Below, in pieces: positions 1 through 64,000 of a stretch of 64,000 nucleotides of DNA. Position numbers and translations under genes: made by a program. Origin of the DNA: Heterobilharzia americana (taxonomy: Eukaryota > Platyhelminthes > Trematoda > Strigeidida > Schistosomatidae); NCBI GenBank assembly GCA_944470555.2, contig OX104132.1, forward strand, positions 724,931 to 788,930, given 5' to 3'. The notes beneath the pieces were generated by a model, which was not told the DNA's origin, searched no databases, and saw nothing but the letters and a program-made list of their open reading frames with translations. The stretch's first letter is position 1. The number at the start of each line of letters is the position of its first letter.

Positions 1-536
1 AATTGACTGCTGACTCTTCTGTTCAGAGTGACGAAATTCAACTATTCAATTTTCCCCGTGGTAGTCAACATTGTTATTATTATTATTGTTATCTCTATTC
101 TACACACACTATCCTTATGGTTTTTAGCTCTGTATTGCTGTCAGGATTCTTATATTTTTTCCTAACTGTGTTCCCAATCGCTTAACTTGTCTTTATTCCA
201 TCCAGTTACCAAGTTAGTTTTCATCAATCACTGACATCAGTTAAAGATAAATTGAAGGTTGAAAGTGAGGTGGATCTTCACTGATGAAACTGGATGGTTG
301 GTGTATAGAGAATTGACGGAACTATGATAGGTGGACATTTGTATCTCAACCCACGTAACCTGACGAATTTGTGACCCGTGTCTCAAGAGGTCAGGATGGA
401 GAATTCCGAAGGATCCCAGACGGTGACGAAATAGTTGTCAAATTTTCTTAAGTTTCCACTGGTTCTCGAACTGATATCGATTCTTCAGGAAAGCCAGTAT
501 GAAATCGATGAATTCCTACGAATCCTCATATGAATT
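1..536. other. No gene recognised
   Basis: AT-rich sequence with only short chance ORFs. I see no splice-bounded exon, no RT or GIY-YIG motif and no repeat copy that I can match elsewhere in the window. Confidence 0.5.
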
Positions 537-1440
537 ATGTACAGCGATAATCATGAACATAAAAATCGCCTCCTACCTTTTGTATTAACCCTTTACCCAT
601 TAAGTTTCCAGGCGATAATTTCTACTTACATCACAACAAGACTACTGAGACCATTTGGAACTCGTGTGGATCATAAACCAACAAATTCCCTCCAAACACT
701 ATTATGCACATCAAAGGATGCAATAACCAAAGAAGACAAACCGAATATCATTCACAAAGTCAGCTGCAATAACAATGGTCAACACTATATCGGACAAAGC
801 GGTCGCCCACCTTCGCCTTCGTCTACATGAACATCAATCGGCTATCAAACGTCACACACACGACATTTCATCACTCATCCTGATACACGTGGATAATAAC
901 GTGAACATGAATTGAATTTTGACAATGTGGAAATGTTGGATGGAGAGAGGAGACACAAAGAATATCAGGGAATTCCTAGAAGCTGGGGATTCACGTCAGT
1001 CAGTCAGTCAGTCAATCAGCAATCAACAGAAGTATAGACATAGGTCGAATCTATCATCCAATGAGGAAAATGATAAACGACAGGAAGGTGAGAGATCAAG
1101 CAGAGGAATAGTGAAAAGGAAAACCTACGCAATCAGTGAATGACACAACAGTCAGAAGAAACAACGAGTCCTCTACTACATCGTCAGAGCAAACCACTAA
1201 ATCACTAGTGGAGAGATATTGACAGCTCGTTTCCTACCGAAGTTAGTGCTGTGGATGATGTTGTCCAGCAAGATGATGAAAGCTCCATGACTAAACAACC
1301 CAGCTCAGAGAAGACGATAAAACCAAGACCATCCAAGTAAGCTACAAATATTCCCCACCATTTCAAGAAAGATCTTCGACATTTTGATCAGAAATCACAG
1401 AACTTTTTTCTGACAAATAAGAAATTTCCTTCTCTGGCAT
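537..1440 (+). mobile_element. PLE fragment, GIY-YIG endonuclease end (family F)
   Basis: Decayed 3' part of a Penelope-like element. An open stretch at 537-830 reads towards HYIGQSGRP, the GIY-YIG core, after a cysteine-containing lead (KVSCNNNGQHYIG). The following sequence continues the endonuclease C-terminus in broken frames. The same segment recurs at 26345-27440 (reverse), 36130-36900 (forward) and 50520-51290 (reverse). In intact elements this domain nicks target DNA for RT priming. This copy has stops and frameshifts and is non-functional. Confidence 0.75.
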
Positions 1441-1469
1441 AGTAAAACTTCAGGTTTACTGACTGTTAC

Positions 1470-1700
1470 CAGCAAGAGGAATAGTGAAAAGGAAAATCTA
1501 TGCAAAAAGTCAATGACACAACAATGAAAAGAAACAACCAATCACAAACCAGTTGGTCGGGGCAAATTATTGAATCCCTGGTGGAGAGATATTGACCGCT
1601 GGCTGACTTCATAGTGCAGATAGTGCTGTGGATGGTGTTGTTTAGCAAGAATATGAAAGCTCCACGACTAAACAACCGAGTTCAGAGAACACAGTACAAC
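1470..1700 (+). repeat. Direct repeat of the family F tail
   Basis: This stretch repeats 1110-1335 in the same orientation with substitutions: a gaggaatagtgaaaaggaaa start, then a gagagatattgac block, then a block ending in ctaaacaacc. It is a second, truncated copy of the PLE 3' tail beside the first. A related tail lies at 30170-30355. Confidence 0.65.
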
Positions 1701-1734
1701 CAAGATCACTGTCATCCATAGGTCTATTTCTAAC

Positions 1735-1985
1735 TGCCTGTAGACCCATGCCGATCGGTTTATTTGTGTCAACGCTAGTTAAGTTAAAACTAACCACCTT
1801 TTTATTATCATCTAATTGTATATTATCTAAACTATGTTTCAAGTTATAGAAGTTAGTAGGTCGATATTCTGAGTGATTTTTAATTGAGCTAAGTAACATT
1901 GTTTTGTAGGCAATTAGAAATGGGTTTAAGGCTGATAATGAACTTGCACATCTAACTAAGGTTTCAGTCGAGGAAATCATGCTAG
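1735..1985 (-). mobile_element. PLE reverse transcriptase fragment, N-terminal part
   Basis: The reverse strand reads LDNIQLDDNKKVVSFNLTSV, which fits the start of the PLE RT palm (usual form: VVSFDVxxLFTxIP). The catalytic Asp of that motif is replaced by Asn, and the frame decays soon after. It is a dead fragment abutting a PLE tail of the opposite orientation at 2040. Confidence 0.6.
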
Positions 1986-2039
1986 GAGTAAGGTTGTACC
2001 TAACGTCTACGGTTTTTACTTTCCAAAATACAATACAGA

Positions 2040-2240
2040 ACCAAACTGAAGATGTCAGTTAGAACAACAGAGCACAAAAACTTAGCTAAATCAGCGTTAG
2101 TAGGTACTAATAAGATAAGAAATTTAGAGTAAAGTTTGACTATGGCTATGCACGTAATTACATACAATCACACCAAGAGGTGGGATAGAGTGACAGTATT
2201 AAAGGCTTACTTAGTGGGGGTGGGTGGAGTGGAGGAATCG
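2040..2240 (+). mobile_element. PLE family C tail, left part
   Basis: Matches the C-terminal and 3' region of the PLE family best seen at 28346-29335 (reverse). Landmarks are an acagagcac block, an aataagataagaaattta block and ggtgggatagagtgacag. The copy is interrupted by two ribozyme-SINE units at 2240-2600 and resumes at 2615. Confidence 0.65.
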
Positions 2241-2395
2241 TTGTTTCAAGCTGTTATTCATCGTAGACTGACATCAGTTGGAGGAACAAAGGAAACCTGG
2301 GAGCACCGGATAGCTGTTTCGTCCTAGTATGGGACGCCTCAGCAGTGCGCACCTGCGACCCCGCCCTCCTCGGATCCAACCCGCGACCTTCAGGT
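2240..2395 (-). mobile_element. Family B hammerhead SINE, 3' half
   Basis: Reverse-strand family B unit: Pol III B-box-like GGTT-GATCC, then a hammerhead whose core reads CTGAGGC instead of CTGANGA, so the essential A9 is lost. Stem II GTCC/GGAC, GAAA and stem I are kept. It forms a head-to-head pair with 2396-2600. Confidence 0.7.
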
Positions 2396-2600
2396 TCCGC
2401 GGCCCACTGTCTCAGTAGTAACACGCCGGCCGCGGAACCTGAAGGTCGCGAGTTTGATCCAGAGAGGGCGGAGTCGCGGGTGCCCACTGCCGAGGAGTTC
2501 CATACTGGGAAGGAACAGCTGTACAGTGCTCCCAGGTTTCCTATGTTCCTCCAACTAATGTCAGTCTACGATGAATAACAACTTGAAATATTTCCAAATC
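2396..2600 (+). mobile_element. Family B hammerhead SINE, 3' half
   Basis: Forward partner of the head-to-head pair. The two halves share a palindromic centre around the ccgcggaacctgaaggtcgcg block. The ribozyme core is mutated (CCGAGGA) and GAAA has become GGAA. It ends in the family tail (gatgaataacaacttgaaat). Confidence 0.7.
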
Positions 2601-2614
2601 TCCACAACTCCCTC

Positions 2615-2830
2615 AAAATTCGAATCTTTGTTTATCAAATCAACGTCAAATACACGTAGTCAGAATTATTGTGCACCTATTCCAGATATATGGAAAATCT
2701 TACTACCCTTGTATAAACTCTGGAAGTTGTAGGCTTACCTGATATGACTGTGAACAATAAATGATATCCGACACGTCATTGAGTAGATAATACTGTTTTA
2801 CTATGTGAAAGATCTAAGAGACAGGCTGAA
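2615..2830 (+). mobile_element. PLE family C tail, right part
   Basis: Continuation of 2040-2240 after the SINE pair. It holds the cgaatctttgtttatc and ccagatatatggaaaa landmarks seen in the other family C tails at 7560-7830, 33150-33415 and 28346-28560. Confidence 0.65.
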
Positions 2831-2989
2831 GCCTATGCTTGTTTATGCATGTATACAAGTGTACGTTTTTCGACGGTCTACAGGTTCAAAGAAAATTGGT
2901 TTGTTCAAGTGTTTGTGTGATGCTGTAGTTTAAGAAGAAAAAATTCAGAAAACATGGGAGTAAATGTTCTGTTTATTGACTTCCCCACC

Positions 2990-3320
2990 AACCTCCAATC
3001 TGAAAATACTGGCCGATGCTCACTAGTGACTTCCTTCGAGATGAAGTTCTAATGAGAGGTTGTAGGCAGTGAGCAATATCAGTCAAATATAAGAATACTT
3101 ACTCAACGACGGCAGTGGACAGAGCTTGCGCTGTCGTGGAAATATGAACTGTTAGATTTCATCCCGATAGCTGGATGACAGTGTGATCGTCGTAGGGATT
3201 GAAGGTCCTGCGTCTGATCCACGATGGGGGCTTGGGTGAGCACTGCTAATGACTTTCATATTAAGACGAAACAGCTATCCTGTACTCTCATGTTTTCAAT
3301 CGCTCTCTACTCCATGTTGA
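2990..3320 (+). mobile_element. Degenerate full-length family B SINE
   Basis: It follows the family B layout: a ttcgagaggt-like 5' end, a tRNA-like middle with a B-box-like gtctgatcc, then gagcactgctaatgac and gacgaaacagctatcc where the ribozyme should be. The CTGANGA core is lost. Confidence 0.5.
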
Positions 3321-4275
3321 ATACCTTTACAAAATCTACACTTTCAAAAAATATCATATTCATCTTTCTATCTGTTCTATATCTTCAAGTTAGTAACTGC
3401 TTGAAGACATCAATAACATGTAAAATTAATCTAAAGGTTTATTGGATATTGAAGCCAAATAGAGATGCTAAGATTTGAAGAAGTTTCAGGATTGCATGTT
3501 CAATATTCAATGTTTTAATATTCTTATTCACCTCAATGACTTATCAAGAAAACAAGATTATTGTTTTCTGGTACTTGTAACTCACCCTATTAGTATTCTG
3601 CGGTTATATCAAAATCCTAATGGGAACACCTTCAATCACTGAGGTAAAGGTTCTTCTGTATGAACGGTTCTGTGTTGTCAATTAGTTAAGAGATAAAAAG
3701 GATATGAAACGTGTTAGGTGTGCATGTGTGAATTACAGACTGACATTTTCATTTGTACAGGCGATTTTATTAGTTCTTATTGCAAGTGTGTTGATTACAT
3801 TTGATCCCTTAGAGATCAGCTAGATCTCAAAAGCCTCAGAGTGCTTCATCCAAAGATATGTAGACTTTAATTTCAGGTCACAGAGTAAATAGACTTCGAC
3901 AGTACTCAATTTATTAAGAAAGGTCTTGGCAATCATAAGAAACATCTCATTGTAGAGTCTCCATTTTACATTCAGTTGGTTTTAGCTAAACCGAGTTAAA
4001 CTGGTGTATGTTTTTCTGCAGGAAAACAAGTATAAAGTTTATTTTTGATGCAATCGAAACCTTCTTATAGTCACAAATCAACCTTGGACATACTTGGGAA
4101 GGAAGTGATGATTATTGATATTAGTTGGATGGAGCCAATCAGCAGGGATGCCTATGTGATCTAGATTTTGTATTTCTTAACATTCATCAGATGACAGTGT
4201 ACTACCACTAGATAACATGGAACTAGTCACTATCTAGTGAGTAATCACTGTGAATGTTAACGATTTATGTTTAAT
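3321..4275. other. No gene recognised
   Basis: No exon or RT motif seen. A short piece at 4125-4190 resembles 33615-33680 (ttagttgg-tggagccaatc), so at least part is an unnamed dispersed repeat. Confidence 0.4.
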
Positions 4276-5134
4276 GTCGCAGAAACTTGAAGATCTACAG
4301 ACAAAAACTAACAAGTTGACAGAAGAGGCGAGGAAGCGAAAACAGGACTTAAAATGAATGTAGAGAAGATGAAGGTGATGAAGATACCCAACGAACAATA
4401 GCATGAACAACAAGCACTAATCATTATCAACAGGAGAAACCTAAAGTAAGTAGTCTCTTTCACCTATCAACTAGGCAGCATTGTTTCAACTACGGGCGTC
4501 ACAGGCACAGTCGAGGATGTCAAAACCAAGATCGGGAAAGCAAGGCAGGCTTTCACTAATCTGAAATCAGTGTGGAGGTCTACTTCACTGCACTGCACAC
4601 GCTCTAAAGCGTGAACAAGATCCGGATTTTCAACACCAATCCGGTCAAGTCAGTCCTGCAATACGGTTCAGAAATTTGGTGCGTCACGAAAATCATTTCA
4701 AACAAACTACAGGCATTCATCAACAGCTGTCGCCTACGCTCACTCCATACTGAAGACCAGATCAGATGGCCAGAATAATGAGAATAAGCAACAAGGAACT
4801 CTGGCTGGCTACGAACCAACCAAGAAACTGTCGACTAACAAATATCCTGAAGAAAGTGGAGATGGATTGTGCATACACTGAGAAGGCCAACTAGGAACAT
4901 CACGCTCCAGGCCAGGTACTCGAGTGGAATCCAAATGGGATAAAACCAGTTGGGCGTCCCAGCTGAGGGTGACATGGTGGAGATCATGTGAGGAAGAAGT
5001 GAAAGTTTGTAGGTAGTCGTGCCGCCAGGTTCAAAAGACTTCAGACAACGGAGTGGAATGGAGGCCTGCTACTGAATTCCCATGTTCCACTAGGAACACA
5101 AGGGAAAAGTAATAAATAATAACAATAATAATGC
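4276..5134 (+). mobile_element. RTE-like LINE, 3' end copy (a)
   Basis: Truncated non-LTR element holding the RT C-terminal region (FTYQLGSIVSTTG-like block with indels) and the 3' end ggaacacaagggaaaagtaa followed by a (TAA)n-type tail. Short-repeat tails instead of poly(A) are typical of RTE elements. It is the same family as about a dozen copies in this window and is heavily frameshifted. Confidence 0.8.
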
Positions 5135-5880
5135 CACTATTCACCAATTACAATACACTCAAACTTTTCAAGTGATAAGTCAGAAAATCTAAATTATAAC
5201 TTAAATACTTTCTAATGTTTATACTTAGATGATTATCGGTTTCCAATGACTATATGATAAAATGTGAAACAGTCAAGTTGTAATTTAAACGGTAGAATGT
5301 GTTTATAATGACTGATTGTTTAGTCATTGTGTTTTTCAACAGCATATTAACTGGTTTATATGAACGAACTACTAGATATATCTTAATTCATATAACACTT
5401 GGGCTGAATCATAAGAGTGGTCAGACCATTAAACGACCATTTTTGTAACAAACAAACAAGAAATTATCTTCATCTCATTGGTCTATTTCTCAAGGTTACA
5501 TGATACCAAAGTATATAAATAGACTGTACACTGATCATTGTGATGTCTACATGATGTGTAATTGATTTTTGACTTTATTATTCGAAGGCTTTAAATGATA
5601 AAGACTATTGTGATACTTAATTAAAACAATATACACTGGGTACTTTTGGATATTGACTAATGTTAGGTGAGTAGTTGTAATTATTCTCACAGTTTGTCAT
5701 TATAAATATTACTTTGTATACCTTTTCTTGAAGCCAATAAAACTGATAAGAATGAAAATCTTCAGTTGTTCCTATTAAAATTATACTCACTGTGTTGAAA
5801 TTTCTCATAGTTCAATGATCTTTCTAGTTACTCAACTGAGATATTCATAAACTTTCTATTGTGACGTGAAGACATGTACT
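5135..5880. other. No gene recognised; promoter-like motifs near 5465-5520
   Basis: AT-rich spacer. A reverse CCAAT box (cattggtc) about 35 bp before tatataaatag looks promoter-like, but no transcript or ORF follows that I can recognise. Confidence 0.35.
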
Positions 5881-5884
5881 GAAC

Positions 5885-6115
5885 GATGATATTGGATGAT
5901 GGTTGCTCTCTGTTATGGAAATATCGACAAGTGGTTAGCTGTATGGTAACATGTTGGCCGAAGGACCGGAATGTTCTGGGTTCGAACTCTGGGGAGCGGA
6001 GTCATGGGTTGGTACTTCTGAGAAGTACCATATTAGGATGAAACAGTTGTACAGCGCTCCCAAGTTCCCAATATTCCTCTAACTTATATCAATTCATGTT
6101 AAATAACAATTTGAG
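5885..6115 (+). mobile_element. Family B hammerhead SINE
   Basis: tRNA-like region with a B-box-like gggttcgaactc, then a ribozyme remnant: core CTGAGAA (G8 changed to A), stem II partly kept, GAAA kept. The family 3' end follows. Confidence 0.65.
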
Positions 6116-6119
6116 ATCA

Positions 6120-6640
6120 ATTAATAAATCTCTACCAGTTTCAAATTGAAGTTAAGAGTGATCAGAACAAAATGTGGTACCAGATCATGGAGTCTTTAAC
6201 GACTGATCTGAGCTAATTTAATCGGTGTTCACTATCCAAGTCAAGTTCGTTGTATGATAGAAATCAGTAGTTAGTCTCTCCTAGTGACTCATCCGAAGTC
6301 AATCACAATAGTGCAGATGATAAAACTCTTTGACATGTTCTAAGCGTAGGATATTTTCATATCTTTGTATACACTTCTTATCTGTTCCTCAACACACTTC
6401 TATTTCCTTCAATATCATTCATTTTATTCTTAATATACTTCTTTGCCTAATGCAATGAAATAAACTGACTTCAACTAAAGCTCCTCTGTGTCGACTTCTA
6501 AGTTGATTTGTCTTCCTATCTACTTTTGTATCTGTCAAGGATCTAGTTCTGCGTAACTATATACAACATTCAAAAGATTTCTTAGACGACAAAAATCTTG
6601 ACAAATCATCTTAACTAACATTTTAGTCTGTTCATCAAAA
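6120..6640. other. No gene recognised
   Basis: I see no coding signal or repeat copy in this stretch. Confidence 0.4.
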
Positions 6641-6644
6641 TGGT

Positions 6645-6800
6645 CACACATAGTGAAGGTACAGTATTATTTTTGCTGAATAACAACGTTTCGTACACAA
6701 ATTATTGTCCATCTTCATGTCAAGTAACTCCACAACATTGAGACAGAGTTTATATAGTCCTCATTTCCTCTCCTTCATTCTGATGACGAGGGTGCTCCAG
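6645..6800 (-). mobile_element. PLE family C tail fragment
   Basis: Reverse-strand match to the family C 3' tail: the aacgtttcg-acacaaattattgtcc block and the ctccacaac-ttgagacaga block are both present, as at 28380-28450. Confidence 0.55.
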
Positions 6801-6804
6801 ATAT

Positions 6805-7830
6805 GGGGCAAGACGGAAGTTTAGAGACCAGTATCGTCTATAGGAAGTCTCCCCGTTCAAATCGTCATATAAACTTCAAATCCTCCCACTCCATCTCAGT
6901 TAAAGTAGGCTTGGAGGGTAAAAAAGCTGACTAGTAGGCCAAGAAATCTACGATAAGAAATTAGACACATGAAGAATACCTTAAGTATCTGAATAATTAA
7001 GCATCTAAATTTGTGAGTAAATTCATAAATAAATCGAAGGAAGAATATGAGCAGTTGTAGTGATAGTAATAGTCATAACACAGGTGTTCTACTACTAATA
7101 GTAATAATGGTGACGGATTTGAGAGAGAATTCAACACCTCTACTATGCTAACATTGAAGTAAGGTAGGTGAGAAGCCATTACGAAGAATTCTCAATCAGA
7201 CTGGCTTAGATTAAAGTGACATTCAAACCAACAAACTCCCTTAGAAACATGTTTTGTAGGTTGAAGGATGCTAATAATGCAATTAAGCGGAATGATGTGA
7301 TTTACGAAATCCCTTGTAATGATTGCGAGGTCTAATATATAGGTGAGTGAAAGTAGTGTGGACCAGGGTGGATTAGAATAAGGAAGCACAAAAGCTTTTC
7401 TAAATCAGCATTAGTAGATGGTAATGTGTAATTTGGAGAACAGCTGTTGTGACTGTAGCTCTGAGGTCGATTGCAGACAATCAGTGACACACTGAGGTGG
7501 GATAGAGTGACAGTGTTAGTAACTAAGTGAGTAGGGGTTGTGGGTGGAAGGAGATATTGATAACCGAATCTTTGTTTATCGAATGGACACTAACTACACT
7601 GAACAGGAATGATTGTGCACGTGTTCCAGATATATGGAAAATTCTACTACCGTTATGATGAATGAGAAGGAGAGAGAATTACGACTATGTAAACTCTGTC
7701 TCAAAGTTGTGGAGTTACGTGATGTGACTACGGGCAGTAATTTGTATCCGAAACGTTGTTATCCAATAAATGATACTGTTCAACAGTGTGATAATTAATT
7801 CGTTTAATTTTACCCCTTTTTTCCTATCTG
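6805..7830 (+). mobile_element. PLE family C, RT C-terminus through GIY-YIG to 3' tail
   Basis: Forward-strand decayed copy running in order: post-RT region (SNPPTPSQLK-like), the EIRHMKNTL motif, a short connector, a GIY-YIG lead (CNDCEV, then a stop where KYIG is expected), and the 3' tail ending near 7830. It is collinear with 28346-29335 on the reverse strand. Multiple stops show it is dead. Confidence 0.7.
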
Positions 7831-8399
7831 AAAATATCTTGAAGCTATCATTTTGCATTGAACAATTAATGCACAAATATTTTCTCTGAAGGACTTTGAT
7901 AGAAGTATGAATTACCACCTCAATTCACACACTGAAAACTACTACGAATAATAATTTATGATGCATACAGGGGATTTTTACTGCTGTCGGTATGCTGTAG
8001 CGCAGCCTTAAAAGAAAGTTATGTTGAATTAAATTGCTGTGATGTAAATACATCAAATATATAAATGAAGTTGTGAACTTGATTTCTTATCTTCATCACA
8101 TCATATTATCTCGAAAGTATACACGAAATTCACTCAGTGACAATGTAAACATCCAAACAGTTGGTTGCACCAGTCACACCTATTGCATATGACGACCGAT
8201 GACATCACTATCTGGTTGCCGAAACCTCGGTGAGTGCAACAGCATTTGAGCCCGTGACGCACTGGTTGATAAGCAACACTCTGAAACAATAAGCCACACT
8301 CCCACATTACTGATACCTCAACTGATTAGGAATCGTTCCAAATATTAATTTACATTTTCTATCTAATGCCCAAAATATTGATGAAAACCAAAGCATTTC
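7831..8399. other. No gene recognised
   Basis: No exon, RT motif or clear copy of the other families. Confidence 0.4.
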
Positions 8400-8580
8400 C
8401 TATGAATTAGTGATAGATAGTGGCTAGGAGTGGAATGCAGGTTAACGCGCATTTTATCCTCTTTAGGACTCATCATCTGAATCTGTCTGCCTCCCGGTGA
8501 GCAATGTTGTTCCCACTAGGACTTGAACTCGGGACGGATCGCTTCAAACGGTAAGCAATAACATCGCACATGGACTGGCT
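8400..8580 (-). mobile_element. Smα-like hammerhead SINE
   Basis: Reverse-strand unit: a tRNA-like head, the B box (GAGTTCAAGTCC), a gggaacaacattgctca block, then a hammerhead remnant (ATGATGA in place of CTGATGA, stem II TCC/GGA, ATAAAA for CGAAAC) and the cattccac-ctagccactat 3' end. This layout matches the schistosome Smα family; the ribozyme core is broken. Confidence 0.75.
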
Positions 8581-8740
8581 ATCACAACTCGGTTGTCTAG
8601 TGGATAACATACTGACGAGTCCAGAACAGGATGCAGCAATTGTCAAGCCGGATTTCATTGCTAGCCACTATTCATCATTAATATGTAATTCAGATGTGAG
8701 CAATGTCGAGGCATCCGCACAATGGACCAACAGTTAGTAT
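8581..8740 (+). mobile_element. Smα-like SINE, internally deleted
   Basis: Forward copy abutting the reverse one: the head (ggttgtctagtggataac) joins directly to an actgacgagtcc ribozyme remnant, then the 3' end (gctagccactattcatcatt) and the downstream gaggcatccgcac block also seen at 53075 and 56060. Confidence 0.65.
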
Positions 8741-9149
8741 GGCGTGGTATTTTAACTTATTGGAATGATAGAAAACACTTGTAGCTCAGGATGAAGATGA
8801 TCATAGTTAGGTGTTCTCTGAGCTTTGATATTATGTCGCGAGTGTTTCATCATCAAGCTTCGTGAGATCTTAAGTGTTAACTTCACAAAAAAGTAAAATG
8901 AGTATCGTCTAATTTTAATTTGTAGAAGAGATTTCCACTACACCTTGACCTCTTTGATCTTAAATTTCCTTTGGTTACACTGGTAGATAATCTTTGTTGG
9001 AATTGTGAAATTGTGCTATTTATTATCGTCACAATGTGAACCAGTATTGATTTATTTCCTCAGTTTATTCTTGGTTGATGATTGGCTGTCTTTTTTCTCA
9101 AGTAGGTTGTAGATTGTGTCTATATATTCATATGTCTGTTGAGTGGATT
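8741..9149. other. No gene recognised
   Basis: Nothing identified between the SINE pair and the reverse-strand PLE RT. Confidence 0.4.
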
Positions 9150-10020
9150 TTCTTCGGAAGGTCATTCTTCTGGAAATTCTGTTGGAGCTTTTGAACCTAT
9201 TATTTGGAAGATTTCCACTTTCTTCCAGTGGTTAATGTGCTACTCTGATTCCAAATGTTTGAAGCAATCAGTTGACTGTTTTTCGAGATATCTTTGAAGA
9301 ACGGTTGTGTAACGCTCCAATTGATTTGAGGCAATCTCTCTGTCCTCTTGTCTGCTGATAAACACTGTTTGATAGAGTTGAGTGGATAATCATTGGCTAG
9401 GAACACTTTTTACAGGTATTTTTTTTCCCTTAGTGCTTTAGTGCTGTAATGTGCTTCGGCTCTTGAGAACAGTGTTTGTACACAATATTTCTTATGGATT
9501 ATAGAATGATTGCTGTCACAGTTCAAAATGTGATTAGGGTGTATGGGTTTCCTGTACACTTCAGTTTGTAAAGTCCCATCTTGTGTTCTGTTGATAAAGG
9601 CGTCTTAGAATGGAATTTTGTTGTTGGCTTCCACCTCCTTTGTGAAATCGGTTTCTTTAAGTGTTTGGTTGATTAATTTCCCATCTCATCTTCCTTGAGA
9701 ATTATTAATGTGTCATCGACGTAGCGAATCCAAATTTTTCTCAAGATGAAAGGGGTGACTGTTGTTTCTAGCAACTGCATCATAGCATCAACAATCAACC
9801 CTATAGGTACCCCTTTTGTTTGTTTGTAAATCTTCCCACTGAATTGCAAATAAGTCGTGAGAGATATGTCAATCAATTCCGCTAGGTTTAGGAGCGTGAT
9901 ATTCTAACTTATTTGCAGGAAGTCTGTTAAAATTGTCAGTCTGTTGTAAAAGCTGAGGGGAAAGCTGTATAGCTTGTCTAAGGATGTAAGGTTTTCCTGA
10001 ACTGCCTTAAAAGATGAAAA
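9150..10020 (-). mobile_element. PLE reverse transcriptase, catalytic half
   Basis: Read on the reverse strand, the order is GKIYKQTKGVPIG, then WIRYVDDTLIILK (the YVDD catalytic motif), a PF-DAFINRTQDGTL-like block, TEVYRKPIHPNHILN, and FLANDYPLNSIKQCL. This order is the PLE RT palm, thumb and post-RT region. The frame breaks at several points. It probably belongs with the family F endonuclease pieces, but they are not contiguous here. Confidence 0.8.
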
Positions 10021-10079
10021 TATGACGAGTGGAGCAGGAGAGAAGGTGAACAGATAGTGCGGGGAACATGGAGGAGTCT

Positions 10080-12110
10080 CTCATTCTGTGATGACGTGAT
10101 GTCACCTCTATTATGATATGAAAATACTTATCGGAGCTGTATCAATATCTACGATTGAGGTTTGGTAAGGTCAGTGAATCTGAATAACTTCATCCGAGCT
10201 AATAAATGCAGAGAAATGCATCCTGACTATTTCTCCGTTATTCTTTGCACATATCTTTTATGTGCCAATAAGATAAGTGGGGGTTCTACCTCCCAGGAAC
10301 GGTCTTTTGTGGTCAATCATTTTTTAAGGGTACAATTATTTTTTTCTATCATCCCACTAATTTGTAAGCGGTAGACAGTCATTCTACTGATATCCAGCTG
10401 TTGTAAGTGAGATTGAAAGACTTCTATTTGGAAACCTGGACCGTGATCCGTCTTTATCATTTATTATAAGCCATGGTTCTCAGCAATCTTTCAAGTAAAA
10501 GCCAGCATCACCGTCTTTATACTTTGGTCTGGAATAGTAACAGCATTCACCCAGAATATCAGTCATCATTAGCAGGTACTGGTTGCCACTAGACCCTTGA
10601 GGAAACGGTCCCATTACTTCTACTGACAACAAGTCACCGACTGCTGTAACTGGGACTGATTGGAATGACGGCTGTGTGTATCAAACACTGTTCATCAGTC
10701 GGCGCTATGAGGAGATCAAGACATACTTCTCCGAGTCTTTCCGCGTTCCTGGCTAATATGCACTTGACTGCAGGGGGTCGATCGTTCTAGTAACTCTTGT
10801 ATGTGCCAGCTGGTGTTAGTTGTTGGATTAACTCATCGTAGGCATTCCAGAATAATAAGTACATAGCTCCCATAGTCATTTCACCAAATTAGAGCACAGC
10901 AGGAATTTACTATTAGTGTACCTTTCTATGTGAATAGAATTTTCAACTCCTTATTTGTTGGGGTATCCTTAGCACCCTTTCTTTCCGTTATCGACTGAGT
11001 TTCTGTTTTAAGAATGAGATCCGCCTTCTGATAGCGTGAGACTCTTAGGTAGTTCTGTTTCAGGTTGCTGATCTCATAAACGACCTTCTGTAACTAAGCC
11101 GCTTCCTCTGATCTCCCCAAGTAGTCCGGTACTACATTCTCCTTCTTCGGAATGTAATCAACAATGCCACTTCCTCATGGAAATCTTGATCTGTCTGCAA
11201 GTACTGTGGAGGTCTATGTATCCTGCCAGCAGGAAACGATTGTCCGAGGAGATATGATCTCCATTTTTCGAATGACAAGACGCTTACCAAATATTATCTC
11301 CTAACTGCAGAATATTTCTTTACCGCTTGCGTCAATACACTACTAGTTTACTCAACAACTCCTTCGGTCTATCGTATTAAGACAGCTGTTCCATAATCAC
11401 TGGCGTCTGTGAAAATCTTGGGTGATTACTAGAGCACTGGCAATCTTAGGGTCATCCGCCGATTACATAACAGCCCTCTGACTTGGATAAATATCTTCTG
11501 TGCCTCCGAGATAAACATAAATTTCAGGTTTTGCAATACTTTATATACTATATCCGCTACTTTATTGAATTATTCAATAAACCGACTGTAAAAGGCTGTT
11601 CTCTCTCGAAACAACTGCCTTCGTTTCCTTCTGAAACTCGGAGTCACAACATTCTTGATGAGCACAGTCTTTTCAGATAAAGGTTTCATTTCATCATCTC
11701 CAACTTTATAGCCCAGCAAGGTGGCATTCTTCCTAGCAATCTACAAGTCCATCTTGCTAATGCGTCTCTTGCCAATACCCGTCAAAAACAGCTCTAAATG
11801 TTCCAAATAATCTTCGTCGGATAGACTGTTCACCACAATGTTCTCACCATACATGTTTGTATTCTTCAAATGCTTAAATATTGACGTAATCAATAGTCTA
11901 AACGTAAGGTATGATCCTGCTAAACAATGAAAGCTATGCTCTCTCTATCGATTTCCTTTATTTGCAACTATTAATAACCCCAGGGTTAACAGTGTAGCTT
12001 TCTGTAAGTAGTTTAATGTCTCGGCTAGTGTCCACATTGCTTATATTTTCAAGTCAGTGATCTTAATTAGCTCAAAACCTGTATTCCCCTCCAAACTACT
12101 TCAGTTACCG
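10080..12110 (-). mobile_element. Decayed Gypsy-type LTR retrotransposon pol (RT, RNase H, integrase)
   Basis: On the reverse strand, from 12110 down, pieces appear in Gypsy order. An RT-like piece reads YGENIVVNSLSDEDYLEHLE (normally Y-DDI/L, so the active site is lost). An RNase H-like piece reads LTQAVKKYS, then EKWRSYLLGQ, and YIPKKENVVPDYLGR. An integrase piece reads VMGPFPQGSSGNQYLLMMTD, then SGMIEKNNCTLK near the position of the usual D-G-ERF block. Many stops and frameshifts interrupt these. I found no LTRs. Confidence 0.65.
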
Positions 12111-12205
12111 GACAGGTGAACTGTGATGGCTACTGAGTTTTTCAGCTATACCGAATACTCATTTCTCTACAGTCAATCGGAATCATTTTCAACGTTACCA
12201 TCTCG

Positions 12206-12311
<106 letters not shown>

Positions 12312-12584
12312 GCTCACCTTACAAGACAATACAACAAAATGGCTATTTATAGTCTAGATCAGTCTACTTCAACACAATAAAACCGATCAAAAAGTGTAAG
12401 TAGTTGGAAACTACTGTTTTTTTTACCCTTAATATATACTGTTTGTTGAAACTGTTGTTTATGTCTTTCAGATCAACTGTAATATACAGTTGCGAATGAA
12501 GTCTCACGTAAACTTTAGTTGCAAAAATATGCATTAGTAATCAATAATGATAGTGATAATAATAATAATCTATTCAGTTCAAAC

Positions 12585-13033
12585 CGACAGACCTTTATCA
12601 ACCTCATTCAGTAGCTTTATGAAGACGCCACATGCAAAGTGATCCACAATGGAAAGCCCAGTGATGCATTTGAAGTGAAGACAGGAAGGAGTAAGACAAG
12701 GCTGCTGCCTACTATCACCAATCATCTTCCTGATTGTGGTCGACTGGACTGAACTGCATCATGCAACAAATTGTGAGGAACGAGAAGATGAGCACACTCT
12801 GTTAGACCGATGAAAAGATCACAGAAGATTTTGTTGGATTTCGCCAACGATGATAATTTATGTCTAATATCTAATGTCGCACAAACTCGAAGATGTACAG
12901 GCGAAAACTAACAAGTTGAAAGAAGAGACGAGGTGCGGTGAGGTGAAGCAAGGCGAGGCGAGGCAGCGAAAATGGGACTTCCCTGAGTGCATGTAGAGAA
13001 GGTATAGGTGATGAAGATATCCAACCAGCCAAC

Positions 13034-13068
<35 letters not shown>

Positions 13069-13851
13069 ACAACAACAACAACAACAACAAGCACCAATCA
13101 TCGTGAATGGGAGAAATGTAAAGGAGGTAGTCTATTTCACCCACCTACCCACATAGGCAAGACAGCATGGTTTCAACTACAGGTGGTGGCATAGTCACAC
13201 ATGAGGATGTCGGAGTCAGCCAGTCAGTCAGTCAGGATAGGAAAGACAGTAAGGCAGGCTTTCCTGTTATAGTCTGAAATCAGTGTGGATATCTACTACA
13301 TTTCGCTGCACTGCACTGTACTGCACTGTACTCAACATAAAGCGTGAACGTGATTCCGATTTTCAACACTAATCGCAGTCGAATCAATGATTCCATGTGA
13401 TGGTTGAGAGAGTCGACGCGTTACGAAAAGTATTTCCAACAAACTACACACATTCATCGACAGTTGCCGCCCACACTTGCTGCATACTGAAGATCAGATT
13501 GCCAGAAAGAATAAACAGTAAGAAACTCTGGCTGGTAACGAATCAAGCAAGAAGCTATCGTCCAACAAACATGAAGAATAAGAAAGTGGAGATGGATTGA
13601 GCATACATTGAGAAGACCATTCAAGCACATTATTCGCCAGGCACTCGATTGAAATCCAAATGGGATACAACCAGTTGGGCATTCGAGGGTGAGATGGAGG
13701 AAATAGTGTGAGGAAGAAATGAAAGGTTATGGGTAGTTATGGAGTCAGGTTGAAGAGACTGAACAGAAAAGAGTGAAATGGCTACGTGCTACTGAAGCAC
13801 TATGTTCCACTAGGAACTCAAGGGAAAAGTAACAAATAATAATAATAATAG
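12585..13851 (+). mobile_element. RTE-like LINE copy (b), HQ subfamily
   Basis: 5'-truncated element from the RT palm (near the usual TGVRQGCLLSP region) to a (TAA)n tail. Flanks share taatcta-gttcaaac (12566-12584 and 13852-13866), a probable target-site duplication with 4 bp of difference. It carries (CAT)11(CAA)8 at 13034-13090, coding His then Gln in the ancestral frame, and a CAGT/CAGC tetranucleotide run near 13215. Shared lesions in the RT link it with the copies at 22925 and 43183. Confidence 0.85.
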
Positions 13852-13959
13852 TAATCTAGTTCAAACACATTCGGTAAAATGTATCATTATGAACATCTTG
13901 ATCCAATTGATCTAATTCAGCGGAGAGTCGCTTTTGGGAGCTCTCATTTTCAAAGCCGT

Positions 13960-15290
13960 ACAATAGCAAATTTATACATCTATTCTAGTGTAAGAATTTG
14001 ATAGTTAAAAACAATTTGTCAAGCATAGTAGGCAACACAAATTATGTCAGTCATATCCAAAAACCTGATACGTAGTGAATATGAATCAAATTAAATTTGA
14101 ACAAGAAGTTAAGAAATTTAATTATGCTTAGGCAGAGCATAGCAACAAGAATGAGTAACAAATTTCTTAAGAAGTGAATAGTGTCGAATCAGAGCTGATA
14201 GAATTGACAAAAAACAATTAATGGAACGTTAAGTAGGTCAGTTCACAGAAAACTAATGTAGAATGATCAACCAACCAACTTTAATAGCTGAGTATCTATG
14301 AGTAGTAAGCAAAATTTAATCATATCTCTTGACACTCAAATCAGATGAATTTGCAGTTCCAGTGTGTTAGAAGAAGATATTTCTCTTCTAAACAACATCC
14401 TGATAGGAAACCCAATTCCTGACACGCTTCATAGACAAAAACATCAAACGTAAACCTCGTAAAGAGAACCTTACAACCATCGAAAAAAAGATAATCTATA
14501 TGAATCCCAACTTCGAAGGTGATTCTGTTGCTGACACACTAAAAAGGAGGACATCAAATGCTGTAAGGAGAACATTCTTTGCATGAATGTTGACACTAGT
14601 ATCCTCATTGTCGTCCAATGATTTCTAACAACTCAAAGGAGAAACTTTCTCATCTGACCACTTCTATGTGCATATATCCATTCACCTGGTGTTGTGGAGC
14701 CAGGTATATAGATCGTTCGATGCAACTGTTATCCAAAAGGTGTTGGTAAGTACTATCCCATGTGGTTATAAACAGGTAATAATGGAGAGATAATTTATTA
14801 TATATTATTTGTCCCTTGGGTTCTTAATGGAACATAGGGCTTCAGTAGCACATCTCCAGTGGACTCTGTTCTCTGCAAACTTTTGAACCTGGTTCCACGA
14901 CAGCCCTGAAGCTCTCATTTTTTCCTCATACCGTCTCCTCTATGTCACCCTCAGCTGGGACGCCCAACTCAATGCTTCCCATCTGCATTCCACTCGAGGA
15001 CCTGGTGCGTGATGTCACCAGTCGGTCTTCTCAGTGCATGCCCAGTCCATCTCCACTTCCTTCTGCATATTTGTTGAGTGATAGGTTCTTGGTTGGTTCG
15101 TTACCAGCGAACCAGAGTTTCTTGTTGCTTATTCTTTCTGACCATCTGAGCATCAGGAACGAGCGTAGGATAGAGCGATAAAGAGTGCTATAATTGAACA
15201 CAGTGTAAACACAATCACCCTATCTCAAAAATCTCCTCGTTTAATGTCATTTATAAAGTGAAAAAAAACTTCCTAAAGGCTGTATGTCTT
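13960..15290 (+). mobile_element. PLE copy with nested RTE insertion
   Basis: Region 14220-14777 is the reverse complement of 38812-39375, and 15181-15280 matches 38690-38785, so the two halves are one PLE split by an RTE fragment. Broken frames give a KKIIYMNPNFEGDSVADTL-like stretch followed by the connector region before GIY-YIG. Confidence 0.75.
14794..15172 (-). mobile_element. RTE-like LINE 3' end (c), nested in PLE
   Basis: Reverse-oriented RTE 3' end (ATTATTTgtcccttgggttc start on the + strand). The flanks gagagataat and gagcgataa may be an imperfect target-site duplication. It is absent from the paralogous PLE at 38.7-39.4 kb, which defines it as a later insertion. Confidence 0.8.
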
Positions 15291-16135
15291 CGTAGTCTCT
15301 GCATCACCCAAGATCTTGGCATCCAAATGGAGAAACCTGAACTGTGTACATAACATAAGATTGTTCAACACATCTTCCTTTCATTGTCTTAGTTTTAAGT
15401 CTTCTCTACTCTTTCAACCACAATTTTTGTAATTTTATCGAATAACTTAAATATTTGTTAATCCTGGGTAATGACTGAAGGTGAATTTTGAAGTTGAATA
15501 GTGACAGGATCATTCCACCAGTAGTTTACAAGTTACCGACTCAACTGTGAGAAAAAAGCATCACACACGTTTGAACTTCACTTTGATCACCGAGGATTTC
15601 ACTCAGCTGTCATTAAAAGTATGCTTCCGTTCATCTTAATCACATTAGCTACCACAGCCAGAACGTACTATCATAATCCAAATCGAGCTGAAACAGAGAT
15701 CACCCGTTATAGTCTTGGTTCGATACTGATCAATGATTGAAGTATTCCAGCATCAGGAAACGTTTTTATTTCGCCCTGAATATAAATTACTTTGAAGTAC
15801 ATAAACTAACCAGTCAAGTTCATTTTCACATTGAATAGTCACTGCAGAAAAACTGATAACATCTTCTCTAATCCTGAGTGTTGACCGTATCCGATCGATC
15901 ATTTTACAATGTTGTCATCATACTTTGACGCTCAACATCCCGATGTATTTCGGTGGTTGAAGGTAGTTGGTAGAAAGCACTTGTTAGTAGAGAGCATCTT
16001 TAGTTCTGAGGGAAGTGTTTTCCTCTCCGAGATTCGTTCCCGTATCATTCAATGCGTAAGTCAGCGATGTGAACGCTGAGATATTCAGATCCAGCGCTTC
16101 CTGTTGATTGCCTCTAACATAGCACATTTATAACC
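15291..16135. other. No gene recognised
   Basis: 845 bp without an exon, RT motif or repeat copy that I could match. Confidence 0.4.
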
Positions 16136-16736
16136 TTATTAGTTTTCCTTTGGGTTCCTAGTGGTACATAAGGTTTCACTAGTACCCACTCCGACTTCAC
16201 TCTACTCTCGTCAGTCTCTTCAACCTCACTCCATGACTGTCCAAAAGACTCCATTTTCCCCACACAATCACCTCAATGTCATCCTCAAACACACAAATCG
16301 TCGTTTCCCATTTCGCTTCCAATCGGAAACCTCACCCGGACTGCCCCTGACGTCCGCCGTGTTCTCAGTCTATGTCCCATCCAATCCAATCCAATCCATC
16401 TCCACTTCCTTCTTCTGCACATTTGTTGGGCGATAGCATCTTGGTTGGTTGATTCGTTGCAGAGTGAGTTTCTTGCCACTTATTCTCATTATGCTGGCCA
16501 TCTGATCTGATCTGATCTTCAGTATGCAGCTAGCGTAGGCGGCAACTGTCAATGAATGTGTGTAGTTTGTTGGAAATGCTTTTTGTAACATGTCAACTCT
16601 CTCAACCATCACATGGAATCATTGATTTGACTGCTGAGTGCAATGCAGTGCAATGCAGCGTAATGCAGTAGATATCCACACTGATTTCACATTAATTCAG
16701 GAAAGCCTGTCTTGCTGTATTTCCTATCCTGACTGA

Positions 16737-16777
<41 letters not shown>

Positions 16778-17203
16778 TGACTGACTCTGACATCCTCATG
16801 TGTGACTATGCCACCACCTGTAGTTGAAACCATGCTGTCTTGCCTATGTGGGTAGGTGGGTGAAATAGACTACCTCCTTTACATTTCTCCCATTCACGAT
16901 GATTGGTGCTTGTTGTTGTTGTTGTTGATGATGATGATGATGATGGTTGGTTGGATATCTTCATCACCTATGTCTTCTCTACATGCACTCAGGGAAGTCC
17001 CATTTTCGCTGCCTCGCCTCACCTCGCCTCTTCTTTTAACTTGCTAGTTTTCGCCTGTACATCTTCGATATTACACATTACACATAAATCATCATCGTTG
17101 GCGAAATCCAATGAAATCTTCTATGATCTTTTCATTAGTCTAACATCGTATGCTCATCTCGTTCCTCACAATTTGTTGCATATTCCAGTCCAATGCAAAT
17201 GAT
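16136..17203 (-). mobile_element. RTE-like LINE copy (d), HQ subfamily, upstream of the host gene
   Basis: Antisense RTE copy: 3' end at about 16136 (cctttgggttcctagtgg), a long CAGC/GGCT tetranucleotide run at 16735-16790, the His/Gln trinucleotide tract at 16912-16944, and a truncated 5' end near 17203. It lies about 190 bp before the FN3 gene start codon. Confidence 0.85.
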
Positions 17204-17390
17204 GACAATCACGAAGACCATCGGTTCACTCATATTCAGCTTTTGCCATTCAAACATCATTATCTATTACTAAAATATCAGTTGTATACATTTAAATTAT
17301 ATTTCCTCTTTTTTATATTTATCTATCTCTCTCTGTCTACATCATCCTTGTTCCTGGTGAAAATTAGTCATTTCTACGGCGTAAGATATA
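17204..17390 (+). promoter_or_regulatory. Putative 5' UTR/promoter space of the FN3 gene
   Basis: Only 187 bp separate the antisense RTE copy from the ATG at 17391. The stretch is AT-rich and ends in a pyrimidine-rich run (tctctctctgtctac). No convincing TATA or CCAAT box is seen. The transcription start may lie inside the RTE copy, or the mRNA may be trans-spliced; neither can be decided here. Confidence 0.35.
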
Positions 17391-17609
17391 ATGCACATTT
17401 CAATCTCTCGTTATTTCATACTACTGAGTAGTATTATTTGTTATATGGTCACCAAAAGTTATGCAATCGAATGTTTAAATCATTGGATCTCATCTATCCA
17501 ACCTATTGCCTTCTCCTTGAATCCATGCTTCACATGTAAATATTCTACATTCCAAAGATCTATGCATATTAAATGGGAATGTGAACGTGAATACAACTTG
17601 AAAATCAAT
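17391..17609 (+). CDS. FN3 gene exon 1 (signal peptide)
   Basis: 73 codons from ATG to the donor AAT|gtgagt, phase 0. The N-terminus has a hydrophobic core (FILLSSIICYMV) followed by TKSYA|IE, a plausible signal peptidase site with Ala at -1. The mature part is Cys-rich (PCFTCKY, IKWECERE) and leads into the first module. The ATG has A at -3, and no better upstream in-frame start was seen. Confidence 0.85.
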
Positions 17610-20600
17610 GTGAGTTCAATTCTCATTTATATTATAAATGTATAGTCATGTTGTCAATCATTAGTTATACAATGATATATCACCTAAAAACCTTACTAAC
17701 AAATTGTTCTATTACTGGAAGTGGATGATGTTTCAAGATCAGATGAAAATCAGGAGGAAGGGTACCCAAGATACATAGGATCCTCAACAGAGTTGGAATT
17801 ATGGTAGCATTTAAATCTACAAACTTACTCAAAGATAAGCTTTTTCTGCTGGCTTAAGGATCAGATGATTTTTCAACAGCGGAATACAACCACTTTATCA
17901 TAGGAAAAGATAAGACGTGGTTACAGTGAAGAAATATTTTCTCTCCGACTCAGTCATTTACTATGCTGTACATTAGTGAATATATGTTACAGTGAGCAGA
18001 ATGTTCCACAATTATTTCCAGTGAGGAGGCAAAATATATTCAATGTAACTAAAGGAAGTTAATGAATACATATTTGCGTTTAAAGTGGGAAAATAGATAA
18101 GGGATTATGAAATTAAATGTAACTACGTAATACAGGATGGATGTATGGCAAAGTAGGGAAGGGGAGGGTTATGAAAATAAACTTGCAATTATGTAATACC
18201 GGATAAACCAATGACAGTAAGAAAATAAACAGGTGGTTAGGAAAATAAGATTGTAATTACTTAGTGGAGGTTAAATCCATGACAGAGTGGGAAAATGGAT
18301 GAGGTATGAAGGGAATACATGTATCGTTACCTGGTACGAAATGAATCTATGATAGTCTAAGCTTTATGATGGCAAAGATGATGGTTGGACACACGTTCTT
18401 TAGACGCGTAACTCTGGTTTGAACCTCTGGATGCTTAGTACTTCAGCTATAGACAAGTTCCTTGATCTTACTTCCTTCGAGTGGTTTGATCGAACCGTGT
18501 CGAGAATTTTGAATGAGTTCTGGAAAGGGGCTGAGTGGTCCGAGTTCACGAGGTGTTCTGTTACTGAACTGAAGATATATTTCCGTTCTCCCTTTGCCAG
18601 CCAGGCTGGGTGGTGTTCTCTGGCACGTTTTACAAGCGGACACATGGTACGGCTGATGTACTCAGTTCCACAAGAGGAAGTAGACTGGTATACACACATT
18701 GATGTGGCCCAACACGTCGGACTTGTCTTTCACACATTGACCAGAAAGTTTCTTCATGGAGAAGATGATCTGAAGGTTGGTGGGAAAGTATGTTGTGTTT
18801 GAGCATTGTGACAGTCGTTTCGTGAGGATCTCTGGCAGCAATATCATTTCTGAATTCCAGATTGAATGAAGGAATCTTTTTCAGTGTCAAATGTCTTCAT
18901 TCAGTTTGGTTCTTTGGCTTTGTGTTCTTATGTATGAATGTGAGTGGGAACCCGTTTTCCGAAAGAGTTCGTCGAAGTATTTACAGTTCTCCGTCAACCG
19001 TGTCCTCAGTACAGGTGAGGTGAATGAATAGGATTTCTTTTCGTGCATAGAGGGACTGAACTTTGAAAATTGACAAATTGTCCGTTCCACATAGGCCTTC
19101 TGTCGATCTATCAACGAAGTGAATTATCGTCTTTTCTTTGGAGTTGAGCATTAAGAAACTGGGTGGATGAGTTTAATTGTGATGCTCTAGTGAATTTAGT
19201 TGAAGGGTGGTCGTTGTTGAGTGTATGAAGCAAGTTTACAAGATTTATATTTTCATCATAAACGATAAACGCATCATCCATGTATCTTTTGTATACATGA
19301 AGTTCATTGATTGTTGATGATAAATTCATATTGTATACAATAATAGTATATAATAGTATAGTATACAATACAAATGAAGGCTTTATGATGGCCGTGGCAA
19401 TGATAATGATTCATTTTCCTTCTCTGTCATAGATTTAACCTCCACTAAGTAATTACAATCTTGTTTTTATAATCACCCGTTTACTTTATTACTGTCATTG
19501 GTTTATCCGGTATTACATAATTGCAAGTTTATTTTCATAACCCTCCCCTTCCCTACTTTGCCATACATCCATCCTGTATTACGTAGTTACATTTAATTTC
19601 ATAATCCCTTATCTATTTTCCCACTTTAAACGCAAATATGTATTCATTAACTTCCTTTAGTTATATTGAATATATTTTGCCTCCTCACTGGAAATAATTG
19701 TGGAACATTCTACTCACTGTAACGTATATTCACTAATGTATAGCATAGTAAATGACTGAGTCGGAGAGAAAATATTTCATCATTGCAACCGCGTCTTATC
19801 TTTTCCTATGGAGAGATAGTTTCAACTAGGTAAAATAATCTTATCTATCAAATTCCATGTAATGACTGTGAGGTCAAGAACATGGGTCAAACTAACCAGT
19901 CAGGGTCAATTAGAATAGCGGATGTAAGAGTTTAGGTAAACGTAGAATGACAGACCCGAATAAGATTAATAATCTAGAAAAAATGTGGCACATGCACACA
20001 CTACCATACAATAGAATATGACAAAATCACAGTACATAAGTCGAATATAATTAGGTGGAGAGAGACATTGATTTGAAGGTTATCTTGACCGACAATGAAC
20101 TGAATGGTATGAGACATTGATTATTGAATCTTTAGTCATCGAATCAACACCCAGCCAACACGTGTAATAGGAATGACGCAACACCTACACCAGAGAAATG
20201 GAAAACTTAGCTACTAGTTGAATCAAAGAACATCAGGTGAGAGGACTGTAAAACTGAGATGTTGAAAATATTGCGATTACATCGATATGATTATGAGCAA
20301 TGATAATTTATGCTTGAAATGTCATCACTGTGTTTTGTAAATTAGATAGACAAATCTTATATGGACATAGTAACAAGCAAAGCCATATAAATTGTCATTA
20401 CCTAAAAATACATGGTTGCTTAGATTATCCAGTGTTACTCAAGGTGTCATAGGAATTAAGTAGAATGGTAATTAAACCCTAATAATCAGTTGCGTAACAA
20501 GACAACATATTTGATGAATGAATTGTCACCAGAATGGGTATAAAATAGCTGAAATTACGTAAGAAATCGACAGAATGAAAGAGTTAGAAAGAAATTGGGG

Positions 20601-23600
20601 GGAAGGCTTTTTTGAAACGCTCAAGATTAAGGTCATGAAAAGAGTTCCAGTATCGACATGATGTTCCATCATCGCACATTGTATAGTTCCACTGCTACTC
20701 CTTTTTAGCCATGCAAGATTGTGTTATTCAATTCTTTCTGATATATTAAGCTGGATGCGAACAAGTGAACTGATCTACACATCTAAAGATGGCCAGATTT
20801 TAGATCTTGTAATTCAGAGTACTGCTAAGTAAAGGGATATCAGAAAATACTACTTTCAAAGTTGTTGCAAAGATAGTTGTCTTCTTGGAGCTTGAAATTT
20901 TCCCCGTTAAAGTGTCATCAGTTGGTTAAACTTTAAGGTCAGAGTTCATACAAAATTTTAGTCATATTGATGTTTTTATCTATGAACTGAGATGAATATA
21001 CTCAACAGTGTACACTCACAACTACACAGATTGAACTCAGAAGCTACAGATCTGATGGTAAACGCGTTACCATTGAACCACAAATTGGAATCTTATGATT
21101 CATATTTTTCTACTTCCGTCAGTTTGTGATATAGCGTGACTTTTAGCCGATAGAATCCGATTTGGTTTGCCTTGCTTGTCACTACTTGTGATTAGAACTT
21201 CAAGGACCACATCTCGAAGTTACTTACCAATAAGAACTGGACAGTAATTGAATATGGAGCTTTGTGTGGATTTATTTATTGGTTTAAATTCAGTATTCAT
21301 CCCCGATTGACAACACTTGATGAACCATTGAATTTATGATCAAGTCCGATGGATTTTAGGTTCTTGAATAGTTTAGACCTGACAGATAGTCCTTGCTTGT
21401 CAAAGACAGTAAGGATGTACTCCGTAGATATTTAATGTTCATTGGTTGATAAGTCATAAAGCGCCGATGACCTTTGGGAAATATTTCGCTTTAGCTCTGG
21501 AATGCGTGAATCAATGACGTTTAAGAGACTTTTTGTTAAATCGTATACATAGTTCTTTCTAAGTACCTTCTAAAACCCTTTTGAATATTCATGATGCTTC
21601 ATTAAATGTTCTTAATAACAAGTCTTTGCATTCACTACAATAAGCTTAAGAGAAAAGTGTAGAAACCCGTTGAGTTCATTAACCGACGATATGTACTTAC
21701 TACTTTTCAACTCTCAAAAAATCCCCATAGAGACATGAGAAATTAGGCAAAGAGATTCTTTTCCGGATATAAAAGGTTTCACTTAGTAGTATCATCAGAC
21801 CATCTACCAATGGATATATATCCTACTAGATTTCGAGGCACAGAATGTACAACTTTGAGTTTACTCCGACATAGCGAATAAAAAGAGGACGGGTACGAAG
21901 TGACGTATCGGTTACCTACCTAGCTGAAAAGTTGCTGTCACTGTAATGAACAACACGCTTAGCGATACAGCTAAAAGTCTCTAACTATATTTTGTGACTT
22001 CCATGTACGTCTGGAATCAGATTCATTAGATAAATAGAGAGAAGATTATCTGAGTGAATTCTTTAATATTTTGAGGGAGTTGTGGGGATTTGGAATATTT
22101 CAGTTTTCCAGATTTCCCAAGTTGTTATTCATCGTAGACTGACATCAGTTCGAGGAACAAAGGAAACCTGGAAGCATTGGACAGCTGTTTCGTCAGACTA
22201 GTATGGGACTCCACAACAGTGTGCACACACGAAACCGCCCTCACTGGATCGAACCCGCCACCTTCAGGTCCCGTGGCCAGCGCGTTACCATTGAGCTAGC
22301 CACTGTGTCAGAATCCAATGCTTCATATTTCTAACATCTAATAGCTCACGATATAGCGCAATCGCCAACCGATGTGATGGTTGAGTAGCCGTCCTCATGA
22401 CCATCAGGCTTTGCCCCCACCGGTCACGACTTCTCATTGGAACATTGGAAATACCTCTCGAAGCTAGCCACCAATGAGCAACAGTTCAATTAAATTTTGA
22501 GGAAGTTGTGGGAATTCGGAAATATTTCAAGTTGTTATTCATCGTAGACTGACATCAGTTGGGGGGAACAAAGGAAACCTGGGAGCACTGGACAGCTTCC
22601 ATGTATTCCTTAATATATGTCGGCAAATTTATAATTCAAGGCTATTGTTTGCTCAACAAATATAATATCCCACCATATAACGGACACACGACATCCAATT
22701 AACGTATAAGAAGGCTCACAATTGTCAGTAGACAGTACACTGCAGGTTCACAAGAGTTTGTTGGAGCCAAAACCATGGAGTAAATGCAAACAAATTTGCG
22801 TGGGGAAAAAGGGTTGGTCATATTCTCCTTACCTTGGTAACGGACGAGTTGGTTCTACAAGAAACTTTTTTCAAACTGTAGTTAAGCATTTACACTATAT
22901 ATATTGATTCACTATTATATTTGCCATGGGAAAGCGGCAGGACCATATGGAATTCATCCAGAAGCAATGAAAACAGACACACAGACATCAGCGAACATGC
23001 TCACACCACTACTACAGAAGGCTTAGAAGGAAGGAAGGAAAGCTAGGTGCCGATTGATTGGAAAAACGGCCAACTTATCAAACTCCAAAACAAGGGAGAC
23101 CTAAGTCTTTACAAAAACAAGAAGTGGAGCGGAATCATGCTCCATCCTTGTCCACACCAAGCAAAACATTGAGCCACATCATCCTACAGAGACTAAACGA
23201 TGCTCTGGATTCAAAATTTCAACCAGAACAGGCTGACTGGCCAGCCTCACGAAGAACAAATCATGTACCAATCAAAGTTCAACGATACACTACACATCAT
23301 CATAGAACAGAGTATAGAACTGCAGTCAACTCTTCACCTCAACTTCATCGACTTTGAAAAGGGATTCGACAGTGTCAACCAAGAAGTGATTTGGCAGCTG
23401 CTTATGCACTACGGTTTCAGTGCAAGAAACCCTTATCAACCTGATTCAACAGGTATCTGACGACGCTGCATGACAAGTGATTGACAATGGAAAGCCCAGT
23501 GACGCCTTTGAAATGAAGACAGGAAGTAGTAAGACAAAGCAGCTGCCTACTATCACCGATTATCCTCCTGACTATGGTCGACTGGATCATACAACAAACT

Positions 23601-23846
23601 GTGAGGAGCAAAAAGATGAGCATATACGACTAGACCGGAGAAAAGATCCTAGAAGATTTCATTGGATTTCGCCAACGATGATAATTTATGTCTAATATCT
23701 AGTGTCGCACAAACTCGAAGATGTACAGGCGAAAACTAACAAGTTGAAAGAAGAGACGAGGTGAGGCGAAGCGAGGCAGCGAAAATGGGACTTCCCTGAG
23801 TGGATGTAGAGAAGACATAGGTGATGAAGATATCCAACCAGCCAAC

Positions 23847-23878
<32 letters not shown>

Positions 23879-26800
23879 ACAACAACAACAACAACAACAA
23901 CAAGCACCAATCATCGTGAATGGGAGAAATGTAAAGGAGGTAGTCTATTTCACCCACCTACCCACATAGGCAAGATAGCATTGTTTCAACTACAGGTGGT
24001 GGCATAGTCATACGTGAGGATGTCGGAGCCAGCCAGCCAGCCAGTCAGAATAGGAAAGACAGCAAGACAGATTTCCCTGTGGATATCTCCTGCATTTCGC
24101 TGCACTGCACTGTACTGCACTGTACTCAACATAAAGCGTGAACGTGATTCCGATTTTCAACACTAATCGCAGTCGAATCAATGATTCCATGTGATGGTTG
24201 AGAGAGTCGACGCGTTACGAAAAGTATTTCCAACAAACTATACACATACACCAACAGTTACCGCCTGCACTTACTGCGTGCTGAAGATAAGATCAGATCA
24301 GATGGCCAACATAATGAGAATAAGTTGCAAGAAAGTCACTCTGGCCACCAACCAACCAACAAATATATAGAAGAAGGAAGTGGAGATGGATTAGATTGGA
24401 CATAGACTGAGAAGTCGGTTTGGGGACGTCACGGGGCAGGCCAGGTTAGGCTGTTGTGTGAAACCGAAATGGGAAACGACGAATTGTCTGTTTGAGGATG
24501 ACATGGAGGTGATTGTGTGGGGGGAAATGAAGGCTTCTGGATGGTCATGGAGTGAGGTTGAAGAGACTGACGACAGTAGAGTGAAGTGGGAGGGGGTACT
24601 AATGAAACCTTATGTTCCACTAGGAACCCGAGATGATTTTCTTTGCATTCCTTTTCCTATTATTACGCAGCCACCTCTCGCAGTATCCGGGAAGCTACTT
24701 CCGCTTCTTAAAATTTCGCGTCTAGTTTAACTTCATTTCTGTATTAAAGCTTCATTCATTTGTTTCTTGTTCTGGCTGTAAAAGTGTTTCAACGAACATC
24801 ACAAGATCTTAATTATTTATGATTACAATTGCATAATAATCAAATAGTTGTTCTATCTGTTTACAGCATATCAGACTGCTCTTACATTAATTGACGTTAT
24901 CAAGTATGTCTGTCGCATGATTCATTTCTTACTGACTCTAGTAACCAAGCAAGCCACTTCACCAACGCTTCGTAAGATGAGTTTCGCATATCTAAAGCTG
25001 ATCTCAGTGGTACTTCATCGTTATGAATTTTAGGTAGGTGGTATGCTCTGCAAATGTTAGTGCCTATATGTTTCAACTATTCTTACATTCCAGGTGAGAT
25101 AATTTATCTTATTTTTAGTGACTTCAGTTATCCCTTTTTCCATCTTCAACGTCACCATATCCTTATTATCTCACAGTCTCTGAAACTCAGATTTATCGAC
25201 TAGAATTACATTTATCATTCTAGTGTAACCCGTTTTGTCGAATAACACTACACAGCTTTCCTTACTTATCTGGTCGAGATATATTATGAGATCCTGATCA
25301 GATGTCAACCTCTCGGTTTCAGAGTTCCTCTGTTTTTTCGTAACCAATTACTTCATCTTTAACCCTGAATTCTGGTATCTGTAGCAAACTCTACCTCAGA
25401 TTCTGTAGTTGGTACTAGGTCTGCTGTCTATGACATGAAATCCTTAAACTGAACAACCTTGTCTGATTGGCTTATATTCTGCCTCAAGTAACAAGATTTA
25501 CATCCTAGTGATACAAATTTAATCTCAAATTCATTCAACGAAAAGCTAAAGTAGTAATAGATTTACTTTTCCAGAGCAATAAGGGATTTAGAATGTGACA
25601 GTTGCTTCGAAAGGCGCTTCTTTGAACGTAGTCTCTCATTTCTTCATGCATATAGTTTGGAGATGTTGTTTTCCGGTTTTGCAGCAAGTCATCAACAGCA
25701 TTGGTTCAACCGATTTCATTTAAAGTCAATCTATTCAGTGTTTTAACATTCAGCCGAACTTATGAGTGCTTTAATTACTTCCAGTAGCTCTTAGGATACT
25801 GATTCACTTCAATGCAAAAACTAGGTGAAAATATAACTGTCTACTATATAGTTTTTTTTTCTGAGCCAATAACTGTGAAGCTTAATATAGAAATATTGTC
25901 TTCTCAGACATTGGTTAGTAATGGGCTAATCAAATTTCAGTAACACTGAGGTTGATAATGGACCAATAGAATGTCAGTGACACTAACCTTGGTCAAGGTC
26001 AAGGGATAATATTCAGACCACATTTTACTTAGGATATATAACCCATCAAATGTCTATCTATCCATCCCAACGCTTACACCAGCCAATTTGTGATTTAGCG
26101 TGGCCATCGTATAACATCCATCTGCGTTCAATCTTCGCAAGTTTCCAAAGATTCTTCAAGTGAAATTAATTCACGATGAAAACTAGTTTCAAAAAAGAAT
26201 GCGAGAATATATTCAAACTTAGGCATGTTAGACCAGTATACTTGGTTGTCATAGAAACCAATTCATTGACGACAGTAGTTATTAGTTTTCGATTAGAGCA
26301 AAAGTTTATGCATGAACCTTCTGTTATAGATTACAATTAACACGACTTATATCATATTCCATAGGGGATTAGTTCAATGGTATACCTTTGATACAAGTTT
26401 CTTCAGTAGGAAGCGGGCTGTCAATATCTCTCCACTAGTGATTTAGTGGTTTGCTCTGACGATGCGATATGTGACTCTTTGTTTCTTCTGACTGTTGTGT
26501 CATTCACTGATTGTGTAGATTTTCCTTTTCACTGTTCTTCTGCTTGATCTCTCACCTTCCTGTCGTTTATCATTTTCCTCATTGGTTGATAGATTGGATT
26601 TATGTCTATACATCTGTTGATTGCTGATTGACTGACTGATGTGAATCCTCAGCTTCTAATAATTCTCTGATATTCTTTGTGTCTCCTCTCTCCATCCAAC
26701 ATTTCCATATTGTCAAAATTCAATTCATGTTCACGTTATTATCCACGTGTATCAGAATGAGTGATGAAATGTCATGTGTGTGACGTTTAATAGCCAATTG

Positions 26801-29446
26801 TAGACGAAGGCGAAGGTGGGCGATCGCTTTGTCCGATATAGTGTTGACCATAGTTATTGAAGCTGACTTTGTGAATGATATTCGGTTTGTCTTCTTTGGT
26901 TATTGCATCCTTTGATGTTCATAATAGTGTTTGGAGGGGATTTGTTGGTTTATGATCCACACGAGTTCCAAATGGTCTCAGTATTCTTTTTCTGATTTCT
27001 GATGTGTTCTTTGTGCACGGTAGAATGATGCGTTCATTGATTTTTTTTTTGAATGAATTTGTAGTTGATGATAGGCATCTTGTGATAAAGTTTCGTGAGT
27101 AGCTACTCTTCTTTAGAATGGATATCTAGTAGTTTTCTTCGTTTCTCCTTGAAGTTGTTGTACTGCAGTATGTTCTCATCTTTTAGAATAGAGTTTGTAG
27201 GCAATCAGTTTTGTGGGTTGTTGTGTTGTTGTTATTGTAGTTGAGGATTTAGTTAGTGTGTGGTGACTTCTTGTACACTTGAGTCTCTGATTTTCCGGCA
27301 TTTGTCCTACTGACTCAAACATTCATAAATGGTAGTTGGTTGTTCACCTTGTTCTTTATCTTTGTTTTATAGACGTATCTATCCACGAATTTAGGGCAGA
27401 CGGATACACTTCTAAGCATATGAAGAGATATGTGCGTTGTTACTTATTGAATGAATACTCAGTATTGTACAAAATCAAAGATTTTACCACAGTAATAACT
27501 ATTTAAAAGATAGAATATGAGTAGTGTGTGTAGCAGTGTTAGAATTGATAACAATGGATTGATGAAAGAGATCAATCAGAAAGGAAGGTATGATATTTTG
27601 TCATGGATACTTCATAACCTGGCTTAGTTACATCGACACCACTGACTTCGTAAAGAGGTGAAGCGTTTTTAAGTACTACACAAGAATTTAAGTAGTGTTC
27701 CTGGTGAGTTTCAGTATCTTTCATTTCTAAAAGGCGGAAAATATTTCTGTTAGACTTTGACCTTACATTCCATTCAGTCATCATGGTGGAACTGTGGTAT
27801 TGGTTACTGTCACCCTGTCCTATACTGTTGATTTGTTCCACTTCTTTGAAGAAAGAGGAAACTGTAGATTGGGTTCTTATTCATGATTCTATTGAACACC
27901 ATGCTTCTAGAAGTTCTCTCACAGCTTTTGAATCTGTTCTTTGAAGGATTTATGCAAGTATTTCAGAGAAGAGTCTTCTTTCACCGATTTCTTTCTCAAC
28001 CCTGTACCATCACAAATGTATATATTTTTCGTATATAAAGTACTTAATAGTTAAAAGCGGTTTGTCAAGCAAGACACTGACACTCCGCTTTAAAGAATTG
28101 TTACTTAGATGACCATTTAAAGTTTAGCTCATATTTAACGATATGATTTATAGACAGGAAGATGGAATAGCTAAGGGACCCCCATTAGGTCCACTGTCAG
28201 CATACTGTTGCTTTATAGTCACTTTGGAGAATAGACCCTTCATGTCAACGACTGAAAGTTTTCTAGTGTACAAAAAACAAGCGGACAGTACTTTTATCCT
28301 CTGCGATAATCAGTGTGATTCCAGTTTAGTCTGTTTATTATAAATATCACACAATGAAACAGTAGCATTTACTGGATAACGTTTCGGACATAATTTATTG
28401 TCCATATTCATATCAGGTAACTCTACAACTTCGAGACAGTCTCTATATATTCCTAGTTTTCTCTCCTCTGTGGTGACAAGGGTAGTAGAATTTTCCATAT
28501 ATCTGGGACAGGTGCAGCATCATTTCGATTGCATGTGTTTGGTGTTGATTCAGTAAACAAAGATTTGGTTATCAATCTCTCCCTCCACCCAACTAAGTTA
28601 GTTTTCAACACTGTCACCCTATCCCACCCTACTGTGTGATTGTGTGTCATCGCATGCACAGCTATAGCCGAGTTTTTCTCTACATTTCTTATCTTATTAG
28701 GATCTACTGATCTTGATTTAGCTAAGTGTTTGTGCTCTGTTATTCTAATCGACCCTGGATAGTCGACTGCTTTGACCTATGTACTTGACCTCGCAATCAT
28801 TGCAAGGGACCTGGTAAGCCAGATCATTTTGCTTAACTGTATCGATAGGATCTTTTAACATACAAAGCTTGTTTCTATGTGAGTTTGTTGGTTTGGATGC
28901 CACTTTAATCCCAGCCTTATTGAGAATTCTTCGTAGTGCTTCTGAGGTGCATTCCTTGTATAGTAATACAGCAGAGGCTTTGAATTCTCTCTTAACCCTG
29001 TCACCATTATTAACACTAGTAGTGGGATTATTATTAATAACATCTGTATTGCTACTACTACCACTGCTAATATTTTCTTTCGATTTCTTATGAATTTATT
29101 TATAGATTTTGATGGGTAATTATTGAGACGTAGGGTATTCTTGATGTGTCTAATTTCTTGTCGCAGATTTTCCAATCTACTAGTAAGCTATTTCGCTCTA
29201 TCACTTAAGCATTTAACTAGGCCTACTTTAACTGAAATGGGGTGGGAGGATTCGAAGTCTATGTAGCGATTCGAATGGGTAGGTTTCCTATAGACACTTG
29301 TCTCTAGATTTCCTTCTTGTGTTCGATTAATCTGCGACAAGAAGTTAGACACATCAAGAATACCCTATGTCCCAATTACCCACCTAAATTTATAAATAAA
29401 TCCATAAGAAATCGAAAGAAAAATATTAGCAGTGGTGGCAGTAGTG

Positions 29447-29519
<73 letters not shown>

Positions 29520-32500
29520 GGGTCAGGTATACAGGTTATTCCATGCGACTGTTATTCAAAAGGGTTTAGGAGCACTATCCATTGCTGTTACAAAGACGTA
29601 GCCATGAAGTGAGAAGAATTCCTATAACTGAGCACAACGTGAACGTGGATCACCCTATCTCAAGAACCATCTCGTTCAAAATCATTTTATTAAGTGAAAA
29701 TAAATCTTCCATTCGAATTTTTCATCGTAACTATTTGGGTTTATTGAAGGAAAGGAAGCTTTAACATGTCGCTTTACTTCTAGTTAGTGTTTATGAATGT
29801 TTAATCAAGAAGGATACGACATAGTTTCAAATGCCACAAGACCAATTTTAAGAAGCCTAATACTTAAACAAGAATTTAATCAACAGATACATGGATACAT
29901 ATAAAATCTACAATCGACTTAAGTAGAAAATAGTCATCTCTGAAAGAGTTTCAAACTGACTCAACAAATCAATACTGAAACATAGGGTGATATTGCGAAC
30001 AAATAAATAGCCTCAAAGGGATAGAGAAAAGCTGAGCATCAACATAATACAACGTCTGTATTTTATAGTCTTTTCATTGAACTACAGATAATAATCTATA
30101 TCCAAAGTAATAGAGAATATTTGTGGCTCAGATGGATGATCTTGGTTGTATTGTGTTCTCTGAAATGGGTTGACATAACAATCGAAAGAAACAACCAATC
30201 ACAGACCACGTCGCCACTAAATCACTCACGGAGAGATATTTACAGGTCACTTTATAGTGAAGTTAGTGGTGGTGATGTCTCCGTCTAGCAAGACGATGAA
30301 AGCTTCATGATTAAACAACCCAGCACAGAGAACACAATACAACTAAGATTGTATCCAAAGTGTTACATAACCGATAACACTATTTCAATGTCCAATCAAG
30401 CGAATAGTAATTCAAATGAATTAGAATAGTACTTTCATCAGAAAACTGTACCATATAGTTCTGGTAGTTTAAAAATCCTGGTTATGTCATAAGACAAAAG
30501 ACATTTAACGAAGAATCACTCTGTCCAGTCAATATTAATATCTCTATGAGAAGAAGACTTATAAAGACCAAAGTAATCAATATTTAGTTACTAAGTTAAA
30601 TGATACAATAAAGTGACTGGTGAATATAATGAAAAATTAGAATGAAACAAGATGGAAGGATGTAATGTGTCAGAAGATATGATATTTTTTTAGCACAGAT
30701 TTCAAGCTTCATCTCCAAATGAATATCCTGAAGTTCTAATTAGAAACGATGACCTGTGAGGTTAACTATTGGCCGGGGGCGGGGGAGGTAGAGTAGATCC
30801 TAATTGAAGTTCCCGAATGATCATCACTCTGTAGAAGTTGGAAATCTTGAACCATTGCACTGTGACCTAGTGATTGAATAGTTAAGTCATTCACCATGAA
30901 ACCTAAAATTCCTGAGTTCGATCGTTAACTAAGTCATGAGTATTTGCTGCTGACGAGTCCCATCATAGGATGAAACAACTGCTTAGAATTCTCAATTTTT
31001 TAATGCTTCGCCAACGGATATCAGTCCTTCATGAATACTACCTCAGGTGTACACCACTCACTAGGCTTCATGGAACTCTATAAATGATAATTAAGTTGTT
31101 CTTTTTTGGATTTACTGATAGTATACTTATCAATAATGGATGTATATTTGATTTAATTTGTCGAAATTCTATAGTTTACTGTTTTGCATATATCATTCTA
31201 TGATTTTCAAATGAGAGAGTTATAGTTGTTGTTGTTGTTATTGCTTCGACGTTTGAAGTGTTGAATACTTGGTCCAAGTCTATGGGTTACAGATACATCT
31301 AACTGTTGTATCTTGAATAGAACAAAATGTATCTTGTATTCCACTAAATAGACTATAATTATTATTATTATTTTATTATTAGTCCCTTGGGTTCCTAGTG
31401 GAACATAGGGCTTCAGTAGCACGCCTCCAGTGATCTCTGTTCTCTGAGATCTTTTGAACCTGGTCCCACGACAGCCCAGAAGAAATAGACTATAATAGAC
31501 AGTTATAAATTTCAAGTTGCTATTCATCGTAAACTGACATCAGTTCGAGGAACAAAGGAAACCTGAGAGCATTGGACAGCTGTTTTGGTCAGACTAGTAT
31601 GGGACTTCTCAGCAGTGCGCACCCACGAACCCGCCACCTTCAGGTTCCATGCCCAGCGCATTATCGTCGAGTTAGCCACTGTGTCAAAATCCAATGCTCC
31701 ATATTTCCAACTTCTATTACTGTTTACTTGGAAATTCAAAGATTTGCTTATTACTTAATTAATTATTTAAAATTTACTTAGGGTACTGTTGGATCCATTC
31801 CGTTGGAAGAAGTATCGAATATTGAATTGAGAAAATTAGGAAAAAGAGAAAATACTTCTTATTCAAATGCTATTTTATCGGTTGGATATATGACTAGTCA
31901 AGGTTGGACAAGTATACAACTTCAACTTCAATTGATTGCACACCCTCCAGCTGATATTGAAACAAAACCTCATCTTCATTTCCAACCAGTTTTAGATGAC
32001 AATGAAATATCAGTTAACTACTTCCATTTATTTTGGTATTCAGGCAGGCAAACAGAATTCACTATCTTAATTTATAATCTGTAAGTTGAAATGAACACTT
32101 ATGTCGAAAACACACTATGTATTATTTATCATAAACTTATATCATCTGGAAAGACCCTTGAAAACCTGAGAACTCTGGATAGCTGTTTCGTCTTGGCATG
32201 GGGCTCATCAGCAGGACACACCACCTATGATCACACTTTGGATAGGAATTTATTTTGCCAATTTGAGATATAGCGCTTATCCCATGATATATAGTAATTA
32301 TCAGTCGAGGTCTTCAGTTGACATCTCCTTCCCTTCTGGCTGGTTGGCCTCACCGACTATGGTTTCTCTTTAAAACTTCACGATATCCATCTGGAAGCAT
32401 GTTGATAATGAACACAATAAAGTAGTGCATTTTTAGGATGACAGTCACGATATATCGTGAATTGATAGAAGTTGGAAATTGTGAGCAACTGAAAACTGAC

Positions 32501-35500
32501 CCAGTGTCTGAATGGTTAACGCGTTCGCCGTGAAACCTGAAGGTCCTGGGTTAGACCCCTAGCCGGGTCGTTGGTGCGTACTGCTGAAGAGTCCCATACT
32601 AGGACGAAACAGCTGTCCAGTGCTCCCAGATTTTTAGTGGTTCCCCAACTGACTTCAATCCATGATGAATACTACTTCTAAATAAATCATCATCGTTGGC
32701 AAAATTTAAATCTTCTAGGGTCGTTGTCTTTTCATCGATCAAACAGCGTATGCCCATCATCTCACAATTCGTTGCACTATCCAATCCGGTCCAGTCGACC
32801 TCAATCAAGATGATCATTGGTGGTAGTACGCCGCAGCCTTATCTTACTCCTATCTCCACTTCAAGTCCGTGAAGAATTCTACTTCTCAATTTTTTTACCG
32901 AATCCCTTGCAATGATTGCAAGGTCAAACACATAGGTCAAATTAGTCGACTAGGGTCAATTAGAGTAACAGAGCATTAACTAATTGGCTAATTTAACATT
33001 AGTAGATCCTAATGAGATAAGAAATTTAGAGAAAAAGTCGGTTGGCTATAGCTACGCACGCAGTTACACACAATCACACAATGGGGTGGGATAGAGAGAT
33101 AGTTTTGGAAATAACTTAGTTGGGGTGGGTAGAGTTGAGGGAGAGATTAATAAACAAATCTTTGTTTATCGAATCAACATCAAATACATGCAGTCGGAAT
33201 GATTATAAACCTGTTCCAGATATATGACAAATTCTATCGTTCTTGTGACAAAGAAGGATAGAAAATTAGAACTATATAAACTCTGTCTCAAAGTTTTGGA
33301 GTTACCTAATATGAATATGGATAATAAATTATGTTCGAAACTTTGCTATCTAGTAAATGGTACTGTTACACATTGTGTAACATTTTGAATAAACAGACTG
33401 AAGTGAAATTTCAAGTTGGTGCTGAATTCTATCGGTGGCAGGGTGGGGTGGTGTCATGCGTGTGCACCGTGGAGGTATCCTAAACTAAGATGAAATAGAT
33501 AGTCATGCAATGCATTCGGGGTTTCCAATATTCCACCAATTGAAATCAACTCATGATGAATACCGACTTGGAAAATTAAATTCCCTCTAATACCCAAATT
33601 AAAACAAAGCTACAAACTACACGTAAATGTTAGTTGGTTGGAGGCAATCGGCAGGTAGCCGTGGATTTTGGCACTCATCAGCAATGCATATCTGCAATTT
33701 CGGCGTGCCTGATGTCCCACCTGAGACTCGAGCCCGCGTCAACCAGTATCACAGTCACTGACTTTACCACAACTATTCGGGACGCTACCGACATTCTGAA
33801 GGACTGGTTTACATGTATTGTACTAATGTGCACCGCGATGCTTAGGTTCCTAGCCTGGTTGCACATTGCAAATATGATTGATAGGATTCAGTTTGCACTC
33901 AGGACTAGACAACATGAAATTGGTTGCACTCCTGTAACCAGTCAATACAAACTACATGTGTTGATTGGATAAGCAAAACTTTAATTGAGGATGGGAGAAT
34001 ATGTACCTAAATGGCTTCGAAAACAAGTGAAGTGTAAACTAGGAGTAAACCCTGAAAGGAGATGACCCTCTTCATCTATAACAAAACATATCATGGAAAC
34101 ACGTCATAAAGTTATTGTTCAAACAGCCTTTAAAGTTTTATATAGAAGCAATCAGTCAGGTATGTATACTGAGATTTGCAGAAGCCATGGCCATACAGAG
34201 TGAAATCATCTTTATGTGTATGAAAAAACTTGTACTTACACAACACCTACCAATTGGTAAACTTTGTTTTCTTCTTCATCATCATCAATATCAACATAGG
34301 ATTAGGCATCACTACGTAACGGTCCGAGTTACCACAGCTAATATCACCACATCAAGTAAAAAGGTAGTGAGGCACAAGATGAATATAAGAAAATTCAGTC
34401 AAGAGAAACATAGACTACTAGAAGAAAGAAAGGAAGAATGACAAAATGGTGAGATTCGGTAAAGCGTCGTTAACATGAGGATAATGTGTGTGTGTATACA
34501 TCTGCACCACTGACATCGCTTCTCAGCCATATCCCCCAGAGTCTCCAGCCACTGGTTCCTCTTATCCCACCAACCCAAACCACCTAGTATGCATCACCCT
34601 ACATGGCTCAAACAAACAGTCAGAGACTTCATACATCGGCGCCATGTTTCAGTCGTACCTTCGGGGCATAGTGGTCAACACTTTGGCATTTGCAGCGATG
34701 GGTACGAGGTTCGAGTTTCAATGGGAACAATGCCGCACACTGGGGTGCAGGTACACTCAGCTGACGAGTTCAAAATAGGGCGAAATGTGCACCCTGAATT
34801 CCACTGCTAACCACTATCCATAACTGCTTTAATAAAAGATGTTGGATATATGGAAAAGTTAGAAAAATGTTTTGAAATATTGTTAACAAGAGGAAAAAAT
34901 GATTATCTACATCATCCTAGTATTCATCACAGACCGACATCAGCTGAAAAAACATAGAAAATCTGATAGCACAGAACAGGTGTTCCGTCCTATTATGAAG
35001 CTCCTCAATAGTTAGTACACATCTATGACCATACCACGAATCGAACTTAGTACCTTCATATCCCGCCATAAATGCGTTGCCATTGGACCAAGGCGTCGGA
35101 TTCCTCTAGTCTAAAGTTTCCTGTTGATTGCATTCCCAAATGAATACTAACTAGGAATAAAATCACCTTAGACACCAAACTAATTTATTAATTTATAAGT
35201 AAAATTTTATTATTGCATATAACAGTTCACAAACTTATCATTGAAATATATATACTTAACTAGTAATTTGTTTAGGCAAGTTATTTGTGTAATACATAAC
35301 ATTCCACTCACTTCAATCTCTTTTGTAAACAGTTACCATACCGAAGTAAGTAATTTTGAGATGAAAACGCGGGAAAACTTGTTAGAGTTACATGAAACAT
35401 CCTTATTGTAATGGTTGTTAAGTTTGCAATGTAGTCTACGATAAGGTTATATTATTTTTGCAATTGGAAAGAATTCTGTAATTTCATAGGCTTGGAGGTA

Positions 35501-38500
35501 AAACTAGAGTATTGTTGATGCCATCGATGAAGAGTCATCAGTAGAAAAGCATTAATGAATATATTTCATCGTTGGTTCTTTGAAAAGATAAGAAATTATC
35601 ATCGCCATCTTCCTTCGAAGGAAAGCAAATGCAGCCATTATTACCAACAAATGAATATTTACGGCGACAAGTTAGTAGAGAAATACATTCTCCTTGTTAG
35701 TACCGTATATGCTACCGAATCCAATTGCGTCAAGAATATTTGCAATAAATGCAGTCGATCAAAGTGAAGAAAAAGCAAGAAACATTCCAGTTGGTTTTCT
35801 TCAACAATCCTACATGTTGCCTTGCTACATAAAGATTCCGCATGTAATAAAAACTTGGAAAAGTTTCCTGTATTTCGTAAGATTTAATGTAGTAGGATTG
35901 AGTGAGAAAATGGAATGTGAGAATATCATGTACATGAGTTCGTCTTCCAAGCATAGTCATGATATGCTGGAAAATGTGAAATGATGCCTACCTGGAACAG
36001 GAAAGAAACCGCCTCATCCATGAGCTGTTATCGAAAGAGGCATAGGACTGAACTCATGGCTACGTGTTCAAGACTACCTTATAGCCTCACAGTTCACAGA
36101 AACTTGGTTGCATTGTGTTATCTGAGCTGAGTCATCTATCATAAAGAAGAACGGCTACTCACGAAACTGTATCAAAAGATTCCTATACCCTACATCATCA
36201 ACTACAAAGTCATCCATAGAAATCAATAAATGCATCATCCTACCATACATAAAGAACACGTCAGAAATCACGAAAAGATTACTGAAACCCTTGGAATTAG
36301 TGTGGCTCATAAATCAATAAATTCCCTCCAAACACTATTATGCACACCAAAGAACGCAGCAACCAGAGGAAGATAAAGCGAACATCATTCATAAAATCAA
36401 CTTCAATAACTGCAGTCAACACTACATTGGACAAAGTGGCCACCCTCTTCACCTTTGTCTACATAAACACCGATTGGCTATTCGATGTCATATACGACAT
36501 TTCATCACTCATTCTGATACACGTGGATAATAATGTGGACATGAATTCAATTTCGACAGTGTGGAAATGTTGAATGGTGAGAGGAAAGACAGAAAACATT
36601 ACAGAATTCTTAGAAGCTTGGCAATCATATCAGTCAGCAATCTGTCAACCAATGAGGAAAATGATAAACGATAGGAAGGTGAAACAGAACAACAGTGAAC
36701 AAGAAAATCCATGCAATCAATCAATGACGCAACAATCAAAAGAAACAACCAATCATAAACTAATCCCTGACTTCATAGTGAAGTTAGTGCTTTGGAGGAT
36801 GTTGTCCAGCAAGACGATGAAAGTTCCAGGAATAAACAACCCATCTCAGTGAACAGGATACAACAAAGACCATCCACCTGAGCTGCAAATATTCTCCACC
36901 ATTTCAGTTTACAGAAACCCTTACTAAGTAGTTAATAATAATAACAGTAACATACATATCTTACTTGACATTCTCCTCTGTTCGTTAGCTGGCCGTGTTT
37001 TGAACATCAAACCCACAACAAAAGCTTCGCACTTTGAAGTAAAAGAATATCAGCATGTTTTATTTTTCAATAGCCGACTTTATGTTAGTAAGAGCCATAT
37101 GAGCCGTCAAGAAAAACTTCTCTATAAACAAACTTTCATTACTAACAGTGGAAAATCTGCTCGTACGAAGCTCCCATGCCACCGTATATCGCCTACGAGA
37201 TTTTAGCAGCCACTTACATCAATAGCTCAGAAAGGACTTTGAAAATAGAGCGGTGATGAAAATCTTTCCAAAGAATTTTTATGACTCCTTCATTTCATCG
37301 GTTAGTTGGATCAATGAACTTTGCCAAGATACAAGGTGATAATTGACTAAGTGTCAGTTTTTTTCCTCCACTTTTTACAAGTTATAAGGTGAAAAAGTTT
37401 AACAGATAGCGTAATCAACCCATGGATGAATTCATCAAATATGAGTAGGAATTGCTTGAGGTGACTCTGAAGGTCACCCTGACAACTACTGAACTAAGCA
37501 ATTACAGTTCTGTATTTCACGCAAAACATAAGATTCCAACCTTAATACGGGAATCTGATTGGCTATTTCAGTCCTTGCTAAAACTCCCCTTGAAGTCATT
37601 CATTGTATGCTTAGTGAATCAAATAGGAAGTCAGAGTTTTAAGTGAATTAGATAATCATGTGACCACAGCTATATTATTCTAAAGTTGAAATATAGACAG
37701 TATCCTTGTTTTATCATTGAACAAAAGTCAGTCTATCATTCTAGAAAACGAGTCAATATAGGATTGGGCATCACTACGTAACGGTCCGAGTTACCACAGC
37801 TAATATCACCACATCAAGTAAAAAGGTAGTGAGGCACAAGATGAATATAAGAAAATTCAGTCAAGAGAAACATAGACTACTAGAAGAAAGAAAGGAAGAA
37901 TGACAAAATGGTGAGGTTCGGTAAAGCGTCGTTAACATGAGGATAATGTGTGTGTGGATACATCTGCTCCACAAACATTGCTTCTCAGCCATATCCCTCA
38001 GAGTCTCCAGCCACTGGTTCCTCTTATCCTACCAACCCAAACCACCTAGTATGCATCCCCCAACATGGCTCAAACAAACAGTCAGAGACTTCATACATAG
38101 GTGCCATGTTTCAGTCTAGCCACCTCGGGCCTTTCTCCAGCCTACACCTACTTCAGCCAATATTGTGTGATGAGGCAGTTGGTGACTAGGCATACGTAGT
38201 ACGTGTCCCAACCAGCTATCTCAGTCGATCAAGGTTCATAACCTCATCAACTGATTTACCTCTCCTCTCTCCATAAAACTCTACACCTGACTTCTGCATT
38301 ACCCACGTGGTGATACCACGGAATACGGCCTATACTCTGAAGTCAACGGTGGTCAAACACAAGGAGCCAGCCTTCTCATGTCTTCCATCTTTAATGGTCA
38401 TGTTTCATAGCCATACAGTAGAAGAGAGGGGACTGTAGTGCAGAACACGCAACCTTTGATAGACAATCGGATATCATGGCGACGCCATAGGTGGCATAAA

Positions 38501-41500
38501 TTTTTTGTTTTCTTACCAAGATTAGGATCGATTAGATCATTTCTTGTTTGTTCTCATCTTTCTTAATTTTAATCCTCTATTGTATTAGTTGTTGTATTTG
38601 TACTCCTACTTCTCGGTTTATTATATATTGACTTGACAAGTAAATGTATGCTCAAATTTTTCGAAATATATTGAGCAAATACATCACTTTGTTCAGACAA
38701 ACTTCGTTTTCCAGTTATGCTTTTCACTTTATAAATGACTTTAAACGAGCTTTTTGAGATAGGGTGATTGTGTTCATGATGTGCTCAGTTATACTATTGA
38801 TTATCACTTCATGGTTACCTCTTTGTAACCACATGGGATAGTGCTCCGCAACCCCTTACGGGCAACACTTGCATCGAACGATCTATATACCTGGCTCCAC
38901 AACACCAGGTGAATGGATTGATGCACATAGAAGTGGTCAGATGAGAAACTTTCTCCTTTGAGTTGTTAGAAATCATTGGACGACAATGAGGATACTAGTG
39001 TCAACATTCATGCAAAGAATGTTCTCCTTACAGCATTTGATGTCCTCCTTTTTAGTGTGTCAGCAACAGAATCACCTTCGAAGTTGGGATTCATATAGAT
39101 TATCTTTTTTTCGATGGTTGTAAGGTTCTCTTTACGAGGTTTACGTTTGATGTTTTTGTCTATGAAGCGTGTTAGGAATTGGATTTCCTATCAGGATGTT
39201 GTTTAGGAGAGAAATATCTTCTTCTAACACATTGGAACTGCAAATTCATCTGATTTGAGTGTCAAGAGATATGATTAAATTTTGCTTACTACTCATAGAT
39301 ACTCAGCTATTAAAGTTGGTTGGTTGATCATTCTACATTAGTTTTCTGTGAACTGACCTACTTAACGTTCCATCAAATGTTCTTGTCAGCTTTACATCAA
39401 GAAAGTGAATTTTTGATCTCAATCGTGAATCTGATCGCTGACTGGTAGTTACTGAATATTTGTAGAATATGATTCAAATCAGATTGATGGTGACAGATAA
39501 TAAAAGTATCGTTCATGTACCTTTTGTACAGATGAAAACCCTCAATCGTTGATTTCAGGGATCCGTTTTCCAACGTTTCCATAAAGCAGTCTCCTAGTAG
39601 TAGTGGACTCAATGTGGATCCCATGGCGATTCCATCTTTCTGTCTGTAAATCACGTCGTTAAATGTGAACTGAAGGTTGAGTTTCGGTCTAGGTAACGGT
39701 TCCTTAAGGCGGGAGGTTGGTATCCCAACATATAGGTTGTTATCATCTATGTATCTACTATCACAACATTCTCCCTCTCCACCTATGCCAGTTTTTTTCA
39801 AAATTATCATTGTATCACATCTTATTACATGAATGTGTGTGCATATGTGCCTGTGTCTTGCATCGCTATGGCTGACCTCTTTTCTAGATAAGAAATCTAT
39901 CCTAATTGACCCCAATTGGTTATATTTCAAGCTGCTATTCATCGTAGGCTGACATCAGTTGGAGGAACAAAGGAAACCTGAGAGCACTGGACAGATGTTT
40001 CGTCAGACTAGTATGGGACTCCTCAGCAGTGTGCACACACGACCCCACCCTCACTGGATCGAACCCGCCACCTTCAGGTTCCACGGCCAGTGCGTTACCA
40101 TTGAACTAGCCACTGTGTCAGAATCCAGTGCTTCATATTTCTAACATCTGTTAGCTCGCGATATAGTGCAACCGCCAACCGATGTGATCGTTGAGTAACT
40201 GTCCTCATGACCATCAGGCTTTGTCCCCACCGGTCCCGACTTCTCATTGGAACGTTGAGAATACCTCTCGAAGCTGGTCACTAATGAGCACCAGCAGTCC
40301 CATACTAGGACGAAACAGCTGTCCAGTGCTCCCAGGTTTCCTTTTTTCCTCCAGCTGATTTCAGATTACGATGAATAACAACTTGAAATATTTCTGAATG
40401 CCCACAACTCCATCGAAACCCAATTGTTTAGTTTCACCTATGTATTTAACTTCAAAGTTTGATCAATCTGGTGGTTTCTGATATGTCTTCTTTATATTGT
40501 ACAACTATGACAGTTTTAAAATACTTTCCCGTCTCTGTAATCCTATTGTATCGAGTAATTCCCTTTCTCTTACCTTTGTCTTCCTGGATAAACTCGTAGC
40601 AGTAGTTGTTGACTTATCATGTATCATAAGGATATCAGAAAATGAGAACTAGGAGTTCAGTGGAAAAAAAATTCTTTTCAGTGAATCCATTCACTAAACT
40701 GTACACTGGAAATTACACCCAGTTTTCTCTTTAGTAAGAACATATAATTAATTTCATATGTGATATACATAGAAACAAACCAAGTATTATATTTATTTAT
40801 TTGTCCCTTGCTTTCCTAATGGAACACACCGCTTCAGTAGAACGTCTCCATTACACTCTCTTCTTGGCAATCTTTCCAACCTGGTTCCAAGACTGCCCAC
40901 AAGCTCTCATTTCTTCCTCACACAATCTCCTCCATATCACCCTCACCTCAGACGACCAACTCGTCGTTTCCCATGCAGGTTCCACTCGAGTGCCTGGTCT
41001 GACCTGGCGCGTGATGTCCCCAGTCGGTCTTTTCAGTGTATGCCCAATCCACCTCCACTTCCTTCCACTGCATATTCGTTGAGTGATAGGTTCTTGCTTT
41101 GTTGGTTCGTTGCTAGAGTTTCTTGTTGCTTATTCTTTCTGGCCATCTGATCTCATCTTCAGTAACGAGCCAGCGTAGGCAGTCGTTGATGAATGTCTGT
41201 AGTTTGTCGGAAATCCATTTCGTAACGTGCCAAGTCTCCGAGCCGTACAGAGGCAATTATTTGACATTGGTGTTGAAAATCCGGATGTTGTTCACGCTTT
41301 ATGCTGAGTTGAGTGCAGGAGATCTCCGCACCGGTTTCAGGCTAATGCACGAAGGCCTATCTTGCTTTTCCGATGCTGGCTGGATTTGACGTTCTCATCT
41401 CTGCCGTCGCCTGTAGTTGAAACAGTGCTGCCTAGATAGGTGAAAGAGACTACTTCCTTTAAGTTTCTCTCATTGATGGTGATTGGAGATTGTGGTTGTT

Positions 41501-44500
41501 GGTGGTGGCTTTGGCTGGGTAACATCATCACCTCTGTCTTCTCTACATTCACTTGAAGTCCTGTTTTCGCTGCCTTGCCTCTTCCGTCAACTTGTTAGTT
41601 TTCGCCTGTAGATCGTCGAGTTTGTGTGACATTCGACATAAATCATGATGGGCGAAATCCAAATCTTGTACGATCTTCTCCCCGGTCCAGCGTATCCCCT
41701 TCTTCTCGCTCTTCACTGTTTTTTGCATGATCCAGTCCACCACAATCCGGAATATCATGGGTGATAGTAGACAGCCTTGTCTTACCCCTGTCTTCACTTC
41801 GAAAGCATCACTGAGCTTCTCATTGTGAGTTACTTAGCATGTGGTGTATTCATATAGTTATTGAATCAGATTGATAAAGGTTTGTGGCATTCCATAGTGT
41901 TGAAGCAGTTGCCAGATTTTTTCTCGGTCGACGCTGTCAAAGGCCTATTCAAAGTCGATGAAGTTGAGATAGAGGGTTGACTGACATTCTATGATCTGTT
42001 CTATGATGATGCACCATTCATTTTCTTATGGAAATATTCAAAATGTTTATGAATAATTGAAAGTAATCAAGAGATATGTTAACAGAGCGTTAAAAGAGAG
42101 TACTGCAAAGCTAATTCGTTGTATGATTGGACTTCATATCAATACACATCCAAGAGTTGAATCGATTTATTCAACTCTGCCGCAGCTGATTAACAAACAT
42201 ACACACATGAACATGGCTAGATATGAGATTTTATCTTTTAGGTTGTTCTAAAGAACACCGGCCTACAGAACAATACTTTAATACATCCTGTAAAGAACTC
42301 TATAATTTTCAGTTGGTTGAAATCATTTTCTTTAAAGTACTAACAACTGGGACACATTTAAAGTCAAGATTCATATGTACGATATATTCTGATATACAAA
42401 TTTAGTCAGATCATGAGGCTTTCGGTTCGGTTTACTTCCCTATGAACTGTGTTGGATATGTATTTCTGATCGGAATTTCTCGCCTATGATTCCATATTAT
42501 ATTATCGTTTTGATATGACCAGCACATGGTCATGTCGTATTGTTTTTGCTGGATGACATTTTGAGCAGAACACATTGCTCATATTCATATCTCAGTAATC
42601 ATACAACTTTCCTGTATATAGTTCAACAGTTCTTCATTTGTTGATTTTAATGGTAGTAAAATTTTCCAGGTACCTGAAATATGTATAGTGTCATTTCTAT
42701 GATATGAACGAAGAGTCTGTGATCAATATCTCCCTCTAATAAGCTGTATTGGATTTTAGAACCGTCAACCTATCCCACCCATCCTATTGTATGTGATTAT
42801 GAAGCAATGCATGCAGGGTGACAGTCGAGAATTCTTCTAAGTTATTTATCTTAGTAGAGTTTATAATTGTATGTTTCACTAATATTTTGTGTTGTGGTAT
42901 TCTGACTGACTCAAATCAGCTGCCTTCATCTATATACTTAAACTAATTGGTTCTACTGAATCTTTTAGCCTACAAAGTGGAATAGTAATGTTAGGGATGA
43001 TTGTAACATGCTAAAGAGAGTATTCAAATCCTCTGAGTCAGTGAGAATAGCATAATACAAGTTGTTGGCGAAACATACAATGATAGACCTTACTGACATA
43101 AGTAACTTGGAAAAATCTTGACTGTTGCCCTGCATGCATTAATCCCTGATCACACACAATAGGGTGAGCGGGATAGGGTATTATTATTTGTTCCTTAGGT
43201 TCCCAGTGGAACATACGGATTCAGTAGCACATTGCCACTTCACTCTTCTCTCCAGTCTTGTTTTTTAACCTGGCTCCATCAACTTTCATCCCCTCCTCAC
43301 TCTCGCAAGCTCAACTCTTCCTTTGACTTTCACTCGAGGCCTTGACATGGTGTTTGGTGTCCCCAAACCGTCGTATCAGTGTACGCCAAATCCAATCCCA
43401 TCCAATCCATCTCCATTTTCTTCTCTATATTTGTTGGACGATAGGTTGTTGATTGGTTGGTTCGTTGCCAGAGTGAGTTCCTTGTTGCTTATTCTCACTA
43501 TTCTGGCCATCTGATCTGATCTTCAGTATGTAGTGAGCGTAGGCGGAAGCTGTTCATGTATATCTGTAGTTTGTTGGGAATCCTTTTTGTAACATGCCAA
43601 GTCTCTGAACCATCACATCGAAGGAAGAACTGACTTGATTGACTTAGTATTGAAAATCCGGATGTTATTCTTGAGGCTGATTGCAGTGCAGTGCAGCGAA
43701 ATGCAGTAGGTATCCACACTGATTTCAGATTATTACAGGAAAGCCTATCTTGCTGTATTTCTTATCCTGACTGGCTGGCTGGCTGACTCTGACATCCTCA
43801 TGTGTGACTATGTCACCACCTGTAGTTGAAACCATGCTGTCTTGCCTATGTTGGTAGGTAGGTGAAATAGACTACTTCCTTTACATTTCTCCCATTCACG
43901 ATGATTAGTGCTTGTTGTTGTTGTTGTTGTTGTTGATGATGATGATGATGATGGTTGGTTGGATATCTTCATCACCTATGTCTTCTCTACATCCACTCAA
44001 TGAAAGTTCCGTTTTCGCTGCCTGGCCTCACCTCGCCGCACCTCGTCTCTTCTTCCAACTTGTTATTTTTCGCCTGTACATCTTCGAGTTTGTGCGACAT
44101 TAGATATTAGACATAAATTATCATCGTTGGCGAAATCCAATGAAATCTTCTAGGATCTTTTCTCCGGTCTAGTCGTATATGCTCATCTTTTTGCTCCTCA
44201 CAGTTTGTTGTATGATCCAGTCGACCATAGTCAGGAGGATAATCGGTGATAGTAGGCAGCTGCTTTGTCTTACTACTTCCTGTCTTCATTTCAAAGGCGT
44301 CACTGGGCTTTCCATTGTCAATCACTTGTCATGCAGCGTCGTCAGATACCTGTTGAATCAGGTTGATAAGGGTTTCTTGCACTGAAACCGTAGTGTATAA
44401 TCAGCTGTCAAATTACTTCTTGGTTGACACTGTCGAATTCCTTTTCAAAGTCGATGAAGTTGAGGTGAAGAGTTGACTGCAATTCTATACTCTGTTCTAT

Positions 44501-47500
44501 GATGATGTGTAGTGTATCGTTGAACTTTGATTGGTACATGATTTGTTCTTCGTGAGGCTGGCCAGTCAGCCTGTTCTGGTTGAAATTTTGAATCCAGAGC
44601 ATCGTTTAGTCTCTGTAGGATGATGTGGCTCAATGTTTTGCTTGGAGTGGACAAGGATGGAGCATGATTCTGCTCCACTTCTTGTTTTTGTAAAGACTTA
44701 GGTCTCCCTTGTTTTGGAGTTTGATAAGTTGGCCGTTTTTCCAATCAATCGGCACCTAGCTTTCCTTCCTTCCTTCTAAGCCTTCTGTAGTAGTGGTGTG
44801 AGCATGTCCGCTGATGTCTGTGTGTCTGTTTTCATTGCTTCTGGATGAATTCCATATTGTCCTGCTTATTTCCCAGGTTTCAATATCCTTATGGCGTTCG
44901 GGATTTCTGGTTTTGTCAGTGGGTTTGTAGTCACTGACTGTTCTGTGCATAGGCTGCTGGTGGTATTTCTGGACGAGTTGCAGTTGGCGGTCGATTCGGG
45001 AGTTTTGAGTGGGATAGGGTGAAAGTACTAAAATCCAATACAGCTTGTTAGAGGGAGATATTGGTCAGAGAATCTTCATTCATACCATAGAAATGATACA
45101 TCACATGTTGGAGATATCTGGGAAATTTATGATTATTAAGAGTAATGAATAAAGAAACCGATCAGTTAGGTCCGCTCAACGATGGGCAAATACAAGCAAC
45201 AACATTAAATCTATACTCGTCACACAAGAAGTGACTATCGTGGCTCGGTGGCTTGGTGGATGACGTTCTGACGTTTGAAGAGATCGGTCCTGAAGTTCAG
45301 TCTTAGCAGGAACAACATTGCTCACTGAAGGGTAGCTACATCCATCTGATGGGTTTGGAGTAGGATGAAATAGGTGTCAAGCTGGATTCCACCGTTAGCC
45401 ATTATCCATCATTAATACATGAATTAAGAACTTTTGAACTATGTAAACGAAGCTTGCGGTACATAAACTTGCTTTGATATAAATATGGGCAATGAATTCT
45501 GTTCAGAATATCATCCAGTAATTTTTACACTTTGACCGATTCATGAGGTGATAAAAATCCCTTCCGCAGCTTACTAGGGTACAACATCAGAGGTCAATAA
45601 AAACACTATCTAAATATTTGGATCTTATTCAGATCCAGTAACATTTTAAAATTGAAAGTCATGTTTTTATTCAATGCTGTGAACACTTTGTTGCATAATT
45701 TTGATTTGAAATCCAAGATACCATTGAACAGGCTCTCTACTTCTGGCTGTATAGCTGTGTTGGGTGTTCAAACGTAATTATTAGCTTGACTTTGCCCTGA
45801 TTGGTCGATGAGTATGAGTATAGACATGTGGTGAACCTGATTGGTTGACATTTAGCCTTTGATTTTCCAAGTCGGATGCGTAGGTGTTTTACTCCTTTTA
45901 TTTCTTTACAGTATACTGATTTAGGACGCCCGTTTGATCCCATTTGAGGCTTGTCAGATGGATGTATCTACCTCTTAGTGTTGTACTTCGGAGTGAAACT
46001 TAAACCCAGTATTCATCGTTCAAACGTCGGAGAGATATTCACTAGGCTAGTGGATAACGACAGCAGCTCTATGTTCCATAGAGATTCTCGTTGTTCATTG
46101 GTCTAGACCGAAGTGATCGTTTAATCAAATTCATGGACATTCCACTGATCTGATTGGTTAACATTTTGATTTCACTTAAGTGCTCAAGATTGGTTTATTA
46201 TGATTGGTTGACTCTTCTGCACTGGAAATAGGATGCTATGTGCTGATTGGTTGATGTACTTTAGCTAATTCTACTTGGTTGATACATAGACAAATCATCT
46301 TTTGAACTTCTCGTTTACGCAGAATGACGAGTAGTAGTAATAAAGTTTTATACTGATGTTTATGTTTTCATTAACAACTGTGTTTATTATTTATGATTGA
46401 TACCTGTTACTTCTTTTATAGTACTCATATAATTCAGCATCAAACCCATAGTACATCTATCTGTTTAAAAGATCTAACTGAAGGAACAAAATATAAATTC
46501 TGCATTATAGAAGCATCTTATGCATGCAGAAGTTCATCTTGGAATTGTATAATTAAAACAATCCCTATACTTAGAAAGCATTTCTCTATTTCATCATTCT
46601 CATTGTTGGCTAAAAATTCATCTGAATCACAGTCTATATCAATGAGAAGTAGAAATCTTCGTATCAATAGTTGGGGTAGTGATTGGATACAAATTTCATG
46701 GTCACCATTATCGCATATATCATTTTGGAGAGTAAATGATCTACCTTTGGCTTATTTAATTACTGCTGTTTCAAAGTCAAGAAGTACTAACTGTTATGAT
46801 CGAATCTACAGTATTCAAGCACCGTGGGTAAGTTACCTGTTCAGTTATACAATGATACAAAATGAAGTGATTCTGATCATTTCGACGTTATTTGGTTGGT
46901 GTTGGCTAGCAGGAAAATCTATGACAAGCGTTTCATCCCATGTGAAACTCATCAGCTGAATGTCTCTCCTTTCCAACAGGGTCCGAGCCCAGACGCTAGA
47001 ATATCATCTTCCCAGCTTCCTAGCCATGAAAACTATCCATCATGTAAAGGGTACCGTTTGTGATTGATTAATACTTTTAATTTCTGGTTCATTATAACAG
47101 TCTATTGAATCGACTTATCTCTGCTGGCATATGACCTCGTTGAATACAAGCTTCAGTATTGCCTGAAGTTTCGTTTTATTGGTAATTTTTTGTTTGTGAC
47201 TATCACTGGACAAGTATCAATGAATACTCTTGATAAAGATTACATCATCGTGAAAGGTATCAAAGATAAAAGCATGAACTAAAAGTCATTATCATTAAGA
47301 GGCTTTCAACTGATGGTCTAAAGGTTGTCCACCAGGCGTCCTGTGACCTAAAACACTCAACTATCAACCGAATGTTAACATAAGTCATCGACGGTTTTAG
47401 CCAACTACCATGTGAATTCCAGACACGTCATTGTTGGTAAATTGTAATGACATTAGCCTCTGAAACTGATAGATACGAGAATGGTATTTAATTTTGGGGT

Positions 47501-50500
47501 TTGCAGAGATTTAGAAATTTTTCAAGTTGGAGAAACATTGGAAACCTGGGAGCACTGGACAGCCGTTGCGTCCCGGTGTGGGACTCCTCAGCAGCGGGAA
47601 ACGGTGACCCCACTCCACCACTGATCGAATACAACACATTCAGGTTTCGTGGCCATTACTTTACCATTGAGCTATCCAGTAGGTCGGGATCCGATGGTCC
47701 ATATTTCCAAATTCTGTCAGTTCACCACATATCGTGACCATGACCCAATGTCATCGTTGAGTATTTGTCCTTAGGGTCACCAGATTTGCTCCAACGGTCA
47801 CGCGTCATGAGTGCGCATTGTTGAGGAGTCCCATACTATGACGAAGCACCTGTCCAGTGTTCCAGCCTTTCCAGTCTTCCTCCAATTGATATCAATCCAT
47901 GGTGAACATCAACTTGAAAAACCACTAAATCCGCACAAATCCCCAAATTAAACTAATGTGATGCTCGTAGGTGACTACCTTCGAGAGGTGATTCCTGAAG
48001 TTCCAATTAGAACTCGTGACCGATGGTGACCGTGAGGACAAATACTCAACGATGATATTGAGTGGTGGTTGCACCATGTCTTAAACTGACAAAAATTGGA
48101 AATATGGACCATCGGATCCCAACCCTGTGGCTTAGTCGTAACGTGGTGGCCACAAAAACTGGAGGTCCCGGGTCCGATCCCTGGCAGCACGAGGTTATAC
48201 GTGCTCACTGCTGAGGAGTCCCATACTAGGATGAAACAGATAGTTGTCCAATACTCTCAGGCTTCCAATGTTCCTCTAACTGTTGTCAGTCCATTATGAA
48301 TATCAACTTGGAGATGACACTGTTAAACAGATTGACAATTATCAAAGATTTACAGTAACATTTCTTGAATGTTGATCATTTTTGTTTAAATTGTTCAAAT
48401 TTTCTAACTCACTTTTAGGCGCATGATTTCAATTCAAATTTAGCTTCTTCTGTGAATGAAATACATCATGATATTGCTTCACAGTGTTCACTCAATGAAA
48501 TATATAAAAAAATAAATATTTTAGGAAATATTTGGCCAGAATGGAATACTTTTATAAATTATCAAAATGGTATTGATGAATTAGGTTCAGTAATGAATGA
48601 ATTTATCGTCAATTTGGAACATCTTACACCTCATGAAGAGTATACAATAAAACTGCAACCGATTTTTGAAAAGTATAATGGTGTTATTGAAACTGTTGTG
48701 GCTGAAAAATGTAAGTTTTTATGCAAAACTACTTCTCACATCAGTTTATCTTCTCATGTCTATAAAACAGTATCATAAGAGGTAAGCATTACCTGGGAAT
48801 TAGGATCAGCCCTGATAGCTCAGAGTCCGATGAAATCTCTGCACGAATACAAAAGGCTCTGCTGGCTTTCGGCAATTTATGCCACCCATGGTGCCGCCAT
48901 GATATCCGATTGTCTATCAAAGGTTGCGTGTACTGCACTACAGTCCCCTCTCTTCTACTGTATGGCTATGAAACATGACCATTAAAGATGGAAGACATGA
49001 GAAGGCTGGCTCCTTGTGTTTGACCACCGTTGACTTCAGAGTATAGGCCGTATTCCGTGGTATCACCACGTGGGTAATGCAGAAGTCAGGTGTAGAGTTT
49101 TATGGAGAGAGGAGAGGTAAATCAGTTGATGAGGTTATGAACCTTGATCGACTGAGATAGCTGGTTGGGACACGTACTACGTATGTCTAGTCACCAACTG
49201 CCTCATCACATAATGTTGGCTGAAGTAGGTGTAGGCTGGAGAAAGGCCCGAGGTGGCTAGACTGAAACATGGCACCGATGTATGAAGTCTCTGACTGTTT
49301 GTTTGAGCCATGTGGGGTGATGCATACTAGGTGGTTTGGGTTGGTAGGACAAGAGGAACCAGTGGCTGGAGACTCTGAGGGATATGGCTGAGAAGCAATG
49401 TTTGTGGAGCAGATGTATCCACACACACATTATCCTCATGTTAACGACGCTATACCGAACCTCACCATTTTGTCATTCTTCCTTTCTTTCTTCTAGTAGT
49501 CTATGTTTCTCTTGACTGAATTTTCTTATATTCATCTTGTGCCTCACTACCTTTTTACTTGATGTGGTGATATTAGCTGTGGTAACTTGGACCGTTACGT
49601 AGTGATGCCTAGTCCTATGTTGATATTGATAATGATGAAGCATTGACGCCTTTTCTAGAATGATAGACTGACTTTTGTTCAATGATAAAACAAGGATACT
49701 GTCTATATTTCAACTTTAGAATAATATAGCTGTGGTCACATGATTATCTAATTCACTTAAAACTCTGACTTCCTATTTGATTCACTAAGCATACAATGAA
49801 TGACTTCAAGGGGAGTTTTAGCAAGGACTGAAATAGCCAATCAGATTCCCGTATTAAGGTTGGAATCTTATGTTTTGCGTGAAATACAGAACTGTAATTG
49901 CTTAGTTCAGTAGTTGTCAGGGTGACCTTCAGAGTCACCTCAAGCAATTCCTACTCATATTTGATGAATTCATCCATGGGTTGATTACGCTATCTGTTAA
50001 ACTTTTTCACCTTATAACTTGTAAAAAGTGGAGGAAAAAAACTGACACTTAGTCAATTATCACCTTGTATCTTGGCAAAGTTCATTGATCCAACTAACCG
50101 ATGAAATGAAGGAGTCATAAAAATTCTTTGGAAAGATTTTCATCACCGCTCTATTTTCAAAGTCCTTTCTGAGCTATTGATGTAAGTGGCTGCTAAAATC
50201 TCGTAGGCGATATACGGTGGCATGGGAGCTTCGTACGAGCAGATTTTCCACTGTTAGTAATGAAAGTTTGTTTATAGAGAAGTTTTTCTTGACGGCTCAT
50301 ATGGCTCTTACTAACATAAAGTCGGCTATTGAAAAATAAAACATGCTGATATTCTTTTACTTCAAAGTGCGAAGCTTTTGTTGTGGGTTTGATGTTCAAA
50401 ACACGGCCAGCTAACGAACAGAGGAGAATGTCAAGTAAGATATGTATGTTACTGTTATTATTATTAACTACTTAGTAAGGGTTTCTGTAAACTGAAATGG

Positions 50501-52163
50501 TGGAGAATATTTGCAGCTCAGGTGGATGGTCTTTGTTGTATCCTGTTCACTGAGATGGGTTGTTTATTCCTGGAACTTTCATCGTCTTGCTGGACAACAT
50601 CCTCCAAAGCACTAACTTCACTATGAAGTCAGGGATTAGTTTATGATTGGTTGTTTCTTTTGATTGTTGCGTCATTGATTGATTGCATGGATTTTCTTGT
50701 TCACTGTTGTTCTGTTTCACCTTCCTATCGTTTATCATTTTCCTCATTGGTTGACAGATTGCTGACTGATATGATTGCCAAGCTTCTAAGAATTCTGTAA
50801 TGTTTTCTGTCTTTCCTCTCACCATTCAACATTTCCACACTGTCGAAATTGAATTCATGTCCACATTATTATCCACGTGTATCAGAATGAGTGATGAAAT
50901 GTCGTATATGACATCGAATAGCCAATCGGTGTTTATGTAGACAAAGGTGAAGAGGGTGGCCACTTTGTCCAATGTAGTGTTGACTGCAGTTATTGAAGTT
51001 GATTTTATGAATGATGTTCGCTTTATCTTCCTCTGGTTGCTGCGTTCTTTGGTGTGCATAATAGTGTTTGGAGGGAATTTATTGATTTATGAGCCACACT
51101 AATTCCAAGGGTTTCAGTAATCTTTTCGTGATTTCTGACGTGTTCTTTATGTATGGTAGGATGATGCATTTATTGATTTCTATGGATGACTTTGTAGTTG
51201 ATGATGTAGGGTATAGGAATCTTTTGATACAGTTTCGTGAGTAGCCGTTCTTCTTTATGATAGATGACTCAGCTCAGATAACACAATGCAACCAAGTTTC
51301 TGTGAACTGTGAGGCTATAAGGTAGTCTTGAACACGTAGCCATGAGTTCAGTCCTATGCCTCTTTCGATAACAGCTCATGGATGAGGCGGTTTCTTTCCT
51401 GTTCCAGGTAGGCATCATTTCACATTTTCCAGCATATCATGACTATGCTTGGAAGACGAACTCATGTACATGATATTCTCACATTCCATTTTCTCACTCA
51501 ATCCTACTACATTAAATCTTACGAAATACAGGAAACTTTTCCAAGTTTTTATTACATGCGGAATCTTTATGTAGCAAGGCAACATGTAGGATTGTTGAAG
51601 AAAACCAACTGGAATGCTTCTTCCTTTTTCTTCACTTTGATCGACTGCATTTATTGCAAATATTCTTGACGCAATTGGATTCGGTAGCATATACGGTACT
51701 AACAAGGAGAATGTATTTCTCTACTAACTTGTCGCCGTAAATATTCATTTGTTGGTAATAATGGCTGCATTTGCTTTCCTTCGAAGGAAGATGACGATGA
51801 TAATTTCCTTATCTTTTCAAAGAACCAAGGATGAAATATATTCATTAATGCTTTTCTACTGATGACTCTTCATCAATGGCATCAACAATACTCTAGTTTT
51901 ACCTCCAAGCCTATGAAATTACAGAATTCTTTCCAATTGCAAAAATAATATAACCTTATCGTAGACTACATTGCAAACTTAACAACCATTACAATAAGGA
52001 GAAAACGTCTTCCACTGATGTTTCATGTAACCGTAACAAGTTTTCCCGCGTTTTCATCTCAAAATTATTTACTTCTCTATGGTAACTGTTTACAAAAGCG
52101 ATTGAAGTGAGTGGAATGTTATGTATTACACAAATAACTTGCCTAAACAAATTACTAGTTAAG

Positions 52164-52213
<50 letters not shown>

Positions 52214-55200
52214 ATGATAAATTTGTGAACTGTTATATGCAATAATAAAATCTTACTTATCAATTAATAGATTAGTTTAGTGTCTAAGGTGATTTTATTG
52301 CTAGTTAGTATTCATCTGGGAATGAAATCAACAGGAAACTTTAGACTAGAGGAATCCGACGTCTTGGTCCAATGGCAACGCATTTATGGCGAGATATGGA
52401 GGTACTAAGTTCGATTCGTGGTATGGTCATAGATGTGTACTAACTATTGAGGAGCTTCATAATAGGACGGAACACCTGTTCTGTGCTATCAGATTTTCTA
52501 TGTTTTTTCAGCTGATGTCGGTCTGTGATGAATACTAGGATGATGTAGATAATCATTTTTCCTCTTGTTAACAATATTTCAAAACATTTTTCTAACTTTT
52601 CCATATATCCAACATCTTTTATTAAAGCAATTATGGATAGTGGTTAGCAGTGGAATTCAGGGTGCACATTTCGCCCTATTTTGAACTCGTCAGCTGAGTG
52701 TACCTGCACCCCAGTGCGCGGCATTGTTCCCACTGAAACTCGAACCTCGTACCCATCGCTGCAAATGCCGAAGTGTTGACCACTATGCCCCGAAGGTACG
52801 ATAGCTACTTCTTGAGCGATAGGTATAGTTTTTAGTATTCATGTTTCTATACTATACCCGTTACACTAGGAGTGTCTGTCTTGGCTCGGTGGTGTAGTGG
52901 ATAACGCCCTGCTATTTGAAGCGGTCGCTCCGGAGTTCGAATTCCAGCGGGAACAACACCACCCACTGGGAGTCTGGTACATCTGGTTGATGAGTCCAAA
53001 GTATGACGAAATTCGCATTCTGGATTCCACTACTAACCACTATCCATCATTAATATAATTAATACACAGGTAATATCGAGACATCCGTACAGGAGCCCAT
53101 ATTACAACAGAGACCTATCAATGACGGTATAATACAAACGTTGTATTAATTTTCCATTTTCTGGTTTCCCTTGTTAAAGCACATAATCATGGTGAAGGTG
53201 TAACCGTATTACGAAAGTAATAGTAAGACCATTGATCAAGTTTTCTACGAAACGAAAAGCGGTACCAAAACATAAATACGCAACGTAGCCCCAGTTTCCT
53301 TTAACTACTTCGATGAAGTGGATATATAGTTGATTGGCTTACGAAGCTGATTATCAAATATTAAGTGGCGATTTCAAATACCGCCTTACGATTGTGTAGA
53401 AGGTTGGTGAGTAGACTTCAATTTTCAACCCTTGACAGATAAACAGGCAGCTTATTTCTAATGTCAGCTTATTATTTGCCTATAGAGTGTTGAAGAACGA
53501 TTTTTCTACATCTTATAGACTTCACTGTCTTTGCCACTTAAACACAATCAATACTGACTGGACATTAAAAACACTTAAATCAGCTAATTACTAAGTTCTT
53601 TGGAAACAAACCAGCCAAGAACCTATCACCTAAAAAATATGCAGGAGAAAGTGGGGATGGATTGAGCATATATTGAGAAGGCCAACTGGGGACATCACAA
53701 GTCAGGCCCTCTAGCGGAACCCAAAAGGGAAATGACGAGTTGGGCGTCTCAGTTGCGGGTGACAAGAGGAGATCGTGTGAAGAAGAAATAAAATGTTGTG
53801 GGCACTCGTGGCGCCAGGTTAAACGAGAAGACTGAAGAGAACAGAGTACAATGGAGGCGTGCTACCGAAGCCCTATGTTACACTAGGAAACCAAGGGGAA
53901 AACAACCGTAACAATAATTACTGAATCATTATAGTTTATGCAGGAAATGATTGAACATAGTCATGCTTACGCTTCATTCGCTTTTTGGATGACGCTGTAA
54001 TGTCTGAAGAGAAGGGGATTGGGTTTAAGCCTCGATAAGAATAACATCACTCATGAAGTTGCAGGTACATCCAGCTGGGGAGTCCCGCATAAGACAGAAC
54101 GCGTATTCCGGATTCCTCTGCTAGTCATCAAGATTATAGTAACTTTGATTCCACTTTATGTGAAAAGATTCGATTATTAGATGTTCCTTATAAGTTCTAA
54201 AGACTTTTTGAATAATTTCCATATTTTCACAATCGACTTTATGATCTGAAATTATAACTTGTAGACTAGCTACGGCTGAATTTCTTCCTATCTATACACA
54301 ACTAGATTGTGAATTCAAAAGGATCTTATCCTTCAAGTGGACTATGGTGTTCTGTAATGTGTTTGCTTTTCTGTAGAACACTCCTAACACAACTCAGAGT
54401 ATCTTATTCCATTTGAATAATGAGATCCCTCTGGATTCACAATCTAATTGTGTTTATAAGATAAACTACTCAGACTGTAATACAGCATACATACGACAGA
54501 TTTCCTGTGAAATAAAATTTAGAGGGAATGAATACTACAGACTAACTTTAACTAATTGAACTTGATACACAGACTTTTATTCTTCATTTTATAGTGAATC
54601 CATTGTCAGACTGTAAATTAAGTCTTGATGAAACAAATCAAAATGAAATCACTATTCATTGGATCCTACCATCTTTGCTGAAAACAAAGTTGTCAGATAA
54701 CAATAATCCTCTAGTGTACATAATTCAAATTTCTCATATTGGTAGACCAGAAAAGAAACTGGAAGAGACATGCTTCATGCCTGGTTGCCAAGACGTAAGT
54801 TGACAAACTGTCTAAATGATGATTGATATGCCCTGTAATATGGTGTATAATAGAGATAAATTCCTTAAATTCAGCGTGCTTTGTTTTTTATATTTCATAT
54901 CGGTTTGATAAGCAGATTTTATCTACTATTATTATTGTTTGTCCCTTGAGTTCCTAGTAGAATATAGGGCTTCACTAACACACAGCCATTCCACTGTCTT
55001 CTCTGTAGTCTCTTCAACCTCGCTCCACCACTGCCCACAAGCCTCCATTTCTTCCTCACACCATCTCCTCCATCTCCATCTCACCTTCAAACACCAAACT
55101 GGTCGCTTCCCATGACGGTTCCATTCAAGAACCCGGCCTGGTGTTTGGTATCGCCAAACCATCTTTTCAGTCTATCTCCAGTCTAATCCAATCCATCTCC

Positions 55201-58200
55201 ACTTTCTTCTGCATAGTCGTTGGGCAATGGGTTGTTGGTTGGTTGCTTCGTTGCCAGAATGAGTTCCTCTTTGTTTATTCTTATTATTCTAACCATCTGA
55301 CCTCCATAATCAGTATCGAGTGAGCGTAGGCTATAGCTGTTGATGTATGTCTGTAGTTTGTTTGAAATGCTTTCCGTAAGGCGCCGCCAAATCTCTCAAC
55401 CATCACATAGAAACAAGCACTAAATTAGCTGACTTAGTGTTGAAAATACAGATCCCGTTCACGCTTTATGCCAAACAAGTTGACTCGCCTTAGTAACACA
55501 CCATAATAAAGGATAGTGATATACTATTGGTGGAAAGTGACTAGCAGTGGAATTCATGAAGGGCGTTTCGTCCTGCTTAGGATTCATCAGCTACATACAT
55601 ACCTGCTTCCCAGTGAGCGATGTTGTTCCCACTAGGACTCACACTCGAAAAGGATCTATTCAAATAGCGGAGCATTATCCACCAGACCACTGAGTCACGA
55701 CAGCCACTTCTTGTGGGACGGGTATAGTTTTATTTATCTACAAGCAACAAAATTAGTGGTGATATCCTATTATATTATCAAGTATATTAATTTACTTTTA
55801 CAATTTATACTACTATCAGTAGCTTGTTGGTTTAACCTGAAATTTGCTGATTAGTTGAATTGTATTCACATGATTTTTTATTCATAATCTCATATTCACA
55901 ATCATTATCAACCTATTTCGTCATCCAGTATATATTCAGTCACATTTGATCTCATCTACCTATAGCCTGTATCAATACGTTACGATGGTATGTGAAATTT
56001 GCTTTCTGGGTTCCTTTGGTAGCCAATATCAAAAACTTATAAGATAATGAATCTTCAGACAGTATCAGGGCATCCGTGTAGGTGCCCACATGCCAACAGA
56101 TCCAGTAGGGTAAGGGGAAATTAGAAGTACAAATAAGTAGCAGTTGACAACCATAGTACATACACACAGTGAAAAGTACTAACCACTAGAGGATTTTATT
56201 GAACAGAGGTGAATAAAAAGTTGACCGATAACTGTTATCATAAAATATGGGAGTCTTATTGATGATCACATTTTTCAGCCCTTAATACCGTACAACTTAA
56301 TGAAGAGATAACAGATCTACCCATCTACCTAGGTAGCATCGTTTCAAATTCAGGCGGAGGCAGAGGCATAGATGAAGATATCAGAGCCAGCCAGGATCGG
56401 AAAAACAACAAGACCGGCCTTCCTACATTAATATGAAATCAGTGTGAAATGGCTATGTGTTAGTGAAGCCCTATATTCTACCAGGAACTCAAAGAACAAA
56501 TAATATCTATGTATAGACAGATGGATTTTAGGTTTCCTGACTCATTTAATCATCACCTGATTTCCTCATGTACACACTCATGAAATGAGAAGAATATCCA
56601 TTTGCTTACGAGCAAACCTTCCTGTTTCGTTGTAAACTCTTTGTACTATGACTAAAAAATTAGGACAGATTTAATTGATTAGAAATATGTTTGAAACTTT
56701 GGAGTGTATGTACTTTGTGTGTTCAGATACAAACCTTTACGTATGTTAATTGCTTAAAATTATATTCACAATAACTGGTCATTATCTATGAAACAAAATC
56801 ACGGTAATGACTTGAACAAAGTAGATGACCACTTATTAGTTGATTAGTGGAAATAGCATCTTGTCATCTGTGACTTTCAGGAAACCGATGTCCCGTAAGA
56901 AGTTCTCTAACCCGTATTACCTAGGAAAGCAGTCAACGATGTTACCATTCATTTATTCGGATAGTTAAGTCAAGACGGGAGTAAGACAAGGATGTCTACT
57001 AGCACCAATAATATTCCTGATTGTGATGGACCAGATCATGCAACAAACGCTGAGGAGTGAGAAGAGGGGGATACGCTGGATAGGGGAGGAGATTGTAAAA
57101 GATTCGGATTTCGCCCATCATGATTTATATCGAATGTCACACAAACTAGAAGATCTATAGGCGAAAGCTAACAAGTTGACAGAAGAGGCAGAGTAGCGAA
57201 GGAGGAGGGCACTTCAAGTGAAAGTTGAGAAGACAGAGATGATGATAATATTCAAGCAACACCACCACTAACAACAACAACAAGCTCTAATCACCATTAT
57301 ATTGGGAGAAACTTGTAGGAAGTAGTGTCTTTCACCTACCAACTAGGCAGCACTGTTTCAACTACACGTGGTGGCACAGATGAGGATACTAGAGCCAACC
57401 ACGATCGGAAAGACAGCAAGACAGGCCTTCGTGCATTAATCTGAAACCAGTGTGGAGATGTACTGCACTGCACTGCACTGCACTCAGCACAAAGCGTGAA
57501 CAACATCCGGATTTTCAACACCAACCAATCCAGTCAAGTCAGTGGTTTTTTGTGATGGTTGAGAGACTTGGTGTGTTACGAAAAGCATTTCCAACAAACT
57601 ACAGACATTCACGAACAACTGCTGACGCTGGCTCGTCATTGAAGCCCAGATGGCCAGAATAATAAAAATAAGCAACAAGGGACTCTGGCTGGCTGGTAAC
57701 GATCAAACAAAACAAGAAGCTATCGCTCAACAATTATGCAGTGGAAGGAAGTGGAGACGGATTGTGCATACACTGAGAAGACGGACTGGGGACATCACGC
57801 GCCAGGTCAGATCAGGCACTCGAGTGGAACCTGCAAGGGAAACGACGAGTTGGTCGTCTGTGGTGAGGGTGGCACTGAGGAGATTGTGTGAGGAAGAAAT
57901 GAGAGTTTGTGGCCAGTGGTGGATCCAGGTTGAAAAGATTGTAGAGCTGAGAGTGTAATGGAGACGTTCTACTGAAGCGGTGTGTTCTATTAGGAACCCA
58001 AGGGATAAATTATAATAATAATAATAATAATAACTTTGGATAGTGACTGGTTTCTTGCAGGACTAAATTAGGTTAGTCGATTAATTAGCAGAGAATAGCC
58101 AGTTTCATGTTGTCTAGTCTTGAATATTTACCAAACTCTATCGATTACTTTAAAATGGAAGTATCAGACTAGGAAGGAGATTATTATGATGCACTTTTGA

Positions 58201-59629
58201 TAGGTACTGGTTAGTTAAAAGCAAATCACCAAGACACCTCGCCTATCTAATATATTCAATCATATTTGATTTCATCTACTCATAGTCTTTATCTACCCAT
58301 TAAACCGATTATAGTGGATTGACGTTAACTGATTTTGAGTTTTCCTGCTTAGAATTCTGAAACTTTGATAATATTAACGATGGATAGTGGCTAACTGAGG
58401 AATCCAGGACGTGGACTTCATCATACTTTGAAGTTGCGGGTTGATGGAACCTGCCTCTAAGCGAATAATGTTATTCCCAGTAAGACTATACGACCCAGGA
58501 CCGTGTAGTAATGAACTTCAATCGTTGCTAACGTCTTCTAATTAAATCGGTAAAAAGCCGCTTAACTGGAATAAAAATGTTTGATCTCCGGCGGAAGCGT
58601 CATGAAGTGAATAAACATACAATGAACGGTATGAGCAGTTAGAAGCAATGCATGCTAATCTGTCACTCCAGGTCAGTTACCCTGATTCGGTTGGTGTAAG
58701 CAATTTGGCTCTATGAGCTGAATTTTTGTGAGTACACTGCTGATGGTGACTTTGACCCCAGACGAGAGAAATGCTCGTCCATTGATCAGCGTGGTTGGTT
58801 TCCAACTACTCATATTCTGTTGTAGTAGTAGTATAAGTCATCTTCCAATCAAAACTTAGAGTATTGCACTGACTGTAAATATTCAAATTTACTAAGTTTA
58901 TTCATTTGAAGAAGCTTTTGGCTGGTCATTTTTTATAACACAGATATTACTTTACTTAAGTAGTGATCATTGTGACCACTGAACTAAACAAATAGCAAAC
59001 CCATGTCCAAAATAAACCAAGGTCGAAAAATGTAAGATAGATGGCTTGGGAAACAAAAAATGCTTTGAAAGAGACAGGTAACGAAGTTAACAACTGAAAG
59101 GAGCACAGTACAGTCAATAATGGGAAAGATACCGATATAGTGGAATGATAGGTTGAAAATAATACGATTTTAACGGAGCTGAACATCGACAATTGAGCAT
59201 GATATGATATTATGAAGGAATAAGTTGTGCTACTTACTATTTATAAGTAGTATAAATCTAAAAGCACAAAAGAGTCGAGGTGATGAAGTATGAAATAAGT
59301 CCGCGGATAAAAATATCTTTATCGAAGCTTTGTAACGGAAGCAAGTGTATCTGTGAATTTGTTCTGATTCTTCGCTTATGTTCAGTATTTGTTTTTTGCA
59401 ATACAGGATAGGTCGTCAACCACTTTAAATTTCTTACCTCAAATGATTTATGAAACTCAACGCTTAAACTGTTACACAACTGAAATACCTTTCAAACAGA
59501 ATTCAAGTTTCACTATACCTTGTAAACTATTGCCGTGTAAAGTGTATGAGATTTCTGTGAGTATTCTACACCAATATACAATTATGAAAGAATTTCAATG
59601 TAAACGTCGTTTCATGAAAAATGCATCAC
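17391..59629 (+). CDS. Multi-exon gene for a secreted or membrane protein with fibronectin type III modules (3' end not reached)
   Basis: Joining 17391-17609, 31782-32080, 46422-46827, 48419-48710, 54595-54794 and 59407-59629 gives one uninterrupted frame of 1639 nt. Every intron is GT..AG and phases match at each junction (0,2,0,1,0). Exon 1 encodes a signal peptide. The rest shows about three divergent FN3 modules: exon 2 to early exon 3, exon 3 to exon 4, and exon 5 to exon 6. Each ends in the typical L-x-P/E-G-x-x-Y pattern (DLTEGTKYKF, HLTPHEEYTIK, KLLPCKVYEISV). Possible N-glycosylation sites are NSS and NAS. No kinase, phosphatase or transmembrane segment is reached. FN3 chains of this kind occur in adhesion molecules and receptors; the family is not recognised. 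Confidence 0.85.
17899..18290 (+). repeat. Left inverted arm (pseudo-LTR) of a PLE
   Basis: About 390 bp that recur in reverse complement at 19415-19810 with few changes, framing the PLE coding remnant. PLEs characteristically carry LTR-like repeats in direct or inverted orientation. Confidence 0.85.
18291..19414 (-). mobile_element. PLE core: RT then GIY-YIG, on the reverse strand
   Basis: On the reverse strand, 19368 downward gives ELHVYKRYMDDAFIVYDENI (YMDD catalytic box), then LNAQLQRKD. A post-RT region follows (19114-18887). The endonuclease follows at 18699-18400: CVYQSTSSCGTEYISRTMC (a GIY-YIG variant), REHHPAWL, VTEHLVNSDH, and RNLSIAEVLSIQRFKPEL. The order RT to GIY-YIG is diagnostic. 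Frames are split, so it is inactive. The 13-mer gctttatgatggc occurs at both inner edges (18360 and 19380) in direct orientation. Confidence 0.85.
19415..19810 (-). repeat. Right inverted arm (pseudo-LTR) of a PLE
   Basis: Reverse complement of 17899-18290. The outer edges are cataggaaaagataag on the left and its complement, ending at 19810, on the right. Confidence 0.85.
19835..20310 (+). mobile_element. PLE family C tail
   Basis: Contains the tgtaatgactgtgaggtcaa GIY-YIG lead, the aattagaatag block and the ggaatgacgcaacacctaca block of the family C 3' region, strongly decayed. Confidence 0.6.
20311..21034. other. No gene recognised (intron 1)
   Basis: Intronic sequence without matched repeats or coding signal. 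Confidence 0.4.
21035..21235 (-). mobile_element. Family B SINE, 5' half only
   Basis: Matches the tRNA-like head (ggtaaacgcgttaccattga) and upstream part of family B on the reverse strand. No ribozyme part is present. Confidence 0.55.
21236..22074. other. No gene recognised (intron 1)
   Basis: No exon or repeat family identified. Confidence 0.4.
22075..22480 (-). mobile_element. Full-length family B hammerhead SINE
   Basis: Reverse-strand copy with all parts: the 5' tcgagaggtatttccaatg region, the A-box-like tagctcaatggtaacgc, the B box gggttcgatcc, and the ribozyme remnant (TTGTGGA core, stem II altered, GAAA kept, GTC cleavage triplet kept). Confidence 0.75.
22481..22600 (-). mobile_element. 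Family B SINE, 3' stub
   Basis: Second reverse copy starting with the family tail and ending seven bases beyond the ribozyme cleavage position (gcactggacagct on the + strand). Only the 3' product side plus stem III remains. Confidence 0.6.
22925..24632 (+). mobile_element. RTE-like LINE copy (e), HQ subfamily
   Basis: RT region with HIILQRLNDALDSKFQ, HIIIEQSIELQSTLHLNFID and FDSVNQEVIWQLL, then shared lesions, the (CAT)10(CAA)9 tract at 23847-23903, and the RT C-terminal region to cactaggaacccg. The TAA tail is missing. Region 23058-23695 is collinear, without indels, with the reverse complement of 44107-44744. Confidence 0.85.
24633..25044. other. No gene recognised (intron 1)
   Basis: An open stretch at 24848-25033 has splice-like borders but does not fit the gene's phase. 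Confidence 0.35.
25045..25420 (-). mobile_element. PLE fragment upstream of RT
   Basis: The reverse strand reads LIIYLDQISKESCVVLFDKT and GYTRMINVILVDKSEFQRL. This resembles the conserved block before the PLE RT (usual form: VxKADKGxxxVxxxxxxY). The match is by eye and tentative. Confidence 0.45.
25421..26344. other. No gene recognised; promoter-like motifs at 25965-26045
   Basis: A ccaat box at about 25970 and ggatatataaccc at 26033 look promoter-like; nothing recognisable follows. Confidence 0.35.
26345..27440 (-). mobile_element. PLE family F, GIY-YIG end
   Basis: Reverse copy of the same segment as 537-1440 but longer upstream. It shows the pre-endonuclease SYSRNFI-RCL block, a KNTSEIRKRILRPFGTRVDH block, then IIHKVSFNNYGQHYIGQSD and the C-terminal HELNFDNMEMLDGERR. 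Stops and frameshifts are present. Confidence 0.75.
27572..27882 (-). CDS. Unidentified ORF, about 103 codons
   Basis: The reverse-strand open frame has no ATG near its upstream end. It contains FFKEVEQINSIGQGDSNQYH and SGVDVTKPGYEVSMTKYHTF. I do not recognise it. It lies between PLE fragments of both orientations, so it may be a less conserved retroelement region. Its composition is more protein-like than the chance ORFs around it. No clear splice borders. Confidence 0.3.
28020..28345 (+). mobile_element. PLE reverse transcriptase fragment
   Basis: Reads MIYRQEDGIAKGPPLGPLSA, then SFLVYKKQADSTFILCDNQ. This is collinear with the RT at 39.4-39.7 kb (DGIAMGSTLSPLL and YKRYMNDTF). The catalytic YxDD is lost (KKQADS). 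Confidence 0.7.
28346..29335 (-). mobile_element. PLE family C, post-RT to 3' end
   Basis: Best family C copy. On the reverse strand: KPTHSNRYIDFESSHPISVK, ENLRQEIRHIKNTLRLNNYP, a connector, NDLAYQVPCNDCEVKYIGQS (GIY-YIG), MTHNHTVGWDRVTVLKTNLV, and the C-terminal VVELPDMNMDNKLCPKRYPV. Stops interrupt after GIY-YIG. The copy abuts a forward copy of the same family at 29335, forming a head-to-head join. Confidence 0.75.
29336..29444 (+). mobile_element. PLE family C fragment
   Basis: LRQEVRHIKNTLCPNYPPKF and FINKSIRNRKK, the same region as the reverse copy next to it, leading straight into the AGT tract. Confidence 0.65.
29445..29519. repeat. (AGT)n microsatellite, about 25 units
   Basis: A trinucleotide tract of about 75 bp at the junction of two different PLE fragments. 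It yields a poly-Ser reading frame. Confidence 0.95.
29520..29775 (+). mobile_element. PLE GIY-YIG C-terminal fragment
   Basis: Reads GQVYRLFHATVIQKGLG, then across a frame change ITEHNVNVDHPISRTISFKI and KSSIRIF. This fits the EH..N/H...S..H motif spacing of PLE endonucleases. The same sequence is at 14690-15290 and 38690-38900. Confidence 0.65.
29776..30117. other. No gene recognised (intron 1)
   Basis: No repeat or coding match seen. Confidence 0.4.
30118..30355 (+). repeat. Family F tail with foldback ends
   Basis: Forward copy of the 1200-1345 tail. Its terminal block (gagaacacaatacaact) also occurs in reverse at 30125-30166, so the unit can fold on itself. Confidence 0.6.
30356..30704. 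other. No gene recognised (intron 1)
   Basis: No repeat or coding match seen. Confidence 0.4.
30705..31045 (+). mobile_element. Family B hammerhead SINE
   Basis: B-box-like gagttcgatcg, then CTGACGA, GTCC/GGAT stem II and GAAA all present. Stem III and stem I beyond it are decayed (no GTC cleavage triplet), so activity is unlikely. Confidence 0.65.
31046..31365. other. No gene recognised (intron 1)
   Basis: No repeat or coding match seen. Confidence 0.4.
31366..31480 (-). mobile_element. RTE-like LINE 3' stub (f)
   Basis: About 100 bp of the RTE 3' end in reverse orientation behind a (TTA)n tract at 31356-31383. It is an extremely 5'-truncated insertion. Confidence 0.8.
31515..31715 (-). 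mobile_element. Family B hammerhead SINE next to exon 2
   Basis: Reverse copy with the ribozyme core CTGAGAA (G8 lost) and an altered stem II. It ends about 65 bp before the exon 2 acceptor, so it lies close to the branch-point region. Confidence 0.7.
31782..32080 (+). CDS. FN3 gene exon 2
   Basis: 299 nt between acceptor ttacttag| and donor |gtaagt, entering in phase 0 and leaving in phase 2. It encodes GTVGSIPLEEVSNIE and on to WTSIQLQLQLIAHPP, then a strand-rich stretch (NYFHLFWYSGRQTEFTILIY) that starts an FN3 module completed in exon 3. A family B SINE ends about 65 bp upstream of the acceptor. Confidence 0.88.
32140..32385 (-). mobile_element. Family B hammerhead SINE, reverse partner
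   Basis: Core CTGATGA (rc at 32205-32211) and GAAA kept, with an ATC cleavage triplet. Stem II and stem I are poorly paired. It is joined head-to-head with 32390-32675. Confidence 0.65.
32390..32675 (+). mobile_element. Family B hammerhead SINE with intact ribozyme
   Basis: tRNA-like head (gtctgaatggttaacgcg), a B-box-like gggttagacccc, then a complete hammerhead at 32578-32623 (listed separately) and a 3' end to about 32675. It sits in intron 2 in the sense orientation, about 310 bp after exon 2. Confidence 0.75.
32578..32623 (+). ncRNA. Hammerhead ribozyme, all core residues present
   Basis: Order 5' to 3': stem I GTACTG (32578-32583), core CTGAAGA (32584-32590), stem II GTCC with loop catacta and GGAC (32591-32605), core GAAA (32606-32609), minimal stem III around an AGCT loop, cleavage triplet GTC (32615-32617), and stem I return CAGTGC (32618-32623). 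Stem I pairs over six positions with one U·G. Predicted cut is after 32617. A very short stem III is typical of schistosome and PLE hammerheads, which often act best as dimers. Confidence 0.8.
32680..32870 (-). mobile_element. RTE-like LINE internal fragment (g)
   Basis: Reverse copy of the RT segment around the usual FADD-like box (atcgttggcaaaatttaaatc). Both ends are truncated. Confidence 0.75.
32885..33415 (+). mobile_element. PLE family C GIY-YIG lead and tail
   Basis: Collinear with the family C tail: cccttgcaatgattgcaagg, aataagataagaaattta-like and cagatatatg blocks in order. Confidence 0.65.
33416..33560 (+). mobile_element. Family B SINE, decayed 3' part
   Basis: Keeps aagatgaaatagatagtc and the tail ccaccaattgaaatcaactc; the ribozyme core is not recognisable. 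Confidence 0.45.
33561..34269. repeat. Unnamed dispersed repeat, no gene
   Basis: The 33610-33990 part has relatively high GC and contains a piece similar to 4125-4190. The open frame at 33634-33972 has no recognisable protein features. Confidence 0.35.
34270..34653 (-). mobile_element. Second LINE family (D), 3' part
   Basis: Direct-orientation relative of 37757-38116. The reverse strand encodes a decayed end-of-RT region (the opposite strand of the right-arm copy at 49080-49440). It is cut at 34653, where the inverted-repeat arm begins. Confidence 0.65.
34654..34840 (+). mobile_element. Smα-like hammerhead SINE, 5'-truncated
   Basis: B box (gaggttcgagtttc), the gggaacaatgccgc block, then CTGACGA with stem II GTTC/GGGC and GAAA kept. 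The cleavage position lacks a clear NUH triplet. It starts exactly at the arm edge; the right-arm counterpart extends further. Confidence 0.75.
34925..35135 (-). mobile_element. Family B SINE in left arm
   Basis: Reverse copy. The ribozyme core reads TTGAGGA and GAAA reads GGAA, so it is inactive. The right arm has the same copy at 52330-52540 with the same changes. Confidence 0.6.
35170..36100. other. Unassigned single-copy part of the arm
   Basis: Present only in the two arms. Overlapping open frames at 35555-35767 and 35694-35984 read like a frameshifted coding remnant, but I do not recognise the protein. Confidence 0.35.
36130..36900 (+). mobile_element. PLE family F GIY-YIG end in left arm
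   Basis: Broken frames read NTSEITKRLLKPLGISVAHK, NFNNCSQHYIGQSGHPLHLC and HEFNFDSVEMLNGERKDRK, the family F endonuclease. Same segment as 537-1440. Confidence 0.75.
36901..37756. other. Unassigned part of the arm
   Basis: Holds a 68-codon open frame (37000-37206) that is identical in the right arm and unrecognised. The 37440-37640 part resembles sequence near 61080-61140 (tctgattggctatttc). Confidence 0.35.
37757..38502 (-). mobile_element. LINE family D RT end in left arm
   Basis: The reverse strand reads CHPWCRHDIRLSIKGCVYCT and LLYGYET, then the end-of-RT region. Truncated at the inner edge of the arm. Confidence 0.75.
38690..39740 (-). mobile_element. PLE with RT catalytic domain
   Basis: The reverse strand reads NLYVGIPTSRLKEPLPRPKL, FNDVIYRQKDGIAMGSTLSP, and FHLYKRYMNDTFIICHHQS. 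YMND replaces YMDD, so a catalytic Asp is lost. Downstream (38690-39380) broken frames hold the connector and endonuclease region shared with 14220-15290. The open frame extends upstream to 39942, but that lead is not clearly PLE. Confidence 0.8.
39925..40290 (-). mobile_element. Full-length family B SINE, reverse partner
   Basis: All parts present: 3' tail, ribozyme (listed separately), B box gggttcgatcc (reverse), A-box-like tagttcaatggtaacgc, and 5' end ctggtgctcattagtgacc. Head-to-head with 40291-40410. Confidence 0.8.
39984..40032 (-). ncRNA. Hammerhead ribozyme, core intact
   Basis: Reverse strand: CTGAGGA core, stem II reduced to GTC/GAC with a larger loop, GAAA, short stem III around ATCT, GTC cleavage triplet, and a five-pair stem I. 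It is antisense to the FN3 gene. Confidence 0.65.
40291..40410 (+). mobile_element. Family B SINE, 3' part from ribozyme stem II
   Basis: Begins at stem II (gtcccatactaggac), so the 5' half of the ribozyme is missing. GAAA, stem III, GTC and the stem I return are perfect. Confidence 0.75.
40411..40792. other. No gene recognised (intron 2)
   Basis: AT-rich, no match seen. Confidence 0.4.
40793..42016 (-). mobile_element. RTE-like LINE copy (h), best-preserved frame
   Basis: The reverse strand keeps long frames: LNFI-F then KTGVRQGCLLSPMIFRIVVD, WTGEKIVQDLDFAHHDLCRM (FADD box degraded to FAHHD), KTEVMMLPSQSHHQQPQSPI and VVSFTYLGSTVSTTGDGRDE. The SHHQQPQ block is the unexpanded form of the His/Gln tract. 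The tail is (ATTT)n on the + strand. Confidence 0.88.
42017..42500. other. No gene recognised (intron 2)
   Basis: Appears single-copy in the window; no splice-bounded frame that fits the gene. Confidence 0.4.
42501..42960 (-). mobile_element. PLE family C tail, reverse
   Basis: Collinear with 28380-28740: attcatatc-cagtaatcatacaact, ccaggtacctg, and cctatcccaccc blocks. Confidence 0.6.
43050..43182 (+). mobile_element. PLE family C tail, forward, left of RTE insertion
   Basis: Holds tcacacacaatagggtgagc and gggatagggt, the family C order. It continues at 45007 after the RTE insertion. Confidence 0.65.
43183..45006 (-). mobile_element. RTE-like LINE copy (i), HQ subfamily, with target-site duplication
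   Basis: Reverse copy from a (TAA)-type tail at 43183 to a truncated 5' end at 45006. The target sequence gggatagggt is present on both sides (43173-43182 and about 45009-45018), splitting a PLE tail. It carries the expanded TTG/ATG (Gln/His) tract at 43911-43953 and the same RT lesions as copies (b) and (e). Confidence 0.88.
45007..45150 (+). mobile_element. PLE family C tail, forward, right of RTE insertion
   Basis: Continues 43050-43182: gtgaaagtactaaaatccaa, then the agagggagatattgg and ttcattcataccat blocks. Confidence 0.65.
45215..45425 (+). mobile_element. Smα-like hammerhead SINE
   Basis: Full unit: cacaagaagtgactatcgtg 5' end, tRNA-like head, ribozyme CTGATGG (A9 lost) with GAAA kept, and the ctggattccac-gttagccattatcc end. 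Confidence 0.75.
45426..46421. other. Intron 2 end; cluster of reverse CCAAT boxes at 45797-46275
   Basis: At least six tgattggt-type motifs (usually tgattggttga) lie within about 480 bp. The intron ends in the exon 3 acceptor. No ORF of interest. Confidence 0.5.
46422..46827 (+). CDS. FN3 gene exon 3
   Basis: 406 nt with acceptor cttttatag| and donor |gtaagt. The first base completes the split codon from exon 2. It finishes one FN3 module (LKDLTEGTKYKFCIIEASY with paired Cys) and starts the next (WIQISWSPLSHISFWRVNDL, with the conserved Trp of strand B). It ends in phase 0 at APW. Confidence 0.9.
46880..47040 (-). mobile_element. Smα-like hammerhead SINE in intron 3
   Basis: Reverse unit starting about 50 bp after exon 3: CTGATGA, GAAA and GTC kept, but stem II relies on wobble pairs and stem I is poor. 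Ends with ctagccatgaaaactatcc. Confidence 0.6.
47500..47811 (-). mobile_element. Family B SINE, reverse partner
   Basis: Core CTGAGGA at 47585-47591 (rc), stem II GTCC/GGAC with a GC-rich loop, but GAAA is GCAA. Head-to-head with 47812-47935. Confidence 0.7.
47812..47935 (+). mobile_element. Family B SINE, 3' part
   Basis: Starts just before the ribozyme (gcattgttgaggagtccc, core TTGAGGA) and runs to the family 3' end. Confidence 0.65.
47955..48320 (+). mobile_element. Full-length family B SINE upstream of exon 4
   Basis: 5' end accttcgagaggtgattcc, tRNA-like head with B box gggtccgatccc, ribozyme at 48203-48254 and 3' tail. It ends about 100 bp before exon 4. Confidence 0.75.
48203..48254 (+). 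ncRNA. Hammerhead ribozyme, core intact but stem I weak
   Basis: CTGAGGA, stem II GTCC/GGAT, GAAA, a stem III with three pairs around gatagt, and cleavage triplet GTC (48246-48248). Stem I shows mismatches, so activity is uncertain. It is sense to the FN3 gene, 165 bp before exon 4. Confidence 0.55.
48419..48710 (+). CDS. FN3 gene exon 4
   Basis: 292 nt from acceptor cttttag| to donor |gtaagt, phase 0 in and 1 out. It encodes a long insert (SVNEIHHDIASQCSLNEIY) and then the second half of the FN3 module with EHLTPHEEYTIKLQPIF. A LINE fragment begins about 70 bp after the donor. Confidence 0.9.
48780..49440 (+). mobile_element. LINE family D RT end
   Basis: Reads KHYLGIRISPDSSESDEISA and RIQKALLAFGNLCHPWC, then RHDIRLSIKGCVYCT and LLYGYE before a stop, followed by the thumb-like LGHVLRM region. 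This is a schistosome LINE RT C-terminus distinct from the RTE-like family. It extends 94 bp beyond the inverted-repeat arm. Confidence 0.8.
50520..51290 (-). mobile_element. PLE family F GIY-YIG end in right arm
   Basis: Reverse complement of 36130-36900, near identical, with the same stops. Confidence 0.75.
52167..52211. repeat. (TA)22 microsatellite
   Basis: TA tract of about 45 bp in the right arm; it is the main length difference between the arms. Confidence 0.95.
52620..52840 (-). mobile_element. Smα-like SINE in right arm, complete 5' end
   Basis: Counterpart of 34654-34840 with its 5' end (agaagtagctatcgtac, reverse) preserved past the arm boundary. Confidence 0.75.
52862..53145 (+). 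mobile_element. Smα-like hammerhead SINE
   Basis: Head ggctcggtggtgtagtgg, B box gagttcgaattcc, ribozyme TTGATGA (C3 lost) with GAAA kept, end ccactactaaccactatcc, then the gagacatccgtac block. Head-to-head with the reverse copy at 52620. Confidence 0.78.
53146..53596. other. No gene recognised (intron 4)
   Basis: No repeat or coding match seen. Confidence 0.4.
53597..53918 (+). mobile_element. RTE-like LINE 3' end (l)
   Basis: Last 320 bp of the RTE family (gtggggatggattgagcata to ctaggaaaccaagggg) with a short AACAATAA-type tail. Confidence 0.8.
53955..54140 (+). mobile_element. Smα-like SINE, decayed
   Basis: Ends in catccagctggggagtccc and cggattcctctgctagtca. The ribozyme core (CTGGGGA, AGAAC) is mutated. 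Confidence 0.65.
54302..54447. repeat. Short inverted repeat in intron 4
   Basis: tagattgtgaattc at 54303 and its near complement gattcacaatcta at 54433, with matching ggatc-type ends, can form a hairpin of about 145 bp. It lies about 150 bp before exon 5. Confidence 0.6.
54595..54794 (+). CDS. FN3 gene exon 5
   Basis: 200 nt from acceptor ttttatag| to donor |gtaagt. It completes the split codon of exon 4 and ends in phase 0. It encodes the first half of the third module (KLSLDETNQNEITIHWILPS, then LVYIIQISHIG), with two cysteines near the end (CFMPGC). Confidence 0.9.
54920..55490 (-). mobile_element. RTE-like LINE 3' end (j)
   Basis: Reverse copy: a (TTA)n start, tttgtcccttgagttcctag, and on to the cacgctttatgcc block. 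5'-truncated. Confidence 0.82.
55530..55725 (-). mobile_element. Smα-like hammerhead SINE, core kept
   Basis: Reverse unit: tRNA-like head, gggaacaacatcgctcactg block, ribozyme CTGATGA (rc at 55584-55590), stem II TCC/GGA, CGAAAC kept, end ccactgctagtcacttt. Stem I pairing is imperfect. Confidence 0.75.
55726..56304. other. No gene recognised (intron 5)
   Basis: Includes a short piece (agggcatccgtgtaggtgcc, about 56068) resembling the downstream block of Smα copies. Confidence 0.4.
56305..56508 (+). mobile_element. RTE-like LINE, internally deleted copy (k)
   Basis: The block at tctacctaggtagcatcgtt runs to atatgaaatcagtgtg and then jumps to the last 60 bp (gaaatggctatgtg to caggaactcaaag). 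About 500 bp of the usual sequence is missing. Confidence 0.75.
56509..56964. other. No gene recognised (intron 5)
   Basis: No repeat or coding match seen. Confidence 0.4.
56965..58033 (+). mobile_element. RTE-like LINE copy (m)
   Basis: From RT TGVRQGCLLAPIIFLIVM-like frames to a clean (TAA)n tail (58010-58033). The short, unexpanded accaccactaacaacaacaa tract is present. Near-identical to the last kilobase of copy (n). Confidence 0.85.
58034..58384. other. No gene recognised (intron 5)
   Basis: No repeat or coding match seen. Confidence 0.4.
58385..58520 (-). mobile_element. Smα-like SINE, decayed
   Basis: Reverse fragment with the ggatagtggctaactgagga 3' end and a gttattcccagtaagact block. 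The ribozyme core is gone. Confidence 0.55.
58521..59406. other. No gene recognised (intron 5 end)
   Basis: Intronic sequence up to the exon 6 acceptor. Confidence 0.4.
59407..59629 (+). CDS. FN3 gene exon 6 (last exon seen)
   Basis: Acceptor gcaatacag|, phase 0. It encodes NCYTTEIPFKQNSSFTIPCK and CKVYEISVSIL, completing a module. The end is set at the donor-like CATCAC|gtaagc in phase 1. If that donor is not used, the frame stops at 59650-59652 after LYSCV. Lack of a membrane anchor favours continuation beyond the window. Confidence 0.75.
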
Positions 59630-59699
59630 GTAAGCTGTACAGTTGTGTTTGAGTAACTAGAATCATAAATTTTGTTATGTTCACCTATTTTGTCACTGA

Positions 59700-60400
59700 A
59701 AACTTCAAATGACTCAGTATGTACAGTGGAATGGTATTATTTATTGGATACGGTTTGGGACATTATTTATTGCTAGAGTAGTCCTGAGATTTGCTCTCTC
59801 ATTGTCATAGTTGAGACAAAAATTAGCTACTTTAAAGGTTAACATACAGGCAGCTGAAGTAACCAATCAGGTTTCTCGATTTCAGCGGAAAAGCAGCTTT
59901 TCATAAAATACATAAACTTGATTGGTCATTTCAATAATTGTCTATGTGACCTTGAAAATCGCTAGATATCTGAAGTGAGTGGTGTGAAAGGCTATCCTAT
60001 CAATTATGAAACAATCAGTTTCTGTATTTTTGTCGGACAATTAGCTTTTTCATAAACCGGGGAAACCTGATTGCTTATTTTAGGGGTTCCTAAGGTAGCC
60101 ATCATGGTCATTCATCTGGAACAATTGCTAGGTCACTCCTATTGCATTGATTCGCAAAAAATCTATGGATAAAGTTGAATAAATCGACTACTCATATCAG
60201 AAAGAAGGAGAGAAAAGTGAGTACTATATGAATCATGTGCTAAACTTATGGAGTTTCCGTGACATGATTAATGGCAGTTAATTGTGCCCGAAAGGTTATC
60301 TGGAGAATAATACCTTTTCACTGTATCTGATGCATCTAATAAAAAGACTAAACTGGAATTAGAATCTACCACAGAGCTCAAGTTTTACTCCTCCTTTAAT
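59700..60400. mobile_element. PLE family C tail fragments of both orientations
   Basis: 59705-59775 is reverse (ggtattatttattggatacg). 60190-60370 is forward (gagaaaagtgagtac, tatggagtttccgtgacatg, aaaggttatctgg). Between them are decayed repeats with tgattggt motifs. Confidence 0.5.
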
Positions 60401-60439
60401 GGAGCAGATGGTGTTCCTGTCCAACGAATAGTCAACAAA

Positions 60440-60520
60440 CTCACACTGCCCAACTAGGTTAGTGGTAACGTCAATGATTGGTAGGCGTTCGAGTCCCTGG
60501 TTAGACGTCAGTTTACTCCA
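60440..60520 (+). promoter_or_regulatory. tRNA-like Pol III promoter boxes
   Basis: ggttagtggtaacg followed by gcgttcgagtccctgg resembles an A box and B box. It does not match either hammerhead SINE family and no ribozyme follows. It may be the head of another SINE. Confidence 0.35.
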
Positions 60521-60764
60521 AGTTCCAATATACCTTGTGGACAGCTGTCAACAAGCATGGAACGTAGACCAGAGATGTCCTGGTGACTGCCTCCAACTAA
60601 AAAGTTATCCATCAAAGTGTACAGCGATGATGAACCTCTCAACTTGGTAACTACATTACAACAAACGATGGGATGTGTTCAGTGCGCATGATTAGACAAG
60701 ATGGGATTGTTTACTCTCCAGTGGTCAATCAGTGTATCATAAGACTTTCGCACCTAGAAGACGG

Positions 60765-60960
60765 ATATGCAAATGAAAGCATTTTATCACCAAAAGAGAG
60801 AATTAGAACTATATATACTCTATATCGAAGATATGAAGTTACCTAATATGAGTATGGACGAAATATTGTGTGATATTTCTAATGAATCAACTAAAACGGA
60901 CATTTTACGTGGAGTTACTTTAGAGGCCTCTCTAGTAACTGATGAACAGACCAATAAGGC
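60765..60960 (+). mobile_element. PLE family C tail fragment
   Basis: Reads ELELYILYIEDMKLPNMSMD, matching the LGIYRDCLEVVELPDMNMD C-terminal block of family C. Confidence 0.6.
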
Positions 60961-61200
60961 TTCCGTATTTCGCCTGGAAAATTACTTTTCCATAAAATAA
61001 AGGAATGTAAATGGCTGTCTCATCGGTTGTTAGAGTGGTCCTTAAAGTCGTCCTTCGTGACAATCTATATTCCAAGCTGAAATACTGAGATCTGATTGGT
61101 TATTTCGGCAGTTTCTAAGGCGGTCTTCAAAGTAACTTGATCCAACTACTACTAACTTTACACCAACTAACTCAATAAGAAAACAAAGTTAGATAGCTAG
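60961..61200. other. No gene recognised
   Basis: Contains a tctgattggttatttcgg block related to 37550-37580 in the inverted-repeat arm. Confidence 0.35.
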
Positions 61201-61289
61201 CCTATACAATCCACAATTAGGTTGTGTATAGCCAAGACACATAGGAAGTGTAGGTGGCGTTAAAGGCCGTAGGTGGTGTTATCAGGATG

Positions 61290-61375
61290 TCAACCAATGA
61301 GAAGAAAGAAAAACAGGTGAGAGACATTTCTGATTGGTCGGTTACTGGTGTCCTTCTTTCTATATAAGGATGCAG
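61290..61375 (+). promoter_or_regulatory. Promoter-like CCAAT/CCAAT/TATA array
   Basis: ccaatgag (about 61295), reverse CCAAT tgattggtcgg (about 61331) and ctatataagg (about 61362) are spaced like a Pol II promoter. Nothing recognisable is encoded downstream; it may be a solo LTR. Confidence 0.4.
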
Positions 61376-62179
61376 CAAGTCTGATGATAACTGTATAGTG
61401 TTCGACAAAGACATGTCATTATTAGTGTGTGAACTGCATATATTTAATAATTACTTCTGTGACAAAGCTATGAAAGATTTTGAGAGATTCAAATCTTAAT
61501 CATGAGATTCGGATACCTATGGCTGTAGATGTTAGACAGTTTTAGGGCTACAGCTTAGAATATCCCTCTTGGATTTCAACATCGCTTGACATCAAGAGGA
61601 AGTATCAATTACACTGAGTTCACTCTGCTGTGTACTCAACATATGTTTTCATCAGCCTTCATAGTTGTTTGTCATTATCTCTTCAAATCATTCTACATGT
61701 ATTGACACTTAGAAGTTCTTGTTCTCTTCCTCTTTTTCTTATTCCATGGGTGGGTAGCCATTAGATGAGTGTATTCCTTTTTATGGATAGTTAAAAAAAT
61801 AACATTCCTTCAGTGTCTTACTGGTTTTCGATTGGTTTAACGACACGTGAAACCGAACTCGACAATAGTTCAGTAATTAGATTCATCATTATCGATAAGT
61901 TATTAGTGTACCGTTCATTCATATCATTATACTTGATACAGTAAACTTTCTAGTGTAAACATTGATTGACTTCATTATCAAAACGTTTATCATTTGAACT
62001 TTGACTAGGTTTTCATTACATTTCATGCATAAATTAGGATTGAATTGGCATGTTGAAAATTTGATCAGTTTACTAATTTTTACAAGTGATTTCTACCAAC
62101 ATAAGATTAAAGAAAGGCCACTACTTGCAGACTTTCTTCTGCTAATTTCCATGAAAATTTGAAGTTCAGTTCCACTCTT
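61376..62179. other. No gene recognised
   Basis: No repeat or coding match seen. Confidence 0.4.
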
Positions 62180-63618
62180 TGCAAGAACTGGTAAAAAATC
62201 ATGCTCCTATCCACCCCAAGCAAAATATTATGCCCCATCATCTTGGAGAGACTAACGGTTGCGCTGGATTCAAGACTACAACCGGAACAGGCTGCCTGGA
62301 TTCAGGAAGTACAAATCATGTGCCGACCAAAATACAACGCTACGCATCATCACAGAACAGAGAATTGAATGGCACTCAACTCTCTACGTCAACTTCATCA
62401 ACTTTGAAAAAGCCTTCGACAGCGTCGACCGAGAAGTAATTTAGCAGGCAAATGCTTCAACACTACGGTTCTAGTGCCACAAACCTTCATCAACCTCATT
62501 CAACAGCAGCTATATGACGACGCTACATGCCAAGTGATCCACAATGGAAAGCTCAATGACGCCCTTGAAGTGAAGACAGGAGTAAGACGAGGCTGTCTAC
62601 TATCACCTATGATCTTCCTGATTGTGATGGACTAGATCATGCAACAAACGGTGAGGAGCGAGAAGAGGGGGATACGCTGGATAGGGGAGAAGATCGTAAA
62701 AGATTCGGATTTCGCCCATCATGATTTATATCGAATGTCATACAAACTCGACGATCTATAGGCGAAAACTAACAAGTTGACAAAAGAGACAAGGCAGAGA
62801 AGGAGGACGGCACTTCAAGTGAACGTTGAGAAGACAGAGATGATGATAATATTCAAGCAACACCACCACCAGCAACAACAACAAGCTCCAATCACCACTA
62901 TATTGGGAGAAACTTGAAGGAAGTAGTCTCTTTCACCTACCAACTAGGCAGCACTGTTTCAACTACACGTGGTGGCACAGATGAGGATACTAGAGCCAAC
63001 CACGATCGAAAAGACAGCAAGACAGGCCTTCGTGCATTAATCTGAAACCAGTGTGGAGATCTACTGCACTGCACTGCACTCAGCACAAAGCGTGAACAAC
63101 ATCCGGATTTTCAACACCAACCAATCCAGTCAAGTCAGTGGTTTTTTGTGATGGTTGAGAGACTTGGTGTGTTACGAAAAGCATTTCCAACAAACTACAG
63201 ACATTCACGAACAACTGCTGATGCTGGCTGGTTACTGAAGATGAGATCAGATGGCCAGAATAATGAGAATGAGCAACGGGGAGCTCATTCTGGCAACGAA
63301 CCAACAAAGCAAGAAGCTATCACTGGAGAAATATGCAGTGGAAGGAAGTGGAGATGGATTGTGCATACACTGAGAAGACGGACTGGGGACATCACGCGCC
63401 ACGTTAGATCAGGCACTCGAGTGGAACCTGCAAGGGAAACGACGAGTCGGTCGTCTGAGGTGAGAGTGACATGGAGGAGATTGTGTGAGGAAGAAATGAG
63501 AGTTTGTGGCCAGTGGTTGATCCAGGTTGAAAAGATTGCAGAGCTGAGAGTGTAATGGAGATGTTCTACTGAAGCGGTGTGTTCCATTAGGAACCCAAGG
63601 GATAAATAATAATAATAA
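62180..63618 (+). mobile_element. RTE-like LINE copy (n)
   Basis: 5'-truncated RT with broken frames reading TLRIITEQRIEWHSTLYVNF and INFEKAFDSVDREVI, then TGVRRGCLLSPMIFLIVMD, the short CAC/CAA tract, and an end-of-RT region, to a (TAA)n tail at about 63604-63618. This is the longest standard, non-HQ copy. Confidence 0.87.
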
Positions 63619-63792
63619 TAATTATTCCAGTTGATTAGATTAAATTATCCAAGATCATCTCTTGGTCTGCATGAATTTTGTCATTGCATAATTTACAGCA
63701 ACTGCAAATATTTAGCATACATTTCACATCTTTCACATGATACTTATTGCTTCAGGACTCATCTGCAACCACTTCTAGGTTAAAGATAGGAA

Positions 63793-64000
63793 GTTAAGTG
63801 GTTGAATTTGTCGACCACTTCACTTACTTGATGGACTGCATCAGCCCAAAAGAAATGGTTGCTGACAAAATCTCATCTCGGATACAGATTGTCCGATTCA
63901 CATATGCCAACTTGCGTCTTCTGTTCCTCCAACTGGCAACGTATTTGATTGTCAAATAACGAACGAGTATGCCACACTGCAGTGGTCCGTTCTGTCCCAT
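63793..64000 (+). mobile_element. LINE family D RT fragment, runs off the window
   Basis: Reads FVDHFTYLMDCISPKEMVAD and KISSRIQIVRFTYANLR, the family D block just upstream of the part seen at 48780. Frame is lost towards the window end. Confidence 0.7.

Follow-up and report, generated by a model that had tools for sequence, protein, structure and literature searches.

Intron-4 DNA of a receptor-type tyrosine phosphatase gene seems to have been copied in inverted orientation into intron 2 of the same gene, through reverse transcription by LINE machinery with a jump between templates, and the two copies would then have exchanged sequence by gene conversion. We assign a probability of roughly 0.55 to this reading. 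It is based on the repeats that are cut at one arm edge but not at the other, on an additional LINE 3' end and a direct repeat around the left arm, and on a long tract of identity between the arms.

Extent of the arms and their place in the gene

The host gene was identified as a schistosome receptor-type tyrosine phosphatase by tblastn with three Schistosoma proteins and by inspection of splice sites. Both confirmed the gene, the exon numbering and the combined length of 698 nt for exons 3 and 4 that a preliminary description of this DNA had given. Positions refer to the window, that is, the whole stretch of 64,000 nucleotides that was analysed.

31782-32080, + strand: exon 2 (tblastn, splice sites)
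32081-46421: intron 2, contains the left arm
34653-38502, + strand: left arm (intron 2), apparently copied from the right arm in inverted orientation (BLAST, alignment)
46422-46827, + strand: exon 3, 406 nt, between the arms (tblastn, splice sites)
48419-48710, + strand: exon 4, 292 nt, between the arms (tblastn, splice sites)
48711-54594: intron 4, contains the right arm
48874-52801, - strand: right arm (intron 4), apparently the original (BLAST, alignment, polarity from repeat edges)
54595-54794, + strand: exon 5 (tblastn, splice sites)

The preliminary description had taken 34654-38502 and 48874-52800 as reverse complements lying in introns 2 and 4, about 10.4 kb apart. The BLAST edges, 34653-38502 and 48874-52801, agree with this, and the spacer between the arms is 10,371 bp. 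The core at 35694-37646, which had been described as free of indels, falls inside the ungapped run 35592-37757 of the global alignment. In this alignment, the arms differ by 44 substitutions and 5 indels over 3,850 positions. The two main BLAST pieces of the arm pair show 97.2% and 97.9% identity with E-values of 0, so that chance is excluded as the source of the match. The arms were examined in one assembly of 665 Mb. A Pfam search with the reading frames of the spacer gave no useful match, and no PDB entry matched exon 4 up to E = 5.

Repeat edges, insertion marks and the identical tract

The arms and their surroundings contain the following repeats and marks.

34263-34273, + strand: TTTGTTTTCTT, left copy of an 11-bp direct repeat; candidate target-site duplication
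34274-34654, - strand: P', an additional LINE 3' end of 381 bp that adjoins the left arm on its outer side, overlapping it by 2 bp
35783-37748, + strand: tract without any difference between the arms; 1,966 bp, partner 49651-51616; putative conversion tract
36142-36906, + strand: repeat fragment present in both arms; putatively Penelope-like by a motif, without a Pfam match
37753-38502, - strand: 3' part of the LINE, left arm; other copies stop matching at 38502
38504-38514, + strand: TTTGTTTTCTT, the matching 11-bp copy on the right; candidate target-site duplication
48789-49640, + strand: 3' part of the LINE, intron 4; other copies still match for 85 bp beyond the arm edge 48874
52629-52858, - strand: SINE-like repeat that contains a hammerhead motif of type I; crosses the right edge 52801, ends at 34653 on the left

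Of the two arms, the right one appears to be original and the left one to have been inserted in intron 2 as a copy, because the LINE and the SINE-like repeat cross the edges of the former and are cut at the edges of the latter. LINE copies from five of five loci extend beyond 48874 at the right arm, as do seven of nine further loci, the other two ending before this position. When compared with the left arm, the copies end at 38502 in all five loci. At the opposite edge, all 38 best other genomic places of the SINE-like repeat start beyond the right edge 52801. Eight SINE-like loci (L027-L034) were re-aligned; all of them extend to 52833-52858 at the right locus, whereas their best alignments to the left locus begin at 34653-34658. 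A SINE-initiated transcript that starts at the arm edge was considered and rejected, since the other copies continue 32-57 bp beyond the edge at the right locus.

The LINE at the arms is presumably of the RTE clade, judging from resemblance, and an RVT_1 domain (7.2e-34) was found in a related LINE copy (L005). The fragment 36142-36906 is taken by us to be Penelope-like on the basis of this motif. Pfam searches with the frames of the LINE 3' end in the arms and of this piece gave no useful match. Schistosomes are described as having a hammerhead-bearing SINE-like family (PMC8490949). The hammerhead motif in the arm scored 44.9 bits, although the pair at the base of its stem III, A-C, is non-standard. 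A self-cleaving ribozyme acting on the pre-mRNA was not retained as a candidate, the predicted minimum-energy fold being other than a hammerhead.

The arms consist mostly of low-copy intron DNA. The stretch 35260-36130 (871 bp) occurs at full length at two places in the 665-Mb assembly, which were the two candidates scored. The stretch 36915-37745 (831 bp) has two full-length places, both at 100% identity, and the remaining 38 of its 40 matches are fragments of 54-143 bp (best 40 of 82 candidates). Among the candidates scored, the full-length places of both stretches are the two arms only.

The left arm is extended by P', which begins at the LINE tail common to other copies. The 11-bp direct repeat encloses the 4.2-kb unit 34274-38503, and an equally good match was found in one of 20,000 random pairs, or in seven of 5,000 with wider windows. 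Without P', the flanking match shrinks to 5 bp. From these marks, the left unit looks like one insertion. The preliminary description had not included P', the 11-bp repeat, the polarity of the arms or the difference-free tract, nor had it addressed the origin of the repeat. The target-site duplications of two SR3 copies (RTE clade) are given as 10-12 bp, and SR3 target sites are described as AT-rich (PMC1291365). Apart from itself, P' matches both arms at 96%, and the remaining 37 of the 40 matches are at 85-87% (best 40 of 6,240 candidates), which lends no support to P' being a recent arrival from a LINE subfamily that was active. One locus outside this best-40 list (L003) showed a shorter match of 91% over 251 bp. 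As P' has no obviously active source subfamily, its template was probably the local LINE copy; this means that the RNA of a defective copy must be mobilised. An LTR-like or Penelope tandem reading of the P'-arm-P order, P being the arm's own LINE end, was also rejected: P and P' are LINE ends that are present at many loci.

The flanks of the 1,966-bp tract are 2.3% diverged between the arms. When the 44 substitutions were placed at random, none of 200,000 placements gave a gap of at least 1,966 bp, and the maximum was 1,236 bp. The tract is thus longer than chance would give and lies between diverged flanks, which points to gene conversion between the arms. The left and right arms share five derived sites, the left arm and P' three, and the right arm and P' none, a pattern that is also counted in favour of conversion. 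The five sites missing in P' would mean that P' split off before the two arms did, unless conversion accounts for them. Among the gene conversion papers listed, none deals with this locus by title or abstract start.

Routes to the left arm and possible RNA consequences

In the LINE route, the LINE machinery would nick intron 2, and reverse transcription would start on a LINE 3' end, of which 381 nt would be copied. The enzyme would then jump, with a 2-bp overlap, onto RNA of the intron-4 segment from the same locus; approximately 3.9 kb of this RNA would be copied before joining to the target. A minus-strand LINE insertion that copies gene-sense RNA would produce an inverted repeat. Later exchange between the arms by gene conversion would give the identity over 1,966 bp. 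The fit of the 11-bp flanking repeat to the 10-12 bp range of SR3 and the start of P' at the LINE tail favour this route. Several observations weigh against it. P' lacks an obviously active source subfamily. For the right LINE itself, the candidate duplication AAGCATT is weak: in a test with 5,000 random pairs, 314 were equally good. Five other LINE copies, the 5' ends of which are uncertain, show a best flanking match of only 4-7 bp, and two of the nine further LINE loci stop short of 48874. The derived sites that both arms have and P' lacks also count against the LINE route, unless conversion explains them.

The main rival is templated insertion at the DNA level, which we consider possible but somewhat unlikely. 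Here, intron 2 would have received intron-4 sequence either through template switching during replication or when a staggered break was repaired; P' would be another templated filler, and the 11-bp repeat would represent the filled-in ends. Such copying accounts for an inverted local copy with a source in the same gene, and for the 2-bp overlap at the junction of P' with the arm. It also suits the local LINE copy being the closest to P' (best 40 of 6,240 candidates) and the arm breakpoints falling within repeats, not at repeat ends. However, the start of P' at the LINE 3' tail becomes a coincidence, and so does the agreement of the 11-bp repeat with the 10-12 bp described for two SR3 copies.

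Complementary stretches are present in both introns flanking exons 3 and 4; in the pre-mRNA, these could pair into a long duplex that encloses the two exons. Pairing of the arms may lead to back-splicing or skipping of exons 3 and 4, or to dsRNA processing. Work on C. elegans describes both back-splicing and skipping as favoured by complementary matches between the flanking introns (PMC8330042), which makes the idea of circular RNA or skipping reasonable in kind. In mammals, transposon-derived complementary pairs in flanking introns are described as promoting circular RNA (PMC8516420). Skipping of exons 3 and 4 shifts the frame, with a stop after six new codons. BLAST gives 41 inverted pairs with a length of 200 nt or more in the window, and 33 of them bracket at least one of the six placed exons; other pairings would therefore compete with the arm duplex.

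It may be asked whether the repeat was retained because its RNA duplex drives a circular RNA of exons 3 and 4, exon skipping or small RNAs; we regard this as improbable. The arm pair is the top-scoring inverted pair of the window, and four of the 41 pairs, three of them stemming from the arm repeat and P', bracket exactly exons 3 and 4. The exon 4 donor lies just 163 bp from the right arm, and the C. elegans observations point in the same direction. On the other hand, conversion accounts for the identical tract without selection, skipping disrupts the frame, exon bracketing is common in the window, and 7.9 kb separates the end of the left arm from exon 3. Of the papers listed on schistosome circular RNA with inverted repeats, none deals with this locus by title or abstract start, and neither do the back-splicing papers among the matches listed.

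A combined scenario, in which the LINE jumped onto the nascent pre-mRNA of the transcribed gene itself, conversion maintained the arms and the duplex alters splicing of exons 3 and 4, is doubtful. If true, it would provide LINEs with a general route for making exon-bracketing inverted repeats out of unique DNA.

It is very unlikely that the assembly is at fault, whether by duplicating a sequence in inverted orientation or by making the core identical. Faulty consensus polishing could yield a run of 1,966 bp free of differences, but the 44 differing positions and 5 indels outside the core, the sharp breakpoints and the direct repeat around the left unit are not expected for duplicated contigs. 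That one dispersed transposon inserted twice, independently and in opposite orientations, deserves almost no credence and was rejected: the arms do hold pieces of dispersed families (LINE, SINE-like and another repeat), but several families occur in identical order in both arms, the arm edges cut the repeats, and the tested internal stretches are full length only at the arms among the candidates scored.

Comparison with known systems

The usual explanation for inverted repeats in flanking introns is a pair of related transposons, and such pairs are usually much shorter and less alike than the arms described here. The present pair seems to be a self-copy of mostly low-copy intron DNA that bears LINE-like insertion marks and was apparently homogenised afterwards. 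Should the LINE route hold, a single event would be enough to create structures of this kind, their orientation would be predictable, and they could be counted across genomes.

Gene conversion between inverted-repeat arms occurs in the palindromes of Y chromosomes. As in these, an identical tract is flanked by more diverged sequence; unlike in these, the arms lie in introns of one gene and are separated by a 10.4-kb spacer that bears exons. Like the repeats described for circular RNAs (PMC8330042, PMC8516420), the arms place complementary sequences in both introns flanking a set of exons. Unlike those repeats, they derive mostly from low-copy intron sequence.

With SR2 and SR3, schistosome elements of the RTE clade (PMC1291365, PMC8293314), the LINE concerned shares a non-LTR reverse transcriptase and 5'-truncated intronic copies. 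The flanking duplication falls within the 10-12 bp of the two SR3 copies described (PMC1291365), the clade of the present LINE being assigned by resemblance. Unlike in the SR2 and SR3 descriptions (PMC1291365, PMC8293314), the insertion here includes approximately 3.1 kb of non-LINE DNA.

The locus works like a LINE-mediated chimeric insertion, though it is not a proven member of that class. LINE-1 chimeras that form through template switching are described (PMC13174262). In contrast to that description, the attached piece here is an approximately 3.9-kb intron segment of the same gene and includes a LINE copy, and P' is closest to the local defective copy. In common with it, one edge of the unit is formed by a LINE 3' end, a candidate target-site duplication encloses the unit, and the other RNA sequence is attached 5' of the LINE end in the sense direction of the LINE.

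The inverted repeat and its gene

The preliminary description had placed two near-identical inverted arms around exons 3 and 4. Both BLAST and repeat finding pair 34653-38502 with 52801-48874, with two main pieces 97.2% and 97.9% identical. Of 38 candidates obtained with the exon 3 region (stops as X), three proteins matched with 49-51% identity: one from S. japonicum annotated as receptor-type tyrosine-protein phosphatase eta isoform 4, one from S. haematobium for which two sources give different names, GIPC PDZ protein and protein-tyrosine phosphatase, and an unnamed one from S. spindalis. Pfam lists PF00102, which we take to be the phosphatase domain, for all three. The exons were placed by tblastn of these proteins against the window.

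Exons and arms
near 17391-17606, exon 1 (borders approximate)
31782-32080, exon 2
34653-38502 (+), left arm, intron 2
46422-46827, exon 3
48419-48710, exon 4
48874-52801 (-), right arm, intron 4
54595-54794, exon 5
near 59401-59622, exon 6

Exons 2 to 5 read open when joined at GT-AG borders, and exons 3 and 4 together measure 698 nt (2 modulo 3). A direct join of exon 2 to exon 5 is out of frame and runs into a stop after six new codons. On this evidence, the earlier statements about the gene hold.

Pieces of dispersed families are present inside the arms. A pair of dispersed transposons is nevertheless contradicted by two internal stretches for which no full-length copy was found elsewhere. 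In the assembly (664.9 Mb, 337 contigs; the window is C6:724931-788930), the 871-bp piece 35260-36130 occurs at two places (2 of 2 first-look candidates scored). The 831-bp piece 36915-37745 has two full-length matches, each 100%, among the best 40 of 82 candidates scored; the remaining 38 matches are fragments of 54-143 bp. No third full-length copy of either stretch was found in this search. Repeat counts are lower bounds and very common words were skipped, so rarity does not follow from a missing match alone. Outside these two stretches, the arm was covered by the whole-arm query only.

Whole-left-arm query: 47 matches listed (best 40 of 19,873 candidates scored)
both arms
C6:797917-798546, nearby partial copy of the LINE end (L003), about 9 kb past the window, 92%
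LINE end, 37 copies, 82-84%
34274-34654 (-), P', an extra LINE 3' end, 96%
six short matches

Probable direction of copying and later exchange

Judging by repeats that extend through the right-arm edges but stop at the left-arm edges, the sequence appears to have belonged originally to intron 4, with the intron-2 arm as its apparent copy. Two repeats cross the edges of the right arm.

48789-49640 (+), LINE 3' part, inner edge
52629-52858 (-), SINE-like repeat, outer edge

At the inner edge, LINE alignments at the right locus cross 48874 to 48789-48865 in five of five loci, and at the left locus they end at 38502 in all five. Seven of nine further LINE loci align to 48789; the other two end before 48874. 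For the SINE-like repeat at the outer edge, each of the 38 top-scoring places elsewhere starts beyond 52801. The eight of these loci that were re-aligned all extend to 52833-52858 at the right locus; at the left locus, their best alignments begin at 34653-34658. It is possible that the repeat ends were deleted at the left locus, but deletion would need to occur at both edges.

In the global alignment, the arms differ by 44 substitutions over 3,850 left-arm positions and by five indels; among the indels are a (TA)n stretch and, after 37757, a gap of 23 bp. Substitutions number 27 in 34684-35782, none in 35783-37748 (1,966 positions) and 17 from 37749 onward. A gap of at least 1,966 was seen in 0 of 200,000 random placements of 44 substitutions (maximum 1,236). 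Divergence outside the identical tract is 2.3%. A tract of 1,966 bp with no difference between such flanks is what gene conversion between the arms, following insertion, would be expected to leave; an error in the consensus of this single assembly is also possible.

Probable route of insertion

P' adjoins the outer side of the left arm and represents another 3' end of the LINE found in the arm, with matching orientation. It begins at a (CAT)n tail and meets the arm with a 2-bp overlap. Copies of TTTGTTTTCTT at 34263-34273 and 38504-38514 enclose the unit of P' and left arm. Among 20,000 pairs of randomly placed windows (those closer than 50 bp were skipped), one matched as well, and with wider windows 7 of 5,000 did; when P' is left out, the best flanking match is 5 bp. 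Read in the LINE sense, the arm with its LINE fragment and intron DNA comes first, followed by P' and the tail. At the sequence level, the tail, the flanking repeat and this order are the marks of LINE insertion with a changed template. Gene-sense RNA would have been copied by LINE reverse transcription after the template change, and we infer that minus-strand insertion of this copy would have led to the inverted repeat.

The related LINE copy L005, about 84% identical to the local copies, has a 602-residue open frame with an encoded reverse transcriptase (RVT_1, 7.2e-34). For SR3, an S. mansoni LINE of the RTE clade, two copies are reported to have 10-12 bp target-site duplications, and the targets are AT-rich (PMC1291365). 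Template switching in LINE-1 insertion has been described in mammals (PMC13174262).

Several points fit less well. P' seems nearest to the defective LINE lineage present locally, because it is 96% identical to both arms vs 85-87% for 37 others among the best 40 copies scored; that list is incomplete, as L003 (91% over 251 bp, a shorter match) is missing from it. Derived sites were counted in columns with letters in P' and in the left-arm (L) and right-arm (R) LINE sequences and with at least four agreeing outgroups, these being five copies (L004-L008) from the 37 listed. L and R have five such sites in common, L and P' three, and R and P' none; 19 are common to all four local copies including L003, and four to L, R and P', plus 16 where L003 is gapped. 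Private changes are one in P', two in L and none in R. On these counts, initial identity of L, R and P' would require both L-R and L-P' exchange; otherwise, P' would have split earlier. An alternative is an origin at the DNA level, by break repair or replication switching. On that view the local source of P' is easier to account for, but the LINE tail and the duplication become chance events. The candidate duplication around the right LINE itself lacks significance (314 of 5,000 random pairs match as well), and five other LINE copies, whose 5' ends are uncertain, have flanking matches of 4-7 bp at most. The repeat is probably an inverted intragenic copy of intron 4 within intron 2, LINE-assisted and partly homogenised later. 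The structure is real and non-trivial, and support for its origin is better than for a function.

Possible effects on RNA

Further elements of the window
12206-12309, (TA)n, 104 bp
17899-18300 / 19409-19810, inverted pair in intron 1, 402 bp, 95%, 1.1 kb spacer
22927-24362 / 43449-44875, long inverted pair around exon 2, 1,458 bp at 90%
32578-32623 (+), type I hammerhead ribozyme motif, intron 2, gene sense, 46.4 bits
34755-34799 (+) and 52655-52699 (-), hammerhead motifs in both arms, 44.9 bits
39397-39954 (-), RVT_1 fragment, E 0.0002, under the Pfam cut-off, presumably Penelope-like
62156-63001 (+), another RVT_1 fragment, E 0.00013, under the Pfam cut-off, stops as X

The Rfam match at 32578-32623 keeps all consensus pairs; in its minimum-energy fold, stems I and II form and the core is partly paired. 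If active, this candidate hammerhead could cleave the pre-mRNA. In the arm motifs, stem III has a non-standard A-C pair at its base; these motifs are probably inactive, because their minimum-energy fold is not a hammerhead.

An RNA duplex between the arms is possible. The right arm starts 163 bp downstream of the exon 4 donor, and the left arm ends 7.9 kb upstream of exon 3. The window contains 41 inverted BLAST pairs that are 200 nt or longer (pieces, not independent repeats). Of these, 33 enclose one or several of the six exons and four enclose exactly exons 3 and 4; three of those four are pieces of the arm repeat or P'. Among the papers listed in searches on schistosome circular RNA with inverted repeats, back-splicing or gene conversion, none concerned this locus by its title or abstract start. 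An evolved function of the repeat is unsupported. An effect on RNA is plausible. Complementary matches in flanking introns favour back-splicing and skipping alike in C. elegans (PMC8330042), and circular RNAs of mammals are associated with young transposons (PMC8516420).
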